64,000 nucleotides of DNA, taken from assembly GCF_964031045.1 (NCBI RefSeq), contig NZ_OZ034994.1, positions 992,001 to 1,056,000 on the forward strand, in the 5' to 3' direction. Below, piece after piece: positions 1 through 64,000 of this stretch. The notes under the pieces are model-generated. The model made no database searches. It saw only the letters and a list, made by a program, of their open reading frames with translations, and was not told the origin of the DNA. Position 1 is the first letter of the stretch. Each line of letters starts with the position of its first letter. Source of the DNA: Spiroplasma endosymbiont of Aspidapion aeneum (lineage in GTDB: Bacteria; Bacillota_I; Bacilli_A; Mycoplasmatales; Mycoplasmataceae). The translations under genes were made by a program, and so were the position numbers.

Positions 1-786
1 ATTGAGACCATTAAAGATTTTATCTGTATTTTTTAACACATCAGATGTTCTAACTCTTATAATATTTTTATGTTTTATGTGAGATATGTCTATAACTCTG
101 TCAACTGCAATTATTACTCCACTCGCTTTTTCAAGATCCTCATCTGTGATAATATTAAGGTCACCCTTAGTACCGTGAGTTTCCACCTTAATGATAAAAT
201 CTTTATCATTGGCATATTTTTTAAGTTTTTCTTCAACCAAATATGTGTGTGCAAGGCCATATGTACAAGCAGATACTGCCAAATAAAAAGGTTGACCATT
301 AATAGGTTGCTTATCATCAATAGATATTTTATTCTCAAAGTTAATATTATTACTAATTATTTCTAATAATTCATTCTTGTTTCTTGCATTTAATAATTGT
401 TCTATTATAATTTCATTCATTAATAATTTGGCAATTTCACCCATTGCATCTATGTGTTCATTATTGTTAGGGCTCAACATAGAAATAATAAATTTTACAG
501 GTCTATTATCCAACGAGTTTCATTCAACAGGATATTTTAACTTCAGTATGATTATTATTGGTTGTCTAAAACTGTTTATAATAGTGTGTGGAATTGCTAT
601 TTGGTTACCAAAACCTGTAGTATCTTTTTTTTCTCGATCTACTAATTTATTAAATAAAATATCCTTATTATCAAATAACGAAAGTTCATCACAACAGATA
701 GATGCAATCTTTTTGAGAATGTTAGCCTTATCAAGTTTTTCATCAATAAAATATATATTTTTAATATCAAGTTGTTTACTATTCAT
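1..786 (-). CDS. PTS fructose-family EIIA-EIIB(-EIIC), 3' part beyond window
   Basis: Part of a fructose-family phosphotransferase protein that phosphorylates a hexose during uptake. Seen: the first ~150 residues form an EIIA type-2 domain with the phospho-acceptor histidine in GFGNQIAIPHTI. A linker follows, then an EIIB-fructose domain with the active cysteine in VSACTYGLAHTY. The reading frame is still open at base 1, so the EIIC membrane domain, usual for this fusion, would lie outside the window. One TGA (near 520) is read as Trp. The start is uncertain: ATG at 786, 795 and 807 are all in frame; 786 is preceded by TGGATGG and was chosen. A TATAAT box lies at 819-824 on this strand. The sugar could be fructose or mannose; it cannot be told from EIIA/EIIB alone. 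Confidence 0.85.
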
Positions 787-1146
787 AATTACCATCCAAT
801 TTATCATTAATATATTCTATTATACCCCTTTTTTTAAATAAAATAATTATAAAAATAAAATTGAACTAATTTGTTATTTATAATACATTAATGTGTTCAT
901 AAGGGTATAATAAATGCTAATAATACAAAAAGACTGTGTATAATAATATACAAAGTTAATTATTAGCAAAATTAATCGATAGATTAAATATTTGATTTTA
1001 AGAATTAAAAACGCAAATACTTTTTAAAATAAAAAAATGATTAATTATAGTAAGGGAAAATTAAAATAATACTATTGTAAAAATAAGTTTAATGGCAATA
1101 ACTAAAAATTAAATTAACAAAGAAATAATATTATAATTTATAATAT
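787..1146. other. Intergenic, no gene seen
   Basis: AT-rich spacer between the PTS gene and the membrane-protein gene. It holds the likely -10 box of the PTS gene (TATAAT on the minus strand at 819-824). All frames are full of stops and no hairpin stands out. Confidence 0.5.
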
Positions 1147-1995
1147 TTAATTTTTTTCTTCAATTTGTTTTGCTAAAACATACTTACTATAAAATTTATG
1201 TTTTATAACGTGGTTAGATGCGATCAAATATAAGAAAGATAATAATATATATAATGTAAAGGCAACTATTGCAAAAATAATAGCAGAAACAATTGCAACT
1301 GTTGTTTGTAAGTCTCCAAAGTAATGCGTAGCATTCATATAGTATTCATATTTATTACCATCAACTGTTGCTCCATCAATAAATAATTTACCAACATTTG
1401 CCTCCTTAACAACAATAAATCTTCATATTTCAACAAATGCTCAAGCAATGATGTATATCATTCCATATCATATTTCTTTTTTAAAATATTTCTTTATTAC
1501 AAACTCTTCTTTGTTATTAAACATGATATGGTAGTAAATTAAAAATAATATGGGAAATATTAAATGGTATCATAAGTTAACAAAATTATACCAATCAAAT
1601 TTTGGATTAGATAGAATATTAATAAACATAAACATTCCCACAAAGCCAGTAATAGAGATATAAACCGCTATCACGTTTGCCCATTCCTTCGACAATGATT
1701 TTCTAAAACTCATATTGTAGTAATGAACTCCATACATTATTAAAAATACACAGCACAGTATATTAGTTTGTTGAGTAAAAAAAGTAAAAAAGTTTAATGT
1801 TTGTGTTCATCCGTCAACCTGTAAATAATTAATAACTTTTTTCTTTTGCCCTTCTATATTTTCAATATTTTTCAAACTAGAAATTGCATTTAAATTGACA
1901 AAATAGTCAATAACAACAAAAATTAGTCCTATTATTCCAATAGATATTGCATATATTATGCTAAGCATTTCATATTTTCTTTTTTTTATTTTCAT
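1147..1995 (-). CDS. Multi-pass membrane protein, DUF1600/Pr6Pr-like
   Basis: Integral membrane protein of 282 residues with no defined function. Seen: about six or seven hydrophobic segments. The motif FFTQQTNILC comes early and a WYHLIFP motif in mid-protein, the pattern I associate with the mollicute DUF1600 family and the wider Pr6Pr/FAR-17a-like membrane proteins. Several TGA codons are read as Trp. The start at 1995 has a good AAGGAG about 14 bases upstream. An extended -10 box (TGGTATAAT on the minus strand, TATAAT at 2028-2033) sits just ahead, so it appears to be a single-gene transcript. The family label is from memory of motif spacing and is moderate; the membrane-protein call is firm. 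Confidence 0.65.
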
Positions 1996-2408
1996 AATTT
2001 TTTATATTACTCCTTAAGCATATAAATATTATACCAATGAAAAGAGACTTAGTTCATAAAAAGCCTGACTAATACAAAAAAATATTAAAGATAAATATTA
2101 AATTATTATAATTCTAAACAATGATATAGATCTATTTACAACATAATAAGCTAAATAAAAGAAAATTATTATTAACTATAATTGTCTCTTCTTCTCAAAA
2201 ATAGAAATTATTATCACAGATATGTATTTCGTTTTTTAAATATTGCAGGTTAAAAATATACAAAAAAATATATAGTTTTAATTAAATATTTATTTTACAA
2301 ATAAATATTTTTTTTGTGTAAAATAAGTTTGTCTTAAGGGAAATATACTAATAATTTATTATATAAATTTTCTTTATGATATAAATTATTAATTTATTTA
2401 GGAGGAAT
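1996..2408. promoter_or_regulatory. Divergent promoter region
   Basis: Spacer between two divergently transcribed genes. The minus-strand gene has an extended -10 at 2028-2033. Toward the plus-strand gene there is a 10-bp inverted repeat, AATAATTTAT at 2350-2359 and its complement at 2381-2390, which could be an operator or chance in AT-rich DNA. No coding capacity seen. Confidence 0.4.
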
Positions 2409-2663
2409 ATGAATTTTTATATTACTGATTTACAATCAATTACAATTCCTATAATAATTATAATTATAGGATTATTTATTTCTATAACATCTATTCTTGT
2501 TGATTTTTATTTGAAAAAATCAAAATTCAAGCGATCTAATTTTAACTCAAAGAAAAATAATATATTTAGTTTCATTAAATCAAATCTTTTTATTTTTTTT
2601 GCTTTGTTTGGGTTTTTATTGTGTATCGCTGGGATAATTACTATAACTAAATGGAGATTATAA
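2409..2663 (+). CDS. Small two-helix membrane protein
   Basis: 84-residue protein of unknown function. Seen: a strong ribosome site AGGAGG just before ATG 2409; one membrane helix at residues ~10-35, a lysine-rich loop, a second helix at ~55-78, and a short basic tail (KWRL). Its TAA stop overlaps the ATG of the RpiR regulator (TAATG at 2661-2665), so the two are translationally coupled. Inferred: as first gene of the fucosidase/PTS locus it may be an accessory membrane component. No family recognised. Confidence 0.7.
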   Translation: MNFYITDLQSITIPIIIIIIGLFISITSILVDFYLKKSKFKRSNFNSKKNNIFSFIKSNLFIFFALFGFLLCIAGIITITKWRL

Positions 2664-3475
2664 TGAAAAATATTAGAACAATGGAAAAAATAAAAATATT
2701 GATAAATAAAAAAACTAATCAAAGTTATATTGATATCGCAAGCTATTTAGATAACAATATTGAAAACATTGGTAGCTTATCAATTAAAATGATAGCAAAC
2801 TCTACGTTCACATCTCAAGCAACAATAACAAGATTTTCTCAAGAATTGGGTCTTTCTGGATTTAAGGAGTTAAAATTTAAATTACTATATGAACTTTCTC
2901 AAGATAAAATAGACTATTCTTATGAAATTGAACAAAAAAATGATGAGTTATTAGAAATTTTACAAAAAAATATTTTTTATTTTAGGAAAATAAAAAATGA
3001 TATTATTAGTATCTCAACCATAATATTAGAAGCATCGAATGTTTATATTTACGGTTTTGGTGGCAATGTAAACATAATCAATATATTCAAAAATTACCTA
3101 ATCAGAATGAATATCAATTCAATTTATTTAAATGATAGAGATGACCAGTTGGCATATTCGCAAAATAAAAAAGATAATAGCATACATATACTAGTATCCT
3201 TTAAATTTAGAAATGAACATTGAGATAAAATTTTCCAAAATATTCAAGTATCGAATGGTAGGAAGATTATAATAACCACCACAAAAAACGAAGATAAAAT
3301 AACTACAGTAAAAAATGATAATGACATAATTATCCAAATCCCCTATAATGAAGGTCATAAATTTGGAAGAGATAACTCGGAGGTTTCGTTTTTACTTACC
3401 TTAATGTTAATAATAGAGCATTTATTTGAAAAAAGTAATTTAGATAAAAAAATAAAATCTCAAGATATATACTAG
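2663..3475 (+). CDS. RpiR/MurR-family transcriptional regulator
   Basis: Sugar-responsive DNA-binding regulator, 270 residues. Seen: an N-terminal helix-turn-helix domain with the family motif FTSQATITRFSQELGLSGF (residues ~45-65), then a C-terminal SIS-like sugar-isomerase domain beginning near VYIYGFGGN. The SIS half is poorly conserved. One TGA near 3221 is read as Trp. ATG 2663 was preferred to ATG 2651 because GGAG lies at 2653-2656, the right distance for 2663. Known: RpiR proteins bind phosphosugars and usually control the neighbouring PTS or catabolic genes. Inferred: it controls the downstream PTS and fucosidase, probably through the dyad at 3502-3552. Confidence 0.88.
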
Positions 3476-3501
3476 TAAAAACTTTCATAATAATGTTTCT
3501 A

Positions 3502-3552
3502 CTTTCTACAGGTTTAGAATTATAATTTAATTAGGGTTAAACCCGTAGAAAG
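3502..3552 (+). promoter_or_regulatory. Dyad operator around the -10 box of the PTS-fucosidase unit
   Basis: Two 14-base arms (3502-3515 and 3539-3552) are inverted complements with one mismatch; the outer half reads TTTCTAC. The heptamer TTTCTAC is also directly repeated at 3496-3502 and 3503-3509. A TATAAT box lies between the arms at 3521-3526. This placement is typical of a repressor operator. The RpiR-family regulator encoded immediately upstream is the obvious candidate ligand-responsive protein. Confidence 0.55.
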
Positions 3553-3555
3553 AAA

Positions 3556-5258
3556 ATGAATATGGATACTATAAAAAAACCGTCTCCTTTTCAAGCGATA
3601 CGAGATAGGATAGGTATATCAAATAGTAAATTTTTTATTAAATTACAATATTTAGGGTGGGCTATGGTTTTTCCTATTATTGTTCTTCCGATATCTGCGC
3701 TATTACTTAGATTTGGAACACTGATGTCTGATACAACAATTAAAGGGATAACTGAGAAGTCTGGTGTGTGGTATGTTGGTAAAATAATGTCTTCAATGGG
3801 ACAACCAGCATTTACATACTTGCCACTTGTTTTTGCAATAGGTTTATCATTTGGCCTTTCAAAAGATAGTCGTGGTGAAGCAGCCTTAGCTGGAGCTTTA
3901 GCATGTTTGGTGCTACAATCATTATTAACTGAATATTCTTTACCTTCATTATTTTATGACAGAGTCATGGTTTATCATAAGGGGAAAAATAATGATACAC
4001 TAAGTGTGCTTAATGGATATAGCGAATTATTATACATTGTAAAAAGCAACCAAGTCACTTGGGGTTTAGATATTGGGGTTTTGGGAGGAATAGTTTCTGG
4101 TTCTATTACTGCTTGATTATATAATCATTACTCCACTATTAAATTACCGCAAGCATTTGCATTTTTTGAAGGGCGCAGATTTGTATGTGTAATATCAATA
4201 ATAGTTATGCTACCAATTGGAATATTCTTCGCAGCATTATGACCTTGAGTACAAATAGGTCTAGTAAAACTTGGGTTAGAATTAATCAATCTTGGTTACT
4301 TTGGAACATTTATACACACATTGTTAAAGTCTTTATTGGTTTTATTCGGTCTTCATCAAATTTTAAATACATTTTTATGATTTCAACTACCCATAACTGG
4401 AGAAGCATTGTTCAATAATGGAGATTATATAGCTGGTAACACATATACAGTAAATGGTGATATAACAGCATTTTTAGCTGGAATTAATGGTTCTGGATTA
4501 TTTCAAATAGGTTCTTTTCCCGAAATTATGGGTGGTTATTGAGGGGTAACATTCGCTATTATTATGAACGCTAAAAAAGAGCGAACAAAAGAAGTAATGG
4601 GATTAATGCTACCTATATGTTTTGTTTGCTCGTTAACGGGAGTTGGTGAACCCCTAATCCTACCAATATGATATGCATCACCTCTAATATACTTTATACA
4701 GTCAACGCTAAATGCAATATTTGGAACAATTCCAGCAGCCATGGGAATAAGATCTGGATTTGGATTTAGTGCTGGATGAGTGGATTATTTAATTAGTTTT
4801 TACACATCATGAAAAATGGCTACACTATCAAATAATAGGTTTTGAGCAAATCCTTTGTGACTAATTCCAATTGCAATAATAACAGCACTTTGTTATTTTG
4901 TTACATTCTACTATTTAATTAAGTTCAGGGATATAAAAACGGTTGGTCGGGATAGTGAATTAATAATAAATAATAATAAAAAAGATTTTATAGAAGAAAA
5001 AGAGAAAAAAATCGCTATAAGAATAGCGGAATTAATAGGACTGAATAATATTATAGATATTTCAAATTGTGCTACAAGGTTAAGATTAGTTTTAAAGGAT
5101 AATTCAAATATTGATGAAAAAAAATTAAAGAAATAGGTGTTTATGGTCTAAAGAAAATAGGAAAAAATTCTTTACAAATAATAGTTGGTAGCGGGGTGGA
5201 ATTGGTTAAGAACTATCTATTAAAAGAATACGAAGAATTCAAGGGAGAAGTCAAATAA
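3556..5258 (+). pseudogene. PTS glucose-family EIICB, frameshifted in an A8 tract
   Basis: Sugar PTS permease, EIIC followed by EIIB. Seen: ~10 hydrophobic segments, the family motifs LFGLHQILNTF and TGVGEPLILP, then an EIIB domain with the active cysteine in NCATRLRLVL (Cys505). The frame from 3556 stops at TAG 5134-5136, halfway through EIIB. Adding one A to the run of eight at 5117-5124 restores the rest of EIIB (KKIGKNSLQIIVG) up to TAA 5256-5258. That stop overlaps the fucosidase ATG as TAATG, as expected for the original operon. So this is a recent one-base loss, a slippage/phase-variation site, or a sequencing error. The substrate is unknown: glucose, GlcNAc and maltose types share these motifs. 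The start has only a weak AGAAAG site. Confidence 0.8.
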
Positions 5259-6496
5259 TGGAAGAAATAAAAAGAATTACAAATTTTAGAAACCTTGGGA
5301 TTGGGTTATTTATTCATTTTGGCTTATATAACAAGATTGCAAAAGGAGAATGGTACTATAATATGTATAATATGTCATTTAAAAGTTACTATGAATTATT
5401 TTTAGAGAATAACAAAATAAATTTAAAATTAAATATAAAAGATATTGTTAATTCTGCAAAAATAAACGGATTTAATTATATTGTTTTTATAGCAAAGCAC
5501 CATGATGGTTTTTGCTTGTTTGATTCAAAAAAAACCTCCAAATATGACATAACGTGAACTATCGATGAAATTGATATATTGAAGGAAATGATAATTGAAT
5601 GCAAAAAAAATAACATAAAAATACTTGTATATTATGCTACAATGGATTGATGTTGAGATGATATGGGAATTAAATTTTGCAAGCAATTAGATAAAATAAA
5701 TCATCAAATACAACTTATATTACAAAATTATCCAAGAGTTGATGGATTTTGATTTGATGGTAATTGATCAAGAAAAAATGAAAAATGAAAAGAAGAAAAG
5801 TTATATAAAATTATTAGAGAAAAAAATCCAGAAGCAATGATTATAAATAATTCTGGTCTTACAAACTCTGGAAAAGAACAAAATATAGAAGTTGATTCAA
5901 TAACATATGAACAAGCACATTTACAAAAAATAAACTATAATAATTTCAAAAGAGATCTCGCAGCAGAAGCTTGTCAATCATTTAATGATCATTGAGGTTA
6001 TGCTGAAAACGATTATAATTATAAATCAGTAAAATATTTAATACTAAAATTTCTACAAGCTAGACGTGAGAAAGCAAACTATTTGTTAAATATCTCGATA
6101 GATAAAAATGGAGAATTGTTAGGAATAGAAAAAGAATCTCTTAAAATTTTTCACAAGTGGGTAAAAAAATATGCATATTTTCTTTTTTCAAATTATGATA
6201 TTGTAGCAGCAAATGAAGACGATTTTATAGTACAAACACACGATGGAGCAATATTTGGTTTTCTATATAATATACCATCAGGAGGACATGTTAAAATTAT
6301 TCAAAATGGTGGTAAGGTACAAAATTCTAGAAATTATTTTCTTAATTCAAAAATAGAATTTTACAATAATAAATTAATTTTTCTAGATAATAATGAAGAT
6401 TCTACAATTTTAGTTAATGATAATATATTAACAATTACACCAACAGCTTTTAATTATGGATATAATACAATAGTTAGACCATTTCAAATAAAGTAA
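5258..6496 (+). CDS. GH29 alpha-L-fucosidase, cytoplasmic (copy A)
   Basis: Hydrolyses terminal alpha-linked L-fucose. 412 residues, near the size of a compact GH29 catalytic domain plus a short beta domain. Seen: LFIHFGLY near the N-terminus, AKHHDGFCLFDS, VDGFWFDGNW (its Asp is the expected nucleophile), and a C-terminal SGGHV segment. There is no signal peptide, so it should act on sugar already imported. Several TGA are read as Trp. The start has GGGAG upstream and overlaps the stop of the restored PTS frame. It is a clear paralogue of the minus-strand gene at 8308-9528. Inferred: it removes fucose from the oligosaccharide brought in by the upstream PTS. The acid/base residue is not assignable by eye. 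Confidence 0.9.
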
Positions 6497-6513
6497 CAGT
6501 TCAAAATAATACA

Positions 6514-6575
6514 GCATAAGGGAAGCTAAGTGTACTGGAGGTTTTATCCTCCAGTACACTTAGCTTCCCTTATGC
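6514..6575 (+). repeat. 28-bp perfect palindromic repeat (copy 1)
   Basis: Arms 6514-6541 and 6548-6575 are perfect complements around a six-base loop (TTTTAT). The stem is much richer in G+C than its surroundings. It lies 17 bases after the fucosidase stop, so it may terminate that transcript, although no strong T run follows. A diverged relative lies at 28610-28658, which argues for a dispersed palindromic repeat rather than an ordinary terminator. Confidence 0.75.
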
Positions 6576-6838
6576 TTAACTACAATTTACACATAATTAT
6601 TATATTACCTTTTATTATAAAAGGGTAGAAAAATATTGTAATTATATTTTTTCATCTAAATCATATTGTTTAAAAATGAAATAATAAATAACATGATTTT
6701 TGACTACTTTTATTTTCCTTTCAAAAATATGTTGTAATAATGAAGCAATAATATTAATTTAAAAAATTAAGTAAATATAACAATATTATAAAAATTTGTA
6801 TAAAAAATAATATAAAATATAAAAGGAAGGTGATATAT
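6576..6838. other. Intergenic upstream of rpmB
   Basis: AT-rich spacer without open frames. It presumably holds the rpmB promoter; several TATAAT-like stretches occur near 6780-6820, none clearly better than the rest. Confidence 0.4.
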
Positions 6839-7036
6839 ATGGCTAGAAAAGACGATTTAACAGGAAAAGGTCCTTTATCTGGAAATTCAAGATCACACGC
6901 TTTGAATGCTAATAAAAGAAAATGGAACTTGAATTTACAAAAGGTAACTATTATCAATGAAAATGGAACACCAGAACGAATAAAAGTTTCTGCAAAAACA
7001 TTGAGAACATTGAGAAAAAATGAAAAAATAGCTTAA
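6839..7036 (+). CDS. rpmB: Ribosomal protein bL28
   Basis: Large-subunit ribosomal protein, 65 residues, the usual size. Seen: start [26 protein letters not shown], then [12 protein letters not shown] near the C-terminus. ATG 6839 was chosen over the in-frame ATG 6830 because AAGGAAGG precedes it at the right distance and the family begins MARK/MAR. It is a lone housekeeping gene between two catabolic loci, followed by a hairpin and tRNA-Leu. Confidence 0.97.
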
Positions 7037-7054
7037 AATCAAAAGATTTTAAGC
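7031..7054 (+). terminator. Hairpin over the rpmB stop codon
   Basis: GCTTAAAATC at 7031-7040 pairs perfectly with 7045-7054 around an AAAA loop, and the rpmB stop lies inside the left arm. No good T run follows, so it may be a weak terminator or a processing/stability hairpin between rpmB and the tRNA. Confidence 0.5.
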
Positions 7055-7059
7055 TATTT

Positions 7060-7144
7060 GCCCTTTTGGCGGAATTGGTAGACGCAGTAGACTCAAAATC
7101 TACCGGAGAAATCTGTATCGGTTCGACTCCGATAAAGGGCACCA
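7060..7144 (+). tRNA. tRNA-Leu (anticodon CAA)
   Basis: Class II tRNA. Seen: acceptor GCCCTTT pairs with AAAGGGC; D-arm GGCGGAATTGGTAGACGC; anticodon stem GTAGA/TCTAC with loop CTCAAAA, giving anticodon CAA for UUG codons. A long variable arm follows, then a T arm ATCGG-TTCGACT-CCGAT, and the 3' CCA is encoded. It is followed by a terminator at 7155-7179. Confidence 0.97.
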
Positions 7145-7154
7145 ACTAAGAAAT

Positions 7155-7179
7155 TAAAAAACCCTTTAAGGGTTTTTTT
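7155..7179. terminator. Bidirectional intrinsic terminator
   Basis: An A run, CCC, short loop TTTAA, GGG and a T run form a symmetric hairpin. It can end the rpmB/tRNA transcript on the plus strand and the long PTS-fucosidase operon converging on the minus strand. Confidence 0.85.
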
Positions 7180-7190
7180 ATTTCTTTGCC

Positions 7191-8306
7191 TTACTTAGTT
7201 TTTTTAAAAATAAAACTTGTTCAACTTTTTACAAATTCTATAAGATCTAAATCATATTTGTTAACACTCGCAACATGATTTACTTCCTTTCCGAGATTTT
7301 TAAAGTCATCTTTTAATATAACTATTAACTCATATTGATAGTTTTTATCATTATTATTTATAATTAGTATATCGCCACGATTATATGATTTTTTGTTATT
7401 AACTATAGGTTTTATATTATCTTTTCCTTGATAATATATTCGCGGCATTGTAGAACGAATATAATTTTCATTTATATCACCCCTACAAAAGTGGTCATTT
7501 CTATATAATATTTCTCTTTCCAATGGAGAAATTTTTGTGATTTCAACTATATCAAGTTCGATTAATGTATTATCTATTATTGATAATTCTGCTAATTCAT
7601 CTTCTTTAGCTGGTTGGTTCCCAATATATATATCACTAACATACCCCGTTGCTCATAACTCTTTCGCTTGAGTTCTTATCGGCTTAAATCTATGTCTCTC
7701 AACAGTTACTAATTCTTTTACATCCTCCATTTGAGGTCCTTTGGTACCATACTCAGAGCTAACAAAAGCGGATAAATGAATACCTTTATTATAGAATCTT
7801 CTTGATGAATCAATAAAATATTCTCATCCTAAGCCAGTATTTTTTTGTGGATAAAAATTATGGCATGCATATAGATTTTCAACTACAGGTTTATAATCCA
7901 GAATATTATCTATAAAATGGTCATTATTTGAAGCATTTACTTGAATATCTATTTTATTTCTATGTGTTGAAAATGCCACATCAGAAGGTAATAAGGGTGA
8001 ATCTAATCTCAAACAATCAACGCCAAGTTCTATGAAGAAACTAAGATCCTTAAAGTTAGAACCTGTTGCTTTTAATGCTAGATCTGCAATATCTACAACA
8101 ACATAAAAGTCATTTTTTTTTGCAAACCTAATAACATCAAAGTAAATGTCTTTATTCTTTTTAAATTCCTCAACAGTTCTAAATTGTAAAAAAGACATAA
8201 ATATTTTAGTAAAACCATATTTTTTTGCTAAACTTATATAATCTTTTGTTTCATTAATTGGTAATTTTTCGGGGTATATTGATATCCCAAGTTTCTTTTT
8301 AAACAT
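7191..8306 (-). CDS. DUF871/MupG-family 6-phosphosugar hydrolase
   Basis: 371-residue protein of the DUF871 family, whose characterised member MupG is a 6-phospho-N-acetylmuramidase acting on PTS-imported disaccharide phosphate. Seen: the N-terminal signature KLGISIYPEKLPINETKDYI, a TIM-barrel-like domain to ~240 (VVVDIADLALKAT; LRLDSPLL; NASNND), then a beta-rich C-terminal domain. Several TGA are read as Trp, the last near 7221. ATG 8306 was chosen: GGAG lies 10 bases upstream. A GTG at 8315 is possible but overlaps the ribosome site. It is the last gene of the minus-strand PTS-fucosidase operon. Inferred: it cleaves a 6-phosphorylated amino-sugar disaccharide. True muramidase activity would be odd in a cell without a wall. 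Confidence 0.85.
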
Positions 8307-8307
8307 G

Positions 8308-9528
8308 TTACTCACACTCCATTTCTAATAGCCTTACTATATAATTGGTTCCATATTCAAAAGACTCAATTTCCATATTTAGCTCATTCTTTTCAATATT
8401 ATAATAGCAATCCTTATTATTATCAAGATATCTTATTTTTTTTATTTCTTTATTTAAAAAATATTTAATTGAAAAGACATTTTTTTGGCTACCATAGTGA
8501 ATTGTTTCTACATGCCCCCCAGAATTAAGACCTCTAACTATTATGAAATATTTATTTTGTGTAACATTTTCTATTAAAGAAATATATTTATCATTATAGA
8601 GGCATCTTATTTCTCCATTTAGACAGTTTTTGTTTTCCTTAATCCAAGTTCCTATTTTAGATAAGTACCATTTCTCAAAGTTGCCTAAATTTCCATTTTT
8701 ATCTAAACCAATATTCAATAATAAATTTCCATAATTTTTTCGAATTGAGACGTAATCTGATATTATGCTTGAAAGTGGTTTAAAATTGAAATCAAATCTA
8801 GAATATCCTCAATGGTCATTAATAGAATAACAGATTTCAAATCCAATATCACAGTTTTTAAAATTACAAAACTCTTCTTCTTTTCCTTGTTCAAATGTTA
8901 CGCTATCAATTTCCTCATGAACTATTTGGCCTTTTTCTTCTAAACCGGTATTATTTATAATAATACAATTTTTATTATATTTTCTGATCATACTATACAA
9001 TTTATCAAGTTTTCAATCTTTATTTTTTTCGGATCAATTTCCATCAAATCAAAAACCAGAAATTTTTTCTTTATATTTGGTCAATAAATTTTTTACATTA
9101 TTATATATTTTTTCAACATTTACTGAAAAATTTTTGGCATCTTGTGTTCACTCCATTGTTGCGTAATATATAAAAGGCTTAATATCGTTTTTATGACATT
9201 CATTTATAAATTCTTCTATAACATCCTTTTTAGTATTTAATCACCCGATATCATATTTAGATTGACCTTTTGAATCAAACAAACAAAACCCATCGTGGTG
9301 TTTCGCTGTAAGAACGATATATTTTATTTGACATTTTTTAAAAAAGGGAATTAGATTTTTAAAATTTGCTTTGAGTTGAAAATCTTTTCCAATTAAATTA
9401 TAATATCGTTCCTCGGACATTTTATTCATTTCTAAATACCATTCACCCTTTTCCATTTTAGAATATAAACCATAATGGATGAACAATCCTAATCCTAAAT
9501 TTCTAAAATCCTTAATTCTATTTTTCAT
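8308..9528 (-). CDS. GH29 alpha-L-fucosidase, cytoplasmic (copy B)
   Basis: 406-residue GH29 fucosidase without a signal peptide, paralogous to the plus-strand copy. Seen: LFIHYGLYSKMEKGEWY, TAKHHDGFCLFDS, ISGFWFDGNWSEKN with the expected nucleophile Asp, and a C-terminal GLNSGGHV. Its ATG at 9528 lies inside the end of the EIIC gene (overlap 11 bases) and lacks a clear ribosome site, so translation probably depends on coupling. The DUF871 gene starts two bases past its stop. Inferred: it works on oligosaccharide phosphate delivered by the lactose-family PTS in the same operon. Confidence 0.9.
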
Positions 9529-11377
9529 AGTTATTATTTTTTAAGGCTTTATTTTTTTTATTTTGTTTTTCCAAAGTTTTGTTAATTAACATTTCTCTAA
9601 CAGATATTCCCAATTTATCAGCTTCTTTTTGATTATTATTTCTTTCTTCTGCTAATAAAGTTTTATCTCATATTATGAAAAATGGTGTTCAAATTAATGT
9701 CGCAACTACTATAGAAATCATAGATACTATAATAGCCCAGTAGTTATCTCCAGAAGCTAGATAACTTCCAATTGGAGCTGGTAAACTTCAAGGTGCTAAA
9801 ACAACTCAGTGAATTGCCGCAATTTTAATCAAAATTGTAGATACAATTGCACAAGCAACTGGTGTTAGCATAAATGGTATGAATAAATAAAAGTTTAAAA
9901 CAATTGGGAAACCAAACATCATTGGTTCAGAAATATTAAATAATGATGGAATAAATACTGCTTTTGACATACTTTTATTTTGAACTGATTTTGAAAAGAA
10001 TATAGATGCAAATGATAACCCAATTACAGAACCAGCGCCACCTATTCAAATCATTCATTGATAATATGGTTCTGGATATTGATATGGACATTCTCCATGC
10101 ATTCCGTTTGTAAACCAAGTTTGATTACTTGCGATAGCTGGATACCAGAAAGGATATGTTATTATACCTGTAATGGCACTACCATGTATTCCTAAAAATC
10201 AGAAGAATGAATTAAATAATACTATTAAAATAACGGCTCCAAAGTTATCATTAATTGCACTACCTATTGGAGATAATATGTTTTGCATTTGTATAATTAA
10301 GTCAAAATCAAAAATATAACGTATCAAAATAACAAACATTGCATAAACAACTGCTGGTATGATTGCTATAAATGAGTTTCCAACAGCGGGTGGAACTTGT
10401 TTTGGTAATCGAATAGTAATATTATATTTTTTAAATATCCTATACATCTCAACCATTATAATAGAACCAATCAGAGCTACGAATATACCTTGTGCTCCAA
10501 CATATGCTAGGCTTAGTGTAGAGTAATCAGAACTAATTCCTACTCATAAAATAAATCCAATAAACCCCATTAAACCTCCAATTGCTGCAGATTCATTATA
10601 CTGTTGGGCTAAATTAACTCCAATACCAAATGCTAACCCTACCGCCATTAAACCGAGTGTTAATGTAGAAATGACGGCTAGTCCATTATCTAATTTTGCT
10701 GGAAAATAACTTTTTAAGTATGCATGCGGTGAGTTTGGATCTGTACTGCACGGAATACTTCTTATAACTGTAATAAATGATGCAATCATTATTATTGGTA
10801 TAAGTGATGCAAATGAATTTCTTATAGCAACTAAGTGTTTTTGATTCGATAAAGCACTTAAATATGGCATTACAATATGGTTTGTTCTATTTAACATAAC
10901 CTTGCTTGTATTAATTTTTTTTCTTATTTTATTAACACCATGTTCATTTTTTTCTTCTATCGTTTTTATTTGTGACTTCAAATTTGGACTTTCTTCATCT
11001 CTAAATTTCTTAATGTCCTCTTTTGCCTCACTTATTAAAACTTTTTTTTCAATTTTACTTAATGTTTTATTTTTTCTAGCCCTTTTTAGTTTTTTCTCAA
11101 CTTTTGCTAAATTTTCATAATATTGATTTTGAAGCTCAATAATCTGTGCCTCATTTTCTTTTTGAGAAAGATATATTTTATACTTCTCTGGATCCTTCAT
11201 TTCAAATATTTTATTTTTATATTCATTTTTTAATGTTTGGATTTCCACTTTTGCCGCTTCTTTTATATCTGGTATCTCAAATTTATAAGTAGCTGGGGAA
11301 GATAGTTTATTTTTTTTCTCAGAGATAATTTGGCTTTTTTTCTCCAAATAACTACTTTTTTCTTCTTCAATAGTCAT
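9518..11377 (-). CDS. PTS lactose/cellobiose-family EIIC with N-terminal coiled coil
   Basis: Membrane channel of a lactose/cellobiose-type PTS, 619 residues. Seen: residues 1-~175 are highly charged and helical (many K/E heptads) with no counterpart in ordinary EIIC (~430-450 residues). Then come ~10 membrane segments with family motifs GIGVNLAQQYN, FWFLGIHGSAITG and FNISEPMMFGFPIVLN. A basic C-terminal tail follows the last helix. Many TGA are read as Trp. It starts one base into the end of EIIA (TAATG) and overlaps the fucosidase by 11 bases. Inferred: the extension is cytoplasmic and could tether EIIA/EIIB or a cytoskeletal partner. Confidence 0.9.
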
Positions 11378-11709
11378 TATTTTTTTCCTCCTTCATTAAG
11401 TCTTTCAAATAATATTACTATAGTTTCGGCCAATTCATTGACTGTTAAAGCTGACATGAAATGGTCTTGTGCGTGAATAAATAATGTATTTATATCATAC
11501 TCTTTACCGCTTGCTTCAGTTTGTATTATTTCCGCATGGATTCTATGAACATTCAATATCATCTCCTTAGCACTGGCAATTAATTTATTTGCCTCTACAA
11601 AATCACCTTTTTTTGCAAACTTAATAGCCTTTAGAGCCGTTGCCTTTGATTCACCAGAATATGAGATTAATTCCATACTTATATCTGTAGTTGAAACTTT
11701 ATTATTCAT
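11377..11709 (-). CDS. PTS lactose/cellobiose-family EIIA
   Basis: Phosphocarrier of 110 residues, the normal family size. Seen: all-helical pattern SYSGESKATALKAIKFAK and FIHAQDHFMSA, whose first histidine is the phosphorylation site and whose Asp is the metal-binding residue of the trimer. It takes phosphate from HPr and passes it to the EIIB encoded upstream. The ribosome site GAAAGGA lies inside the end of the small membrane-protein gene. Confidence 0.95.
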   Translation of the reverse strand: MNNKVSTTDISMELISYSGESKATALKAIKFAKKGDFVEANKLIASAKEMILNVHRIHAEIIQTEASGKEYDINTLFIHAQDHFMSALTVNELAETIVILFERLNEGGKK

Positions 11710-11710
11710 A

Positions 11711-12013
11711 TTAAAATTTTCCTTTCAATTTTAATATATTTCTATATCGATATTTAAAGTTAGATAAACCACAAATAATTCCGATGAAGGAACCTCAGCA
11801 AACCGCTGATATGGTTGCAATAAACTCAAATGATGTAAAATATGTTAATAAAATTGTTATTGTAGCACATATTATTGTGCCTATTGTTCCTGTAATTCAA
11901 GCACTTATTAGTATTTTTTTATTTTCTCCAATTTTAAAACCTATGTAGTAGCAAAGTCCAAAGGTAACAAATAAAAAGATTATTGTTAATATTATTGTCA
12001 ATGTATTTGACAT
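11711..12013 (-). CDS. Small membrane protein between EIIB and EIIA
   Basis: 100-residue protein with three to four predicted membrane segments (ILTIIFLFVTFGLCYYIGF; TIICATITILLTYFTSF; SAVCWGSFIGIICGL) and a basic C-terminal tail. Two TGA are read as Trp, which hides it in a standard-code translation. ATG 12013 overlaps the EIIB stop (TAATG) and its own stop precedes EIIA by two bases, so it is a regular member of the operon. No family recognised; ordinary lactose-type PTS operons do not contain such a protein. Confidence 0.75.
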
Positions 12014-12327
12014 TATAATTTTAACGCTACTTTCATTTTTTCAAATAGTGACTCTGCATTAACAGCTACATATTCTTTTGCAATAATTTGTAAAAATGGG
12101 ACCCCTTTTTCTTCAAAAAGTTCTTCATAATCATCATAGTAAGTACTTAAATGTGGTGCGAATAAAACTATATCATACTCATTAGCAACAACTTCCATGG
12201 GTTTAGATCCTAATCCACATTCAGAAATGTGTATATTAAAGTCTTTACCTAATTCATTTAATCTTTGTGCTAGAATAGAGGATGAATAACCGCCCGCACA
12301 AAACAATATTCCCTTTATTTCCTTCAT
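12013..12327 (-). CDS. PTS lactose/cellobiose-family EIIB
   Basis: Cytoplasmic EIIB of 104 residues. Seen: the P-loop-like active site LFCAGGYSSSILAQRL with the phosphorylated cysteine at residue ~9, then ISECGLGSK and DIVLFAPHL. ATG 12327 was chosen over upstream in-frame starts because GGGGG lies 7 bases before it. First gene of the minus-strand operon EIIB - small membrane protein - EIIA - EIIC - fucosidase - DUF871. Confidence 0.95.
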   Translation of the reverse strand: MKEIKGILFCAGGYSSSILAQRLNELGKDFNIHISECGLGSKPMEVVANEYDIVLFAPHLSTYYDDYEELFEEKGVPFLQIIAKEYVAVNAESLFEKMKVALKL

Positions 12328-12401
12328 ATATCCCCCTATTAATATTGGTGACAGAAAATCTATCACCTATAATTAGTTTATATTATTGTAAATAAATAAC
12401 A

Positions 12402-12457
12402 ATAAGTGTTTGTACAATGAAAATATTTTTACTCAAAAAAAATATTTTTACACTTAT
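12402..12457. promoter_or_regulatory. Operator-like direct and inverted repeats, divergent promoter
   Basis: In the spacer between the PTS operon (minus) and the kinase (plus), ATAAGTGT at 12402-12409 is complemented at 12450-12457. Inside lie two exact 13-base direct repeats of AAAATATTTTTAC at 12420-12432 and 12439-12451, 19 bases apart. Such spaced repeats over a divergent promoter suggest binding by a dimeric regulator; the nearby RpiR-family protein at 13414-14232 is the obvious candidate. The -10 boxes cannot be fixed. Confidence 0.45.
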
Positions 12458-12508
12458 CATAAAAAATAACAATATATTTGTTATTTAATATAAATGGAGG
12501 TTATTTTT

Positions 12509-13360
12509 ATGACTATATATATTGATGGTGGTGCAACAAGCACAAAAGTTTACTATAAAAAAGATGGCAAAATACAAATTCTTTTTCATACAAATAGAAT
12601 GAATATAACAACAAATGAGTCACAAGCTCTTAAAAATATTATTGATTGCTTTGAACAAATTTCAAATGAAATTTCTACAAATAATAATATGTACTATCTT
12701 GGTATTTCGGGGTTTATTAATTATGATGTTAATAAGATAACAGGACCTTTATTTAAGCGTTTTGACTTTCTCAATAAAAATAATATAAAAATAATGATAG
12801 ATGTTGAAATGCAACTATATTTAAATATAGGTGACGATTTTATTAATGAAAACTTTGTTTATATTGCTTGTGGAACAGGGTCAAACACGATAGAATGTTA
12901 TAATAAAAAATGAAAAACAGTCGGAGGATGAGGTTATTTTTTTGGGGACGAAGGAAGTGCATATGATTTTTCAAAAGAGTGAATTATAATGGCATTGAAG
13001 GCCTTTGATAAAAATCGGGAAAACAAATTTACAAAATCAGTATGTGATTTTTTTAATATAAAAAACCCTAGCCAGATAACAGAGTTATACAAGACACCAA
13101 ACATGGTTAAAAATTACTTAGCTGATTTTTGTGTTTATTTGGTAGAAGAAAATCACAAGAAATACAAAGAAGAAATTGAAATAGTTATGGCTAAGATAGC
13201 AACTAATATGTCAACATACTTAAATGGCATGATAGATTTTGAAAAGCACAAAACCGTTTATCTATATGGCGGTTTATTTAAAAATAAATTGTATTATGAT
13301 ACACTAACTAAAAGTCTTAATGCAGATGATAAAACAACAAAATTTATAAAAATAACATAA
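12509..13360 (+). CDS. BadF/BadG-type sugar kinase (N-acetylglucosamine kinase-like)
   Basis: ASKHA-fold kinase of 283 residues. Seen: phosphate-1 motif IYIDGGATSTKVYY at the N-terminus; YIACGTGSNTIECY (phosphate 2) near 130; GGWGYFFGDEGSAY; and LYGGLFKNKLYY (adenosine motif) near the end. Two or more TGA are read as Trp. ATG 12509 was chosen: GGAGG lies 8 bases upstream. Known: this family includes GlcNAc/MurNAc and glucosamine kinases. Inferred: it phosphorylates the free amino sugar released by the divergent operon's hydrolases. The exact sugar is not readable from the sequence. Confidence 0.85.
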
Positions 13361-13361
13361 A

Positions 13362-13409
13362 AAAATAATTCAATTATAAATATAAAAAATAAAAATACAT
13401 AATTATTTT
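13362..13409. terminator. Possible bidirectional terminator
   Basis: AAAATAATT at 13362-13370 and its complement at 13401-13409 frame a 30-base AT-rich loop between the convergent kinase and RpiR genes. The long loop and all-AT stem make this a weak call. Confidence 0.3.
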
Positions 13410-13413
13410 AAAA

Positions 13414-14232
13414 TTAAATAAATTTTTTATTTGTATTCTCAATATCATCAATGTTAACTAAATTTATAACCATTAATTTTAGGAGAAACATAATTATAAT
13501 TTCGGATGAGAATTTAGCACCGACTATGTTATCTTTATTTTCAACAACAAAAATGTTATCATTGGGAATGCCAGCTAGTAATTCCGATTTTATATTTTTT
13601 GTAATGTAATAACATGGTGTTTTTTTAATTTTTAAATTTTTGCTTAATTCATAAAAAAAGGGGTCAGATAACGACATTGAAATAACTATTGCAAAATCAT
13701 CTGATTTCATATTTTCTACATAAGATGATTGTTGTTCAATTATTGAAGAATAAATAACATTAAAATCGAGTCTTATTAGTGTGTGAACTACTGTTTTCAT
13801 TAAAAAATTATTATTTCCTATTCCAAAAAAATAAATTCTTTTATCACTTGAGATTTTATCTTTTATAATTGCTAATTTATTAATATTATTATCAAAAGTT
13901 TTTTTAAGAGAACTAATAAGATTATCTTTAAAAAATAGTGATGATTCTATATCCATATTTGTTTTTGAAGAACAATCATCTTTTTGCACATATTCGCCAC
14001 CTTTTATTTTTAAAAGAAAATGTAGTTCTTTAAAACCTTCATATTCTAATTCGTTACAAAATCTTGTTATTGTTGCTGGAGATGTAAATGTCTTCTTAGA
14101 TAATTTCATAATTGAAAAATCATTAAATGAATCTTTAGAGTTATTAAGAAGGTATTTAGCTATTCCTCTAAATGTTTCGTTACCAGATGTATAATAAATG
14201 TTCTTTAATTTAGCAATGAGTTTAGCTTCCAT
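13414..14232 (-). CDS. RpiR/MurR-family transcriptional regulator
   Basis: 272-residue regulator. Seen: an N-terminal helix-turn-helix with KTFTSPATITRFCNELEYEG (residues ~47-66), then a SIS domain starting at RIYFFGIGNNN and including VIVISMSLSDP-type serines expected for phosphosugar binding. ATG 14232 has AAAGGA upstream; an in-frame start at 14247 lacks one. It is convergent with the kinase and lies next to the PTS-fucosidase locus. It is paralogous to the regulator at 2663-3475. Inferred: it controls the divergent PTS/kinase promoters, possibly with MurNAc-6-P- or GlcNAc-6-P-like effectors. Confidence 0.88.
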   Translation of the reverse strand: MEAKLIAKLKNIYYTSGNETFRGIAKYLLNNSKDSFNDFSIMKLSKKTFTSPATITRFCNELEYEGFKELHFLLKIKGGEYVQKDDCSSKTNMDIESSLFFKDNLISSLKKTFDNNINKLAIIKDKISSDKRIYFFGIGNNNFLMKTVVHTLIRLDFNVIYSSIIEQQSSYVENMKSDDFAIVISMSLSDPFFYELSKNLKIKKTPCYYITKNIKSELLAGIPNDNIFVVENKDNIVGAKFSSEIIIMFLLKLMVINLVNIDDIENTNKKFI

Positions 14233-15217
14233 CAATATTCCTTTCACTTGTTTCTTATTAGTAAATTTTATATATATTGTATTTATATATATAATACATA
14301 TTTATATGTCATTTTGCGCCATTTTTAGTATTTATATATTAATTAATTACTATTCATTTATAATTTTCTAGAGAGAAAAAGAAATCTATTGTACTAAATT
14401 ATATCTATTTTTTTCTTTTTACTAATTATAGTATAATTTATTTCATTTATTAAATTTTATTGTTATATGAACTTTTAAAGGGTATTTAATAAATACTTAA
14501 GACTTTTAATTTTTTCCCGAATAATTTTATGAAATTTATTTTATTCAACTATTTAAGTGTTTTAATAGATAATTATAGTTTAACTCTTTTTAAGACAATG
14601 GTTGTGTAATTTGTTTAATGGCTTTAAAAAGTTAAAAATATTTTTATTGGCAAAAACCCTATCACTACTATCTGACTGCGATATTAATTTTTTAATATCT
14701 TATTTACACATTTTATATATTTTCAAAAAAATTTAATTGCAATATAACTATTTTATTTATTATAATTATTTCTATTAAATCCCCTTAACAATTTATTGTT
14801 TTTTAGCAGTAGTTTTTTATTATTTAAAATACTTAATCCTATTACAATATGATTATAAAATATACTAAAACCTTATATTTTCTAATAAATTGTTAAAATA
14901 GCCCTTTGCTTGAAATATTTTCTATTAAAATATGATGATGATAATGTAACTAAAAATTATTCTTAAATATTTAGTAAAGAGAAAAAAATAAATTTTGCTT
15001 TGAATTATAACAGTTGTTCTACTAATGTTAAAATATTTAATTAAATAATTTGAATTTGAATTTAAATTTGCTACGAATAAAAATATTGGGGAGCTATCGT
15101 AATATTATAGATTTTCTATATTAATTTTGTCTTCTTACTCATCGCCATCAGATTGATCATCACATAACTGTGTGGTAAAAAGTGGCCTTTTTCCATACTT
15201 AATATTTCTCTTTAATT
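14233..15217. other. Gene-poor AT-rich stretch
   Basis: About 1 kb without a supportable gene. Seen: an exact 13-base inverted repeat, TTAACAATTTATT at 14785-14797 and its complement at 14884-14896. Near 15130-15215 on the minus strand is a short open stretch ending FTTQLCDDQSDGDE-stop, which may be the tail of a lost gene. It leads into the IS element and looks like decayed accessory DNA. Confidence 0.5.
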
Positions 15218-15220
15218 ATA

Positions 15221-16618
15221 GGTTAGGCAAAGGTAACCCTAAGGGGAGGAAATAATATTTACTTCTCACTAGTAGAAAGGTTACTTTTTTTATGAAAAAA
15301 TATAGTTACAAAACAAAATATCAAGCAATGTTGACTATTCAAATGGAATGAAAATTAGTGAAATAGTTAAAAAATACAAAATAACTTCTGGTGCACCGCT
15401 TATTTCATATTGGATTATTAGGTATAATAATATTGAAGAATTAAAATTATCTTCAATGAAAGAAGAAGAATATATGGCAAAAATTGAATCTGAAGAAATA
15501 TTAAAAGATAAAAAAATGAAAAAATTGGAGCAAGAAAATAAAGAATTAAAATGGGAAAATGAGAAACTTAAGATGCAAAACAATGTGCTAAAAAAGTTCG
15601 ATCCTTCATGACAGATGCGTGACATGAAGGAGAAGATGACGACTAAACCATATAAGCATCATTCATTTTGTGATATATATATAAAGGAATTTAAAAGGGT
15701 GGACTGTTAAAAAAATGTGTGATGCATTGGGAGTATCTGTAAGTAAATATTATGCATTCAAAAAACGTTTTAATTTGTTAAAAAAATCATAATTCAAATA
15801 CTGAAATTATCCGCCTTTCATCCCTAAATATATATCAAAATCTAATCCTAATGCAGAAGATATGATTACTAAATTTTATACAACAATTAATACTCCTGGA
15901 AGCGCTTTTACAATAAATAAGTGAATAAACACTACATATAATGTTAATGTTAGTCGGAAAATCATTCGAGAATAGCAATTAAAGTATCCTCTAAAATTTC
16001 CTGTAGCTGTTCGCTGAACTAAGAGAAGTAAGGCAGCGCGAATTAAACAAAACATTAGAAATGACTTAATTGGAAATGATACATATACAACATGTCCAGG
16101 ACAAAAAATTGGTATTGATGGAACTTGATTTAAGGATCTATTTATAAATGGAAAAGAACTAAGTTATTATGTGAAATTGCTTATGATTGATTTACTAGAA
16201 AGGTTGTGTCATATTCAATTGGTCAGGGTGAAAACAAACAAACTGTTGTTTCAACATTATATGGTATATCTAAATATCTCTCAAAAAATGACTTCACAAA
16301 TTGTATAGTTCAAATGGATAGAGGTTCAGCCAATCTTTCCTATGAAGTTCTAAATTATAAAAATCATCAGCACAATTTTATAATATCAATGTCTAATTCT
16401 GGTTTTAAGCACAATTCATCAATAGAGGCATTAAATGGTTGAATTAAAGAACAATTCTATTTATCAGTTGGAAATCTCTTTAATTCACTTTCAGATTTTT
16501 ACAAAGCATTCAAAACATTTATTAAAAACAAAAATTTATTACAAACTTATATTTACAAACAAAAAAGAGGTGAGATATTTATTTAACTTCTCTCCCCTTA
16601 GGGTTAACCATGCTTACA
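15221..16618 (+). mobile_element. Decayed IS3-family insertion sequence
   Basis: About 1.4 kb. Seen: ends that are imperfect inverted repeats over ~27 bases, with a perfect core TAACCCTAAGGGGAG at 15234-15248 and its complement at 16592-16606. A possible 3-bp target duplication ATA flanks the element (15218-15220 and 16619-16621). Between the ends are OrfA-like and OrfB-like transposase remnants. Size, two-ORF layout, DDE signature and 3-bp duplication fit the IS150 group of IS3. Confidence 0.8.
15292..16586 (+). pseudogene. IS3-family transposase OrfA/OrfB, broken
   Basis: Remnant transposase in several frames. Seen: OrfA start MKKYSYKTKYQAML at 15292, a frameshift, then a helical leucine-zipper-like stretch (KKLEQENKELKWENEKLK) to ~15600. 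OrfB pieces follow: GIDGTWF (first catalytic Asp region), IVQMDRGSANLSYEV (second Asp), and ISMSNSGF with SSIEALNGWIKEQFY (Glu), the normal order DDE of the integrase core. At least three frame breaks or stops mean no functional product. Final stop TAA 16584-16586. Confidence 0.82.
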
Positions 16619-16721
16619 ATATTAATAACTTATTCTTTATACCCCAATAGCATAATAAATACCTACTATTTATAAAAATTATAAACTATAAAATCAATTA
16701 TATTAAAATTAATAAAATAAT

Positions 16722-17318
16722 TTAATCTTTATTTGTAAGAAATAGTTGATTAACTAGGGTTTGAAACTCTTCTCCTCCACCATTTAGATTCACCCTATCT
16801 CTAAATAATTGAATTTCAATTTTAGAGTGTGGCTCGTTAAAGTATGAACTATTTGTATATTTAGCAGAAATATTAATTACTCTTTGATTTGTACTTCCTA
16901 TTAATCTTCTTTTATGGTCAAGTTTACTTAAAATAAATGGCCCATCAATTAAAATATCTATATTATTTAAAATATTTTCATATTCATCCTTCAATTTTTC
17001 ATAAATATAACCTGTAAAGCATATAACATCAAGATTTTCTTTACTACATAAATCTACCAATTCATAAAGGCCTTCAGGCTGAAGAAATGGTTCGCCGCCC
17101 AAAATTGTTACTCCGATTATTTTGTTTTTTTTCTTAGATTTTTTTATCTCATTAAAAAGTACCCTTACTTCTACAAAAAGTTTTTCGCTCAAATCTAACA
17201 TACTTTTATTTTGACACCCTTTGCATCCTATTAAACATCCCTGCACTCAAATGACAAATCTTTTACCAGGACCCTCTATTTCAGAACAAGTCAAGAATTT
17301 TGCAATATTTATTTTCAT
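16722..17318 (-). CDS. Radical-SAM activase-like protein (NrdG-like)
   Basis: 198-residue protein with a single 4Fe-4S radical-SAM core. Seen: GKRFVIWVQGCLIGCKGC, giving the cluster motif CX3CX2C (Cys28, Cys32, Cys35); the SAM-binding ILGGEPFLQP; then an alpha/beta half-barrel to ~135 and a divergent C-terminus. One TGA (Trp24) hides the true N-terminus; ATG 17318 starts two bases past the AAA+ stop. Known: this short architecture matches activating enzymes for glycyl-radical proteins. No glycyl-radical enzyme is in the window, so a different substrate is possible. It is the last gene of the helicase/AAA+ operon. Confidence 0.82.
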
Positions 17319-17319
17319 T

Positions 17320-19086
17320 TTACACTATTTTGAAGATTATACTATTATCAACTATTGATGGATAGATTTCACAATTAGGTTTTATATCATTAAGATTTAT
17401 AAAAATAAATTCAGATAACGGATCAATAAAATTAGTTTCAAGTGAATTAACTATATCTCTTCCCCCTCTTCTTTCATCAAAGCCTTTTAATAATGTGGCA
17501 ATAAATATATTATCTATTTTAATTATTAGTTTTGCTTTATATTTATCATAAATAGCTAATTGAATTGGTCTTAATTTTTGTTCTAAAATTTCAGCCTTTA
17601 ACTTTATATCTCTAATAAAATTAAATGGTACTATATTGTTACCAAATCGACCTAATAATTCAGGCCTATTTAATTGGTGAGTAAAATGGTTTTGTACTTT
17701 TTGAATAAACTCTTTTGCAACTGTTTCATTACTATTATTTGGACTTACTTCACTAGCACCGATATTTGAGGTAAATATAATAAATGTTTCTGAAAAATTT
17801 ATAGTTTGACCAGTATTATCAGTTAATCTACCATCTTCTAAGATTTGCAAAAACTTATCAAAAATTGTTGGTGAAGCTTTTTCTATTTCATCAAACAGTA
17901 TAACAGAAAAAGGTTTTTCTTTAACAGCATTTGTTAATTGTCCACCACCCTCAAATCCTACATATCCCGGTGGAGCACCAATCAGCTTCTGGTCGGAGTT
18001 ATCTTGACCATATTCTGACATATCAAATCTAATTAGATTTGATTCATCATTGAATAAAAATGTAGTTATTGCCTTTGCTAATTCAGTCTTCCCAGTTCCG
18101 GTTGGCCCAACGAAAAATAATGTTCCTTTTGGTTTTGATCTTTTTGAGGAATATGCAATACCAGTTAAACCAGTAAACGCTTTGTACAAAACCTTCTCAA
18201 CTTTGCTTATTGCTTCTTCTTGTCCAATAACACGTGATTTTAAATATTTTTTTGCACTAGATATTTTCTTATAATCTAGCTGTTCTCAAGGCGATGTTTT
18301 TTCTCCAAATATAAATGCGCTGTATTTTTTTTGAAAACTAAGTTCCTTATTATAATTTGATGTAAACTTTGAAAATTTAATTATATCCTTTAAAGTAGAC
18401 CCTTCGAATGCGTCTATAATTAAATCAAAGTCATCGTTAATGTTTGTAACCTTTATCCTTGATTTAATTGTGTTCAGCAAATTTTTTCTCTCATCACGAG
18501 AAGGTTTTGTTAAAGATGATACAATAACATCTGGATTATCTAAATATATACTTGGAGGTAGTTGATTTATTTTTTGTGTAATAAAAACAACTGCACTTGT
18601 TAATGAGTCTACTTCTGAAAGTTCAAATTTAGATTCTTTTAATATCTTATAGAAATCTGTCATAGCTTTTCGTTCTTCAAATTCCAAATTCTGTTCTGAA
18701 AAAATAAAATTAGAGTAGTCAATGATAAATAATGATTTATATTTATTATTAAGCATAACCTTACTCAAAATAGAAAAAAATTGATAATTATTCTTAAATA
18801 ATAATGATTGATTTCCATTATCTAATTGATTCAATTTAGCTTCAATTTTATTTTCATTACACAAATCATGTAAATCATTCAAGTTGTTTCCTTCAATTCC
18901 TCTTGCAAGATCAAATTTATATATGTGATTAAATTTGCTATGTTCAGCAATCATTTCTAAAATAGATGAGATATTACAAAAATTATTCTCATAATAAAAT
19001 AAATCGTTTACATTTCCTTCAATAATCAAAACTCTGCTCACTCCTAAAAGTGAGCTTATTCTTGAAAGTTCTCTGTTTGTATCCAT
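17320..19086 (-). CDS. Two-domain AAA+ ATPase, inactive first domain and ClpB-D2-like second
   Basis: 588 residues. Seen: residues ~1-265 look like an AAA domain without a Walker A loop (LIIEGNVNDLFYY in its place; Walker-B-like LFIIDYSNF; SLTKPSRDERKNLL in the lid position). From ~285, VIGQEEAISKVE opens a canonical ClpB/ClpA second AAA domain: Walker A GPTGTGKT (327-334), IRFDMSEYGQ, the pore loop GAPPGYVGFEGGGQLT, Walker B VILFDEIEK, and sensor 1 FTSNIGAS. There is no ClpB N-domain, no middle coiled coil and no ClpP-binding tripeptide that I can see. Likely an unfoldase or remodelling motor. Good ribosome site GGGAGG. It follows the coiled-coil gene by 12 bases. Confidence 0.85.
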
Positions 19087-19098
19087 TTAATTGCCTCC

Positions 19099-20154
19099 CT
19101 ATTGCTTGTAATTTTTTTTTGTTTTTAAATTATTTTTGTTTTTAATGTATTTTGGTTCACGATAAATGCGTGAGACAATTTCATTGCCAACAATTCCTTG
19201 CTTTCTAAGTTCTTCTTTAAATAAATTAAAATCTATATCATGTTCGTGGCCTTCAAAACCTTCAAAATTATAAATTAATGAACCATCCATTTTAATTGAA
19301 AAATCTACAGTTTTATCATAATTATTAACACAATGTATATATATTGTGTTTTCTTTTTCATTTAAAACAATTTCATCTTTATTAATATTATAACCTATTT
19401 TTTTAATAGCATTCATTACTTTCTTAGCATTTTCATGTTGCATCTGCATATTTTCTCTAAGAGCGATAGAATATTCAATTGCTTTAATAGTCGATAGATT
19501 TTGTGATACTGCAGTAGCCTTGATTCTTTTTGTTATTCAATAATCATTTTTTGTTCTTGGATCAAATATTTTTAGGTAATCATTAATTTCAAATTTAGAT
19601 TTTAAGTTTTCAAACTTTATTTGTTTGCAAATATCTAAATAAACTTCTTCTTTACTCATATTAATATAAATGTGTTTTTTTTCATCAAATATTTTTTTTA
19701 CCAAAACTTTATCATCAATATCTGCAAATTGCTTTTTTATCTCCTCTAAATAAAACTCAATAGTATTGTTATTATTATTTGATAGCGCTAGAAAGATATT
19801 CTCTTTTTCTTTATCAATTACAAAATCCTCAAATTCTAATAATTCCATTCTTATGTCATTTAATTTTTTATTAACTCTCTCAGTAATGTTATTTAAATTA
19901 TTATATCTCTCAATTTCATTTTCCACTTCTTCACACTGTGGATTTGTTATTATAAAGTTATCTATTTTTTCTTGTTCAATATTTAGATTATTTTGTGCCT
20001 TAATTAATAAATCCATAATAACTGTATCAATTTTAAAACTACTAAATTGATTTATAAGGTCATTAATTCTATTTTTTAATATGTAAATTTCATTAGAGCA
20101 TATCTGATATCTTTTTTTACAATCTCTTAACATTTCTGTTGCACTTAAACTCAT
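19099..20154 (-). CDS. Coiled-coil protein of unknown function
   Basis: 351 residues, no named family recognised. Seen: residues ~1-130 are strongly heptad-like (KNRINDLINQF; EIERYNNLNNITERVNKKL). A middle helical segment ends near IFDPRTKNDYW (the W is TGA), followed by a compact C-terminal domain. This has a beta-rich part TIYIHCVNNYDKTVDFSI-MDGSLIYNFEGFEG that vaguely recalls small DGxxxxxxxGxxG (DUF2997-like) modules. ATG 20154 has GGGG upstream. It lies between the 740-residue protein and the AAA+ motor; the coiled coil suggests an adaptor or assembly role in that set. Confidence 0.75.
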
Positions 20155-20166
20155 ATATACCCCTTT

Positions 20167-22389
20167 TTATACTTTTCCATATTTTACCTTTAATGCCTTC
20201 ACTAGATTCGGAAAACTATAATTTATTTTTTCAATTTCCTCATTGTCAATATTTAATACGTTCACAATGTATTCATATTTTAACTCTGTTGGTAGTTTTT
20301 TTTCTTCATCAGTGGTTAAAAAATTATTAAGTATGAAATCTATTTGATTTAAATATTCATCAGCTTTTTTACTTCTTAAAATTCTAATTTCGAATTGCTC
20401 TTCACCAATTAAGTTGGCAATGTTATTAATGTTTTTTTCAGAATTATAATATTCATAAAAACTATTTAAATATTGCCCAACTATTGTAATATATCTTTTA
20501 CGATCTTTTATATTTTCTATAGACTGATTTATAGTCGCCATTACCTGATCTACTAAATCGTTATAATTTTTTCAACAATCTATAAAATTATTTTGATAAA
20601 TTGTTTTCATAACTAAACTATAGGTGTTTAACATTACAGCATGATTTTTTCAAATGTGTGATTTATGGTCGATTTCTGAAAACAAACCTATCTTTTGATT
20701 TTTTCAATAATGCTCTAACATTATTTCAACACAATTCAAGCAATCTATAGATCATGGGTCTATATCTGCTTTTTCCAAGTAACCGATTATACTCATCAAG
20801 CTTTTTCAGTTTCAATGATAGTTAAGGTCCTCTAACAATTTAATAAATTTATTAATGCTAGAAATTTTATATGATAGTAATAATTTAACTATATCTTCAG
20901 CTGTCTTAATCTCAGATAAATCGTAAATACATTTTATCAACATTTTTTCAAAAATCTTTTTACTTATTTGTGAACCCTTGTCAAATTTTTCAACTATCTC
21001 ATTATATACATTTGGATTAAGAATATTATCATTTATAAAACTATATATTTTATCCTCAAATTTTTCTTTAACACCTATTCTAGTTAAAACCTCCAGAATA
21101 TCATTTAATTCATTTATTCTATTTTCTTTTAATATGTTATCAAATTGATTTTCAAAATGTTCCTTTTCTTGATTATAAATTTCTTTTAAATTAATAATTA
21201 CATTTTTTTTATTATACAAATAGGGTATTTTCACATTTTTAAAAATACTTTTATTTGCAAGATAATATGTAGTCGATTCTAATAAATCAATAAATGTAAA
21301 TGAGCTATTTAACAAATCATTATTCGACAACTGGTTAGTATAAAAAATAATTATGTTATTAAAACGATCTATTTTCCTTGTATTTACTTTAGAATTATAA
21401 ACTATTAAATATTTAATATTTGAAAATAACTTTTTGTCCTCAATTAATTTCTTAAAAACATTTATATATCTCCCGTTTAGTAGACATAAATCATATGTAG
21501 ATTTTGTTTGAATTTCAGAAAATAACCCTACGGATGTTGCATTGGCAATTACCGTGTCTGAGTTATGTAAGTCAAGAGGAAGCAATTTTTCTCTAGTGTG
21601 AGTTGTATAATTACTTAAAATTTCAATAAACAGTTTCTTTTTTAAATCATTATTGCTATTTATTTTTTTTTCAATTTTTTCATTCTCACATATAATTTGT
21701 ATTTTGTTTTCCTCTTCATTGAAAGAAATAAAAATTTCAAAGGCTATTTGTTCATTGTTAAAAACTGGTTCTATACTATTATTACCATCTCATTCTTTGC
21801 CATCAATAAAAAAACCAACAATATCAGATGGGCTGAAATTATCATTATCATTAGCAAGCAACCTTAAGCAGTTCTCTTTTATTTTTTCATAATCTAATTT
21901 ATATTTATTGTTGTGTGTAGTTATTGAATAATTATATTTTGAGCCAGAAATTCTTTTAGGTCAATTATTTTCCTTATTAACTTCTCATGTGTCTTGAAAA
22001 TTATCAAAATATAATTTAAATAATTCTGTTTTTTGAATTACAGATTTTCCAAATTCTCCATTCTCAATACTTTTTCTTATTTCTTCTGGCACTGAAAGAT
22101 TTGAAATTTGAACGTTAAATAAATTTTGTGAGAAACTATAGTCACCTATTTCAGTTCTTACACACTTAATTAGTAATAGGTCATCTAATGCTTTTTCAAA
22201 TAAGTCTTGTTTTACAATATTAAAGTCATCCTTTAAAATATCACTCAGAGATTTTTTTCTGTCCGGATAATTTAATAAAATTGAATACAATAAAAACTCA
22301 ATATAAGTTGGAAATCTTTTTTCCAAAAACTGTACTTTTATTGGTGTATATTTTTTTGTGTAGGTAAACTCAATATTATATATATTCAT
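20167..22389 (-). CDS. 740-residue protein of unknown family, partner of the helicase
   Basis: Large soluble protein; I recognise no domain. Seen: N-terminal ~100 residues alpha/beta, starting MNIYNIEFTYTKKYTPIKVQ. A middle part (~265-390) has alternating strands and helices (LCLLNGRYINVF; IKYLIVYNSK; NIIIFYTNQL) that could be a Rossmann-like or nuclease-like core. The last ~350 residues are all helical. No membrane segment or metal-binding cluster is evident. About ten TGA are read as Trp, so a standard-code reading breaks it into pieces. Its ATG lies two bases after the helicase stop. The tight junction suggests that it works with the helicase. Confidence 0.75.
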
Positions 22390-22390
22390 T

Positions 22391-25300
22391 TTATTTCTCC
22401 ATTATGTCTTCAATAGTCATTATTCTTGCTGACTGACTTATCTTTGCAATTATATCAGTATAAACTTCTTTTTTTCTAGTTTCATTAGGATTAGATATTA
22501 GCGGAAGATCGACATAAACATTGGCAACAGCTCTTATTGAGCCGATAATAACCAATAGTTCTTTGGCTCTTGAAAATGCAACATTAATCCTTTCATATCT
22601 TTTTAAAAATTCTCTGCCAGTTGTTGAAGATAATTTTTCAGGATTTCGTACAATATTAACTATTACATAATCAGCTTCCTTTCCTTGAAAATCATCAACT
22701 GTTGATATTATAAGATTTATATTACTCAATCGAATATTATTAAGTTCACTCTTTAGTTTTTGCATATGCAATCCATAAAAACTAATAATTGCCAATGATG
22801 GCTTATACTTTGTCTTTTTATCACCTAGATTGTCATTTATTTTTTTTACCATGTCAACTGTGATTGCTATTTCATTTTCATTAAATAAACTGGTTGAAAA
22901 TATTTCACTTCTTTCATATGCAATTTCTTTTCCGAGATCATATGTGGAATCAATTCAATAAACAGAACTATTTCTCGATATAATTAAATCACCCTTATGG
23001 TTAAAAATTTCTAATCCATGTAATTTTTTATCACTTAATTTGGGATCTGTTATCAATTGATTATCATAAAATATATTAACGATATCCGCAATTTGTGAAT
23101 GACATCTATATTGCTTGTTTAAAATTGTTGTTATTGAGCCGTTATTTGCAGATACCATTTCCTTAAATAAAGACTGATCTAAAGTATTATAGAATTCTTC
23201 AAAGTTATAATATTTACCAGTTTTTTTATTCACATATTCAATATCTTCTTTTTGTAATTTTAATATTGGCGGTAATTGTCTATAATCACCAACAAGTATT
23301 AAAACTTTACCATATACTAATGGCATTAAGATTTCAATAATAGTAGCCTTGGACGCCTCATCTATAATAACATATTCAATGTCATCGTTTCTCAAATCGA
23401 TATTATTTATACAAAGATCTTTTTGGAAATTTATTTTATCAAAACGGTATAAATTTGTTGAAGTAAGTGTCATTGCAAATATGTTTATAAGTTTATCTAA
23501 TATTAAATTTGAGTATTTTTTCGTTTCATTTATAAGTTTTTTTGAACAATCTTTAATTGAAATATTATCTTTGTCTAAATCGCTACCAAATATATTTTTA
23601 GTATAATTATTTACAAGGTTATATATAGGATTTAGAATATTTTTTCGTTTAGAAATTTGATCTAGCCTGCTATCAACTTCTTTTAACTTAATATCCAAAA
23701 ATTGATTTACTTTTTCATTTGAAATATCAACATCAATATTAAATTTTTGTTTCATTTCCTTAGCCAAAGATGATAATTCTGATAATTGCATACTTGCGTT
23801 AGAGATTTTATTTGCTCTAATTATTGAAAGTTTGTTTTTTTCAATTTCTAAAGATTTGATATTTTCAAAAATATCCTCTTTTTCAATATTATTTTTTTGC
23901 TTATCAATGCTTTTTTTGTAAATATTCAGTTTATTAATTACCATTTTATACAAGTTAACAAATTCATTATATATATCAAATTTTTCTATAATAAAAAGCT
24001 TATTTTTTAATGATGACTTAAGATTTTCTAGATTTTTAAAATCAACATTATTCTGAGTATCTTTAATTTCCTCTTTTAACTTCTTAATTTCCTTAATCAT
24101 TGGAATTCTTGTATTTATTAAATTAGAAATGGTTTTCATTTTTTTAAATATACTGTCAAAATCATAATCTGAGTATCCCAATTTTTTTACTAAAAAAGAA
24201 TCAATGTATATGCCAATATCGTCTGCTATTTGCTTATCTATTCTTTTAGAACTGTCAAATGCAACATTATAATCATCCTCATCAATACATAAAGCTAATC
24301 TATCAATATAAAACAAATCCTTATTTAAATTAAATAAAACTTTTTCTGAGTTAGAATATTTAGTGTTTAAATTAGATATTTCATTACTTATTTTCTCTAT
24401 ATTAGAGTCAAGGCTTATAATTTCTTTATCTGAATCGTATACACTTTTATTCACATTTATTAATAAAGAAATTTTATTCTTTAAATCATTTATTTCATTA
24501 ATTTTATCCGGGGAATAAAAATTATCATTCAATATTTGACTATTTATTGACTTGTAATAATTATAAACAACATTTTCAGGCGTATAATTATTATCTCAAG
24601 GATTAGCTTGTGAAGACAACCTAATTTTATTAATGTCTGGTGACCTTGGAAGACGTTCAATAACATTATTAATCGCTTCGTGATTCTGACTAGAAATCAA
24701 AATTTTACAGTTTCTTTTTGCCAATTGGTATGCTATCTCAGAAATAACTTGTGTTTTTCCAGTTCCAGGCGGACCTTGTATAACAAATATATCCTTAGTA
24801 TTTAAAGCTTGTATAACAGCTTTTTTTTGATAATCATTTAATTTAAAATAAAATTTTATTTCTTCTTCGTTAACATCGATTTCAGATTGTGCTAACTCAA
24901 TTAATTTAGTATTAAACAAATAATTTATAAGATAAGGATTCTTGGTTTTTCCTTCAGAAATTTGTCGAAGTACATTTCTGTATCTATTAATTAATACTTC
25001 TTCCCCAATGCTCATTTGAATAACATACCCTTGGTTCAGAATATTTTCCTTTGATGATTCATAATTATTATCTAAGTTTTCATAACATTCATAAACAAAT
25101 CTCTTTATTCGCAATTCATTCATTGTTTCTTTATTTGTTTCAATATACTTATTTAATTTATTAATATCCCCTAAAAATATTTTATCCATTGATTTTCAAT
25201 ATTCAATAAATTTACCAGAACCTTGATATTCATGTATCAAATCGTCTAATTTTATTTTTTCAATATTCTCTGAAATTTTTTCAAATTCGAAATCATAATA

Positions 25301-26218
25301 ATTTGATATATCTGTTTTAGCATAAAAATTATTATTATATTTCTTATTAATATTCAAAGGACAAAGATACAACTCAAGACCTTTTTTAATAAAATTAAGA
25401 TCTTGATTTTCTTTAACAAGAGTGTCAATACTTAAAATATAAATATCTATGTATGGAATTTTAGTTTCTTGAACAATATTCAGGGCATTGTATTTTAGAT
25501 AAATATATCTATCATTTGATATATCGGAGATAAAATACTCCTTAAAATCCAACTTGTTAAATTTGGTTTTTATTTTTAATACCTTAATTTTTTGCAAGTT
25601 TAAATATGGAACGGCATCTCTTCTGCGTATATCAATTTGATCCTGACAAAAATCTATATATTTTAATCATTTTTCCTTATTCTCATTAAAACTAGTATGA
25701 ATCTTATTTATTTGCATAATGTTTGTAGAATTTATTATACCTCTTTTGATAATTTCGTTATCAGATATTTCTTTTCCAAACCTAATTGTAAAAATTTCAC
25801 AATTGCCTATAGTAGTTTCAAAATCTTGTGGTTTTGGTTTCAATTTAGTTATAAAAATATTATTAATAATCAAGGATGGTCTATTAGGATTGATGTCTAT
25901 AAAAAAACCTATATATGAATCTTTTTGAAATTTGTCTTGACTAGATTTGTTTAGTACAATTCTTATTATTCCGTCAAAAACTTCTTTGTCATTATTTTTT
26001 AATTTCCTTTTTGAGTCACTCAAAAGACAAATAAAACCTTTCTCTACTATACTATTCTTTAAAAAAATAATAAAGTCATTAAAATTATTTACATTTTTGA
26101 TTTTTAATTTTTTTGTAAATAAATCTAAACCAGTGTTATTATTAGCAAATAGAACATTTTGAATGTATGAAAAATCTAATATTAGTTCTTTATCTTCTGA
26201 AATAATTGTTTTTGCCAT
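22391..26218 (-). CDS. SF1 helicase, UPF1/DNA2-like, with large coiled-coil insertion
   Basis: 1275-residue superfamily 1B NTPase. Seen: an N-terminal ~450 residues of unknown fold; Q-motif-like FKLNDYQKKAV; motif I IQGPPGTGKTQ (482-489); motif II IIDEASKAT (DEAS 953-956); motif III LVGDYRQLPP (~977); motif IV-like NKQYRCH; motif V TVDDFQGKEAD (~1174); motif VI INVAFSRAKE (~1212). The ~450 residues between motifs I and II are mostly long charged helices, far more than in UPF1. All core motifs are intact, so it should hydrolyse ATP on RNA or DNA. Ribosome site AGAGG. Four TGA split it if the standard code is used. It heads the five-gene set with its own promoter. Confidence 0.9.
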
Positions 26219-26234
26219 ACAACCTCTTTCTTTT

Positions 26235-26240
26235 ATTATA
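26235..26240 (-). promoter_or_regulatory. Extended -10 box of the helicase operon
   Basis: On the minus strand the sequence reads TGTTATAAT (TGn plus TATAAT), 16 bases before the helicase ATG. Transcription would start near 26228, giving a very short leader that still includes AGAGG. This gives the five-gene set a promoter separate from the ABC pair upstream. Confidence 0.6.
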
Positions 26241-26306
26241 ACACAATAAATTCTGTAATTTAATTGAAAGTAATTGGGAGATAATCAGCCAAATAAATTC
26301 TAACAT

Positions 26307-26975
26307 TTATTTAGGTTTATTAATATCTAAAATTTTTAAAATTTTCCCTTTATCAATAAGTATTAATTTATCAACAAATTTTTGCAACTTATTTGCATTT
26401 TCATTTCTAACAGTAAAAATAACAGAAATTTTTAGAGATTTTATTGTATCTAATATACTCGACACTATTTTAGTTTGCTTTTCATCAATGTTTTCATAAG
26501 GTTCCTCAATTATTAATAGCCTAACATTCAAACTTAATGACATAATTAATAAAATTATTTTTTGTTCTCCTATTGTTAAGTCACTAATTTTTTTATTAAT
26601 AGTCTCTAATCTTACACGAAAAAAATTACAATAGTATTTAAAATTATCTAATACTATTTCTTTATCATCTTTTTTAACTGAGGCATAGTATAAAATGAAA
26701 TCGTCGGGTTTTAACCTTATATTATATTCAAAAATACGAGGAATATAGAATGTTTTTCTTATATTTTCCAATTGATTATGCTGTTCTTTGAATAAAATAT
26801 TTATAGAACCAGAATCTTGATTAATAATTTGTAGAATACATTTAACAAGCGTAGTTTTTCCAGCACCCTTTGCGCCAATAATTCCCAAAACTTGATTATC
26901 ATCTAATTCAAAAGAAATACCATTCAATACATTTGTAGAACCATAAGTTTTTGTTAAATTATTAACTTTTAACAT
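26307..26975 (-). CDS. ABC transporter ATPase, lacking the switch histidine
   Basis: 222-residue nucleotide-binding subunit. Seen: Walker A IGAKGAGKTT at ~33-42; altered signature LTIGEQKI in place of LSGGQ; Walker B RLLIIEEPYENID. The usual switch histidine is missing: the H-loop position reads VIFTVRNEN. The Q-loop region is also unusual (KTFYIPRIFE). It starts one base before the end of the permease gene (overlap), so the two form a unit. The family resembles export-type (ABC-2, DrrA-like) ATPases. Altered signature and lost His suggest reduced or unusual ATP cycling. Confidence 0.85.
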   Translation of the reverse strand: MLKVNNLTKTYGSTNVLNGISFELDDNQVLGIIGAKGAGKTTLVKCILQIINQDSGSINILFKEQHNQLENIRKTFYIPRIFEYNIRLKPDDFILYYASVKKDDKEIVLDNFKYYCNFFRVRLETINKKISDLTIGEQKIILLIMSLSLNVRLLIIEEPYENIDEKQTKIVSSILDTIKSLKISVIFTVRNENANKLQKFVDKLILIDKGKILKILDINKPK

Positions 26976-28450
26976 TAAAGATCTCCTTCCTTTTTTATCA
27001 TAAAAGAAACATATACAACCGAACCGCTAAAAAAAATTAAAATAGATGAAATAAATATAAATAATAAGCCAACATAACTATTATTCGTACTTATTATTTT
27101 TCTATCTATGTTTGAATTATTTTTATTGTATTTGTATAATTTATAAATAATGTATTCAGTAGATTTTGAAATTTTTAATCCCACTATGTTATCATTAGGA
27201 CTAGATATATAACCAGATAATAACCTATTCATAAGTTTCAATGGGTTATAAATAGAATTATTCTGTTTGTTATAAATTTCTTCAAAATTAGTGTTTATAA
27301 TTTTTGGAGATTGTAAATAATGGTTCACAGTTTCCAAAAACCAGTATGCAACATAATTAGCTATGTCAAGAGTTAATAGTAATTTAGGGTTCTTTTTTAT
27401 AATACCATCTGTATAGTCATCGGGGTTATATTTTAAATCAAAATCGGACCTTAATATTCATTTATTATAAGCATTTATATCATGAAAATTTGTTTTTGTA
27501 TTTGAATTATTTTGAAGTTTCGGATTCGCAATATTATTATACTCAAAATTTATTGACATTAAAGATAATGTTTTTCAATATTTAATATTTTCTGGGTTAA
27601 CTTTTTCTAATCTCTCAAATATGTCAAATAGTGAAATAGAATTTTTATTATAAATTATTTCGGCCCTATTGTATGTAACTTTTTTTTCAATTGCTAAGTA
27701 TTTATCAGTATTATTTGTTAAATTCATATGAAAATTATTATTATTACATACTTTTTGTAATTCTTTTATTTCATATGATGATAACAATGAATTATTATAC
27801 TTTAGAATGCTATAGTAGTTCTGATTTTCACATTGATTTGTCATAAAATTTCTATAATCATTTCAATTGTCATTTTTTGTGGCTTGTAATGAAAAAATTG
27901 ATATAGATAAAGCTGATAGAATTACCGATATAGAAATTATTATTATATTTCTTAATAAATGCCATTTAATAAAAGATGTGAATGAAAGTATCGATAGGGT
28001 AACCAATGAAAAAAGGAAAAGAAAGGCAATATAGCCAACTGTTTTTTTGTAGTATAATTCTGTTAGATTTGAATTGTCCAATATAATACCTGAGGCTGCA
28101 AAATAATATACAAGTAATAATATAATGTAAAGATAAGTAAAGGAAAAAATTATTGAAAATCTTCATAGGAAAGTAATATAACTATTAACCTTATATTGCC
28201 TCTCAACTTCCAACATGTAGTCTATATCACTATCGACTAAAATTATCTTAATTATATACTGCATAATAAATATAGATATAAGATTGATAAAGAAAATAGC
28301 ACCTCATCATAATTCTGAAATAGTCATAACACTATTTGAAGTTTTATATATAGTAATTAACATCAATACAAGATTCAAAATAACTATAGATATAAAGGAT
28401 ATCCAAATATTTATATTTTTAAATGTTCTTCGTAGCAAAAATTCATACAT
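26975..28450 (-). CDS. ABC-type membrane subunit with large extracytoplasmic loop
   Basis: 491-residue membrane protein paired with the ATPase. Seen: N-terminal helices near residues 12-35, 48-65, 88-115 and two or three more to ~195. A ~270-residue soluble loop rich in Asn/Tyr follows, and a final helix lies at ~462-485 (LLFIFISSILIFFSGSVVYV). Layout resembles an export permease with one long outer domain. Five TGA are read as Trp. ATG 28450 lacks a ribosome site but lies 7 bases after TATAAT (28459-28464 region on this strand), so the mRNA may be leaderless. Substrate unknown. Confidence 0.75.
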
Positions 28451-28609
28451 ATTAATATTATTATACTATAAATTTTTATGTTAAGTCTAAAGAATACGTT
28501 AGACAAACTATATCATCTAAAATCCATTAACAAATATTTATACACACATATAAAATTTATATACTTTTTAAAATTTTATATTTATAAATTTATTAAAAAA
28601 TCATAATAA

Positions 28610-28658
28610 AAAATAAGGGGGCTGCGTGTAATTTAGTATACTTGACTTACCTTATTTT
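28610..28658. repeat. Diverged palindromic repeat (copy 2), possible terminator of tkt
   Basis: Outer arms AAAATAAGG (28610-28618) and complement (28650-28658) enclose sequence that aligns with the palindrome at 6514-6575. The last ~21 bases match that right arm at about 17 positions, and the left arm also matches apart from small gaps. On the minus strand it is followed by a T-rich run, so it may terminate the transketolase transcript. The rest of 28451-28762 is AT-rich with no gene seen. Confidence 0.55.
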
Positions 28659-28762
28659 GTATCTATTCTAAATAAAATAGAAAAATAAATTTTTTTATCA
28701 TAAATTTGTGTAAATAGTAATATTAATTAATTATTACATATACATAAATTAATTATTATTTT

Positions 28763-30727
28763 TTAGTTATTCTTTACTCTACTTAATATTTTTTCAGCTA
28801 TAGCTTCTGGGAAGAAGCCAAGAGCTTTAAATATGTCAGCAGCTGGTGCTGATAATCCAAATCTATCCACCCCAATAGACAAGCCTCCGTTTGTATATTT
28901 GTCTCAGCCAAAAGTAGTTCCCATTTCTAAACTCACTATAAATGTGTTTAAATTTAGAACTTGTTCGCGGTACTCTCTTGTTTTAGCATCAAATAGTTGT
29001 GTACAAGGCATAGAAACAATTCTTGTTAAATATCCTTTTTTATCTAGAATATCTTTTGTCTTTATTGCTAATGAAACTTCACTTCCGGTTGCTATTATTG
29101 TGATCTTCGCATTTTTTTCTTCTTTTAAAACATATCCACCATTATTTACATTAACCAATGTATTTTCAGCGGTGCAAATTTGTTCTAAATCTTGTCTAGT
29201 TGCAAGTATAACTGATGGCTTTTGTGATTCCTTTAACGCTATCGAATATGATGATAATGTTTCATAAAAATCACAGGGTCTAAATAATAAAATATTTGGT
29301 ATACTTCTAATCATCGCTAATTGTTCTACTGGTTGATGGGTTGGACCATCCTCACCTACAGCAATTGAATCATGAGTAAATACATATAAAACATGCAACC
29401 CCATTAGGGCCGCTAATCTAATTGATGGTTTTAAATAATCTGAAAATATAAAGAATCCGGACGCTGTAGGTAGCAAGCCCCCGTGTAATGCAATTCCATT
29501 ATTTATAGCACCCATCCCAAATTCTCTTACACCATACATAATGTTTCTACCTTGTGGTGTTTCTAAACTAAATTGTCCGTCAGCCCCCTTTATTTTAGTG
29601 GAAACGCTCAAGTCAGCACTTCCTCCAATAATTTGAGAATTTAATTCTGATAGTTTAGAAAATATTTTTCCAGAACTGGTTCTTGTTGCTTCTGGTTTTA
29701 TAGGCGCTAATTCATCAAAATCTTTAAAATTAATATCATATTCAGATTTTATTGACATCATTAACTTTTTAGCTAGTTCTGGATATTTTTTTTCATATTT
29801 TGCTAGTTGAATATCCCACAATTCTCGGTTATGGATATTTTTTTCTTTAACTTTAATAAAATCATTATAAATAAATTCTGGAATTTCAAAATCATTGTAT
29901 TTTCATCCAAGTTTTTCTTTCGCTTTAGTTAAATCATCCCTTAGAGGCTCTCCGTGAACAGCACAGGTTCCTTGTTTTGGAGCTCCGAATCCGATTATTG
30001 TTTTAACCTCTATATATGTTGGTTTTTTTGATTTTTTAGCGGTTGCAATTGCCTTTTCTATTTCTTCAACATTTTCACCATCTTTAACTAAAATGGTGTT
30101 TCAAGAATATGCAGAAAATAATTTTTGATAGTCTGTAACTGTTGAACATTTTACCTCAGAGTCTAATTGAATATCATTAGAATCATGGATTAAAATCATC
30201 TTATTTAATTTATTTCTTCCAGCAAAAGCAATCGCCTCTTGACAAACACCTTCTTGTAAATCTCCATCACCACATAACACATATGTATAATGATCTATTA
30301 ATTTAATATCTGGTTTATTGTATATGCTTCCTAAATGACATTCAGCTATTGCCATTCCAACACCCATTGCGACTCCTTGACCTAGTGGACCAGTTGTTGC
30401 TTCTACACCATATGTTAATCCATATTCTGGGTGTCCCGGTGTCACACTCTCTAACTGTCTAAAATTTTTAAGATCTTGAATTGTCATTCCATACCCATAC
30501 AAATGTAGGATAGAATACAACAATGCACTACCATGGCCAGCGCTTAATACAAACCTGTCTCTATTAACTCATTTTGTAAAAGTTGGGTCAGCATTTAAAA
30601 ATTTAGAATACAGCGTATAGGCAATTGGTGCTGCACCCAATACGATACCCGGGTGTCCAGAGTTTGCTTTATTTATAGCAGCAGCACCTAAAAATCTAAT
30701 TGCATTAATATTATCTTTTGTACTCAT
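28763..30727 (-). CDS. tkt: Transketolase
   Basis: Transfers two-carbon units between pentose and glycolytic phosphates; thiamine-diphosphate enzyme of 654 residues, normal length. Seen: [16 protein letters not shown] near the N-terminus; the TPP/metal motif [15 protein letters not shown] (~150); [11 protein letters not shown]; and in the second domain [31 protein letters not shown] and [10 protein letters not shown]. Several TGA are read as Trp. Start ATG 30727 has GGAGAGA upstream. It follows a PRD-type regulator by 13 bases. Mollicutes use this enzyme to make ribose-5-phosphate without the oxidative pentose branch. Confidence 0.97.
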
Positions 30728-30740
30728 TTTGTCTCTCCGT

Positions 30741-32345
30741 TTATCTATTATCATCAATAATCATTAATAATTCAGTTATTTTATCTGATTTTATATTATT
30801 TGAGAATGAATTATCCTCCAATATAGACATTACCTCCTTTTTAATAATTGTTTTCTTTATTTTAACATTTTTCTTCTTATAGGGTATGTATAAAAATGGA
30901 ACTGATAATAGTTTTTCAGAGTAATCTGATAATATTAAATCATTTTTATACTTTTCATTATCTAATGTATAATCTTCTAAAGAGATTACATTTGTTATCT
31001 TCGCGTGCTTGTATATTTCTAAGATGTAACTTACATATCCTTCAATAAATTCTTCATCCATATCGCTAATAATGGTTATGTTTTTAGCGCTTCTAATTTG
31101 CTCAACATAAATATTTGAGATATTACAATATATTAAATACATTATATTTTCTTCTTCACATTCGGTTAATTCTCTATGAATAAAATTTCTAAAAATTTCT
31201 ACAATGTCACGATTCTTACATAAAAAATCCATAAATATGACATAGTCTTTCTCTGTTGCAAATTTACTCTCATGCTGAAATTCAAAATCATTGGTAACAT
31301 TAAATTTTAACGACAGTAGATAACTAAAAAAATTATAACCTTCTATAAAATTTCGTAATATATATTTTCTTTCCATTAATTTATCTTTTATTTTCATTCA
31401 AATAGAAGTTAATTTGTTTTCATTCTGTGAAAACAAAAAATCTATATTTTCTGGAAATAAAAATGTGGCTAAAACTACTTTAAGACTTTCTTCTTCTTCA
31501 ATATCATGTTTTAAAACATTTTTTATTTCATCTATTGTCTTAGATGAAATACTATAACACGGTAGACCCTTAAATAATCCGATAAATTCATTTGTTCTAT
31601 TAAACTTAAATGAATTTAGATTGTATTTTTCAATATTATTAAGCAGAATTGTTATAAATAGTGAAATAACAGTTAAATTATCCTTAGACATATTTTCATC
31701 CAAAAATTTTCTTTTTATTATTCTATCAATTTCAATATGATTATCTAAAAGACTCTTATCTGAATCGTTTTTACAATAGTTATCAATAAGTTTTAAAAAT
31801 ATTGGTATTACTACACCGCTACACTCGGTATTAACAATTTGATAACATGAGTAATAAAGTAATCGAAAAAATTCATTTTGTTCACCGGTTAAAACATACC
31901 CTCTTCCTCTATTCTCTATTCCAACATTATAGTGGTTATGATAATTAAATATTATCTCATGAATACAGTTATTTACATCAATAAATGCATTATTAACAGA
32001 TTTTGAGAAAAAAAATGCCATGTCTTTTAATGTAAGTTTTTTTTCTATTGTAAAGAGAATTATTAAAAACCACAATCTCTCTGATGAGGTTAGTGCATAC
32101 CCCTTAGATGTTTTAAAATAATCTGTTCAAGCTTTTTTTAGACTTTTATAATCAATTTTTTTATTTTTTGAAGAAAAATCAACTTCCTCATACCCATTTT
32201 GTTTTAAAAAAACATTAATATGATTAATATGATAGTAAAAATCACCTCTTGTAAATCCTATTTGTCCCGATAGAGAGGCAACATCATTTCACTCACGATT
32301 TTTATTTATATAATGTAAAATCTTTAAATCTTTTGTGTCAAGCAT
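30741..32345 (-). CDS. PRD/BglG-MtlR-type transcriptional regulator
   Basis: 534-residue regulator. Seen: an N-terminal helix-turn-helix (LKILHYINKNREWNDVASLS), a second one around LTLKDMAFFFSKSVNNAFID, then the hallmark GRGYVLTGEQNEFFRLLYY that follows the helix-turn-helix in BglG/MtlR/LicR-like proteins, and long helical PRD-like regions. No EIIA or EIIB domain is obvious at the C-terminus. Known: such proteins are switched by PTS phosphorylation of histidines; clear conserved His pairs are not evident here, so control may be altered. It is co-directional with transketolase. Ribosome site TAGGAAAA before ATG 32345. Confidence 0.65.
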
Positions 32346-32410
32346 ATTATTTTCCTAATTTAATTCTATATTAATGCATAATAATATATTGTATATTTTT
32401 ATCAAAAATA

Positions 32411-32450
32411 AAAAAAACTATTATTTCATATAAATAAGAATAATAGTTTT
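32411..32450 (-). terminator. Intrinsic terminator of rplM-rpsI
   Basis: A 12-bp perfect stem (32414-32425 with 32439-32450, core ACTATTATT) and 13-base loop, followed on the minus strand by a run of eight T. It lies 26 bases past the rpsI stop. Confidence 0.85.
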
Positions 32451-32475
32451 ATGTGATTATAATTATGAGTAAAAA

Positions 32476-32877
32476 TTAACGTTTTGAAAATTGTGGTGCA
32501 CGTCTTGCTCCATATAGACCATATTTTTTACGTTCTTTTATTCTCGCATCTCTAGTTAGTAATCCGTTGGATCTAAGTTCAGATTTATAATCCTCACTAG
32601 CAACCAAAAGTGCCTTTGCAATACCAAGTCTTGTTGCTCCAGACTGTCCAGAAAAACCACCACCCTTAACTTTAACAATAACATCGAAGTCTTGTCTTGT
32701 TCCAGTCGCTATTAATGGTTGTTCAAGGTCTTGAACAAGAGTTTTATATGGAAAAAAATCTAAAGCAGGTTTAGAATTAACTGTTATTACACCTTTTCCG
32801 GGTTTTAATACAACTTGAGCAACTGAAGATTTTCGTCTTCCAGTTCCTCTATAACTTACTTTATCTGAATCTAACAT
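32476..32877 (-). CDS. rpsI: Ribosomal protein uS9
   Basis: Small-subunit protein, 133 residues. Seen: [19 protein letters not shown] at the N-terminus, [20 protein letters not shown], and the C-terminal tail [17 protein letters not shown] that reaches the tRNA in the P site. Its ATG overlaps the L13 stop (TAATG), the usual rplM-rpsI pair. Confidence 0.98.
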
Positions 32878-33332
32878 TATTTGTTAACTCCCTTTACATA
32901 TTTTGGTTCCCATATAATTGGATTTTGTGCTTGGTGTGGATGATCAGACCCTTTATATACATATAAAGATCTAAATTGATTTGCTCCCACCTTTGTTTTT
33001 GGCAACATTAGTCTTACAGCTCTTTCAATTATTCTTTCAGGGAATAATTCTCTTTGAGTGTTAACTTTTCTCTTTTTTAATCCACCTGGATAACCAGAAT
33101 GATGATAATATGTTTTATCAATTTCTTTTTTACCAGATAAATAAATTTTATCAGCATTGATTACAATAACACGGTCTCCATTATTTATATGTGGAGTAAA
33201 ATCGGATTTAGTTTTTCCTCTTAAAATTATTGCAATTTCAGAACTTAAACGACCTAAAACAAGATCTTTTGCATCAATTAAATACCACTTTTTATTTATA
33301 TCCGCCGTTTTTATAAGTGTTGTTTGATTCAT
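32877..33332 (-). CDS. rplM: Ribosomal protein uL13
   Basis: Large-subunit protein, 151 residues. Seen: [42 protein letters not shown], and [13 protein letters not shown] 33332 was chosen over an upstream start because AGAAAGG precedes it and the length then fits the family. A TATAAT box lies at 33400-33405 on this strand. Confidence 0.97.
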
Positions 33333-33473
33333 AAATAACCTTTCTTTTGTATTTTTTCTTGACAATAGATTTTTACTGTGACTATTGATTAAGCATTTAT
33401 ATTATACATTAAATTATATTGTAAATTCATAATATTTTCCGCTTTTTTGCTATAATATTGATAAAAATAAAGA

Positions 33474-34883
33474 TTACTTTCCCATAATTTTAATTGCTTG
33501 ATCAGTTAAAAAACTTTCTGACAATAAATATTCATAATCTTTGGTTTTTGATTCATCAAAATAGCTATATGAGGCCTTAATAACATCTTTTATAGGAAAA
33601 ACTGAGAGCAATTTTTTATAAAAATCATCATTTATCGACATTTTATCCCCGTGTGCTATATCACCAGATACAATAACATTATCTCCTTCTCATGATTTTC
33701 ATTCACTTTTTTTGCTAATATCAATTAAATTTTCTTGATCAGAGGCTAAAGAAAATAATATATTATTATTTTCTGGTTTATTTAAAAGATTAATGGTATT
33801 CTTTTGTATATTGTCTCTATCAAAATAATCGTCCGTGTGTGACATTGCAACTTCTGTCCCAATATCTAGTGATTTTTCTGCTGATGTTATTAAATACTTA
33901 TCATATGATGAATATAATTTTGAATTGTCAAAATCTACTCCTACAGCTTTAACATTTGAGGTGCTATATTGGTTTTTTATTACCAATAAAAGATCGTTTG
34001 TTTGGCGGCCAGCAACAGGCATAATAACATTAGCTTTATTTTGTATGAATCTTTGAATAATGTCTACACCCTTACCAATTGTGAAAGAACCAGATTGATA
34101 CGTGTTTAGGTTCATACTTGTTGGGTCAGATTGTTGCACTCTTTGAATGGTTGAGTTATTTTCTATCCAAGAATTTATCTTATGCTCAGGGATATCAAAG
34201 TTATTCAATATTTTCTGAAAAACTTCTGAATCGCCTTTAATATGTCTTCTTTGTGCTTCTCTTCATCAGTATACAGCAGAATAAAAACCTTCCATATAAT
34301 TAACAACGCTTGCTTGAGTTCCTTCTAAAAGTCCGCCGTATGTTGCAAGTGTTAATATATTTTTTCCATCCTTAGATGTTGAGTAATTATTGTTTAGAAT
34401 TGACCAAATTATAGATGCCATTCCAGCATAAAAACCTGACATATCCGCTCTAAATTCAATCCCTATAGTGGATTTTCCTTGTCCTTCAGCATCAACAATA
34501 ACTGTTGATTTTTTATTATCATCAGCCAATTTTGCATAATCTTCTTTCCCTGTTGTATTATGAGAATACCCATTCAAAACTACTGTTTTTATATCCTTGT
34601 CTTTATAAATTTTTTTATAAATCGAGCTAAAGCTATCGTAATCCCCTTCTTTTGCTTCACCATATAACGGTTTAAACGACTTGTTTTCACCTAAAATATT
34701 TTTTATATATGAGGAAACACCCTCATAAATTGATTGATTAAAGGAATTATCCTCCATTTTTTGATTACCAGACATAACAAAAATTGCTTTATATGTTGTT
34801 GACTTACTACACGAAATATCAGTGCCAACGCTAGAAGCAATAACGAACAATGAGCTAAGAATTGCAATAATTTTCTTCATCAT
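33474..34883 (-). CDS. BMP-family (PnrA-like) lipoprotein, stand-alone
   Basis: Surface lipoprotein of the basic-membrane-protein family, usually the nucleoside-binding subunit of an ABC importer. 469 residues. Seen: a signal peptide MMKKIIAILSSLFVIASS with lipobox Cys at residue ~25 (DISC); SFNQSIYEG; the family segment GFYAGMASIIWSILNNN; and VIMPVAGRQTNDL. It is paralogous to 40794-42221 but has no transporter genes beside it, so it may feed the transporter at 42225-46780 or serve as an antigen. Two adjacent ATG codons follow an extended -10 (TGGTATAAT) by only 4 and 7 bases, with no ribosome site, so the mRNA may be leaderless. Confidence 0.88.
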
Positions 34884-34979
34884 ATTTATTATACCATAAA
34901 TTTATATGATTTTATGAATCTTGGCAATAAAAATATAGTTAAAAATTAATAAAATCTAAAATAATATTTTAATACACAA

Positions 34980-35945
34980 TTAAGAGGCACTCTTAGCAAT
35001 GAGATCTAATTCATTAATTATTACTTGAACCTCTTCTCATGTTTTAACCATTGCACCTGCTGATGTATTGTGGCCTCCTCCTCCATGTGCATATGCCACC
35101 TTATTTATTACAATATCCATTGATCTTAATTCTACTCTTATTGCTTGTTTATCTGCATATTCACAAAAAAAGGCCCAAATTTTTGTACCCTCGATATCTG
35201 AAAGTAAGGATACATTATTATATGCTGCAAAGTCAGCGTCAACATTTAATTTTTCTAGCATATTTTTATCTAATCTTAAATATGTTACACCGTGTTTTGT
35301 GGTTTCATAATTGTCATAAACATATGAAATTAGTTTCAATTCAGACTTAGATTTTGTATATGTATTTTTATATAATTCTTGCAAATTAAATCCTTGTTCT
35401 AACAAAAAAGCTGCAATTTTAAATGTTCTTGCTTTTGGATATCGTACTAAAAAACGCAGTGAGTCTGTAACAATACCATGATATAAAATTCTCGCAATTT
35501 CACTATCAATATTTAAATTATTATCCATAATAATATCTCCCAATATTTCTGAAACTGCACAATAATCATCACAAACAAGACTTATATCACCGTAAGGCTC
35601 TCTATCTGGATGATGGTCTATTTTAATTACTTTCTTTCCAATATTTCACCTTGAATCATCAATTCTTGCTGTGTTAGCGGCATCTCCCACAATTACCAAA
35701 CTGTTTTTAAATTCTTCATCAGTTATATTATCAAATTTATTTCCAATATAACTTAATTTAGGATTTGGTTTACCAATTATTTTAACATTTTTTTCTGGCC
35801 AATTCAAATTTATTAATCTTTTAAGTCCAAATTGAAACCCATAAGCATCTCCGTCAGGCAAAATGTGTCTTAAAATGATTATATTTTGTTCCTTTTTGAT
35901 CTCATCTATTATTTTTTTAATAATAATTTTTCTTTTATTATCCAT
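34980..35945 (-). CDS. DHH-DHHA1 phosphoesterase (NrnA/GdpP-type), copy 1
   Basis: 321-residue bifunctional oligoribonuclease/pAp phosphatase-like protein. Seen: ILPDGDAYGFQFGLK (first metal motif), VIVGDAANTARID, KIDHHPDREPYGD (DHH motif), and the C-terminal DHHA1 substrate loop AHGGGGHNTSAGAMV. Length and lack of membrane or PAS domains match NrnA rather than full GdpP. Substrate may be nanoRNA, pAp or a cyclic-dinucleotide product. GAAAGGG ribosome site. Very similar in layout to 37872-38813, the second copy beyond the MFS gene. Confidence 0.9.
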
Positions 35946-36210
35946 TATAAAAACCCTTTCATTTTATTAAATAAATACTAGAATCATTATATATTACAAG
36001 AGTATTATACAACAAAATGAACTTAATTAAAAAGTAATTGATAATATATAGATTGAATATTAATTAATGAGAAAGAGTATAGTATTAAGTTTAACACCGG
36101 TAAAAAAAAGAATTCAAATTTACTTAGAAATTATGTTATTATCATTTCTATTATCAACATAATACATTATATAAAATACTTCTGAATTATCGTTACAAGC
36201 TATAAATTAA
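35946..36210. other. Intergenic, no gene seen
   Basis: AT-rich spacer between the first DHH gene and the terminator of the MFS/DHH pair. It should hold the promoter of the DHH gene; no box can be picked with confidence. Confidence 0.4.
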
Positions 36211-36244
36211 AAATAGGAAAAGGAATTTAAATCCTTTCCTATTT
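36211..36244 (-). terminator. Intrinsic terminator after MFS gene
   Basis: Arms AAATAGGAAAAGGA (36211-36224) and TCCTTTCCTATTT (36232-36244) pair with one bulged A, and a T-rich run follows on the minus strand. Confidence 0.75.
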
Positions 36245-36326
36245 AATAATTGTTATTTTTTTTCTATAATATTGTTTATTAGATAAAGAACTTTTTTAAA
36301 AATTAAACATCAATATAATTAATTCA

Positions 36327-37859
36327 TTAATTACTAGACTCTGAGAGTTTTTCATCTAAATTATCACTACCAATGGTTTTTGATTTTCTTTTTCCGATTC
36401 TAAATTTAAAGTTGTCGCTATTTCTGTATAAACCAATATATAATATAAGTCCCGCTATAAATCCAGCAAATGCTATACACGCGCAGGTAAGTAATATTAA
36501 TTGATTTCCAGTTTTATCAACAACAAGTATATATCCACTTTGATTATTAGAGGGTATTTTTAATGTTTTATGATGGTCCTCGATATAGGCTTTTATAAAT
36601 TTGTAATACAATCCTGGTGAAAATCCCATTGCAGAAAGAAATGCTATAGCTGTTGCATAATTATCATTAGTTATTCCCAACTCTGTTCCAATTGGTGTTC
36701 ATCTAATAGTTACTAATACTCATGTCAAAGAACCAAGAACTACCAAATTTGCAACAGCACAAATTTGGAGAATTATTCTTTTGGTTGGATCTAACGAATC
36801 AACTGTTTTATCTCCCCCAAATCCTGGTAAAATTATTGCAATACATATTAATATAATTCCAATAAATAAACCAACAATTAAAATAAAAATATATGAATGA
36901 GCTTTATCTGATTTCCTTCCGACATATCCAGCTAATAAAAATCGCATAACATAAGTTCGAATTAATCCAAAAGCAATTACCAATGCTGGTGTTATTAAAA
37001 ATATATTTGATAAATAATTCATGTAAGCAGATAATTCCATTTGAAGCATAAAAACTCCTATTATTATCATTCCCATACATCATATTTTTCAACCCTTAAT
37101 AACTTGAGCTAAATTTTTTAAACTAAAACCATTTTGTCCTTGGTCTTCAATTGGTTTGATAAAGAGCCAGGTTAGTATTGTTGAACCGATTGTGAGAAAT
37201 AGAGTCATTGCAATTAAAACTAAGAAACCAACACTAACATTATTACCAAATAAAATTAGGTTTGGTATTTTTCCAGAGTTTGTGAGAGCGTATAACAGAG
37301 CGCCAATTGAACCAATTATTAATCCAAATATTCCTTCATATGTCCCAGCAACACCATTATTAAAGCCAACTCTTTTTTCTTTTTCTTTACCAGATAAGTT
37401 TTCGGTTCCATAATTTTTAATTATTCTTCATAGCGGACCTCAGATTAGTCCACTAATTGCAATTGAATACAAAAATAATATACCAATTCATTGTGGCAAA
37501 ATATTTTTTCCATAATTTGGATCATCTGGCGGTACTGTGTATTGAAATATTAGGGACCCATATCAAACAGCGATTCCAATTTGCATCAATAAGCTGATCA
37601 ATATCAATTTTCTTCCTTTATATTTCCCGCCTAGATATGCTCCCACAAAGTTTGCCACTATACTAAATATACCATAAAAAGCTAAACCCTCAGAGTACTG
37701 CCCGGGAGTCATATTTATATTCCCATATATATTTGGAATATAATTTTCTAAATAAGTAGGTATTAAAACCATAATAGCGTCAATTAAAGCTAAAATAGCA
37801 ACTGGATACATTTTTAGAATAGAAACTAATTTCTTTTCATTTTTACTATCTTTTTCCAT
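36327..37859 (-). CDS. MFS transporter
   Basis: 510-residue major-facilitator carrier. Seen: about 12 hydrophobic segments; the motif-A-like loop GAYLGGKYKGRKLILISLL after helix 2; a matching loop LAGYVGRKSDKAHSYI after helix 8; charged soluble ends. Nine or more TGA are read as Trp. GAGGAG ribosome site. It follows the second DHH gene by 12 bases, so both share a transcript. Substrate cannot be told. A peptide, nucleoside or sugar-phosphate role is possible; the link to nucleotide phosphoesterases hints at nucleosides. Confidence 0.85.
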
Positions 37860-37871
37860 AAACTCCTCTTT

Positions 37872-38813
37872 CTATTTTACTATTGATTTTAAATCTTTGA
37901 TAATACTTTCTGCAATATCTAAACTATTAATTGTAGCTCCGGCTATTAACGGATGCCCACCACCTCCATATTTTTCAGCAATAGATTTTAATGGAGTTTT
38001 ATTACTTCTAAATTCCACACGATATGTTTCATCTATATTTGCAGAAAAGGATACGGATATTTCAACCTCCTCAATTCCTTGAAAGAGATTAACAAATATA
38101 TCATTTTGATCATATGGAATATTATATTTATTAATAATATTTTTTGTTAAAAATATAGCTCCCACTTTATTTTCAACTTTAGAATTCTGAATAACTTCAG
38201 CCTGTGCTTGAAGGAATGTTAATTTCTTTGTATAAACTCTATTATATAAATCAATAATATTTCATTTTGGTGTCATTAAAAAACTACAAACATCAAACGT
38301 TCTCGAAGAAACATTTTTAGAAATAAATCGATTTGTGTCTGTAGTTATACCAAATAATATAGTTTGTGCAATGTCACTATTTATTTTCAAATTACACTTT
38401 AAAGCAAAATATCCTATCATTTCACTAGCACTTGTAAACGAGCTATCGACTCATTGAATATCACCGTATTTATTTTCATTTGGATGATGATCAATCTTAA
38501 TTACTTTTTTTGCTTGTTTTCAATTTGCTGAATCAATTCTTGGAATAGAACCTGTGTCAGTTATAATTACCAGTGCATCAATAAAATCTTCCTCTTTTAA
38601 CTGATCCATCTGTCCTAATGATCTAAAAAAATCCACATTTGTACCACAAGCATATACCTTTTTATTTGGTCAATTATAATTAATTATCTTTTTAAGTCCA
38701 TTTTGTGATCCGAATGCATCTCCATCTGGGTTTATGTGTCTTATACAAATAATTTTCTCAAAGTTTATAATCTCTGATAAGATATCTTTTATTAATGATA
38801 TTTCTTTTTTCAT
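37872..38813 (-). CDS. DHH-DHHA1 phosphoesterase (NrnA-type), copy 2
   Basis: 313-residue paralogue of the upstream DHH gene. Seen: HINPDGDAFGSQNGLK (metal motif), VIITDTGSIPRID, KIDHHPNENKYGD, and DHHA1 loop KYGGGGHPLIAGATI. Catalytic residues are intact. Known: many mollicutes keep two such proteins with split jobs (nanoRNA/pAp turnover and cyclic di-AMP or pApA breakdown). Which copy does which is not visible. AAAGGAAAA ribosome site before ATG 38813. Confidence 0.9.
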
Positions 38814-38880
38814 ATTTGTTTTCCTTTATATATTTATGTAATCAATTAAAATTATTATATAAATTTATTCATTTTCAAAA

Positions 38881-38913
38881 AAAAACACAATTAATTTTAA
38901 TAATTAATTTGTG
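38881..38913 (-). terminator. Orphan terminator-like hairpin
   Basis: CACAATTAAT and its complement (one bulge) at 38886-38913, followed on the minus strand by a run of nine T. No minus-strand gene lies upstream for 1.8 kb, and the lipoprotein gene beyond has its own terminator. It may end a lost gene or an unannotated small RNA. 38914-39313 holds no supportable gene. Confidence 0.55.
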
Positions 38914-39313
38914 CTTCTTCACTATTTATTATGTATATATGAAAAATCTAAATCTAAAAAATCTCTGAATTAAATATAGCTTATAAATCAATAACAACAT
39001 AATTAAAATATAATGAATAATCTATCAAATTAAATATACAAATATAATGTTTTATAATTTATGCCATGAAATTAAAATATCTTGCAACAATTAATTTTTT
39101 AGCAATTTATTTTAATAATACTAATTTATTTATAATGCCTAGAAATTTTAAAAAAAAATATAATAAATATAACCGATTAAATAAAATTTATTTTATTTAA
39201 TCTTATTTTATTATACAACTTATAGTGAATAAAATATTGTTTATAACCACATTTTTAATTATTATGAAAATAATAAATAATTAGGGGAAAAATAACTTAG
39301 ACTCAGAACAAAC

Positions 39314-40561
39314 CCTATTTCTGGTAATGAATCTTAGTATCCTTTATTATAACTATTATATTTTAAATAAATTTGAAATGTAATAAGAACTGGGATAACA
39401 AAATAGAATCTAAAAAAAATAACAAATCAAACAAATATACAAAAAATGATATTTATATATGATTAAACTATATCGATGGTTCAATTTACCAATAATTATT
39501 TAATGATTATAGTATATAACAAACAGCAATTAAAATTGTATTTAAAAGTCAAATAAAAGATTTTGCTCAAATTTATACTCTCGCGTTAATAACAATTATA
39601 AAGAAAGATATGAAATCTTAAAAAAGTTTGATGATTTTGGAATCGGATAAAGAAAGAAAATGCGTACTTTATGAAACGAAATTACAAAAGATATAAGCAC
39701 AAAACATTTGGCTAACGATTCATATGTCTTTAACAACATTTTATTGATATCTAAATATTGTTTGAAAAGAAAATAAAAATTTTAAAACGCAAAAATTAAT
39801 AAATTTTATTTTTCATTAACCTAGAAAACTATAGCTATACAAAAATCAAAAAAATTAGTATCAAAATATGAGATTAAACTTGATGATAAAAAAATTACTA
39901 AAACCGCAAAAAAAGAAATAATGAATGAATAAATGAGAAAAATTCAATTTAAACAGCAATACAGACTAATGATAAAATTTAGCGTTTTGTTTATCTTTAA
40001 CTTATAAATAAAAATACAGCAAGTTTATTAAACTACTATATGGTATCTATACAGATATTTATTATATTATTTATAAGGTAAATTAGTCAGTTTATTAATA
40101 ATGATTGATATCACAAAAGAAAATATTGATTACAAAATAAGTTTTAAAATTAATACTAAATTAGTTTTTCGAGAATTTAACTGATAAAATTAAAAAATAA
40201 AAGCAATTAAAAATTATCTAAGTAAAATTATAATTCACTCAGATCATGAAATTCAATATACAAACCTTTAATACAGAAAATCATGCTTGGAAGCAAATAT
40301 ATCTATATCGCAAGGGAAAATATACAATTGCTATGCTAATGTTATTATCGAGATTTTTTGACTAATTATTAAGGAAAGGTACAATTTACAATAATAAATA
40401 TGATCCTCACGAATAATATATTAATGGATTAAATGATAAATCAATGATATAATTATTAAAATAATTCTAAGCTTATCATTTAATAATATAATGTTGTATT
40501 TACAACAAGTAGATAAGGTAATTATAATATTAAAATGGTTCACTTCATTACCAGAAATAGG
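39314..40561 (+). mobile_element. Degraded IS3-family element with 18-bp inverted repeats
   Basis: Perfect 18-base inverted repeats, CCTATTTCTGGTAATGAA at 39314-39331 and its complement at 40544-40561, bound a ~1.25 kb segment. Inside is a heavily decayed plus-strand transposase. Size and DDE pattern fit the IS3 family. The repeats differ from those of the element at 15221-16618, so this is a separate insertion sequence. Confidence 0.75.
39600..40400 (+). pseudogene. IS3-family transposase OrfB remnant
   Basis: Translating with shifts gives, in order, YTDIYYIIYK (first catalytic Asp) near 40050, ITKENIDYKISFKINTKLVF, IIHSDHEIQYTNL (second Asp) near 40230, and ANVIIEIFWLIIKERY (catalytic Glu) near 40340. 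These match the IS3 order TDITYI, HSDQGxQY and IENFFGxLK. Stops and frameshifts occur every few dozen codons. The upstream part (39600-39770) is too eroded to assign. Confidence 0.7.
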
Positions 40562-40749
40562 ATAAAGACCTACCGCTATGAAAGAATTTTTTTATCTACA
40601 TACTTATTATATTTATTTTCAATATCAAAAATATTGCAAAAGAATAACTAATAAACAATTTAATTTTCATTATGAAAATAAGTATTAAAATTTATTTAAT
40701 ACACTTACTTGAAATAATAATTATATATCTTTTTAAAAGATGATAAAAA

Positions 40750-40775
40750 AAATATAAGCAAGTATGCTTATATTT
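40750..40775 (-). terminator. Intrinsic terminator of the BMP/ABC operon
   Basis: Perfect 11-bp stem AAATATAAGCA (40750-40760) with its complement (40765-40775), loop AGTA, then eight T on the minus strand. It lies just past the lipoprotein stop. Confidence 0.9.
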
Positions 40776-40793
40776 ATTATAAATTATAAAAAA

Positions 40794-42221
40794 TTATTTA
40801 TTGGTATAGTTTGCTATATAATCTGCATAGGTATCAAAAAATCCCTTACTTAATAATTGATATGATTCTTTACCAGTTTCAACATAAGATTTATATTTAG
40901 AACCTGCATTTGCCAGGTTACTTGTTGAAAAAATATCTAAAAGATTTTTATTATTATCAGATGTTCATTTATTATCAATATCAGATTCTTGTTTACTGTC
41001 ACCCTTAACAGAAACATCGCCAGTCATTCAAACATTTTTTCCATCTCAGGTATTAACTGATGTAACATCCTCATCTGCTTTTATTGTGTTACCATAATCA
41101 TCATTAAACTTAATTCCAGAGTCCTTAATTGATTTTTGAATATCTTTATTTTTTCCATATTTATCAACTAATGATTCAGCATGATATACTCCCGCAAGAG
41201 TTCCTTCTTTTAGAGGTACAGTTGCAGAAGTTATAAATTTGTTAAAATTTTGAGTTTTGGACATGTCAACATCAACACCACAAACATAAGCTTCTGATTT
41301 TAGTTTTTTTATGGTTTCAATAGTATCTGTTATTTGTGGTCCAGCAACTGGCAATATCACATTTGCACCCTCATGTATTAATTTTGTTGTTATATCATTT
41401 CCTCCACCTGAAGCAAAACTACCAGATGCTCATTCGCTATCTTGCGCAGACTCCATATCATTTTTTTGTGCTATTTTAACTTTATAAGTATTAGTTTTCA
41501 ATCATGTTTCTACATTCCCGCCAAATTTATCTATTACTGAATCTGCAAATTTTTTGTAAGGAGAGTCTTCATCTGGTGTATTTTTTTGTTCTGCTGCCTG
41601 CATTTTATTTCAGAATGATACAGCTGAATAATATCCAACAATGTAGTTTGCTACACTAAATTGCGAACCATCCCCAATTATTCCACCATATGAACCAAGT
41701 GTAAGTGTTTTATCAGTTACATTATTATTTAATATAGAATAAATTATTGAGGCCATTCCAGCATAAAAACCAGAACTATCCTTGTAAAATCTAATTCCCA
41801 TACTTGCACTGCCTGCACTGGCAAAATCTAAGTTGACACCAGTTATTCCTGATTTTTTGAATAGTGGTTCATAAGAATTATTTCCCCCATCTTTTGCACC
41901 GTGGATATAACCGCTTAGAACAGCTACTTTTGGGTTTGAATTTGAAACTACATCTGAATATACATTTGATAGAGATGCTGTTGTTGATTCCTTTGGCTCA
42001 GAGTAGGGCACTTTAGTATCTTTCTTTTTTGTTACAATTGATTCAAATTCATTTGCACCTTCAAATACCGATTGATCAAATGATTTATCTGTTACTTTTC
42101 CAGAATCTGTAATTACATATACATCTGCACCACTTTCTGCATCATCTGAACATGAAATTAAAGATGATGAGAAGCTTGATGTTAATCCTACTACGCTTAA
42201 TAATGATAGTATTTTTTTCAT
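40794..42221 (-). CDS. BMP-family nucleoside-binding lipoprotein
   Basis: Substrate-binding lipoprotein, 475 residues. Seen: signal peptide MKKILSLLSVVGLTSSFSSS and lipobox LISC (Cys24); KSFDQSVFEGANEF; GFYAGMASIIYSILNNN; VILPVAGPQITDT. Known: BMP/PnrA proteins bind purine nucleosides and deliver them to RbsA-like ABC importers. Here it is the last gene after the ATPase and two permeases, whereas many genomes place it first. Clear AAGGAG ribosome site. Closest relative in the window is 33474-34883. Confidence 0.93.
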
Positions 42222-42224
42222 TGT

Positions 42225-43136
42225 TTATCTCCTTATTTTTATGAATGGTTGTCCAGATGCTTTTGGTGGAGAGGATTTTTTTGAAACAAAAACCATAACC
42301 ATCAATGATATAGCAAATGGAATTGCATTTAGTAATTCCTCATAGTTTTTTAGACCACTAAATGCTTGATATGATGTTAGGAATGGTACAATTGCAAATG
42401 TTGCACTAAATATCGCACTAAACAAGAGACAATATATTGTTCTTCATTGTCCAGCCACCATTATCGCTAATGCAATATAACCATATCCATTAACAGAACC
42501 AAAGTATGATCCTGAACCTTTTAATATACAATAAGCAATACCGGCAAAACCCGCCATCATTGAAGATATTGTCACAGCAATAAATCTATATTTATTTACG
42601 CTAACACCAACAACATCTAATGCATTTGGATTTTCTCCTGCTGCTATATGCTTTCTTCCGACTTTTGTAAATGTAAAGTATAATCCTACAGCACACGATA
42701 CAATTATCGAAATAAATAAATACAATGATATTACATTTTGAGAATCTAAGTAGAAAGGCTTATATTTTGAAGCAATAAATGTACCTTGAAATTTTGGTAA
42801 AGTTGCAACAAAAAGACCTATAGCTTCTCCAAAAATATTTATTGCTATCCCAGCAATAATATGATCGCAATTTAATTTAATTGTAGCAAAAGAGTGTAGC
42901 AAGGAAAATATTCCTACAAATATTAGTGCTACAAATATACCTGTGATTTGTCCGAATGTCGAATGATTAAATTTCGAACCATAAATAGAATAAATCAAGG
43001 CCCCAATAACCATATATCCGTCAAGTCCCATGTTTATGATACCAGACCTCTCAGAAAACATTCCCGCGACTGCACAAATTGAAAATATAGTAAAATACAT
43101 TAATAAATCTCTAATTATTGATGTTGAAAGATCCAT
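42225..43136 (-). CDS. ABC transporter permease (BMP/nucleoside type), subunit 2
   Basis: 303-residue inner-membrane permease of the branched/RbsC-like superfamily. Seen: 8-10 hydrophobic segments; the family motifs SERSGIINMGLDGYMVIGA and AAGENPNALDVVGVSVNKYR; GGSGYGYIALA-like ending. The start is ambiguous: ATG 43136 has GGAGG 12 bases upstream, while GTG 43145 is too close to it. The gene overlaps the end of the first permease by 26 bases. It ends four bases before the lipoprotein ATG. Confidence 0.92.
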
Positions 43137-45225
43137 AATTATCACATACCTCCATTTGTTTTTCACGTAGTTCTATTTGAACCAATAGTTTATTAGAAGC
43201 TTCTCTTATTCTTTCTCTATATTCTTTATTTAATTTTGAAACATAATCTTTAGCTTCGTTTCAATTTATTTTAAATACAGATAATAATTTATTCTTATAT
43301 TGCTTGTAATCATTAATATAATTTTCCACCAATAATGAAAAATCTTTTTTACTTAATTGATATTGAACTTTAAAATCTGAATAATTCTTTGCTAGGTTTG
43401 CATTTTGTATTGGGTAATTTACAATTTCATATCTTTCATATTTAAGATCTGACTTTATAAATTCTTCAATAACCGCGGGCGACATTGATATTAATTGGTC
43501 AATAGTTTTAATACCTTTATCTTCATATTTTTGTAAAATTATATTTGCCTTTTCCTCACTAGTTTTATCAATTTTCAAAATATCTGAATTAATTTTTTTT
43601 AACAATATGTCATTTGCTTTAATAACACGTTTAGCATCTTGAACATATTCACTATAATTGGCCGATAAAAGATTAATTGCATCTATTACTTCAAATTTCC
43701 TTTTTGATAATAAATTATAAAATTTCTTCTTCAATCCAATTATGCTTTTTTGATAATAAATTTGTTTTCTATTTTCAATAAAATCGTTAGTTTCATTTTT
43801 GATTTCGTGTATTTGTTTTTGAAAAATGTGCTTTTGGTTGGAAATTTTTTCCGATAATTTTTTTAAAAATTCATCAATCTCAATTCTTAAATTTTCGTAT
43901 TCTATATTTTTCTCAATATTATTATTGGTTTTCTTATCTATTCCAAGCTTTTTAAAATCTTCTTGAATTTTTTTTAACGTTTCAATTTCAGCAGCTATTT
44001 CAGGAGATTTTCTAATATTTTTGATACTAATCTTATTTGATTTAATTTCATTTTTTTGATATTTAATAAACTCAGAAATATCTTTATCCCTTCAAATATA
44101 TAGTTTATGTTTAATTGTATTTATTATGTCAAAATTATAAAAAATTATATAGATCGCTGCACAAAATGTAATTGCGCCAAAAATTAAGGTTGAAATATTA
44201 GAATTGATCCCATTATAAATAGGCAATCGTGTTGCTGAATCTGATCCTACCTTTAAAACTCCTCATATAAATGAGATAAATAAAATTCCAAATATATTAT
44301 TGAATGAAATTAGTGATACAGATATCGCATCAAAACCAAGTGTCAACATTTGGCCTGATGAAAATTCTTGATTTTGAGCATAACAAAAGTAATAAAATAG
44401 ACAACCTATAGACATTATTACACCTTGTATTGCGGTAACCACTAAAATATAGATATTATTTTTTATACCCGCATATCTTGCAACTTCAAGTGAAGACCCA
44501 ATAACTTTGAATTTATATCCTCACTTTGTAAATGTGATAACAATAAATGTTATTGCAAAAACAACCAGCACAATTGCAAGTGGGAGAATTCAACCATTAT
44601 GGCCTACCATCAGCCACGAGGTATTAACAGCATCTGTTGCTATTCTACCATTTGCAGCAGACCATCTTAAAAGATAATATGCAATCCAGTTCAACATTAT
44701 TGATGAAGCAACCTCGTGAATATTGAAGAATATCTTTAAGGAACCAATAGTTAAAGAGAATAATATACCAGCTAAGATAAATAAAATAAATACAATTATA
44801 ATATAATGTTTATTTAAATCTGTAATAGCCACACCTTTATGATCGGCCACTGAACTTAAATATTTTAAAGTAAACATAAAACCAAGTAGGGCTTGTCCCG
44901 AACCACCCATATTAAATAATTTTACTTTGAACCCTAAGGAAAGTCCAAGTCCTAGCATAGCAAATATGCACATTCATTCAAGTGACATAGTAAGATTGGA
45001 TTGACCAAGAACTGACTTTCTCTTCAATCCCATTCTAAATGAATTTATTATAAAAGAAAAACCATTATAACCTGTGAATACTACAATTAATGCACTTGCA
45101 AAAAAACCTAAAATTAATGCCAATACTGACGCTTTTACAAATCTTAATTTTGTTTTGCCGTACTCCGATGTTATGTATCCTTTTAGTTTGTGTTTAGTAA
45201 TTCACATTTTAGATTTAATATTCAT
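43111..45225 (-). CDS. ABC transporter permease (BMP/nucleoside type), subunit 1, with C-terminal coiled coil
   Basis: 704 residues, about twice the family size. Seen: N-terminal basic segment; 8-10 membrane helices to ~375 with family motifs FNMGGSGQALLGF, NIHEVASSIMLNWIAYY and LTLGFDAISVSLI. Then ~300 residues of almost pure charged helix (for example EIETLKKIQEDFKKL and RKQIYYQKSIIGLKKKF) to the end. The tail is in frame with no stop and has the K/E heptad pattern of a long coiled coil on the cytoplasmic side. Its coding end overlaps the next permease start. Inferred: the tail may dock the ATPase or the cytoskeleton. AAGGA ribosome site. Confidence 0.9.
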
Positions 45226-45226
45226 A

Positions 45227-46780
45227 TTAATTTTCCTTCTGGGAAACCATAAGATTTCCTATTTCCTTAAATGACAATTTATTTTTTTCTAATTCTCCAA
45301 CTATATTCCCAGAATTTAGGACAATAACCCTATCTGATAAACTTATAATTTCTGATAACTCAAAACTTACCAATAATATAGCTTTTCCTTGTTTTTTTGC
45401 ATCAATTATTTGTTGGTGAATAAATTCAATTGAACCTATATCAACACCCCTTGTGGGTTGAAAAATAACAATAAAGTTTCCTTTTCTCGATATCTCTCTA
45501 CCGATAATTATTTTTTGCTGATTGCCACCAGACAAAGTACTTGTTGTTGCAAATCCTAATTCTGCATTTCTAATATCATATTTATTAACTATTTTTTGAC
45601 CATATGATACTATGTTAGAAAATTTAAGAAATCCGAAAAAATTAGAAAATCTTTTATTGTCAATATCTTGTAATATTATATTGTTTATAATATTAAAATT
45701 TAAAACAAGACCATGTTTTTGTCTATCCAACGGAACAAAAGACATACCAAATTTTTTGTACCTTTTTTCTATTGAGGCATGTTTGATAGATACCAGCTCT
45801 TGTTTTTTGGTTAGTGCAGCAATATCCCCGCTCTTAATTCTTTGTAGCCCGCAAATACTATTCACCAGCTCTTGCTGACCATTTCCTTCTACTCCAGCTA
45901 TTCCTACAATTTCACCAGCGTGCAATTTCATGTTAAAATCTTTTAGACCAACCACTTTTTGATTATCAAATTTAGAGACTACTAAATTCCTTATATCAAG
46001 TACAACCTTTTTGTTATCTGATTTTTCAGAGTTCCGTACTTCAACAATTTCTCTCCCTACCATTGCTTGTGATAAGGTTTCTACCGAGGTAGTTTTTACA
46101 TCATAATGACCAACCACTTCCCCTCTTCTAATTACTGTCGCTGTATCTGCAACCTCTTTAATTTCATTCATCTTGTGCGTTATAAGAATTATAGTTTTAC
46201 CATCTTTTTTTAGATTCTTCATAACTTGTAACAATCCTTCAATTTCCTCCAATGTTAGAACTGCACTAGGTTCATCAAAAACCAAAATTTCATTATCTCT
46301 AAAAAGCAATTTTAAAATTTCTGTTTTTTGTAGATCTCCTACACTTGCTTTTTTTGCAAGCTTATTTATATCAATATTAAGATTATATTTATTCATTATT
46401 ATATTAATTTTTTCTTCAATCTCTCGCTTATTAAGTAAAAAGCCCTTAGTTTTATAACCCAAAGCAATGTTTTCTCATAGACGATAGATATCAATTATTT
46501 GAAAATGTTGATGAACCATTCCAATCTTCAGGTGGTTTGCTTTTACTGGATTATTTATAATCTCTTCTTTTCCATTGATAAAAATTTTACCCTTTGTTGG
46601 CTGATATATACCAAATAATATTGACATTAATGTAGATTTTCCAGCTCCATTTTCTCCGATAATTGCATGAATTTCCCCTTTTTTAACCTTAAGATTAATA
46701 TTTTTATTAGCAATTATCTTTTTATTAAAGATCATGTTAATGTCTTGCATTTCGACTGCGTAAATATTATTTTCTTTCAT
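45227..46780 (-). CDS. ABC transporter ATPase, tandem NBDs (nucleoside/sugar, RbsA/YufO-like)
   Basis: 517-residue fused double ATPase. Seen: NBD1 with Walker A IGENGAGKST, altered signature ASVGDLQKTEIL and Walker B ILVFDEPSAVLT. NBD2 has the degenerate Walker A IAGVEGNGQQEL, signature LSGGNQQKIII and PTRGVDIGS, the asymmetry normal for RbsA/MglA/YufO proteins. ATG 46780 was chosen for GAAAGGA just upstream. First gene of the unit ATPase, permease 1, permease 2, lipoprotein. Powers nucleoside uptake, which mollicutes need because they cannot make bases de novo. Confidence 0.94.
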
Positions 46781-46798
46781 ATAATCCTTTCTCATTTG

Positions 46799-46804
46799 TT
46801 TATA
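46799..46804 (-). promoter_or_regulatory. Extended -10 box of the nucleoside ABC operon
   Basis: Minus strand reads TGGTATAAA, 18 bases before the ATPase ATG. The leader would be short but include GAAAGGA. No clear -35 box is seen, in keeping with an extended -10 promoter. Confidence 0.5.
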
Positions 46805-46858
46805 CCATAAACGAGTAATCAAATCATAATTATTTTTTTTATATGTAGAAAATTTCAC

Positions 46859-46881
46859 AATTAAAAAATAATTTTTTAATT
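46859..46881 (-). terminator. AT-only hairpin after the FtsX-like gene
   Basis: AATTAAAAAA (46859-46868) pairs with 46872-46881 around a 3-base loop, between the FtsX-like stop and the ABC promoter. It could end the long upstream operon; the all-AT stem is weak. Confidence 0.35.
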
Positions 46882-46995
46882 ATTAATATAGAACAAATTA
46901 CTCTAAGTACACCAGTTAATCCAATGACTATTCTACTTTCTTTCTTTTTTAACATTATTAGTCTCTATTAAAGAAATCAAAAGGAATTATTATAA

Positions 46996-49900
46996 TTATA
47001 TTTGTAGGGCTACTAATGGGCTTATTATCCTAATATTTCCAAAAGATGCTATAAATGATATAATATAAATTGTAGAAATTATACCAAATACAGCAAATGG
47101 CATATACCATGTCATATACAAGGGAAGAACCCACATTGAATACAACGCTAATATTGCGAGTATCTTAGAAAAAAGTAGCCAACCTAGAAGGAACCCAAAA
47201 GTAAAAGTAATAAGTAGTGGTAGTATATATATTGCAATGATTATTTTAATAATATAAAAGTTGCTATACCCCATTATTTTCATTGTTGCAATAAAATCTT
47301 TATTTTCATAAATAATCAAATTTGTTACAAGCATGACAATTACTATTGAAATCAATAATGAAACTACAATAAACAATATTGTGACCATATTAACCAAGTC
47401 ACTAATTTGTGATAAAATTTGTCTCTGAGTTGTTAATGGATAGGCTAGATCAATTGTTCCTTGTGCCATTCCAGTAATTATTTTAGTCACTTGAGCATAA
47501 TTTGAAAATTTTTTATTGCTTGATAATTTTGATATTTTTGTTCCACTAAGCCCTATACTACTATAGTCACCAAGCTGCTGAGTTGTTGATATACCATTAC
47601 TAATATCAATAATCGTTGATGATTCAGAATTTTTGTAATTAAAAACCGGATATTGATTGTTAAAGAAATTTCATAAATTAATTCACGAACTATTATCCTT
47701 TTCAGAGTTAAGATCTTCTTCTGCTTTCTCTTTCAAAAATTCATAGCAGGATTTATTATTACCATTGTAATTATTTAATTTTTCTATACCATTAGATAGG
47801 CTTTCTTTTATATAACTGTTAAATATGTTATATTCATCAATATCATCATCAGTTGTTAAAATATTTTGGTTTGCATAAGCTAACATTTTTTTACTTGATG
47901 CACTATATCATTCTGGAACAAAGTAATTATTAAACATCCACTGTTGTGTTTTATCATAACCCATATATTTATTAGCTAAATCATTTTTAATTCATGCTTG
48001 GCTATTTCCGTAACTATTTTGTATACCTACGATAGTATATTCATTATTTGGAATTGTTTTTGTTTGTAATGATATGTCTCCATCACTATATGCAGAAGTA
48101 ATATCTGCTGGATTTGAAATTGTATCAGGTGTTTGTGATAGTGAGTACCCCCCCATTGAAGACATTAATAAATTACTATTATCACAAAAAGAATATGCAT
48201 TTTTATCAACATATGATTTAGAAGAATTTGATACATTTGGGTTTGATAATGCTGTTTCTGCTGTTTTATTGAACCACCCGCCGTTAAAATCATTATCAAG
48301 AGTGAGTTTCCTATTATCTTTATTATATATATTTTTTTTAGTATATGCTAAGTTAATTTTATCTCCAATTTTAAGTCCTGCTTTAATTGCAGCAGTTTGA
48401 TTGATAACTATCGGATTTTTAGAATTACTTGTATAAAGTTTGTTCATCAGGTTAGTCCCGTTAGAATCGTTTAAAGAAACTAGTTTATCTGTTCTTTTAA
48501 CTCCATAAGTGTACATATTTTGTTTATTATTTATTTTATCATTAAATGTAGTATTTAGAACAGTTCCAATTTCATCAATGTTTGAATCATAAGGGATTAA
48601 ACCAAATGATATATTATAATTAGAATCTGGTTTATCAAATGCAGATTTTATAGATTGTTGAATATAGTATGGGGATGAGGAATAAGTAGCCATCAACATC
48701 GCTGTTCCTAGTCTATTTTCAACAGTTCCAACAAGTCAGGCAAAAAGAAGATCGTTAAGCTTTTCTAATGTATCACCTGAGCCAGCTGTAGGTAAAGATT
48801 CAATTTCAGATTTTGTAAAACTACTAACCTCTTTGTTGTTTAAATAAATAAGTGCATTTCCTGTATCCTCATTAATTTGTGAATATAAATCTTTTCATAA
48901 TTTTTCCGATTCAATTGGGTCAAAAATATCCTTTGATGCAATTGATTTCAAAATATCATTTTGATTAATATTAGTTTTAAAGTTTTGATAATTAAACTTA
49001 TTATCTTCATCTTTGTTATTATCATAAATATTTGTATTTAATTTCAATGATAAACCTTGAGAGTATATTTTGTAAAATCATAATAACAAATTAGCTGTAT
49101 TAATATTCTTGTTTACATCTTCATTGGGGATGTCTGAAAGTTTTGCCATAAGTTTTTCATAATCTTTTCATTGTAAGTAAATAGAATTAATAACACTTTT
49201 TATTACCAATGATTCACCTGCACCACCACCAACATATTGTTGTTTATTTAATAATTCCAAATATTTAGTTGATATATTTTTTCATTGAAAAGAAGAAAGA
49301 TTATAAAGGGTTCTTCCTGAACCACTAATATTGTATGAATAATAATCAGCAGGTTGTTGCCCAGATACAAGCGAAGACAATACAATATCAAAATTGATTG
49401 TCCCATCATCATTTAATGGGTATGAAGTCAAACCATCATATTTCTGATTAGTTAAGCCAAAATTTATAGCTGCGTTTTTATCATTTGAATACCCCCAACT
49501 CCCTTTATTTCCAGTATTTTCACTGTTATAATCATATGTTTTATAAAAAGATAGTGGATTAGAAAAAATCGGAGAATTGTAAATATATTGTGAGTTATAA
49601 TTTATCCCATTAAATGATGCTTTTTTATTATCAGCCAAAACTTTTGGAGCTATTAGTGATAGGGTCATTAATAATGAACCAATAAACATGGTCACAACTA
49701 TTCCAATTATTTTCCCAAAAGATGATGTTATTATTGCTCCTCTTAATTTTGTATTAAAACCTCTTTTAGCATACATTTTTTTGATTTTAATACTAAAATT
49801 TGAAATCGTTTTTGCAACCATTCCTTGTAGTAAAATTAATGCGGGTTGATTTAAAATTGCATATCCAGATATAAAAACCATTAATAAGTTAACAATATAT

Positions 49901-51372
49901 ACACTAACAAATCCGACAATAAATTGGACATATTGAAAATGTCATCCATAAAATTGGATTGCAAAATAATTGGAGAATGTATTAACTATTATAAATTCAA
50001 TTGGAAACGCTAAAATATAACCAAATATAGTTCCTATTAATGAGGTTATTAAAGAGGCGGCAAGGAAATTATCAATTATTTCTCTTTTTTTATAACCTAA
50101 CGCCTTTAAAGTTCCAACCTGTTTTCTAATAGCATCTATTTGTTTTTTTGTCATTAATGTAATAGTGATAAAGGTAAGAATTGCAACGATTACTAATAAT
50201 GTGGTTGAAAGGACAGTATATGCTTTTATAATTTTTGAAAATGTTGCTGTTCTAGACTTATATATATAATCTTTATCTGAGAGCGAGTAGAGACTTTTAT
50301 TAGATAAATTTATATTTGAAACTAAATTATAATCTAATTGTATTCTATCTAAGATATTATTTGCTATTTTATTTTTAGAATCTTTAAACTTACAAGAGAA
50401 TGACACTTCCTTATCAAAATCGGAAGAGACATATAATTTAGCATCGGTACTGGTGTAAGAATAAAATTGGTTGCCATTCAATTTATAATCATTCATACCA
50501 AATAATGATTTATCAACATACATTATAGCCTGTGAAGATACATCGGGAATATATGTTGTTTTGTCTACAACAGGGAAGGCAAAATCTGCTGACTGACCAA
50601 AACCACATACTACAAACCACATAAACGGTGAAAATTCGGTATCATCTATTGCTGATGGACCTATATTTTTTATTTGATCTTGAAGCTCATTGAACGCAGC
50701 TTTACGATCACCAATATCATCATTAACCTTTAAATCAGAACCTAGGGTATCCTTCTCTACTCTAATAATATCTCCTATATTAATATTATTTTTAGATGCA
50801 AAATTTGGTGAAATAACTATTTGTCTTTGGGCATTTTTGAGATCTGAAGAAATGTTTCTTCCACTAGTTATAACCAACTTATCATCAGTTGCTGAACCAT
50901 CGGAATTTGATCCTGTTTTTATTAATGTTTTTATTGTTATACTTTTAGATTTTAATTTTACGGAGTTGAATGTTCTTCCCTCGGTTCTTGTTCAATTAAA
51001 ATCATATTTTTTAGATAATAAATTAATTAAGAACTGAGAATTTAACTCTTGGTCTCCTTGTTCATTAATTTTTTTTCATTCATTTAAAACTTTTTCTTTT
51101 TCACCGGGATTTTCATCCTTCAAGTATTCATTTAAGCTTTTATCAGTTATAGAAACTGTATAGCTACTTGATTGGGAGTTAATAAAATCATGTAATTGAG
51201 ATGTTCTTGTTAATTCAGAATTACCGTCAATTATACGTTTAGAAATATCTCCAAGTAATGATATTATGGTTGCAAATAGCATTACAAGAACAGTTATCCC
51301 TATCAATTGTGTCCAGTGTTTGAAAGCTGTTTTAAATGAATTTTTTAACAAAAGCCTTCTTGTCTTATTCAT
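46996..51372 (-). CDS. Giant FtsX-like ABC permease
   Basis: 1458-residue membrane protein of the FtsX/MacB-like permease class, common in large form in mollicutes. Seen: one N-terminal helix (~22-45); an outer domain to ~330; a first FtsX block of three helices with the loop KKQIDAIRKQVGTLKALGY (~400). Then come further helices at ~480-580, a very large Asn/Ser-rich outer domain (~600-1290), and a second FtsX block with loop ENKDFIATMKIMGYSNFY (~1356). TGA is Trp at six or more sites. No partner ATPase is adjacent. Likely an exporter or a mechanotransmission protein for lipoproteins or peptides. Substrate unknown. Ribosome site AAAGGGTGG. Confidence 0.85.
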
Positions 51373-51411
51373 TTATTTAAACCACCCTTTTCTATTGATA
51401 ATAAAAAATTA

Positions 51412-52005
51412 TTATTCAGGTGGAAGTAGTGATTTCTTCTTAATATTTAAAAGTAAGCTTTTAATAATATTTATTCTTAGTTTAATATTTTCTAAATTAA
51501 AAAAAAGTGTTATATCTCTTTTTTTAATAAATTTTTTATTTGAATCAATAGAAAGATCAGTATTTTTATCGATGGTTGCAAAAGAAACAATTTTCTCAAT
51601 ATTATATATATTTTCATCTTCACTATTTGTTATTAAAATCATATATAAAATACCAACAACAAATGCAAAGACAAATAAAAATAAATCATTTTTTATAAAT
51701 ATACCCACTATTGAATAAAAAAATAAAGGGATAATATTTATAAGGAAATTTATTAATAATGGAATCAATAAAAATAAAAATCTTATTACTATGCACTTTG
51801 TATTAAAATACTTATTATTAAACATTTTATTTATTGAAAACAATGAAATATTTATAATAAAAAACAAAAAATTTATTGATAAAAAATCATTTATTATATT
51901 TGATGAAAAATTTATATATAATTTAGAAGAAAAAATTCTCAATTCCAAGAATAGAAATAGAGATGCTAGGTATAAGTGAATATAAATTATAAATCTCTTG
52001 GTCAT
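51412..52005 (-). CDS. Hydrophobic membrane protein of unknown function
   Basis: 197 residues; four or five hydrophobic helices rich in Ile/Phe (7-25, 40-58, 72-100, 108-122), then a basic C-terminal ~75 residues ending LLPPE. Start ATG 52005 has AGAGGG upstream. It lies between the Cys-rich protein gene and the giant permease on the same strand and may belong with the latter. No family recognised. Confidence 0.7.
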   Translation of the reverse strand: MTKRFIIYIHLYLASLFLFLELRIFSSKLYINFSSNIINDFLSINFLFFIINISLFSINKMFNNKYFNTKCIVIRFLFLLIPLLINFLINIIPLFFYSIVGIFIKNDLFLFVFAFVVGILYMILITNSEDENIYNIEKIVSFATIDKNTDLSIDSNKKFIKKRDITLFFNLENIKLRINIIKSLLLNIKKKSLLPPE

Positions 52006-52031
52006 TTAATTCCCTCTTTATATATTATATA

Positions 52032-52682
52032 TTAATTATATGTGAAAGAGTTTAGACTTTCCTTAAACATATTTACAAATTCCAACTTACATGTTTCACA
52101 TGACCATATTTGAAATAGATTTAATTCATATCTATATTTTCCTTCTATATTTAACCACTTTACAAGTATTTTATTTTCCATTTTTTCACCACATTTTTGA
52201 TAATGTAAGAAAAATATATTTTTGTTTCCTTTGGGTTTATTTCTTATAAAAATTTTATCATTAAATAAATCGACAACCTCTTGTTCAATTAAGGATTCTT
52301 CTGAAAAATTAAAAGGATTTAGGGTTAGTTCACCCATATGTAGTTTAAAACCCTTGGTTTCAGATACACCACAATTACAATCGAACATAATTCTAGGAAC
52401 TAATGGATCTAAAGTAACATCTTTTGATTTTAGCATTATATTGGGGTTATTATGATTTAAAAATTTGTGTTTTTCTAAAAGAGAATTTTTTATTTCACCA
52501 TTCTTAACCATGTCATCAAACTGAGATTTTAATGGTAAGTATCTTAAACATTCTACACATGTTTGTTCATCTCATTCAGAAAATTGTATACAATTAGAAC
52601 AGCACAAACTTGTGCAATAAAAACAAGTATTGTTATATTCAATATTAATATCATTTGAACAAATGCCACAATTTATATTCAT
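52032..52682 (-). CDS. Cys-rich (zinc-finger-like) protein of unknown function
   Basis: 216 residues. Seen: an N-terminal ~50 residues with four CxxC-type pairs (CGIC, CFYC, CSNC, CVEC), spaced like a treble-clef or double zinc ribbon. A second set follows near residues 100-190 (FDCNCG; KCGEK; WSCETCKLEF). One TGA is read as Trp in the finger. No membrane segment. AAGGTG ribosome site; starts 12 bases after truA. Likely binds zinc and perhaps nucleic acid, but no named family is recognised. Confidence 0.7.
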
Positions 52683-52693
52683 AATTCTACACC

Positions 52694-53434
52694 TTAATAT
52701 ATTATATCATATAGCAACAAACCAGATGGATCAGCAATAAATTTCATTTTCTCTCCATTAATAGATAATGATTTTTTTATATCTTCCAACGTAATTGTGT
52801 TATTATTATAAGCAATGCATGTGCCAATTATTTTTCTAATTTGATATCTCAAAAAACCTTTTGCTTTAAATTCAATATAGTGATTATTATCATCCTCACT
52901 AATAATATTAATATGGTCAATTTTTCTTTCTAAATTATAATTGTCATATTCATTTTTCTTAAGACCACTAAAATTTCTAAAATCATGTAAGCCAACAAAT
53001 AATTTGAGACTTTCTTCAAATTTAAATTTATTAAATTCGAATTTTAAAAAATGATAGTATCTTCTTTTCAATGGATCATATTCATTAGTTGATAAATAAT
53101 ATCTATAGGTCTTTTGTTTACAATTTCTTACCAAAAAGTCTGGGCTTATTTCTACAATACTTTTAACAAATATATTTTTATTTATTCTTGAATTAATATC
53201 TCTAGCTATTAATCTATGATTAAATCTAAATTCTGTTTGTAAAAAAACCTTTTGATTACGGGCGTGTACTCCCGCATCGGTCTTACTTGCTCCCAAAGTA
53301 TGAAATAAATTACTTTTAAATATTGCAACAAATGATTTTTCAAGTTCACCTTGAGCAGTCAATAAGTTATTTTGTTTTGCCCACCCATGTAGTTCGCTTC
53401 CATCATAACTTATTGTTAACAAGTAATAATTCAC
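52694..53434 (-). CDS. truA: tRNA pseudouridine(38-40) synthase
   Basis: Modifies U38-U40 of tRNA anticodon arms. 246 residues, normal size. Seen: ISYDGSELHGWAKQ at the N-terminus; the catalytic motif GASKTDAGVHARNQKV with the nucleophile Asp (usual form GRTDAGVHA, so Arg is Lys here); FLRYQIRKIIGT near the C-terminus. Start is GTG 53434, overlapping the ecfT stop as TAGTG. Confidence 0.95.
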   Translation of the reverse strand: MNYYLLTISYDGSELHGWAKQNNLLTAQGELEKSFVAIFKSNLFHTLGASKTDAGVHARNQKVFLQTEFRFNHRLIARDINSRINKNIFVKSIVEISPDFLVRNCKQKTYRYYLSTNEYDPLKRRYYHFLKFEFNKFKFEESLKLFVGLHDFRNFSGLKKNEYDNYNLERKIDHINIISEDDNNHYIEFKAKGFLRYQIRKIIGTCIAYNNNTITLEDIKKSLSINGEKMKFIADPSGLLLYDIIY

Positions 53435-54348
53435 TATGAAATTATTCCTAAAATAGCATCAACGTGAGGTATTTGGTATGAATTAAATGATGGAGTAAAT
53501 GCATATGCAATAGCCATTCCAGCAACCCCAACACCTATTATAAAAATTATAATATCTTGGACCCTTATATTAACTTGTCTATATCTAGTTCTTTTACCAT
53601 TTGGATTATATCCTCTTGAATCCATCGCATATGCAAGGTCTTCTGCTTTCTGAAATGAACTTACTAGAAGTGGTATTATCAAAGAAACTATTGATTTAAC
53701 CTTTTCATTCATTTTTCCATTTTTAAAATCTATACCCCTAGATGATTGGGCTTTCATTATTCTAGTTGCTTCTTCAATAAGTGTTGGTATCATTCTAAGC
53801 GCAATTGATATAATTGTTGAAAAAATATAAACGGGTATTTTTATAAGTTTTAAAGGTGATAAAAGATCTTCAATTGCCAATGTCAATTCTATTGGTTGTG
53901 TTGTAGATGTAAGTATTGTTGCAAAACCTATTGTTAAAAATATTCTTCACGCCATATAAAAAGCTTTATATAGTGCTCTCTCAGATAAATATTTTCCATT
54001 TATTCTTAAAAAGTATCCTAGGCTATCACTTTTACCTACATCAAATATACTATAAGTGTGTGTTATCGATATATTTGATAATGAAGTTTTTATCATAAAG
54101 ATATTAATTATAAACATTAATATAAACATTAATATAACTGGTTTGAATAGTTTCATCATCATCGGGAAACTAATATTCCCAACTATTATTAGGACAGTAG
54201 CAATAACTGTTACTCCAATCAAGCCTGTAAATCCAATAGGAAAAAATATACTCACCATTAAGCAAAGTAACATAAATAATTTAAGTCGAGCATCCATTTT
54301 GTGAATAATCGAATTACTCGGAATATATCTCCCAAATGCTAGTCTCAT
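53434..54348 (-). CDS. ecfT: ECF transporter transmembrane subunit EcfT
   Basis: Shared membrane scaffold of energy-coupling-factor vitamin/metal importers, 304 residues. Seen: five to six hydrophobic segments, the long coupling helices with both signature triplets, MKAQSSRGID and AYAMDSRGYNP, and an N-terminal YIPSNSIIHKMDAR typical of the family. Two TGA are read as Trp. It begins two bases after ecfA2. Substrate S components are encoded elsewhere. Confidence 0.95.
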
Positions 54349-54350
54349 AC

Positions 54351-55553
54351 TTATTTTCCTCTTTTTTTCTTTAATAGTTTCACAAAATCATCAATTGTTC
54401 TAAATTCATCCTGGGTTAGATCTACGCCCTTATCCTTTAATTTATATGCTAATTGATATAATTTTGGTGGTTGAATATCTATTAACTTTAATAATTTTGT
54501 ATCTCGAAATATTTCAAAAGGTTTTCCTATTTTTTTTACATCACCTTCATGCATAACGATGACTTCATCAGCTATCTTTAAAACGTGATCCATATTATGT
54601 GTTACAATGATTATTCTTTTGCCTTTGTCCTTGTTAAGGGATTCAAAAATTCTCATAAAATCTTCTTCACCTTGTGGATCAAGCCCACCTGTTGGTTCAT
54701 CTAAAACCAATGTATTTCCATCCATAGCTATTATTCCAGCTATAGCAACTCTTCTTTTTTGACCACCTGATAATGCAAATGGAGAACGAGATACATAATC
54801 TTCTGGAAGATCCACCATTTTCAAAAGTTCTGGAACTTTCTTCATTATTTCATCTTTGGGGACACCCATTGTTATAGGTCCAAAAGCTATATCTTTTTCT
54901 ATTGATTCTTGAAATAATTGATACTCCGGGAATTGAAAAACTAATCCAATTTCTTTTCTTAATGGTTTTACATATTTAATTTTCTTAGTGGAGGCTGGTA
55001 ATTGGAAATTTCCAATAATTGTACGTCCTGTTTCTGCAATTATTAGCCCATTTATTAGTTGTATCAAAGTTGACTTACCACTACCAGTTGTTCCTATAAT
55101 CGCAGTTATTAAACCTTTTTTTATTGTTAAATTTGCCTGGCGTAGCGCATTAAATTCTAGGGGGGTATTCTTTGAATAAGTATAAGTGACATTTTCGAAA
55201 ACAACATCTCCTGAAAAATCATAATTTACATTTTTAGATTGAGATTTTTTATATTTGTAAATAAATTTATTAGATTTGCTTTTTTCAATATTAGTATATC
55301 ACTCTTTAACAGAATTTATTCTTGATTTTTTATTTTTTAGATCGGATTTTTCAAATATCCTAATTTCTTTTTGATATTGCTTTTGATTATTTCTATCCTC
55401 CCTAATTAATTCACTTCGCTTTTTGCGATTTAATTTTATTTTTTGCATGTTAGATTTTCACTCAATAGATAGCTGTCTAAGGTCTTCGTGAATTATTTTT
55501 CTTGATTCCTTTTTAGTCATTGAATGTTCAAAATTGTTATTTATTTTTGACAT
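54351..55553 (-). CDS. ecfA2: ECF transporter ATPase EcfA2 with N-terminal extension
   Basis: ATPase subunit, 400 residues instead of the usual ~280-290. Seen: residues 1-~113 are highly basic and helical ([19 protein letters not shown]) with no ABC homology. From ~115 come [13 protein letters not shown], Walker [12 protein letters not shown] (154-162), FQFPEYQLF (Q-loop), signature ALSGGQKRR, Walker [14 protein letters not shown] and [12 protein letters not shown] 55553 overlaps the ecfA1 stop by 13 bases and has GGTGG upstream; a later ATG 55520 lacks a ribosome site. Confidence 0.92.
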
Positions 55554-56743
55554 ATTTTATCCACCAATTCGTCTATATTCTTAGAACCTTTTGCTTTTAT
55601 CCCCACGGTAGCAAGAGCCTCTTCTATTTGTGAAACAAAAGGAATATCAAGGTGAATAGACCTTAAAAATTTTTTGTCCTTTAAAACTTCATCAGGTGTT
55701 CCGAATCTAACAAGTTTTCCTTGATTCATAACAAGAACTTTGTCTGCGTTTAGAATTTCATCCATATCATGAGTAATTGATAAAATTGTGTGATTTCTTG
55801 TTTCTTTTAATTCAACCATTATTTTTTTTACTTCAGATTTTCCCTTTGGGTCTAACATACTAGTTGCTTCATCAAATATTAAAATATCTGATGAGAGGGC
55901 TAATGCGGAGGCTATTGCTACCCTTTGTTTTTGACCACCCGATAATGTTAATGGTTCAGAATCTAAAAACTTTTCCATTCCAACCTTAGTTACTGCATTC
56001 TTAATTCTTGATGTCATTTCAATTGGATTAACACGACGGTTTTCTAATCCAAATGCAACATCATCTCTAACAGTTGAGCCAATAAACTGATTATCTGGAT
56101 TTTGAAAAACTATTCCCATAAATTTTCTAATTAAATTTATATTTCCCACTCCCGAAAGATTACCATAATAGTATATTTCCCCGTTAATCGGTTCTAAAAC
56201 TCCTATTAATATTTTCGATAGAGTTGACTTACCACTTCCATTGTGTCCGATAATAGCAACATATTCCCCGTGTTCAACATCAAAACTTACCCCATCAACA
56301 ACAATAGGGAGACTTATATCATATCTAAATGACAAATTGTTAACCCTTAATGCTATATTAGATATTTTAATAAGTTCTCCGTCAATACCTCTATTTTTAA
56401 CTGATTCTGTTGCTAATTTATAAAATCTTTTTGATTCATTAAATTTATATTTTGCTTGAGTATATTCAATTTTACTTTTATTAGCAAGTTTTTTATCCCT
56501 TTTGCACTGAATATAATATTGTTTAAATTTTGAGGTATCTGCAAGCTTATTATACTCCGCTTTTAATGAGTTATATTTAGATATATATGACTGGTATTCA
56601 CTTCTAGTAATTTTTCCAGCAGAACATAGTGTTCTTGCCTTAATCATTTCCCTACTTGATAACAATAGTTTATCATTTCATCCATTTAGCACTATTCGAA
56701 AATCATTTAGATCACTATTGGTTAAATTTAATTTTTCACTCAT
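55541..56743 (-). CDS. ecfA1: ECF transporter ATPase EcfA1 with N-terminal extension
   Basis: 400 residues, again ~120 longer than usual. Seen: residues 1-~125 charged helices ([32 protein letters not shown]), then [11 protein letters not shown], Walker [12 protein letters not shown] (166-173), [10 protein letters not shown] (Q-loop), signature TLSGGQKQR, Walker [14 protein letters not shown] and [12 protein letters not shown] 56743 has GGAAGG upstream; one TGA at residue 22 would otherwise hide the N-terminus. Forms the ATPase pair with EcfA2. Confidence 0.93.
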
Positions 56744-56921
56744 ATATATACCTTCCATATAATTAAATTATATATTATTTATGATTAAATAGTATAGAAA
56801 ATAGCGCTTGATTTAAAAGTATAAATACAAAATTTTGTATTATTTTTTACTATAAAATAATTTATTTAAATAAATTCACAACTATAATGTAAAAATTTTG
56901 TTAATATTTTTATTTGTAAAA

Positions 56922-56951
56922 GAGGACCATTAGAAAATTCTTATGGCCCTC
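56922..56951 (-). terminator. Terminator of the ribosomal operon after rplQ
   Basis: GAGGACCAT (56922-56930) pairs with 56943-56951 (one G-U on the RNA) around a 12-base loop, followed on the minus strand by TTTT and an AT-rich tail. It separates the ribosomal genes from the ECF genes. Confidence 0.75.
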
Positions 56952-56971
56952 ATATTTATAAAATAAAAACT

Positions 56972-57334
56972 CTACTTGACTAACTCAATAATACACATTG
57001 GTGCATTATCTCCTCTTCTATTATCTAATTTTAGTATTCTAGTATATCCTCCATCACGCTTCTTAAAACGCGTAGCAAGCTCATTAAATAATTTTTGTAA
57101 TGCAGTTTCTTTGTTGTTTACATTAGTATTTCTTAATCATGTTATGGCCTGACGTCTCGCATGCAAGTCTTGTCTTTTTGCTAAGGTAATCATTTTGTCC
57201 AAATGTTTTCTCAGTTCCTTAGCCCGTTTTTCTGTTATTTCTAATCTTTCATTAATGATAAGTTCAGTTGTTAGATTTCTCATTAATGCTTCTCTTCATG
57301 CTGTATTTTTTCCTTGTTTTTGAATAAATGACAT
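56972..57334 (-). CDS. rplQ: Ribosomal protein bL17
   Basis: Large-subunit protein of 120 residues. Seen: [50 protein letters not shown], and C-terminal [17 protein letters not shown] is Trp twice, which breaks it under the standard code. It follows rpoA by 15 bases, the standard alpha-operon end. Confidence 0.97.
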
Positions 57335-57349
57335 AATTCTCGCCCCTTT

Positions 57350-58315
57350 CTAACCGTGTCTAAATGTCAGTCCCAACTGTGCGACTTTATCTTTTATTTC
57401 TTTTAATGATTTTCTTCCTAGATTTCTGATTTCTCCAATTTCATCTTCAGTTCTTGTAACTAAATCTCTTATAGTGTTAACCCTTGCTCTTTTTAAACAA
57501 TTTAGACTTCTAGGTGTTAACTCAATATCTTCAATTGGTTTATCCAACTCTTTGTCGTCTTCATCATTTGGAGCACCGATAATTTCTAGTGCTGATAAAT
57601 TTTTATCCAAGTCTATGAATAATGTCATATGCTCTGAAAGAATTTTAGATGCCATTGATATTGCATTTAATGGATATATAGAACCATCAGTTCTAATTTT
57701 CATTGTTAGTCTCTCAAAATCTAATAATCTTCCGATTTTAGTTGGTTCAACATCATAACTAACATTTAGTATTGGAGAATAATGTGAATCAATAGCAATA
57801 GTATTAGTAGCTACTTGAGATTCTTTTTTATTATCCTTAAAAGTTCTATATCCTCTACCGTTTTTAGCAAATAGGGTGATTTCAAACTCTCCTTCATTAA
57901 TTGTACATATTTTTAAATCTTTATTAATAATCTCTACACCTGTTGGAGTTATAAAATCTTTTGCAAAAACCTCACCTTTTTTATTTGATGATTTAAATTT
58001 TATTTCAGCATACTCATCTTCGTCAAACATTTCAATATTAATCTTTAAAACTAATTGCTTAATATTTAAAATTATTAAACTCATATTTTCAACAACACCA
58101 TCTATGGCAGAAAATTCATGCGTTGGAATAGTAGAACCTTTAAATTGAACTGCAAATACAGCTGCTCCTGGTGTTGAGGAAATCAATGTTCTTCTTAAAG
58201 CGTTACCCAGTGTAACACCAAAGCCTCTTTCTAATGGTTCAACTTTAAATTCTCCATAAAAGCTATCTTCTGCAGTTACATTGATATCAAATTCTGGTCT
58301 TGTAAACAACTTCAT
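57350..58315 (-). CDS. rpoA: RNA polymerase alpha subunit
   Basis: 321 residues, normal size. Seen: the N-terminal dimer domain PLERGFGVTLGNALRRTLIS; GAAVFAVQFKG; EFSAIDGV; and the C-terminal domain with LTPRSLNCLKRARVNTIRD and IGEIRNLGRKSLKEIKDKV, which binds promoter UP elements and activators. Both domains are intact. Three bases separate it from rpsK. Confidence 0.98.
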   Translation of the reverse strand: MKLFTRPEFDINVTAEDSFYGEFKVEPLERGFGVTLGNALRRTLISSTPGAAVFAVQFKGSTIPTHEFSAIDGVVENMSLIILNIKQLVLKINIEMFDEDEYAEIKFKSSNKKGEVFAKDFITPTGVEIINKDLKICTINEGEFEITLFAKNGRGYRTFKDNKKESQVATNTIAIDSHYSPILNVSYDVEPTKIGRLLDFERLTMKIRTDGSIYPLNAISMASKILSEHMTLFIDLDKNLSALEIIGAPNDEDDKELDKPIEDIELTPRSLNCLKRARVNTIRDLVTRTEDEIGEIRNLGRKSLKEIKDKVAQLGLTFRHG

Positions 58316-58318
58316 ATA

Positions 58319-58708
58319 CTACCCCCTTGGTCTTTTTCTAGGTCTAACACCGTTATGTGGAATTGGTGTTTTGTCTTTAATTGATGTAATTTCTAAACCT
58401 ACACCCTGCAAACTTCTTATTGCAGCATCACGTCCTGGCCCAGAACCTCTGATTTCTACAGAGATCTTTCTCATACCATTATCCATAGCTCCTTTTCCAG
58501 CAGCTTCAGCAATCATTTGGGCTGCATAAGGTGTTGATTTTTTACTCCCTTTAAATCCAAGTGACCCAGCACTAGACCAGGCAACTGCATTTCCAGCTTC
58601 ATCAGCCAATGTTACGATTGTATTATTAAATGTTGAATGAATGTGTGCAACACCGACTGGAATATTTTTCTTTATTTTTTTACGTGTTGTTTTTTTTGGA
58701 TTTGCCAT
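58319..58708 (-). CDS. rpsK: Ribosomal protein uS11
   Basis: 129 residues. Seen: [60 protein letters not shown], and the C-terminal [16 protein letters not shown]. Typical length and order between rpsM and rpoA. Confidence 0.98.
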
Positions 58709-58733
58709 CTTTATATAACACTCTACTTTCTAA

Positions 58734-59099
58734 CTATTTTTTCTTATTGGCAACTGTTTTTCTTGGACCTTTTCTTGTTCTAGCGTTTTGCTTTGAAGAT
58801 TGTCCCCTAACTGGTAGCCCTTTTCTGTGTCTTATTCCTCTATAACACCCAATTTCCATCAATCTTTTAATGTTTAATGAGACCTTACGTCTTAAATCAC
58901 CTTCGGTTGTTATTTTTGAGATTTCGGATGATATTCTTTTAGATTGTTCCTCAGTTAAATCTTTTACTCTGATATCTTCACTTATCTTACAATTATCTAA
59001 AACATGTTTAGACATTGAAAGTCCAATACCATAAATATAGGTTAGACTAATGACAACTCTTTTATTATTTGGTATCTCTACCCCGTTTATACGAGCCAT
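58734..59099 (-). CDS. rpsM: Ribosomal protein uS13
   Basis: 121 residues. Seen: [54 protein letters not shown], and the basic tail [17 protein letters not shown]. Contacts the head of the small subunit and the P-site tRNA. Confidence 0.98.
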
Positions 59100-59149
59100 T
59101 TATACTTTTCCTTTCTGACTTTATAATGCAAAAATTAAACTTTAAATAA

Positions 59150-59263
59150 TTAGCCTTGTCTTTGCTTATGCTTTGGTTGTGCACAAATTATCATAACACG
59201 ACCTTTTCTTTTAATAACACGACACTTATCGCATATTCTTTTCACAGATGATCTTACTTTCAT
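59150..59263 (-). CDS. rpmJ: Ribosomal protein bL36
   Basis: 37 residues: [20 protein letters not shown] and then [17 protein letters not shown]. Zinc-binding ligands CDKC, Cys27 and His32 are present (the zinc form). It lies between infA and rpsM as usual. Confidence 0.97.
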
Positions 59264-59324
59264 CTTTCTAACCCCTTTTTCTATAAATTAAGTTAGTTTA
59301 TCAACTATATTGACCACTTATAAA

Positions 59325-59555
59325 TTAAGTAGTCTCATTTTTTTGTCTATAAGTTATACGCCCACGTGTTGGGTCATAAGGAGAAATAGCGACTGTTACT
59401 TTATCACCGGGTACAATTCGAATGTAGTTCATACGAATTTTACCCGAAACGTGAGCGTCAATAATAACGTCGTTTTCTAATTTAACCTTAAATTTTGTGT
59501 TGGGTAGCACTTCTACCACAACTGCTTCTACTTCTAAATAATCTTCTTTAGACAT
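59325..59555 (-). CDS. infA: Translation initiation factor IF-1
   Basis: 76-residue S1/OB-fold protein that occupies the ribosomal A site during initiation. Seen: [55 protein letters not shown] 59555 has GGAGG upstream. A second in-frame ATG at 59567 overlaps the map stop, but the ribosome site lies inside that longer version. Confidence 0.97.
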
Positions 59556-59566
59556 TAAATCCTCCA

Positions 59567-60325
59567 TTAGTCTTCCCAGGCGGTTAGTATTTCATAACCA
59601 TATTCTGTGACTAAGATTGTATGCTCATAATGAGCAGCCATACTATTATCCGCAGACCTTACCGTTCATTGGTCTTTTTCCACTATGGTTTTTGGGGTTC
59701 CTATTTGAACCATTGGTTCAATACATATTGTCATTCCCTTTACAAGTCTTATACCTGTTTTTTCTTTTCCAACATTTGGAATTTGAGGGTCTTCATGCAT
59801 TTCATAGCCTATCCCATGTCCACAATAAGCGGTTGGCAAGTGAAAACCTTTTTCTTCAATAATTTTTTGAACAGTAGAAGATAAGGTTCCGATTCGTACA
59901 CCGGCTTTAATTTGTTCAATTGCCAAGAATAATGATTCTTTTGTAATCTTTACAAGTTCTATATCCTTTTCATTTTTTGGCTTACCACAAATAGTTGTAA
60001 ATGCAGCATCTAAATGCATATCATTATATATTAGACCCGCATCTATTGAAATAATGTCACCATTTTCTATTTCTCTATCTTGTGGTATACCATGAATTAG
60101 TTGTTCATTTATAGATACACAAATATATTTTGGATATCCCATATAATTTTTAAAGTTACTATCACAATTATTTTCTTTCAAAAAGTTAGCAAATATTTTA
60201 TCCAAATCTAAGCAATTAAAACCTGGTTTAATACTTTCTTTTAATAAGGTTAGCGCTCTTCCTAAGAGCTTTCCGCCAATCCTCATATCATCTATTTGTT
60301 TATTATTCTTAATTGTTATATTCAT
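59567..60325 (-). CDS. map: Methionine aminopeptidase
   Basis: Removes the initiator methionine from new proteins; 252 residues. Seen: metal ligands in [19 protein letters not shown] (Asp, Asp), [13 protein letters not shown] (His) and [12 protein letters not shown] (Glu), with the last Glu expected in [12 protein letters not shown]. One TGA is read as Trp. The ATG overlaps the adk stop (TAATG). Confidence 0.97.
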
Positions 60326-60966
60326 TAAATCTTTAATCCATCATAAACGGTTTTAATAAATTCCTCAATATTGTGATCGCCTATATTTACATTAAATATT
60401 CTTTCGTTATAGTAATCTAGTAAGGGCGATGTTTGTTCTTTATAGACCTGTAATCTAATTGCAATATTTTCAGGAAGATCATCTTTTCTTGTTAATAATT
60501 TTTCTCCATCAAAATCACACACACCTTCTTTTAAGGGCGCTTTTGTTTTCTTATTATAAATAGATTGACACTTGCTACAGACAAGCCTATTTTTCAATCT
60601 ATTAACAACTATTTCTTCTTGAATATCAATGTAGATTACTTTATCTAATTTTGAATTATTTTCTATGAGAAAATCATCTAATGCTTGGGCTTGGAAAACT
60701 GTTCTAGGGAATCCGTCATAAATTAAATTATCAAAATAATTATTTTTCTTAATATAATCCTTGACCATATCTATTGTTATATGATCTGGGACATATTTAC
60801 CACTTTCAAGATATTTCTTCGCATCTAAACCAAGTTTTGTTTTATTATCTATATTTTTTCTAAATAAATCGCCGGTTGACATATGAAGCATTTTCTTTTC
60901 TTTTTCTAAATGTTCTGAAAAAGTACCCTTACCACTTCCTGGTAAACCTAATAAAAGTAAATTCAT
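60325..60966 (-). CDS. adk: Adenylate kinase
   Basis: Balances ATP, ADP and AMP; 213 residues. Seen: P-loop LLGLPGSGKGTFSEH, YDGFPRTVFQAQALD, and a long LID domain with zinc ligands CSKC and CDFD (C-X2-C ... C-X2-D). ATG 60966 was chosen over 60987 because GGGGG precedes it and the protein then begins MNLLLLGLPG. Confidence 0.97.
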   Translation of the reverse strand: MNLLLLGLPGSGKGTFSEHLEKEKKMLHMSTGDLFRKNIDNKTKLGLDAKKYLESGKYVPDHITIDMVKDYIKKNNYFDNLIYDGFPRTVFQAQALDDFLIENNSKLDKVIYIDIQEEIVVNRLKNRLVCSKCQSIYNKKTKAPLKEGVCDFDGEKLLTRKDDLPENIAIRLQVYKEQTSPLLDYYNERIFNVNIGDHNIEEFIKTVYDGLKI

Positions 60967-60980
60967 TATTATCCCCCTTG

Positions 60981-62456
60981 TTATCAAATATGTGATTTTT
61001 TTGATGATTCAACAACTTTAACATTTTTATTCTTACGGTTAACGAACTCTTGTTCAATAAGTCTACTTTTAATTTGTTGAATAGTTTGAATTGAAACAGA
61101 AATAACAATAATCAATCCAGTCCCTCCAATAGCTAAGCTACTTGGAAGGTTTGTTAATTTCGAAATTACATATGGTAATACAGCAATAAATGCAAGAAAG
61201 AATGAACCCATTCAACTAAGCCTATTGATCGTTGCGCTTATAAATTTCTCTGTGTCCTTCCCAGGTTTTATACCCGGGATAAATGTACCAGATTTTTGAA
61301 AGTTATCTGCAATTTTTTCAGGATTTATTTGAACTTGAGAATAAAGAAATGTAAATAAAATAGTTAATACTGCATAGATTATAATACCATGTCATGAACT
61401 AAATGACAAATAATTATTACAAAATAGCACAAATCAATTTGTTTTTCCACTGGAAATTAATATTTGAGAAATTGTTACGGGTGTAGAGATAATTGCACTT
61501 GCAAAAATAACCGGAATAACACCTGCATTATTTAATTTTAATGGTAAGTATGGTGTGTGTTCTGAGGAATCAACAAGGCCAGCACCAGTTTGTTGGATTG
61601 GTATTTTTCTTTCAACCTCATTCATAACAACAATCATATAAATAAGGAATAAGAATGCACATAAATATATTATAAATTTCAGAATACCATCTAATAGCAC
61701 AGATGACTCGTCATTTTTATCAATTCAAAATTTAAATGTAGATATTATACTATTTGGCATTTTAGTAACAATACCAGCGAAGATAATAACAGAAACACCA
61801 TTTCCAATACCTTTTAATGTTATTTGATCTGATAATCATAATAAGAAGAAACTTCCAGCTATCATAACAAGCGGAACTAACATATAATAAAATCAAGATG
61901 GACCTATACCACTATCACTACTTGACCATTTCGGACTAATTAATCCTTGTGATGTTAATGTAAATATTGTAGCAATTGATTGCATAATGGCAAATGGTAT
62001 AGACAAAATTTTTGTAAGTTTATCTAGTTTTCTTTTACCTCTTTCCCCAGATTTTGATCAGTTGCTAAGCACAGGGATAACATCTGTTGATAATAATTGC
62101 ACTATAATTGAAGCGGTAATATATGGTGATACACCAAGAGCAACAATTGAAAAGTTACCCAAAGTTCCTCCACCAAGTGTCGAAAGTAATTGAAAGAACT
62201 CACTATTGGACACATTTTGTGTATATGAAGGGGACAATGTAATACTAGGGATTGTGACAAAACTTAAAACCCTTATCAAAAGAATTATCATAAGTGTAAT
62301 AAAAATTCTTTTAAATAAATCTTTGTTTCTCTTAAAAAAACTAGCATTACCAAAATTAATCGGATTTACTGAATTTTTATTTTTTTTATTTTTTTTATTT
62401 TTAATTACCTTAGATTTTCTTGTCTTCAAACCAGTAACAGTTGTCTTATCCAACAT
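60981..62456 (-). CDS. secY: Preprotein translocase channel subunit SecY
   Basis: 491-residue protein-export channel. Seen: a long lysine-rich N-terminus; ten membrane helices; [19 protein letters not shown] (helix 2 region), [10 protein letters not shown] (cytosolic loop), [14 protein letters not shown] (helix 7) and [10 protein letters not shown]. The last codon before TAA is TGA (Trp), so the gene ends at 60981. TAATG coupling with rplO. Supplies export for the lipoproteins in this window. Confidence 0.97.
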
Positions 62457-62893
62457 TAAATCACCTCTATTTTTCCGCCCGCTTTTTTAATACTTTCTTC
62501 TGCATTTTTAGATATTTTGTTAACTCTGACATTAATAACTTTATCTATTTTACCATTTCCTAATATTTTAACTAAAGTTTTTTTTGATTTAATAACCTTT
62601 TTTTCAATTAATGAGTCGTGGTTGATATCGGTCAAACCAAGGTTATTAATTGTTGATAAGTTAAGAATAACATATTCTTTTTTATTAATATTTGTAAAAC
62701 CAACCTTAGGTATTCTCCTAAATAAAGGAGTTTGTCCACCTTCAAAGCCTGGCCTTACTCCGCCCCCGGAACGAGAATTTTGACCCTTATGTCCTCTTGT
62801 AGAAGTTTTACCTTTACCAGACGCCATTCCACGGCCAACACGAGTAACATCCTTTTTACTACCGGGAGTGTATTTTAATTCATGTAATTTCAT
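62456..62893 (-). CDS. rplO: Ribosomal protein uL15
   Basis: 145 residues. Seen: [57 protein letters not shown] and a C-terminal [20 protein letters not shown]. It follows rpsE directly: no rpmD (L30) lies between, the rule in mollicutes. Confidence 0.98.
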
Positions 62894-62904
62894 ATTTTTC
62901 CTCC

Positions 62905-63573
62905 TTAAGTAGTTGCGATTTGTTCAGTTTCCGGTTTTTTAACGGATTTATTAAATCTTAAAGCTTCTATCTGTGCCCTAGTCATCATTTGAGATAATCC
63001 ATCAAGAGTTGCTCTAATCATATTTATTGGCGTATTTGATCCTAGTGATTTTGCATATACATCACTTATACCCGCTAATTCCATAACAGCCCTTGCTGGT
63101 CCTCCGGCAATGACACCAGTTCCTTTTTTCGCTGGTTTGATCATAACTTTACCAGCTCCAAAATGCCCAATAACATCATGAGGTATTGTTGTACCATCAA
63201 ATGGGACTCTTACTAGATTTTTTCTAGCATCCTTCATTGCTTTTTTAATAGCATCGGGAACTTCATTTGCTTTACCAGTTCCAAGTCCGACTCTTCCTTT
63301 TTTATCACCAATAACCACAATTGCTGCAAATCTAAATCTACGACCACCTTTTGTTACCTTCGTAACTCTATTAATCTTAACAACCTTTTCTTCGAAAGAT
63401 TTATCTCTTTGCATTGGTTTTCTTCTAAAAGATCCTTTGTCATCAGAACGAGAATTAGGTCCTTTTCCAAATTTAGAATTTCTTCCTTTCTCGAAGGGTG
63501 GCTTATTAGAATCGTTTTGATTAATATTTGTTTTTTCTTGAACTATGTTGGTTACTACTTTTTCATTTTCCAT
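62905..63573 (-). CDS. rpsE: Ribosomal protein uS5 with N-terminal extension
   Basis: 222 residues, longer than the ~166 of most bacteria. Seen: ~60 residues of low-complexity Asn/Gly/Arg-rich sequence ([20 protein letters not shown]), then [40 protein letters not shown], and [20 protein letters not shown]. Two adjacent ATG codons; the second (63573) is at the better distance from GGAGG. Confidence 0.96.
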
Positions 63574-63588
63574 CATTTTCCTCCTTTA

Positions 63589-63939
63589 CTAGAATTTAAT
63601 TCCCTTTTCTCTTAGTGTTTCTGCAAATGCTTTGATTTTACCATGATAAATATATCCACTTCGGTCAAAAACTATTTCAATTATTTTTTTAGATTTCATT
63701 TTTTCTAAAATATCATTTCCAACCGCCTTTGCGGCGTCAATATTTGATGGGTTCTTTAAGCCCATTTTTAATGAATGTGCCGCAGCAATTGTTTCCCCTT
63801 TATTGTCATCTATTAATTGAGCATAAAAGAATCTATTTGATTTATAAACACATAATCTTGGTTTAGAAGATGTTCCAACTATTTTTTTTCTAATTCTAAG
63901 GTGTCTTTTTTGACGCGCTTTATTTTTAGTATGTTTCAT
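63589..63939 (-). CDS. rplR: Ribosomal protein uL18
   Basis: 116 residues; binds 5S rRNA. Seen: RHLRIRKKIVGTSSKPRLCV, YAQLIDDNKGETIAAAHSL, VFDRSGYIYHGKIKAFAETL, REKGIKF at the end. GGAGACC ribosome site. Confidence 0.97.
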   Translation of the reverse strand: MKHTKNKARQKRHLRIRKKIVGTSSKPRLCVYKSNRFFYAQLIDDNKGETIAAAHSLKMGLKNPSNIDAAKAVGNDILEKMKSKKIIEIVFDRSGYIYHGKIKAFAETLREKGIKF

Positions 63940-63958
63940 AGGTCTCCTTAATTAGCTG

Positions 63959-64000
63959 TTACTTACCAGCTTTTTTTCCTTCTTTTCTTATTATGTGCTC
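63959..64000 (-). CDS. rplF: Ribosomal protein uL6, C-terminal end only
   Basis: The last 13 codons before a TAA at 63959-63961 read EHIIRKEGKKAGK, the conserved tail of L6 (RRKEGKKAGK). The position before rplR fits. The rest is outside the window. Confidence 0.88.
   Translation of the reverse strand, partial: EHIIRKEGKKAGK

Follow-up and report, generated by a model that had tools for sequence, protein, structure and literature searches.

We propose that five minus-strand genes at positions 16722-26218 of the window (the 64-kb stretch of DNA analysed here, part of one 1.21-Mb contig) form a conflict system, most likely directed against mobile elements. We put the probability of this reading at about 0.6. 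The system would consist of a helicase-effector pair, HEL and U740, and of a switch built from a coiled-coil protein (CC), a ClpB-like AAA protein (AAA) and a radical-SAM protein (rSAM). We infer its defence role from co-inheritance, intact catalytic motifs, carriage on plasmids and in islands, RNase domains in relatives and exchange of the CC-AAA-rSAM trio. The trio is the new part, while the UPF1-like helicase-effector pair is known in kind.

All five genes predicted by the sequence-only reading were present and whole when TGA was read as tryptophan (table 4). Under table 11 the same frames fragment at TGA. The genes and the promoter-like element are as follows.

22391-26218, minus strand: HEL, 1275 aa
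20167-22389, minus strand: U740, 740 aa, predicted effector or adaptor with an MkoB/CnuE-like N-terminus
19099-20154, minus strand: CC, 351 aa, helical N-terminal part and a conserved C-terminal domain at about 19150-19482
17320-19086, minus strand: AAA, 588 aa, two AAA modules
16722-17318, minus strand: rSAM, 198 aa, radical-SAM activase-like, with GGEP, and CX3CX2C at 17214-17237
26240-26235, minus strand: hexamer TATAAT of an extended -10 element (TGTTATAAT), preceded by TGT, ahead of HEL

From HEL to rSAM the gaps are 1, 12, 12 and 1 bases. The spacing is as tight as first described, but the junctions of 2-13 bases given then were base-to-base counts and the true gaps are 1-12. A GAGG ribosome site lies ahead of the HEL ATG. 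The extended -10 promoter is present in sequence as well, but since such patterns are common by chance in AT-rich DNA (110 were found in the window DNA and 88 +/- 9.5 in shuffles), the element at 26235-26240 is at most suggestive. An IS3-type remnant was found just downstream of the operon, at 15.3-16.6 kb, and rplM and rpsI at 32.5-33.4 kb, 6 kb from the five-gene unit.

Relatives were labelled by family and genus (g2-g12) and by locus (L numbers); genome size, genetic code and gene content make Spiroplasma's family the most probable one for the window. The U740 search matched 26 genomes (26/99). Besides the window's own, the matches covered 22/22 of the g11 genomes searched, 3/3 of g12, one g8 genome and, weakly, one g7 genome. 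With the helicase search, the unit was found in 34 genomes of the family, the window's among them, and in nine of g7; no match to it was seen in genera g2, g3, g4, g5, g9 and g10. The order HEL-U740-CC-AAA-rSAM was the same in all 27 family neighbourhoods read. At L164 and L170 inserted genes separate CC from AAA, the U740 frame of L170 is also split, and at L036 the operon has decayed. Three genomes seemed to lack CC, but this was an artefact of ORF picking. Across 30 operons the pairwise distances of the five proteins correlate with r = 0.89-0.98. The five genes are one co-inherited unit and their co-occurrence is far beyond chance. The neighbourhood comparison suggested along with the sequence-only reading found them together in the 27 family neighbourhoods, in other Bacilli and on plasmids, which means that they travel together, with their order unchanged, in dozens of genomes from three bacterial groups. 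It is therefore very improbable that they are chance neighbours, or a metabolic operon around a glycyl-radical enzyme activase. Chance adjacency was rejected on this distribution and on the correlated distances.

HEL is the UPF1-like SF1B helicase that it had been called. It is an AAA_11/AAA_12 helicase in Pfam, its nearest solved structures are Sen1, IGHMBP2, Dna2 and UPF1, and the helicase motifs GPPGTGKT, DEAS and GDYRQLPP are intact. Walker A and Walker B are 469 residues apart, helix-prone by sequence, and the alignment places an insertion between them.

23474-24541 (approximate), minus strand: helical, coiled-coil-prone insertion of about 350 residues in HEL, between motif Ia and Walker B

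The best PADLOC match of HEL was MkoA (3e-99, profile positions 507-1099 of 1112). The kinase part of MkoA (about 6-277) was not covered by HEL, and HEL had no Pkinase match.

The AF2 model of U740 is confident (pLDDT 87) and shows a winged helix, an alpha/beta domain and a long helical end.

22048-22317, minus strand: U740 residues 25-114, predicted winged helix (AF2 model; weak structural matches to MarR-type wHTH, Z 5-6)
21196-21543, minus strand: U740 residues 283-398, alpha/beta domain, tentatively PLD-like (conserved YNSKxN; weak structural matches)
20167-21192, minus strand: U740 residues 400-740, helical superhelix where relatives have their PIN/HEPN end, HEPN motif absent

The alpha/beta domain matched the PLD-superfamily proteins Tdp1 and MITD1 over about 100 residues (Z 6.0 and 5.7). 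Since these matches are weak, we treat a PLD-like effector as a lead and not as a result. Searches of the model with Foldseek and VIA-align gave nothing significant, the N-terminal half gave only weak wHTH and PLD-like matches, and the U740 profile had no significant match among solved structures. Neither U740 nor CC has a family in Pfam, PADLOC or NCBIfam. Both had been described as proteins without a known family, but U740 does have relatives (U7xx), which carry PIN or HEPN ends. In profile comparisons the N-terminal half of U740 matched proteins of other Bacilli (probability 95, E 2e-8) and its first 250 residues matched plasmid proteins (probability 84, E 8e-6; direct profile match 5e-6). 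The plasmid U7xx proteins have a C-terminal PIN_4 RNase domain (E 1e-19 to 1e-24) with invariant acidic residues. Those of other Bacilli have a HEPN/DUF4145-like C-terminus (1.2e-5 and 1.5e-4, slightly below the curated cut-offs), and RNxxxH is invariant in 6/6 of them. The motif occurs in no U740 of the window's family, and we rejected a HEPN assignment for the C-terminus there, since no alignment with the HEPN end was obtained. Unrelated helices take the place of the RNase end in the window's family.

No PADLOC, Pfam or NCBIfam entry corresponds to the whole five-gene set and we found no paper that describes it. The PADLOC comparison, also suggested at the outset, linked HEL to the MkoA core only and a plasmid relative to the MkoB N-terminus. 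The claim that the locus matches no named defence system holds for the whole set, but the HEL-U740 pair is of a known kind, with the MkoA core in HEL, a link to the MkoB N-terminus by way of plasmid relatives, and the pattern of CoCoNuT relatives (PMC11090510). The plasmid relative is the U7xx protein L278, which resembles MkoB residues 6-189 (1.1e-5). These profile matches would suit a Mokosh type I system (MkoA plus MkoB) with three minor extra genes, but we consider such membership improbable. Unlike MkoA, in which a COG1112-type RNA helicase is joined to a Ser/Thr kinase, HEL has no kinase domain, the rest of MkoB is absent, and CC, AAA and rSAM are co-inherited as strictly as the HEL-U740 pair. 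The U740 of the window itself had no direct match to MkoB, either in PADLOC or with the MkoB profile across its own genome, although this profile is a poor genome-wide test since it mostly matches through its own second half.

The pair also resembles CoCoNuT systems and their relatives. There, a UPF1-like helicase that carries a helical insertion typically precedes the gene of an elongated wHTH-nuclease protein, and the effectors are HEPN or PLD domains (PMC11090510). Like CnuH, HEL belongs to the UPF1-like SF1 helicases and has a large helical insertion that follows Walker A. CnuE starts with a winged helix and ends in a varying nuclease, and the product of the gene after HEL may follow the same plan: in U740 the wHTH is predicted, and a nuclease end is clear only in relatives. 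An added signalling module is often present in CoCoNuT systems as well (PMC11090510). Unlike in types II and III, there is no match to McrB (CnuB) or McrC (CnuC) among the five proteins, whose gene order is constant without them, and no TerY-P triad, and CC, the ClpB-like AAA and rSAM are there instead. PIN ends also occur, and the window's family has neither a PIN nor a HEPN end. To judge from these comparisons, HEL-U740 probably functions in the manner of a CnuH-CnuE or Mokosh pair. Since McrB/C, TerY-P and the kinase fusion are missing, we place it in neither.

Next to this pair, CC-AAA-rSAM is a second, portable unit. The CC profile gave mainly weak helical matches to solved structures. 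We do not claim a DUF2997-like end for CC, as its sole support was an E of 0.05 in one relative. The ClpB-like motor first described in AAA is indeed a ClpB-type AAA_2 module, but the protein has two AAA modules and the first is without a P-loop.

18289-19086, minus strand: AAA residues 1-266, first AAA module, degenerate, with GNxxD in the place of the P-loop, lid-like end kept
17644-18135, minus strand: AAA residues 318-481, active-looking ClpB-type AAA_2 module with Walker A and B, sensor and arginine finger

The first module matched proteasomal AAA subunits weakly and below significance. AAA shares a second module with all motifs with the ClpB/ClpA disaggregases. It differs from them in its first module, in its score (245, where the cut-off for ClpB is 1232 bits) and in having its own tree branch; ClpB itself combines two active AAA modules with an N domain and a coiled middle domain. 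A protein with two AAA modules, the first dead and the second active, and in some cases a radical-SAM partner, is also the design of the FtsH ternary and related NTP-dependent conflict systems (PMC7159879). Theirs are an FtsH-type AAA and a vWA-MoxR, whereas here the AAA is of ClpB type and there is no vWA-MoxR. Relatives of AAA with rSAM and/or a coiled-coil protein were found in Deltaproteobacteria, Methylocaldum, Bifidobacteriaceae and Clostridia, where they stand alongside kinase, FHA or PP2C genes and have no paired helicase.

The third member, rSAM, was rightly called radical-SAM activase-like. It is a Fer4_12 protein similar to NrdG and PFL activases, with the small radical-SAM fold, CX3CX2C and GGEP, and it falls below the NCBIfam NrdG cut-off. 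This activase likeness is what a metabolic operon would draw on. Against it, NrdD is absent from the genome, and about 700 bases downstream of the PFL gene lies another radical-SAM gene, so rSAM of the operon is not needed for either enzyme. It has no dedicated glycyl-radical partner, and we rejected it as a plain PFL or NrdD activase. Its substrate presumably differs from NrdD and PFL and lies within the operon.

The conflict-system reading draws on the relatives outside the window's family. The five genes occur in the same order in six other Bacilli (L157, L158, L161, L162, L163 and L262); the rSAM frame of L163 is short, and an HTH gene lies immediately upstream of two of the six operons. 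The same order was found on plasmids of Photobacterium, Polaromonas, Moellerella and Acinetobacter. The Moellerella plasmid is conjugative and its operon adjoins ardA and an integrase. No near copy was seen in E. coli genomes. We also found a sister form of four genes, HEL, U6xx, CC and AAA, without rSAM. It is present in another family and in g11 genomes that also have the five-gene unit. Its neighbours include AIPR abortive-infection, DNA methylase, NgoFVII-type, HNH and type III restriction genes. In the AAA tree the five-gene operons group together with the sister form (SH-aLRT 98), away from ClpB and other AAA users, and in the helicase tree every lineage forms its own group. In one Bacilli genome (L292), a helicase like MkoA and a gene like that of MkoB are accompanied by kinase-, PP2C- and vWA-like genes (neighbours read from sequence), which shows that the helicase-effector pair changes partners. 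Among the contextual signs of a conflict role, the position of the sister form in restriction and abortive-infection islands is the strongest, and plasmid carriage points the same way. Of the original conflict-system proposal, the idea itself gained from both observations, but the pair is of a known kind and the unit is not accessory in the family.

Within the window's family the picture is different. In g7, g8 and g12 the unit adjoins or lies near rplM-rpsI, and in g11 it often adjoins an 805-aa gene in their place. An accessory region had been proposed from the IS remnants, and the IS3-type remnant does lie downstream. However, the unit was present in 22/22 g11 genomes and keeps the rplM-rpsI locus in three genera. 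Because of this it looks like a case of long vertical inheritance, stable within the family, and not like a recent island, and it may have been domesticated. Such near-universal vertical presence in one genus, with a ribosomal-protein locus elsewhere, counts against a conflict system since it is unlike fast-turnover defence genes. It is expected if the unit is a domesticated RNA or protein quality-control module in this family, with HEL clearing stalled RNA or ribosomal complexes, AAA unfolding and U740 serving as an adaptor without nuclease. The presence in 3/3 genomes of another genus, the loss of the PIN/HEPN ends and the RNA surveillance performed by relatives of UPF1 and Sen1 speak for this as well. 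We nevertheless regard quality control as the less likely reading, though a serious one. The unit is dispensable, since five or more sister genera gave no sign of it and in G055 it is decaying. U740 evolves faster than any of the other four proteins, unlike a core factor: its mean identity within the family is 27%, compared with 38% for CC, 42% for HEL, 59% for rSAM and 62% for AAA. Moreover, relatives are found on plasmids with RNase ends and in restriction islands.

For a conflict system, we envisage that HEL would load on foreign or aberrant RNA or single-stranded DNA and pass the nucleic acid to U740, which would dock on HEL through its winged-helix N-terminus. The C-terminal part of U740 would be the effector or its remnant. 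This would be a PIN or HEPN RNase in the relatives, and in the window's family a PLD-like and helical part with a putative activity. AAA would act as an unfoldase, a ClpB-like hexamer whose first ring is dead and whose second is live, and would remodel the HEL-U740 complex through the coiled-coil adaptor CC. rSAM may modify or license a partner and in this way set a threshold. In the order that we suggest, the CC-AAA-rSAM switch would free the toxic effector only upon a trigger. The missing PIN/HEPN end in the window's family weighs against this mechanism, as does the weakness of the PLD-like match there (Z 6). So does the N-terminal domain of AAA, which had no relative in phage records; a scan of viral contigs gave matches only to the ClpB-like half of the protein.

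A broader idea, which we put forward tentatively, is that the radical-SAM protein, the ClpB-like unfoldase and the coiled-coil adaptor are an undescribed immune switch. They would be a portable cassette placed on varied toxic effectors, such as helicase-nuclease pairs and kinase/FHA sets, with gating by radical modification and forced unfolding and not by a nucleotide messenger or a GTPase. UPF1-like helicases paired with swappable RNases are an emerging class of RNA-directed defence in prokaryotes. The five-gene set ties such a pair, in three bacterial groups, to a portable unfoldase and radical-SAM trio. The plasmid-borne relatives make the switch directly testable in E. coli. In the window's family, very reduced and wall-less bacteria would have retained such a system over a long time.

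A four-gene sister form of the five-gene operon was found at four loci of relatives (L263, L264, L265 and L266). It consists of a helicase, an effector-like protein, a coiled-coil protein and an AAA protein, and the radical SAM gene is absent. Restriction or abortive-infection genes adjoin it in three of the four loci. In g11, a genus of the window's family, the sister form is present alongside the five-gene unit.

The five-gene operon is decaying in genome G055 (L036), where the UPF1-like helicase and the 740-aa predicted effector/adaptor are broken and the radical-SAM protein is shortened. The coiled-coil and AAA frames remain open.

The surroundings of the operons contain the following features:

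Window 15348-15710 and 16206-16586, plus strand: IS3-type transposase-like remnants, as read from the sequence
Window 2651-13360: sugar cluster
L157:5971-6513 and L163:6990-7526: small HTH and coiled-coil protein, directly upstream of operons from other Bacilli

The orfA-like and C-terminal orfB-like pieces, apparently IS3 remnants, lie directly downstream of the window's operon. The sugar cluster includes a pair of fucosidase-like genes and a pair of PTS transporters, together with MupG and a regulator of the RpiR type, and is followed by a second RpiR (13414-14247). The HTH/coiled-coil gene is perhaps a sixth, regulatory gene of the Bacilli operons.

At L292:8028-16123, a MkoA-like helicase and a MkoB-like protein (Mokosh type I) are adjoined by kinase-, PP2C- and vWA-like genes, which by their sequences look like a TerY-P-like triad.

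The AAA superfamily also occurs in other settings. L270:7767-11466 holds a tandem pair of AAA proteins (606 and 634 aa) flanked by genes for small membrane proteins, and has neither a helicase nor a radical SAM gene. In Methylocaldum (L048:10028-16925), the kinase-FHA-CC-AAA-rSAM set is followed by genes that, judged by sequence alone, resemble a type III CRISPR (Cmr) cluster. A further user of the AAA-rSAM module is an Aristaeella plasmid operon (L279:1-15999), in which AAA and radical SAM are accompanied by a DUF4011 helicase, FHA, PP2C and two kinases.
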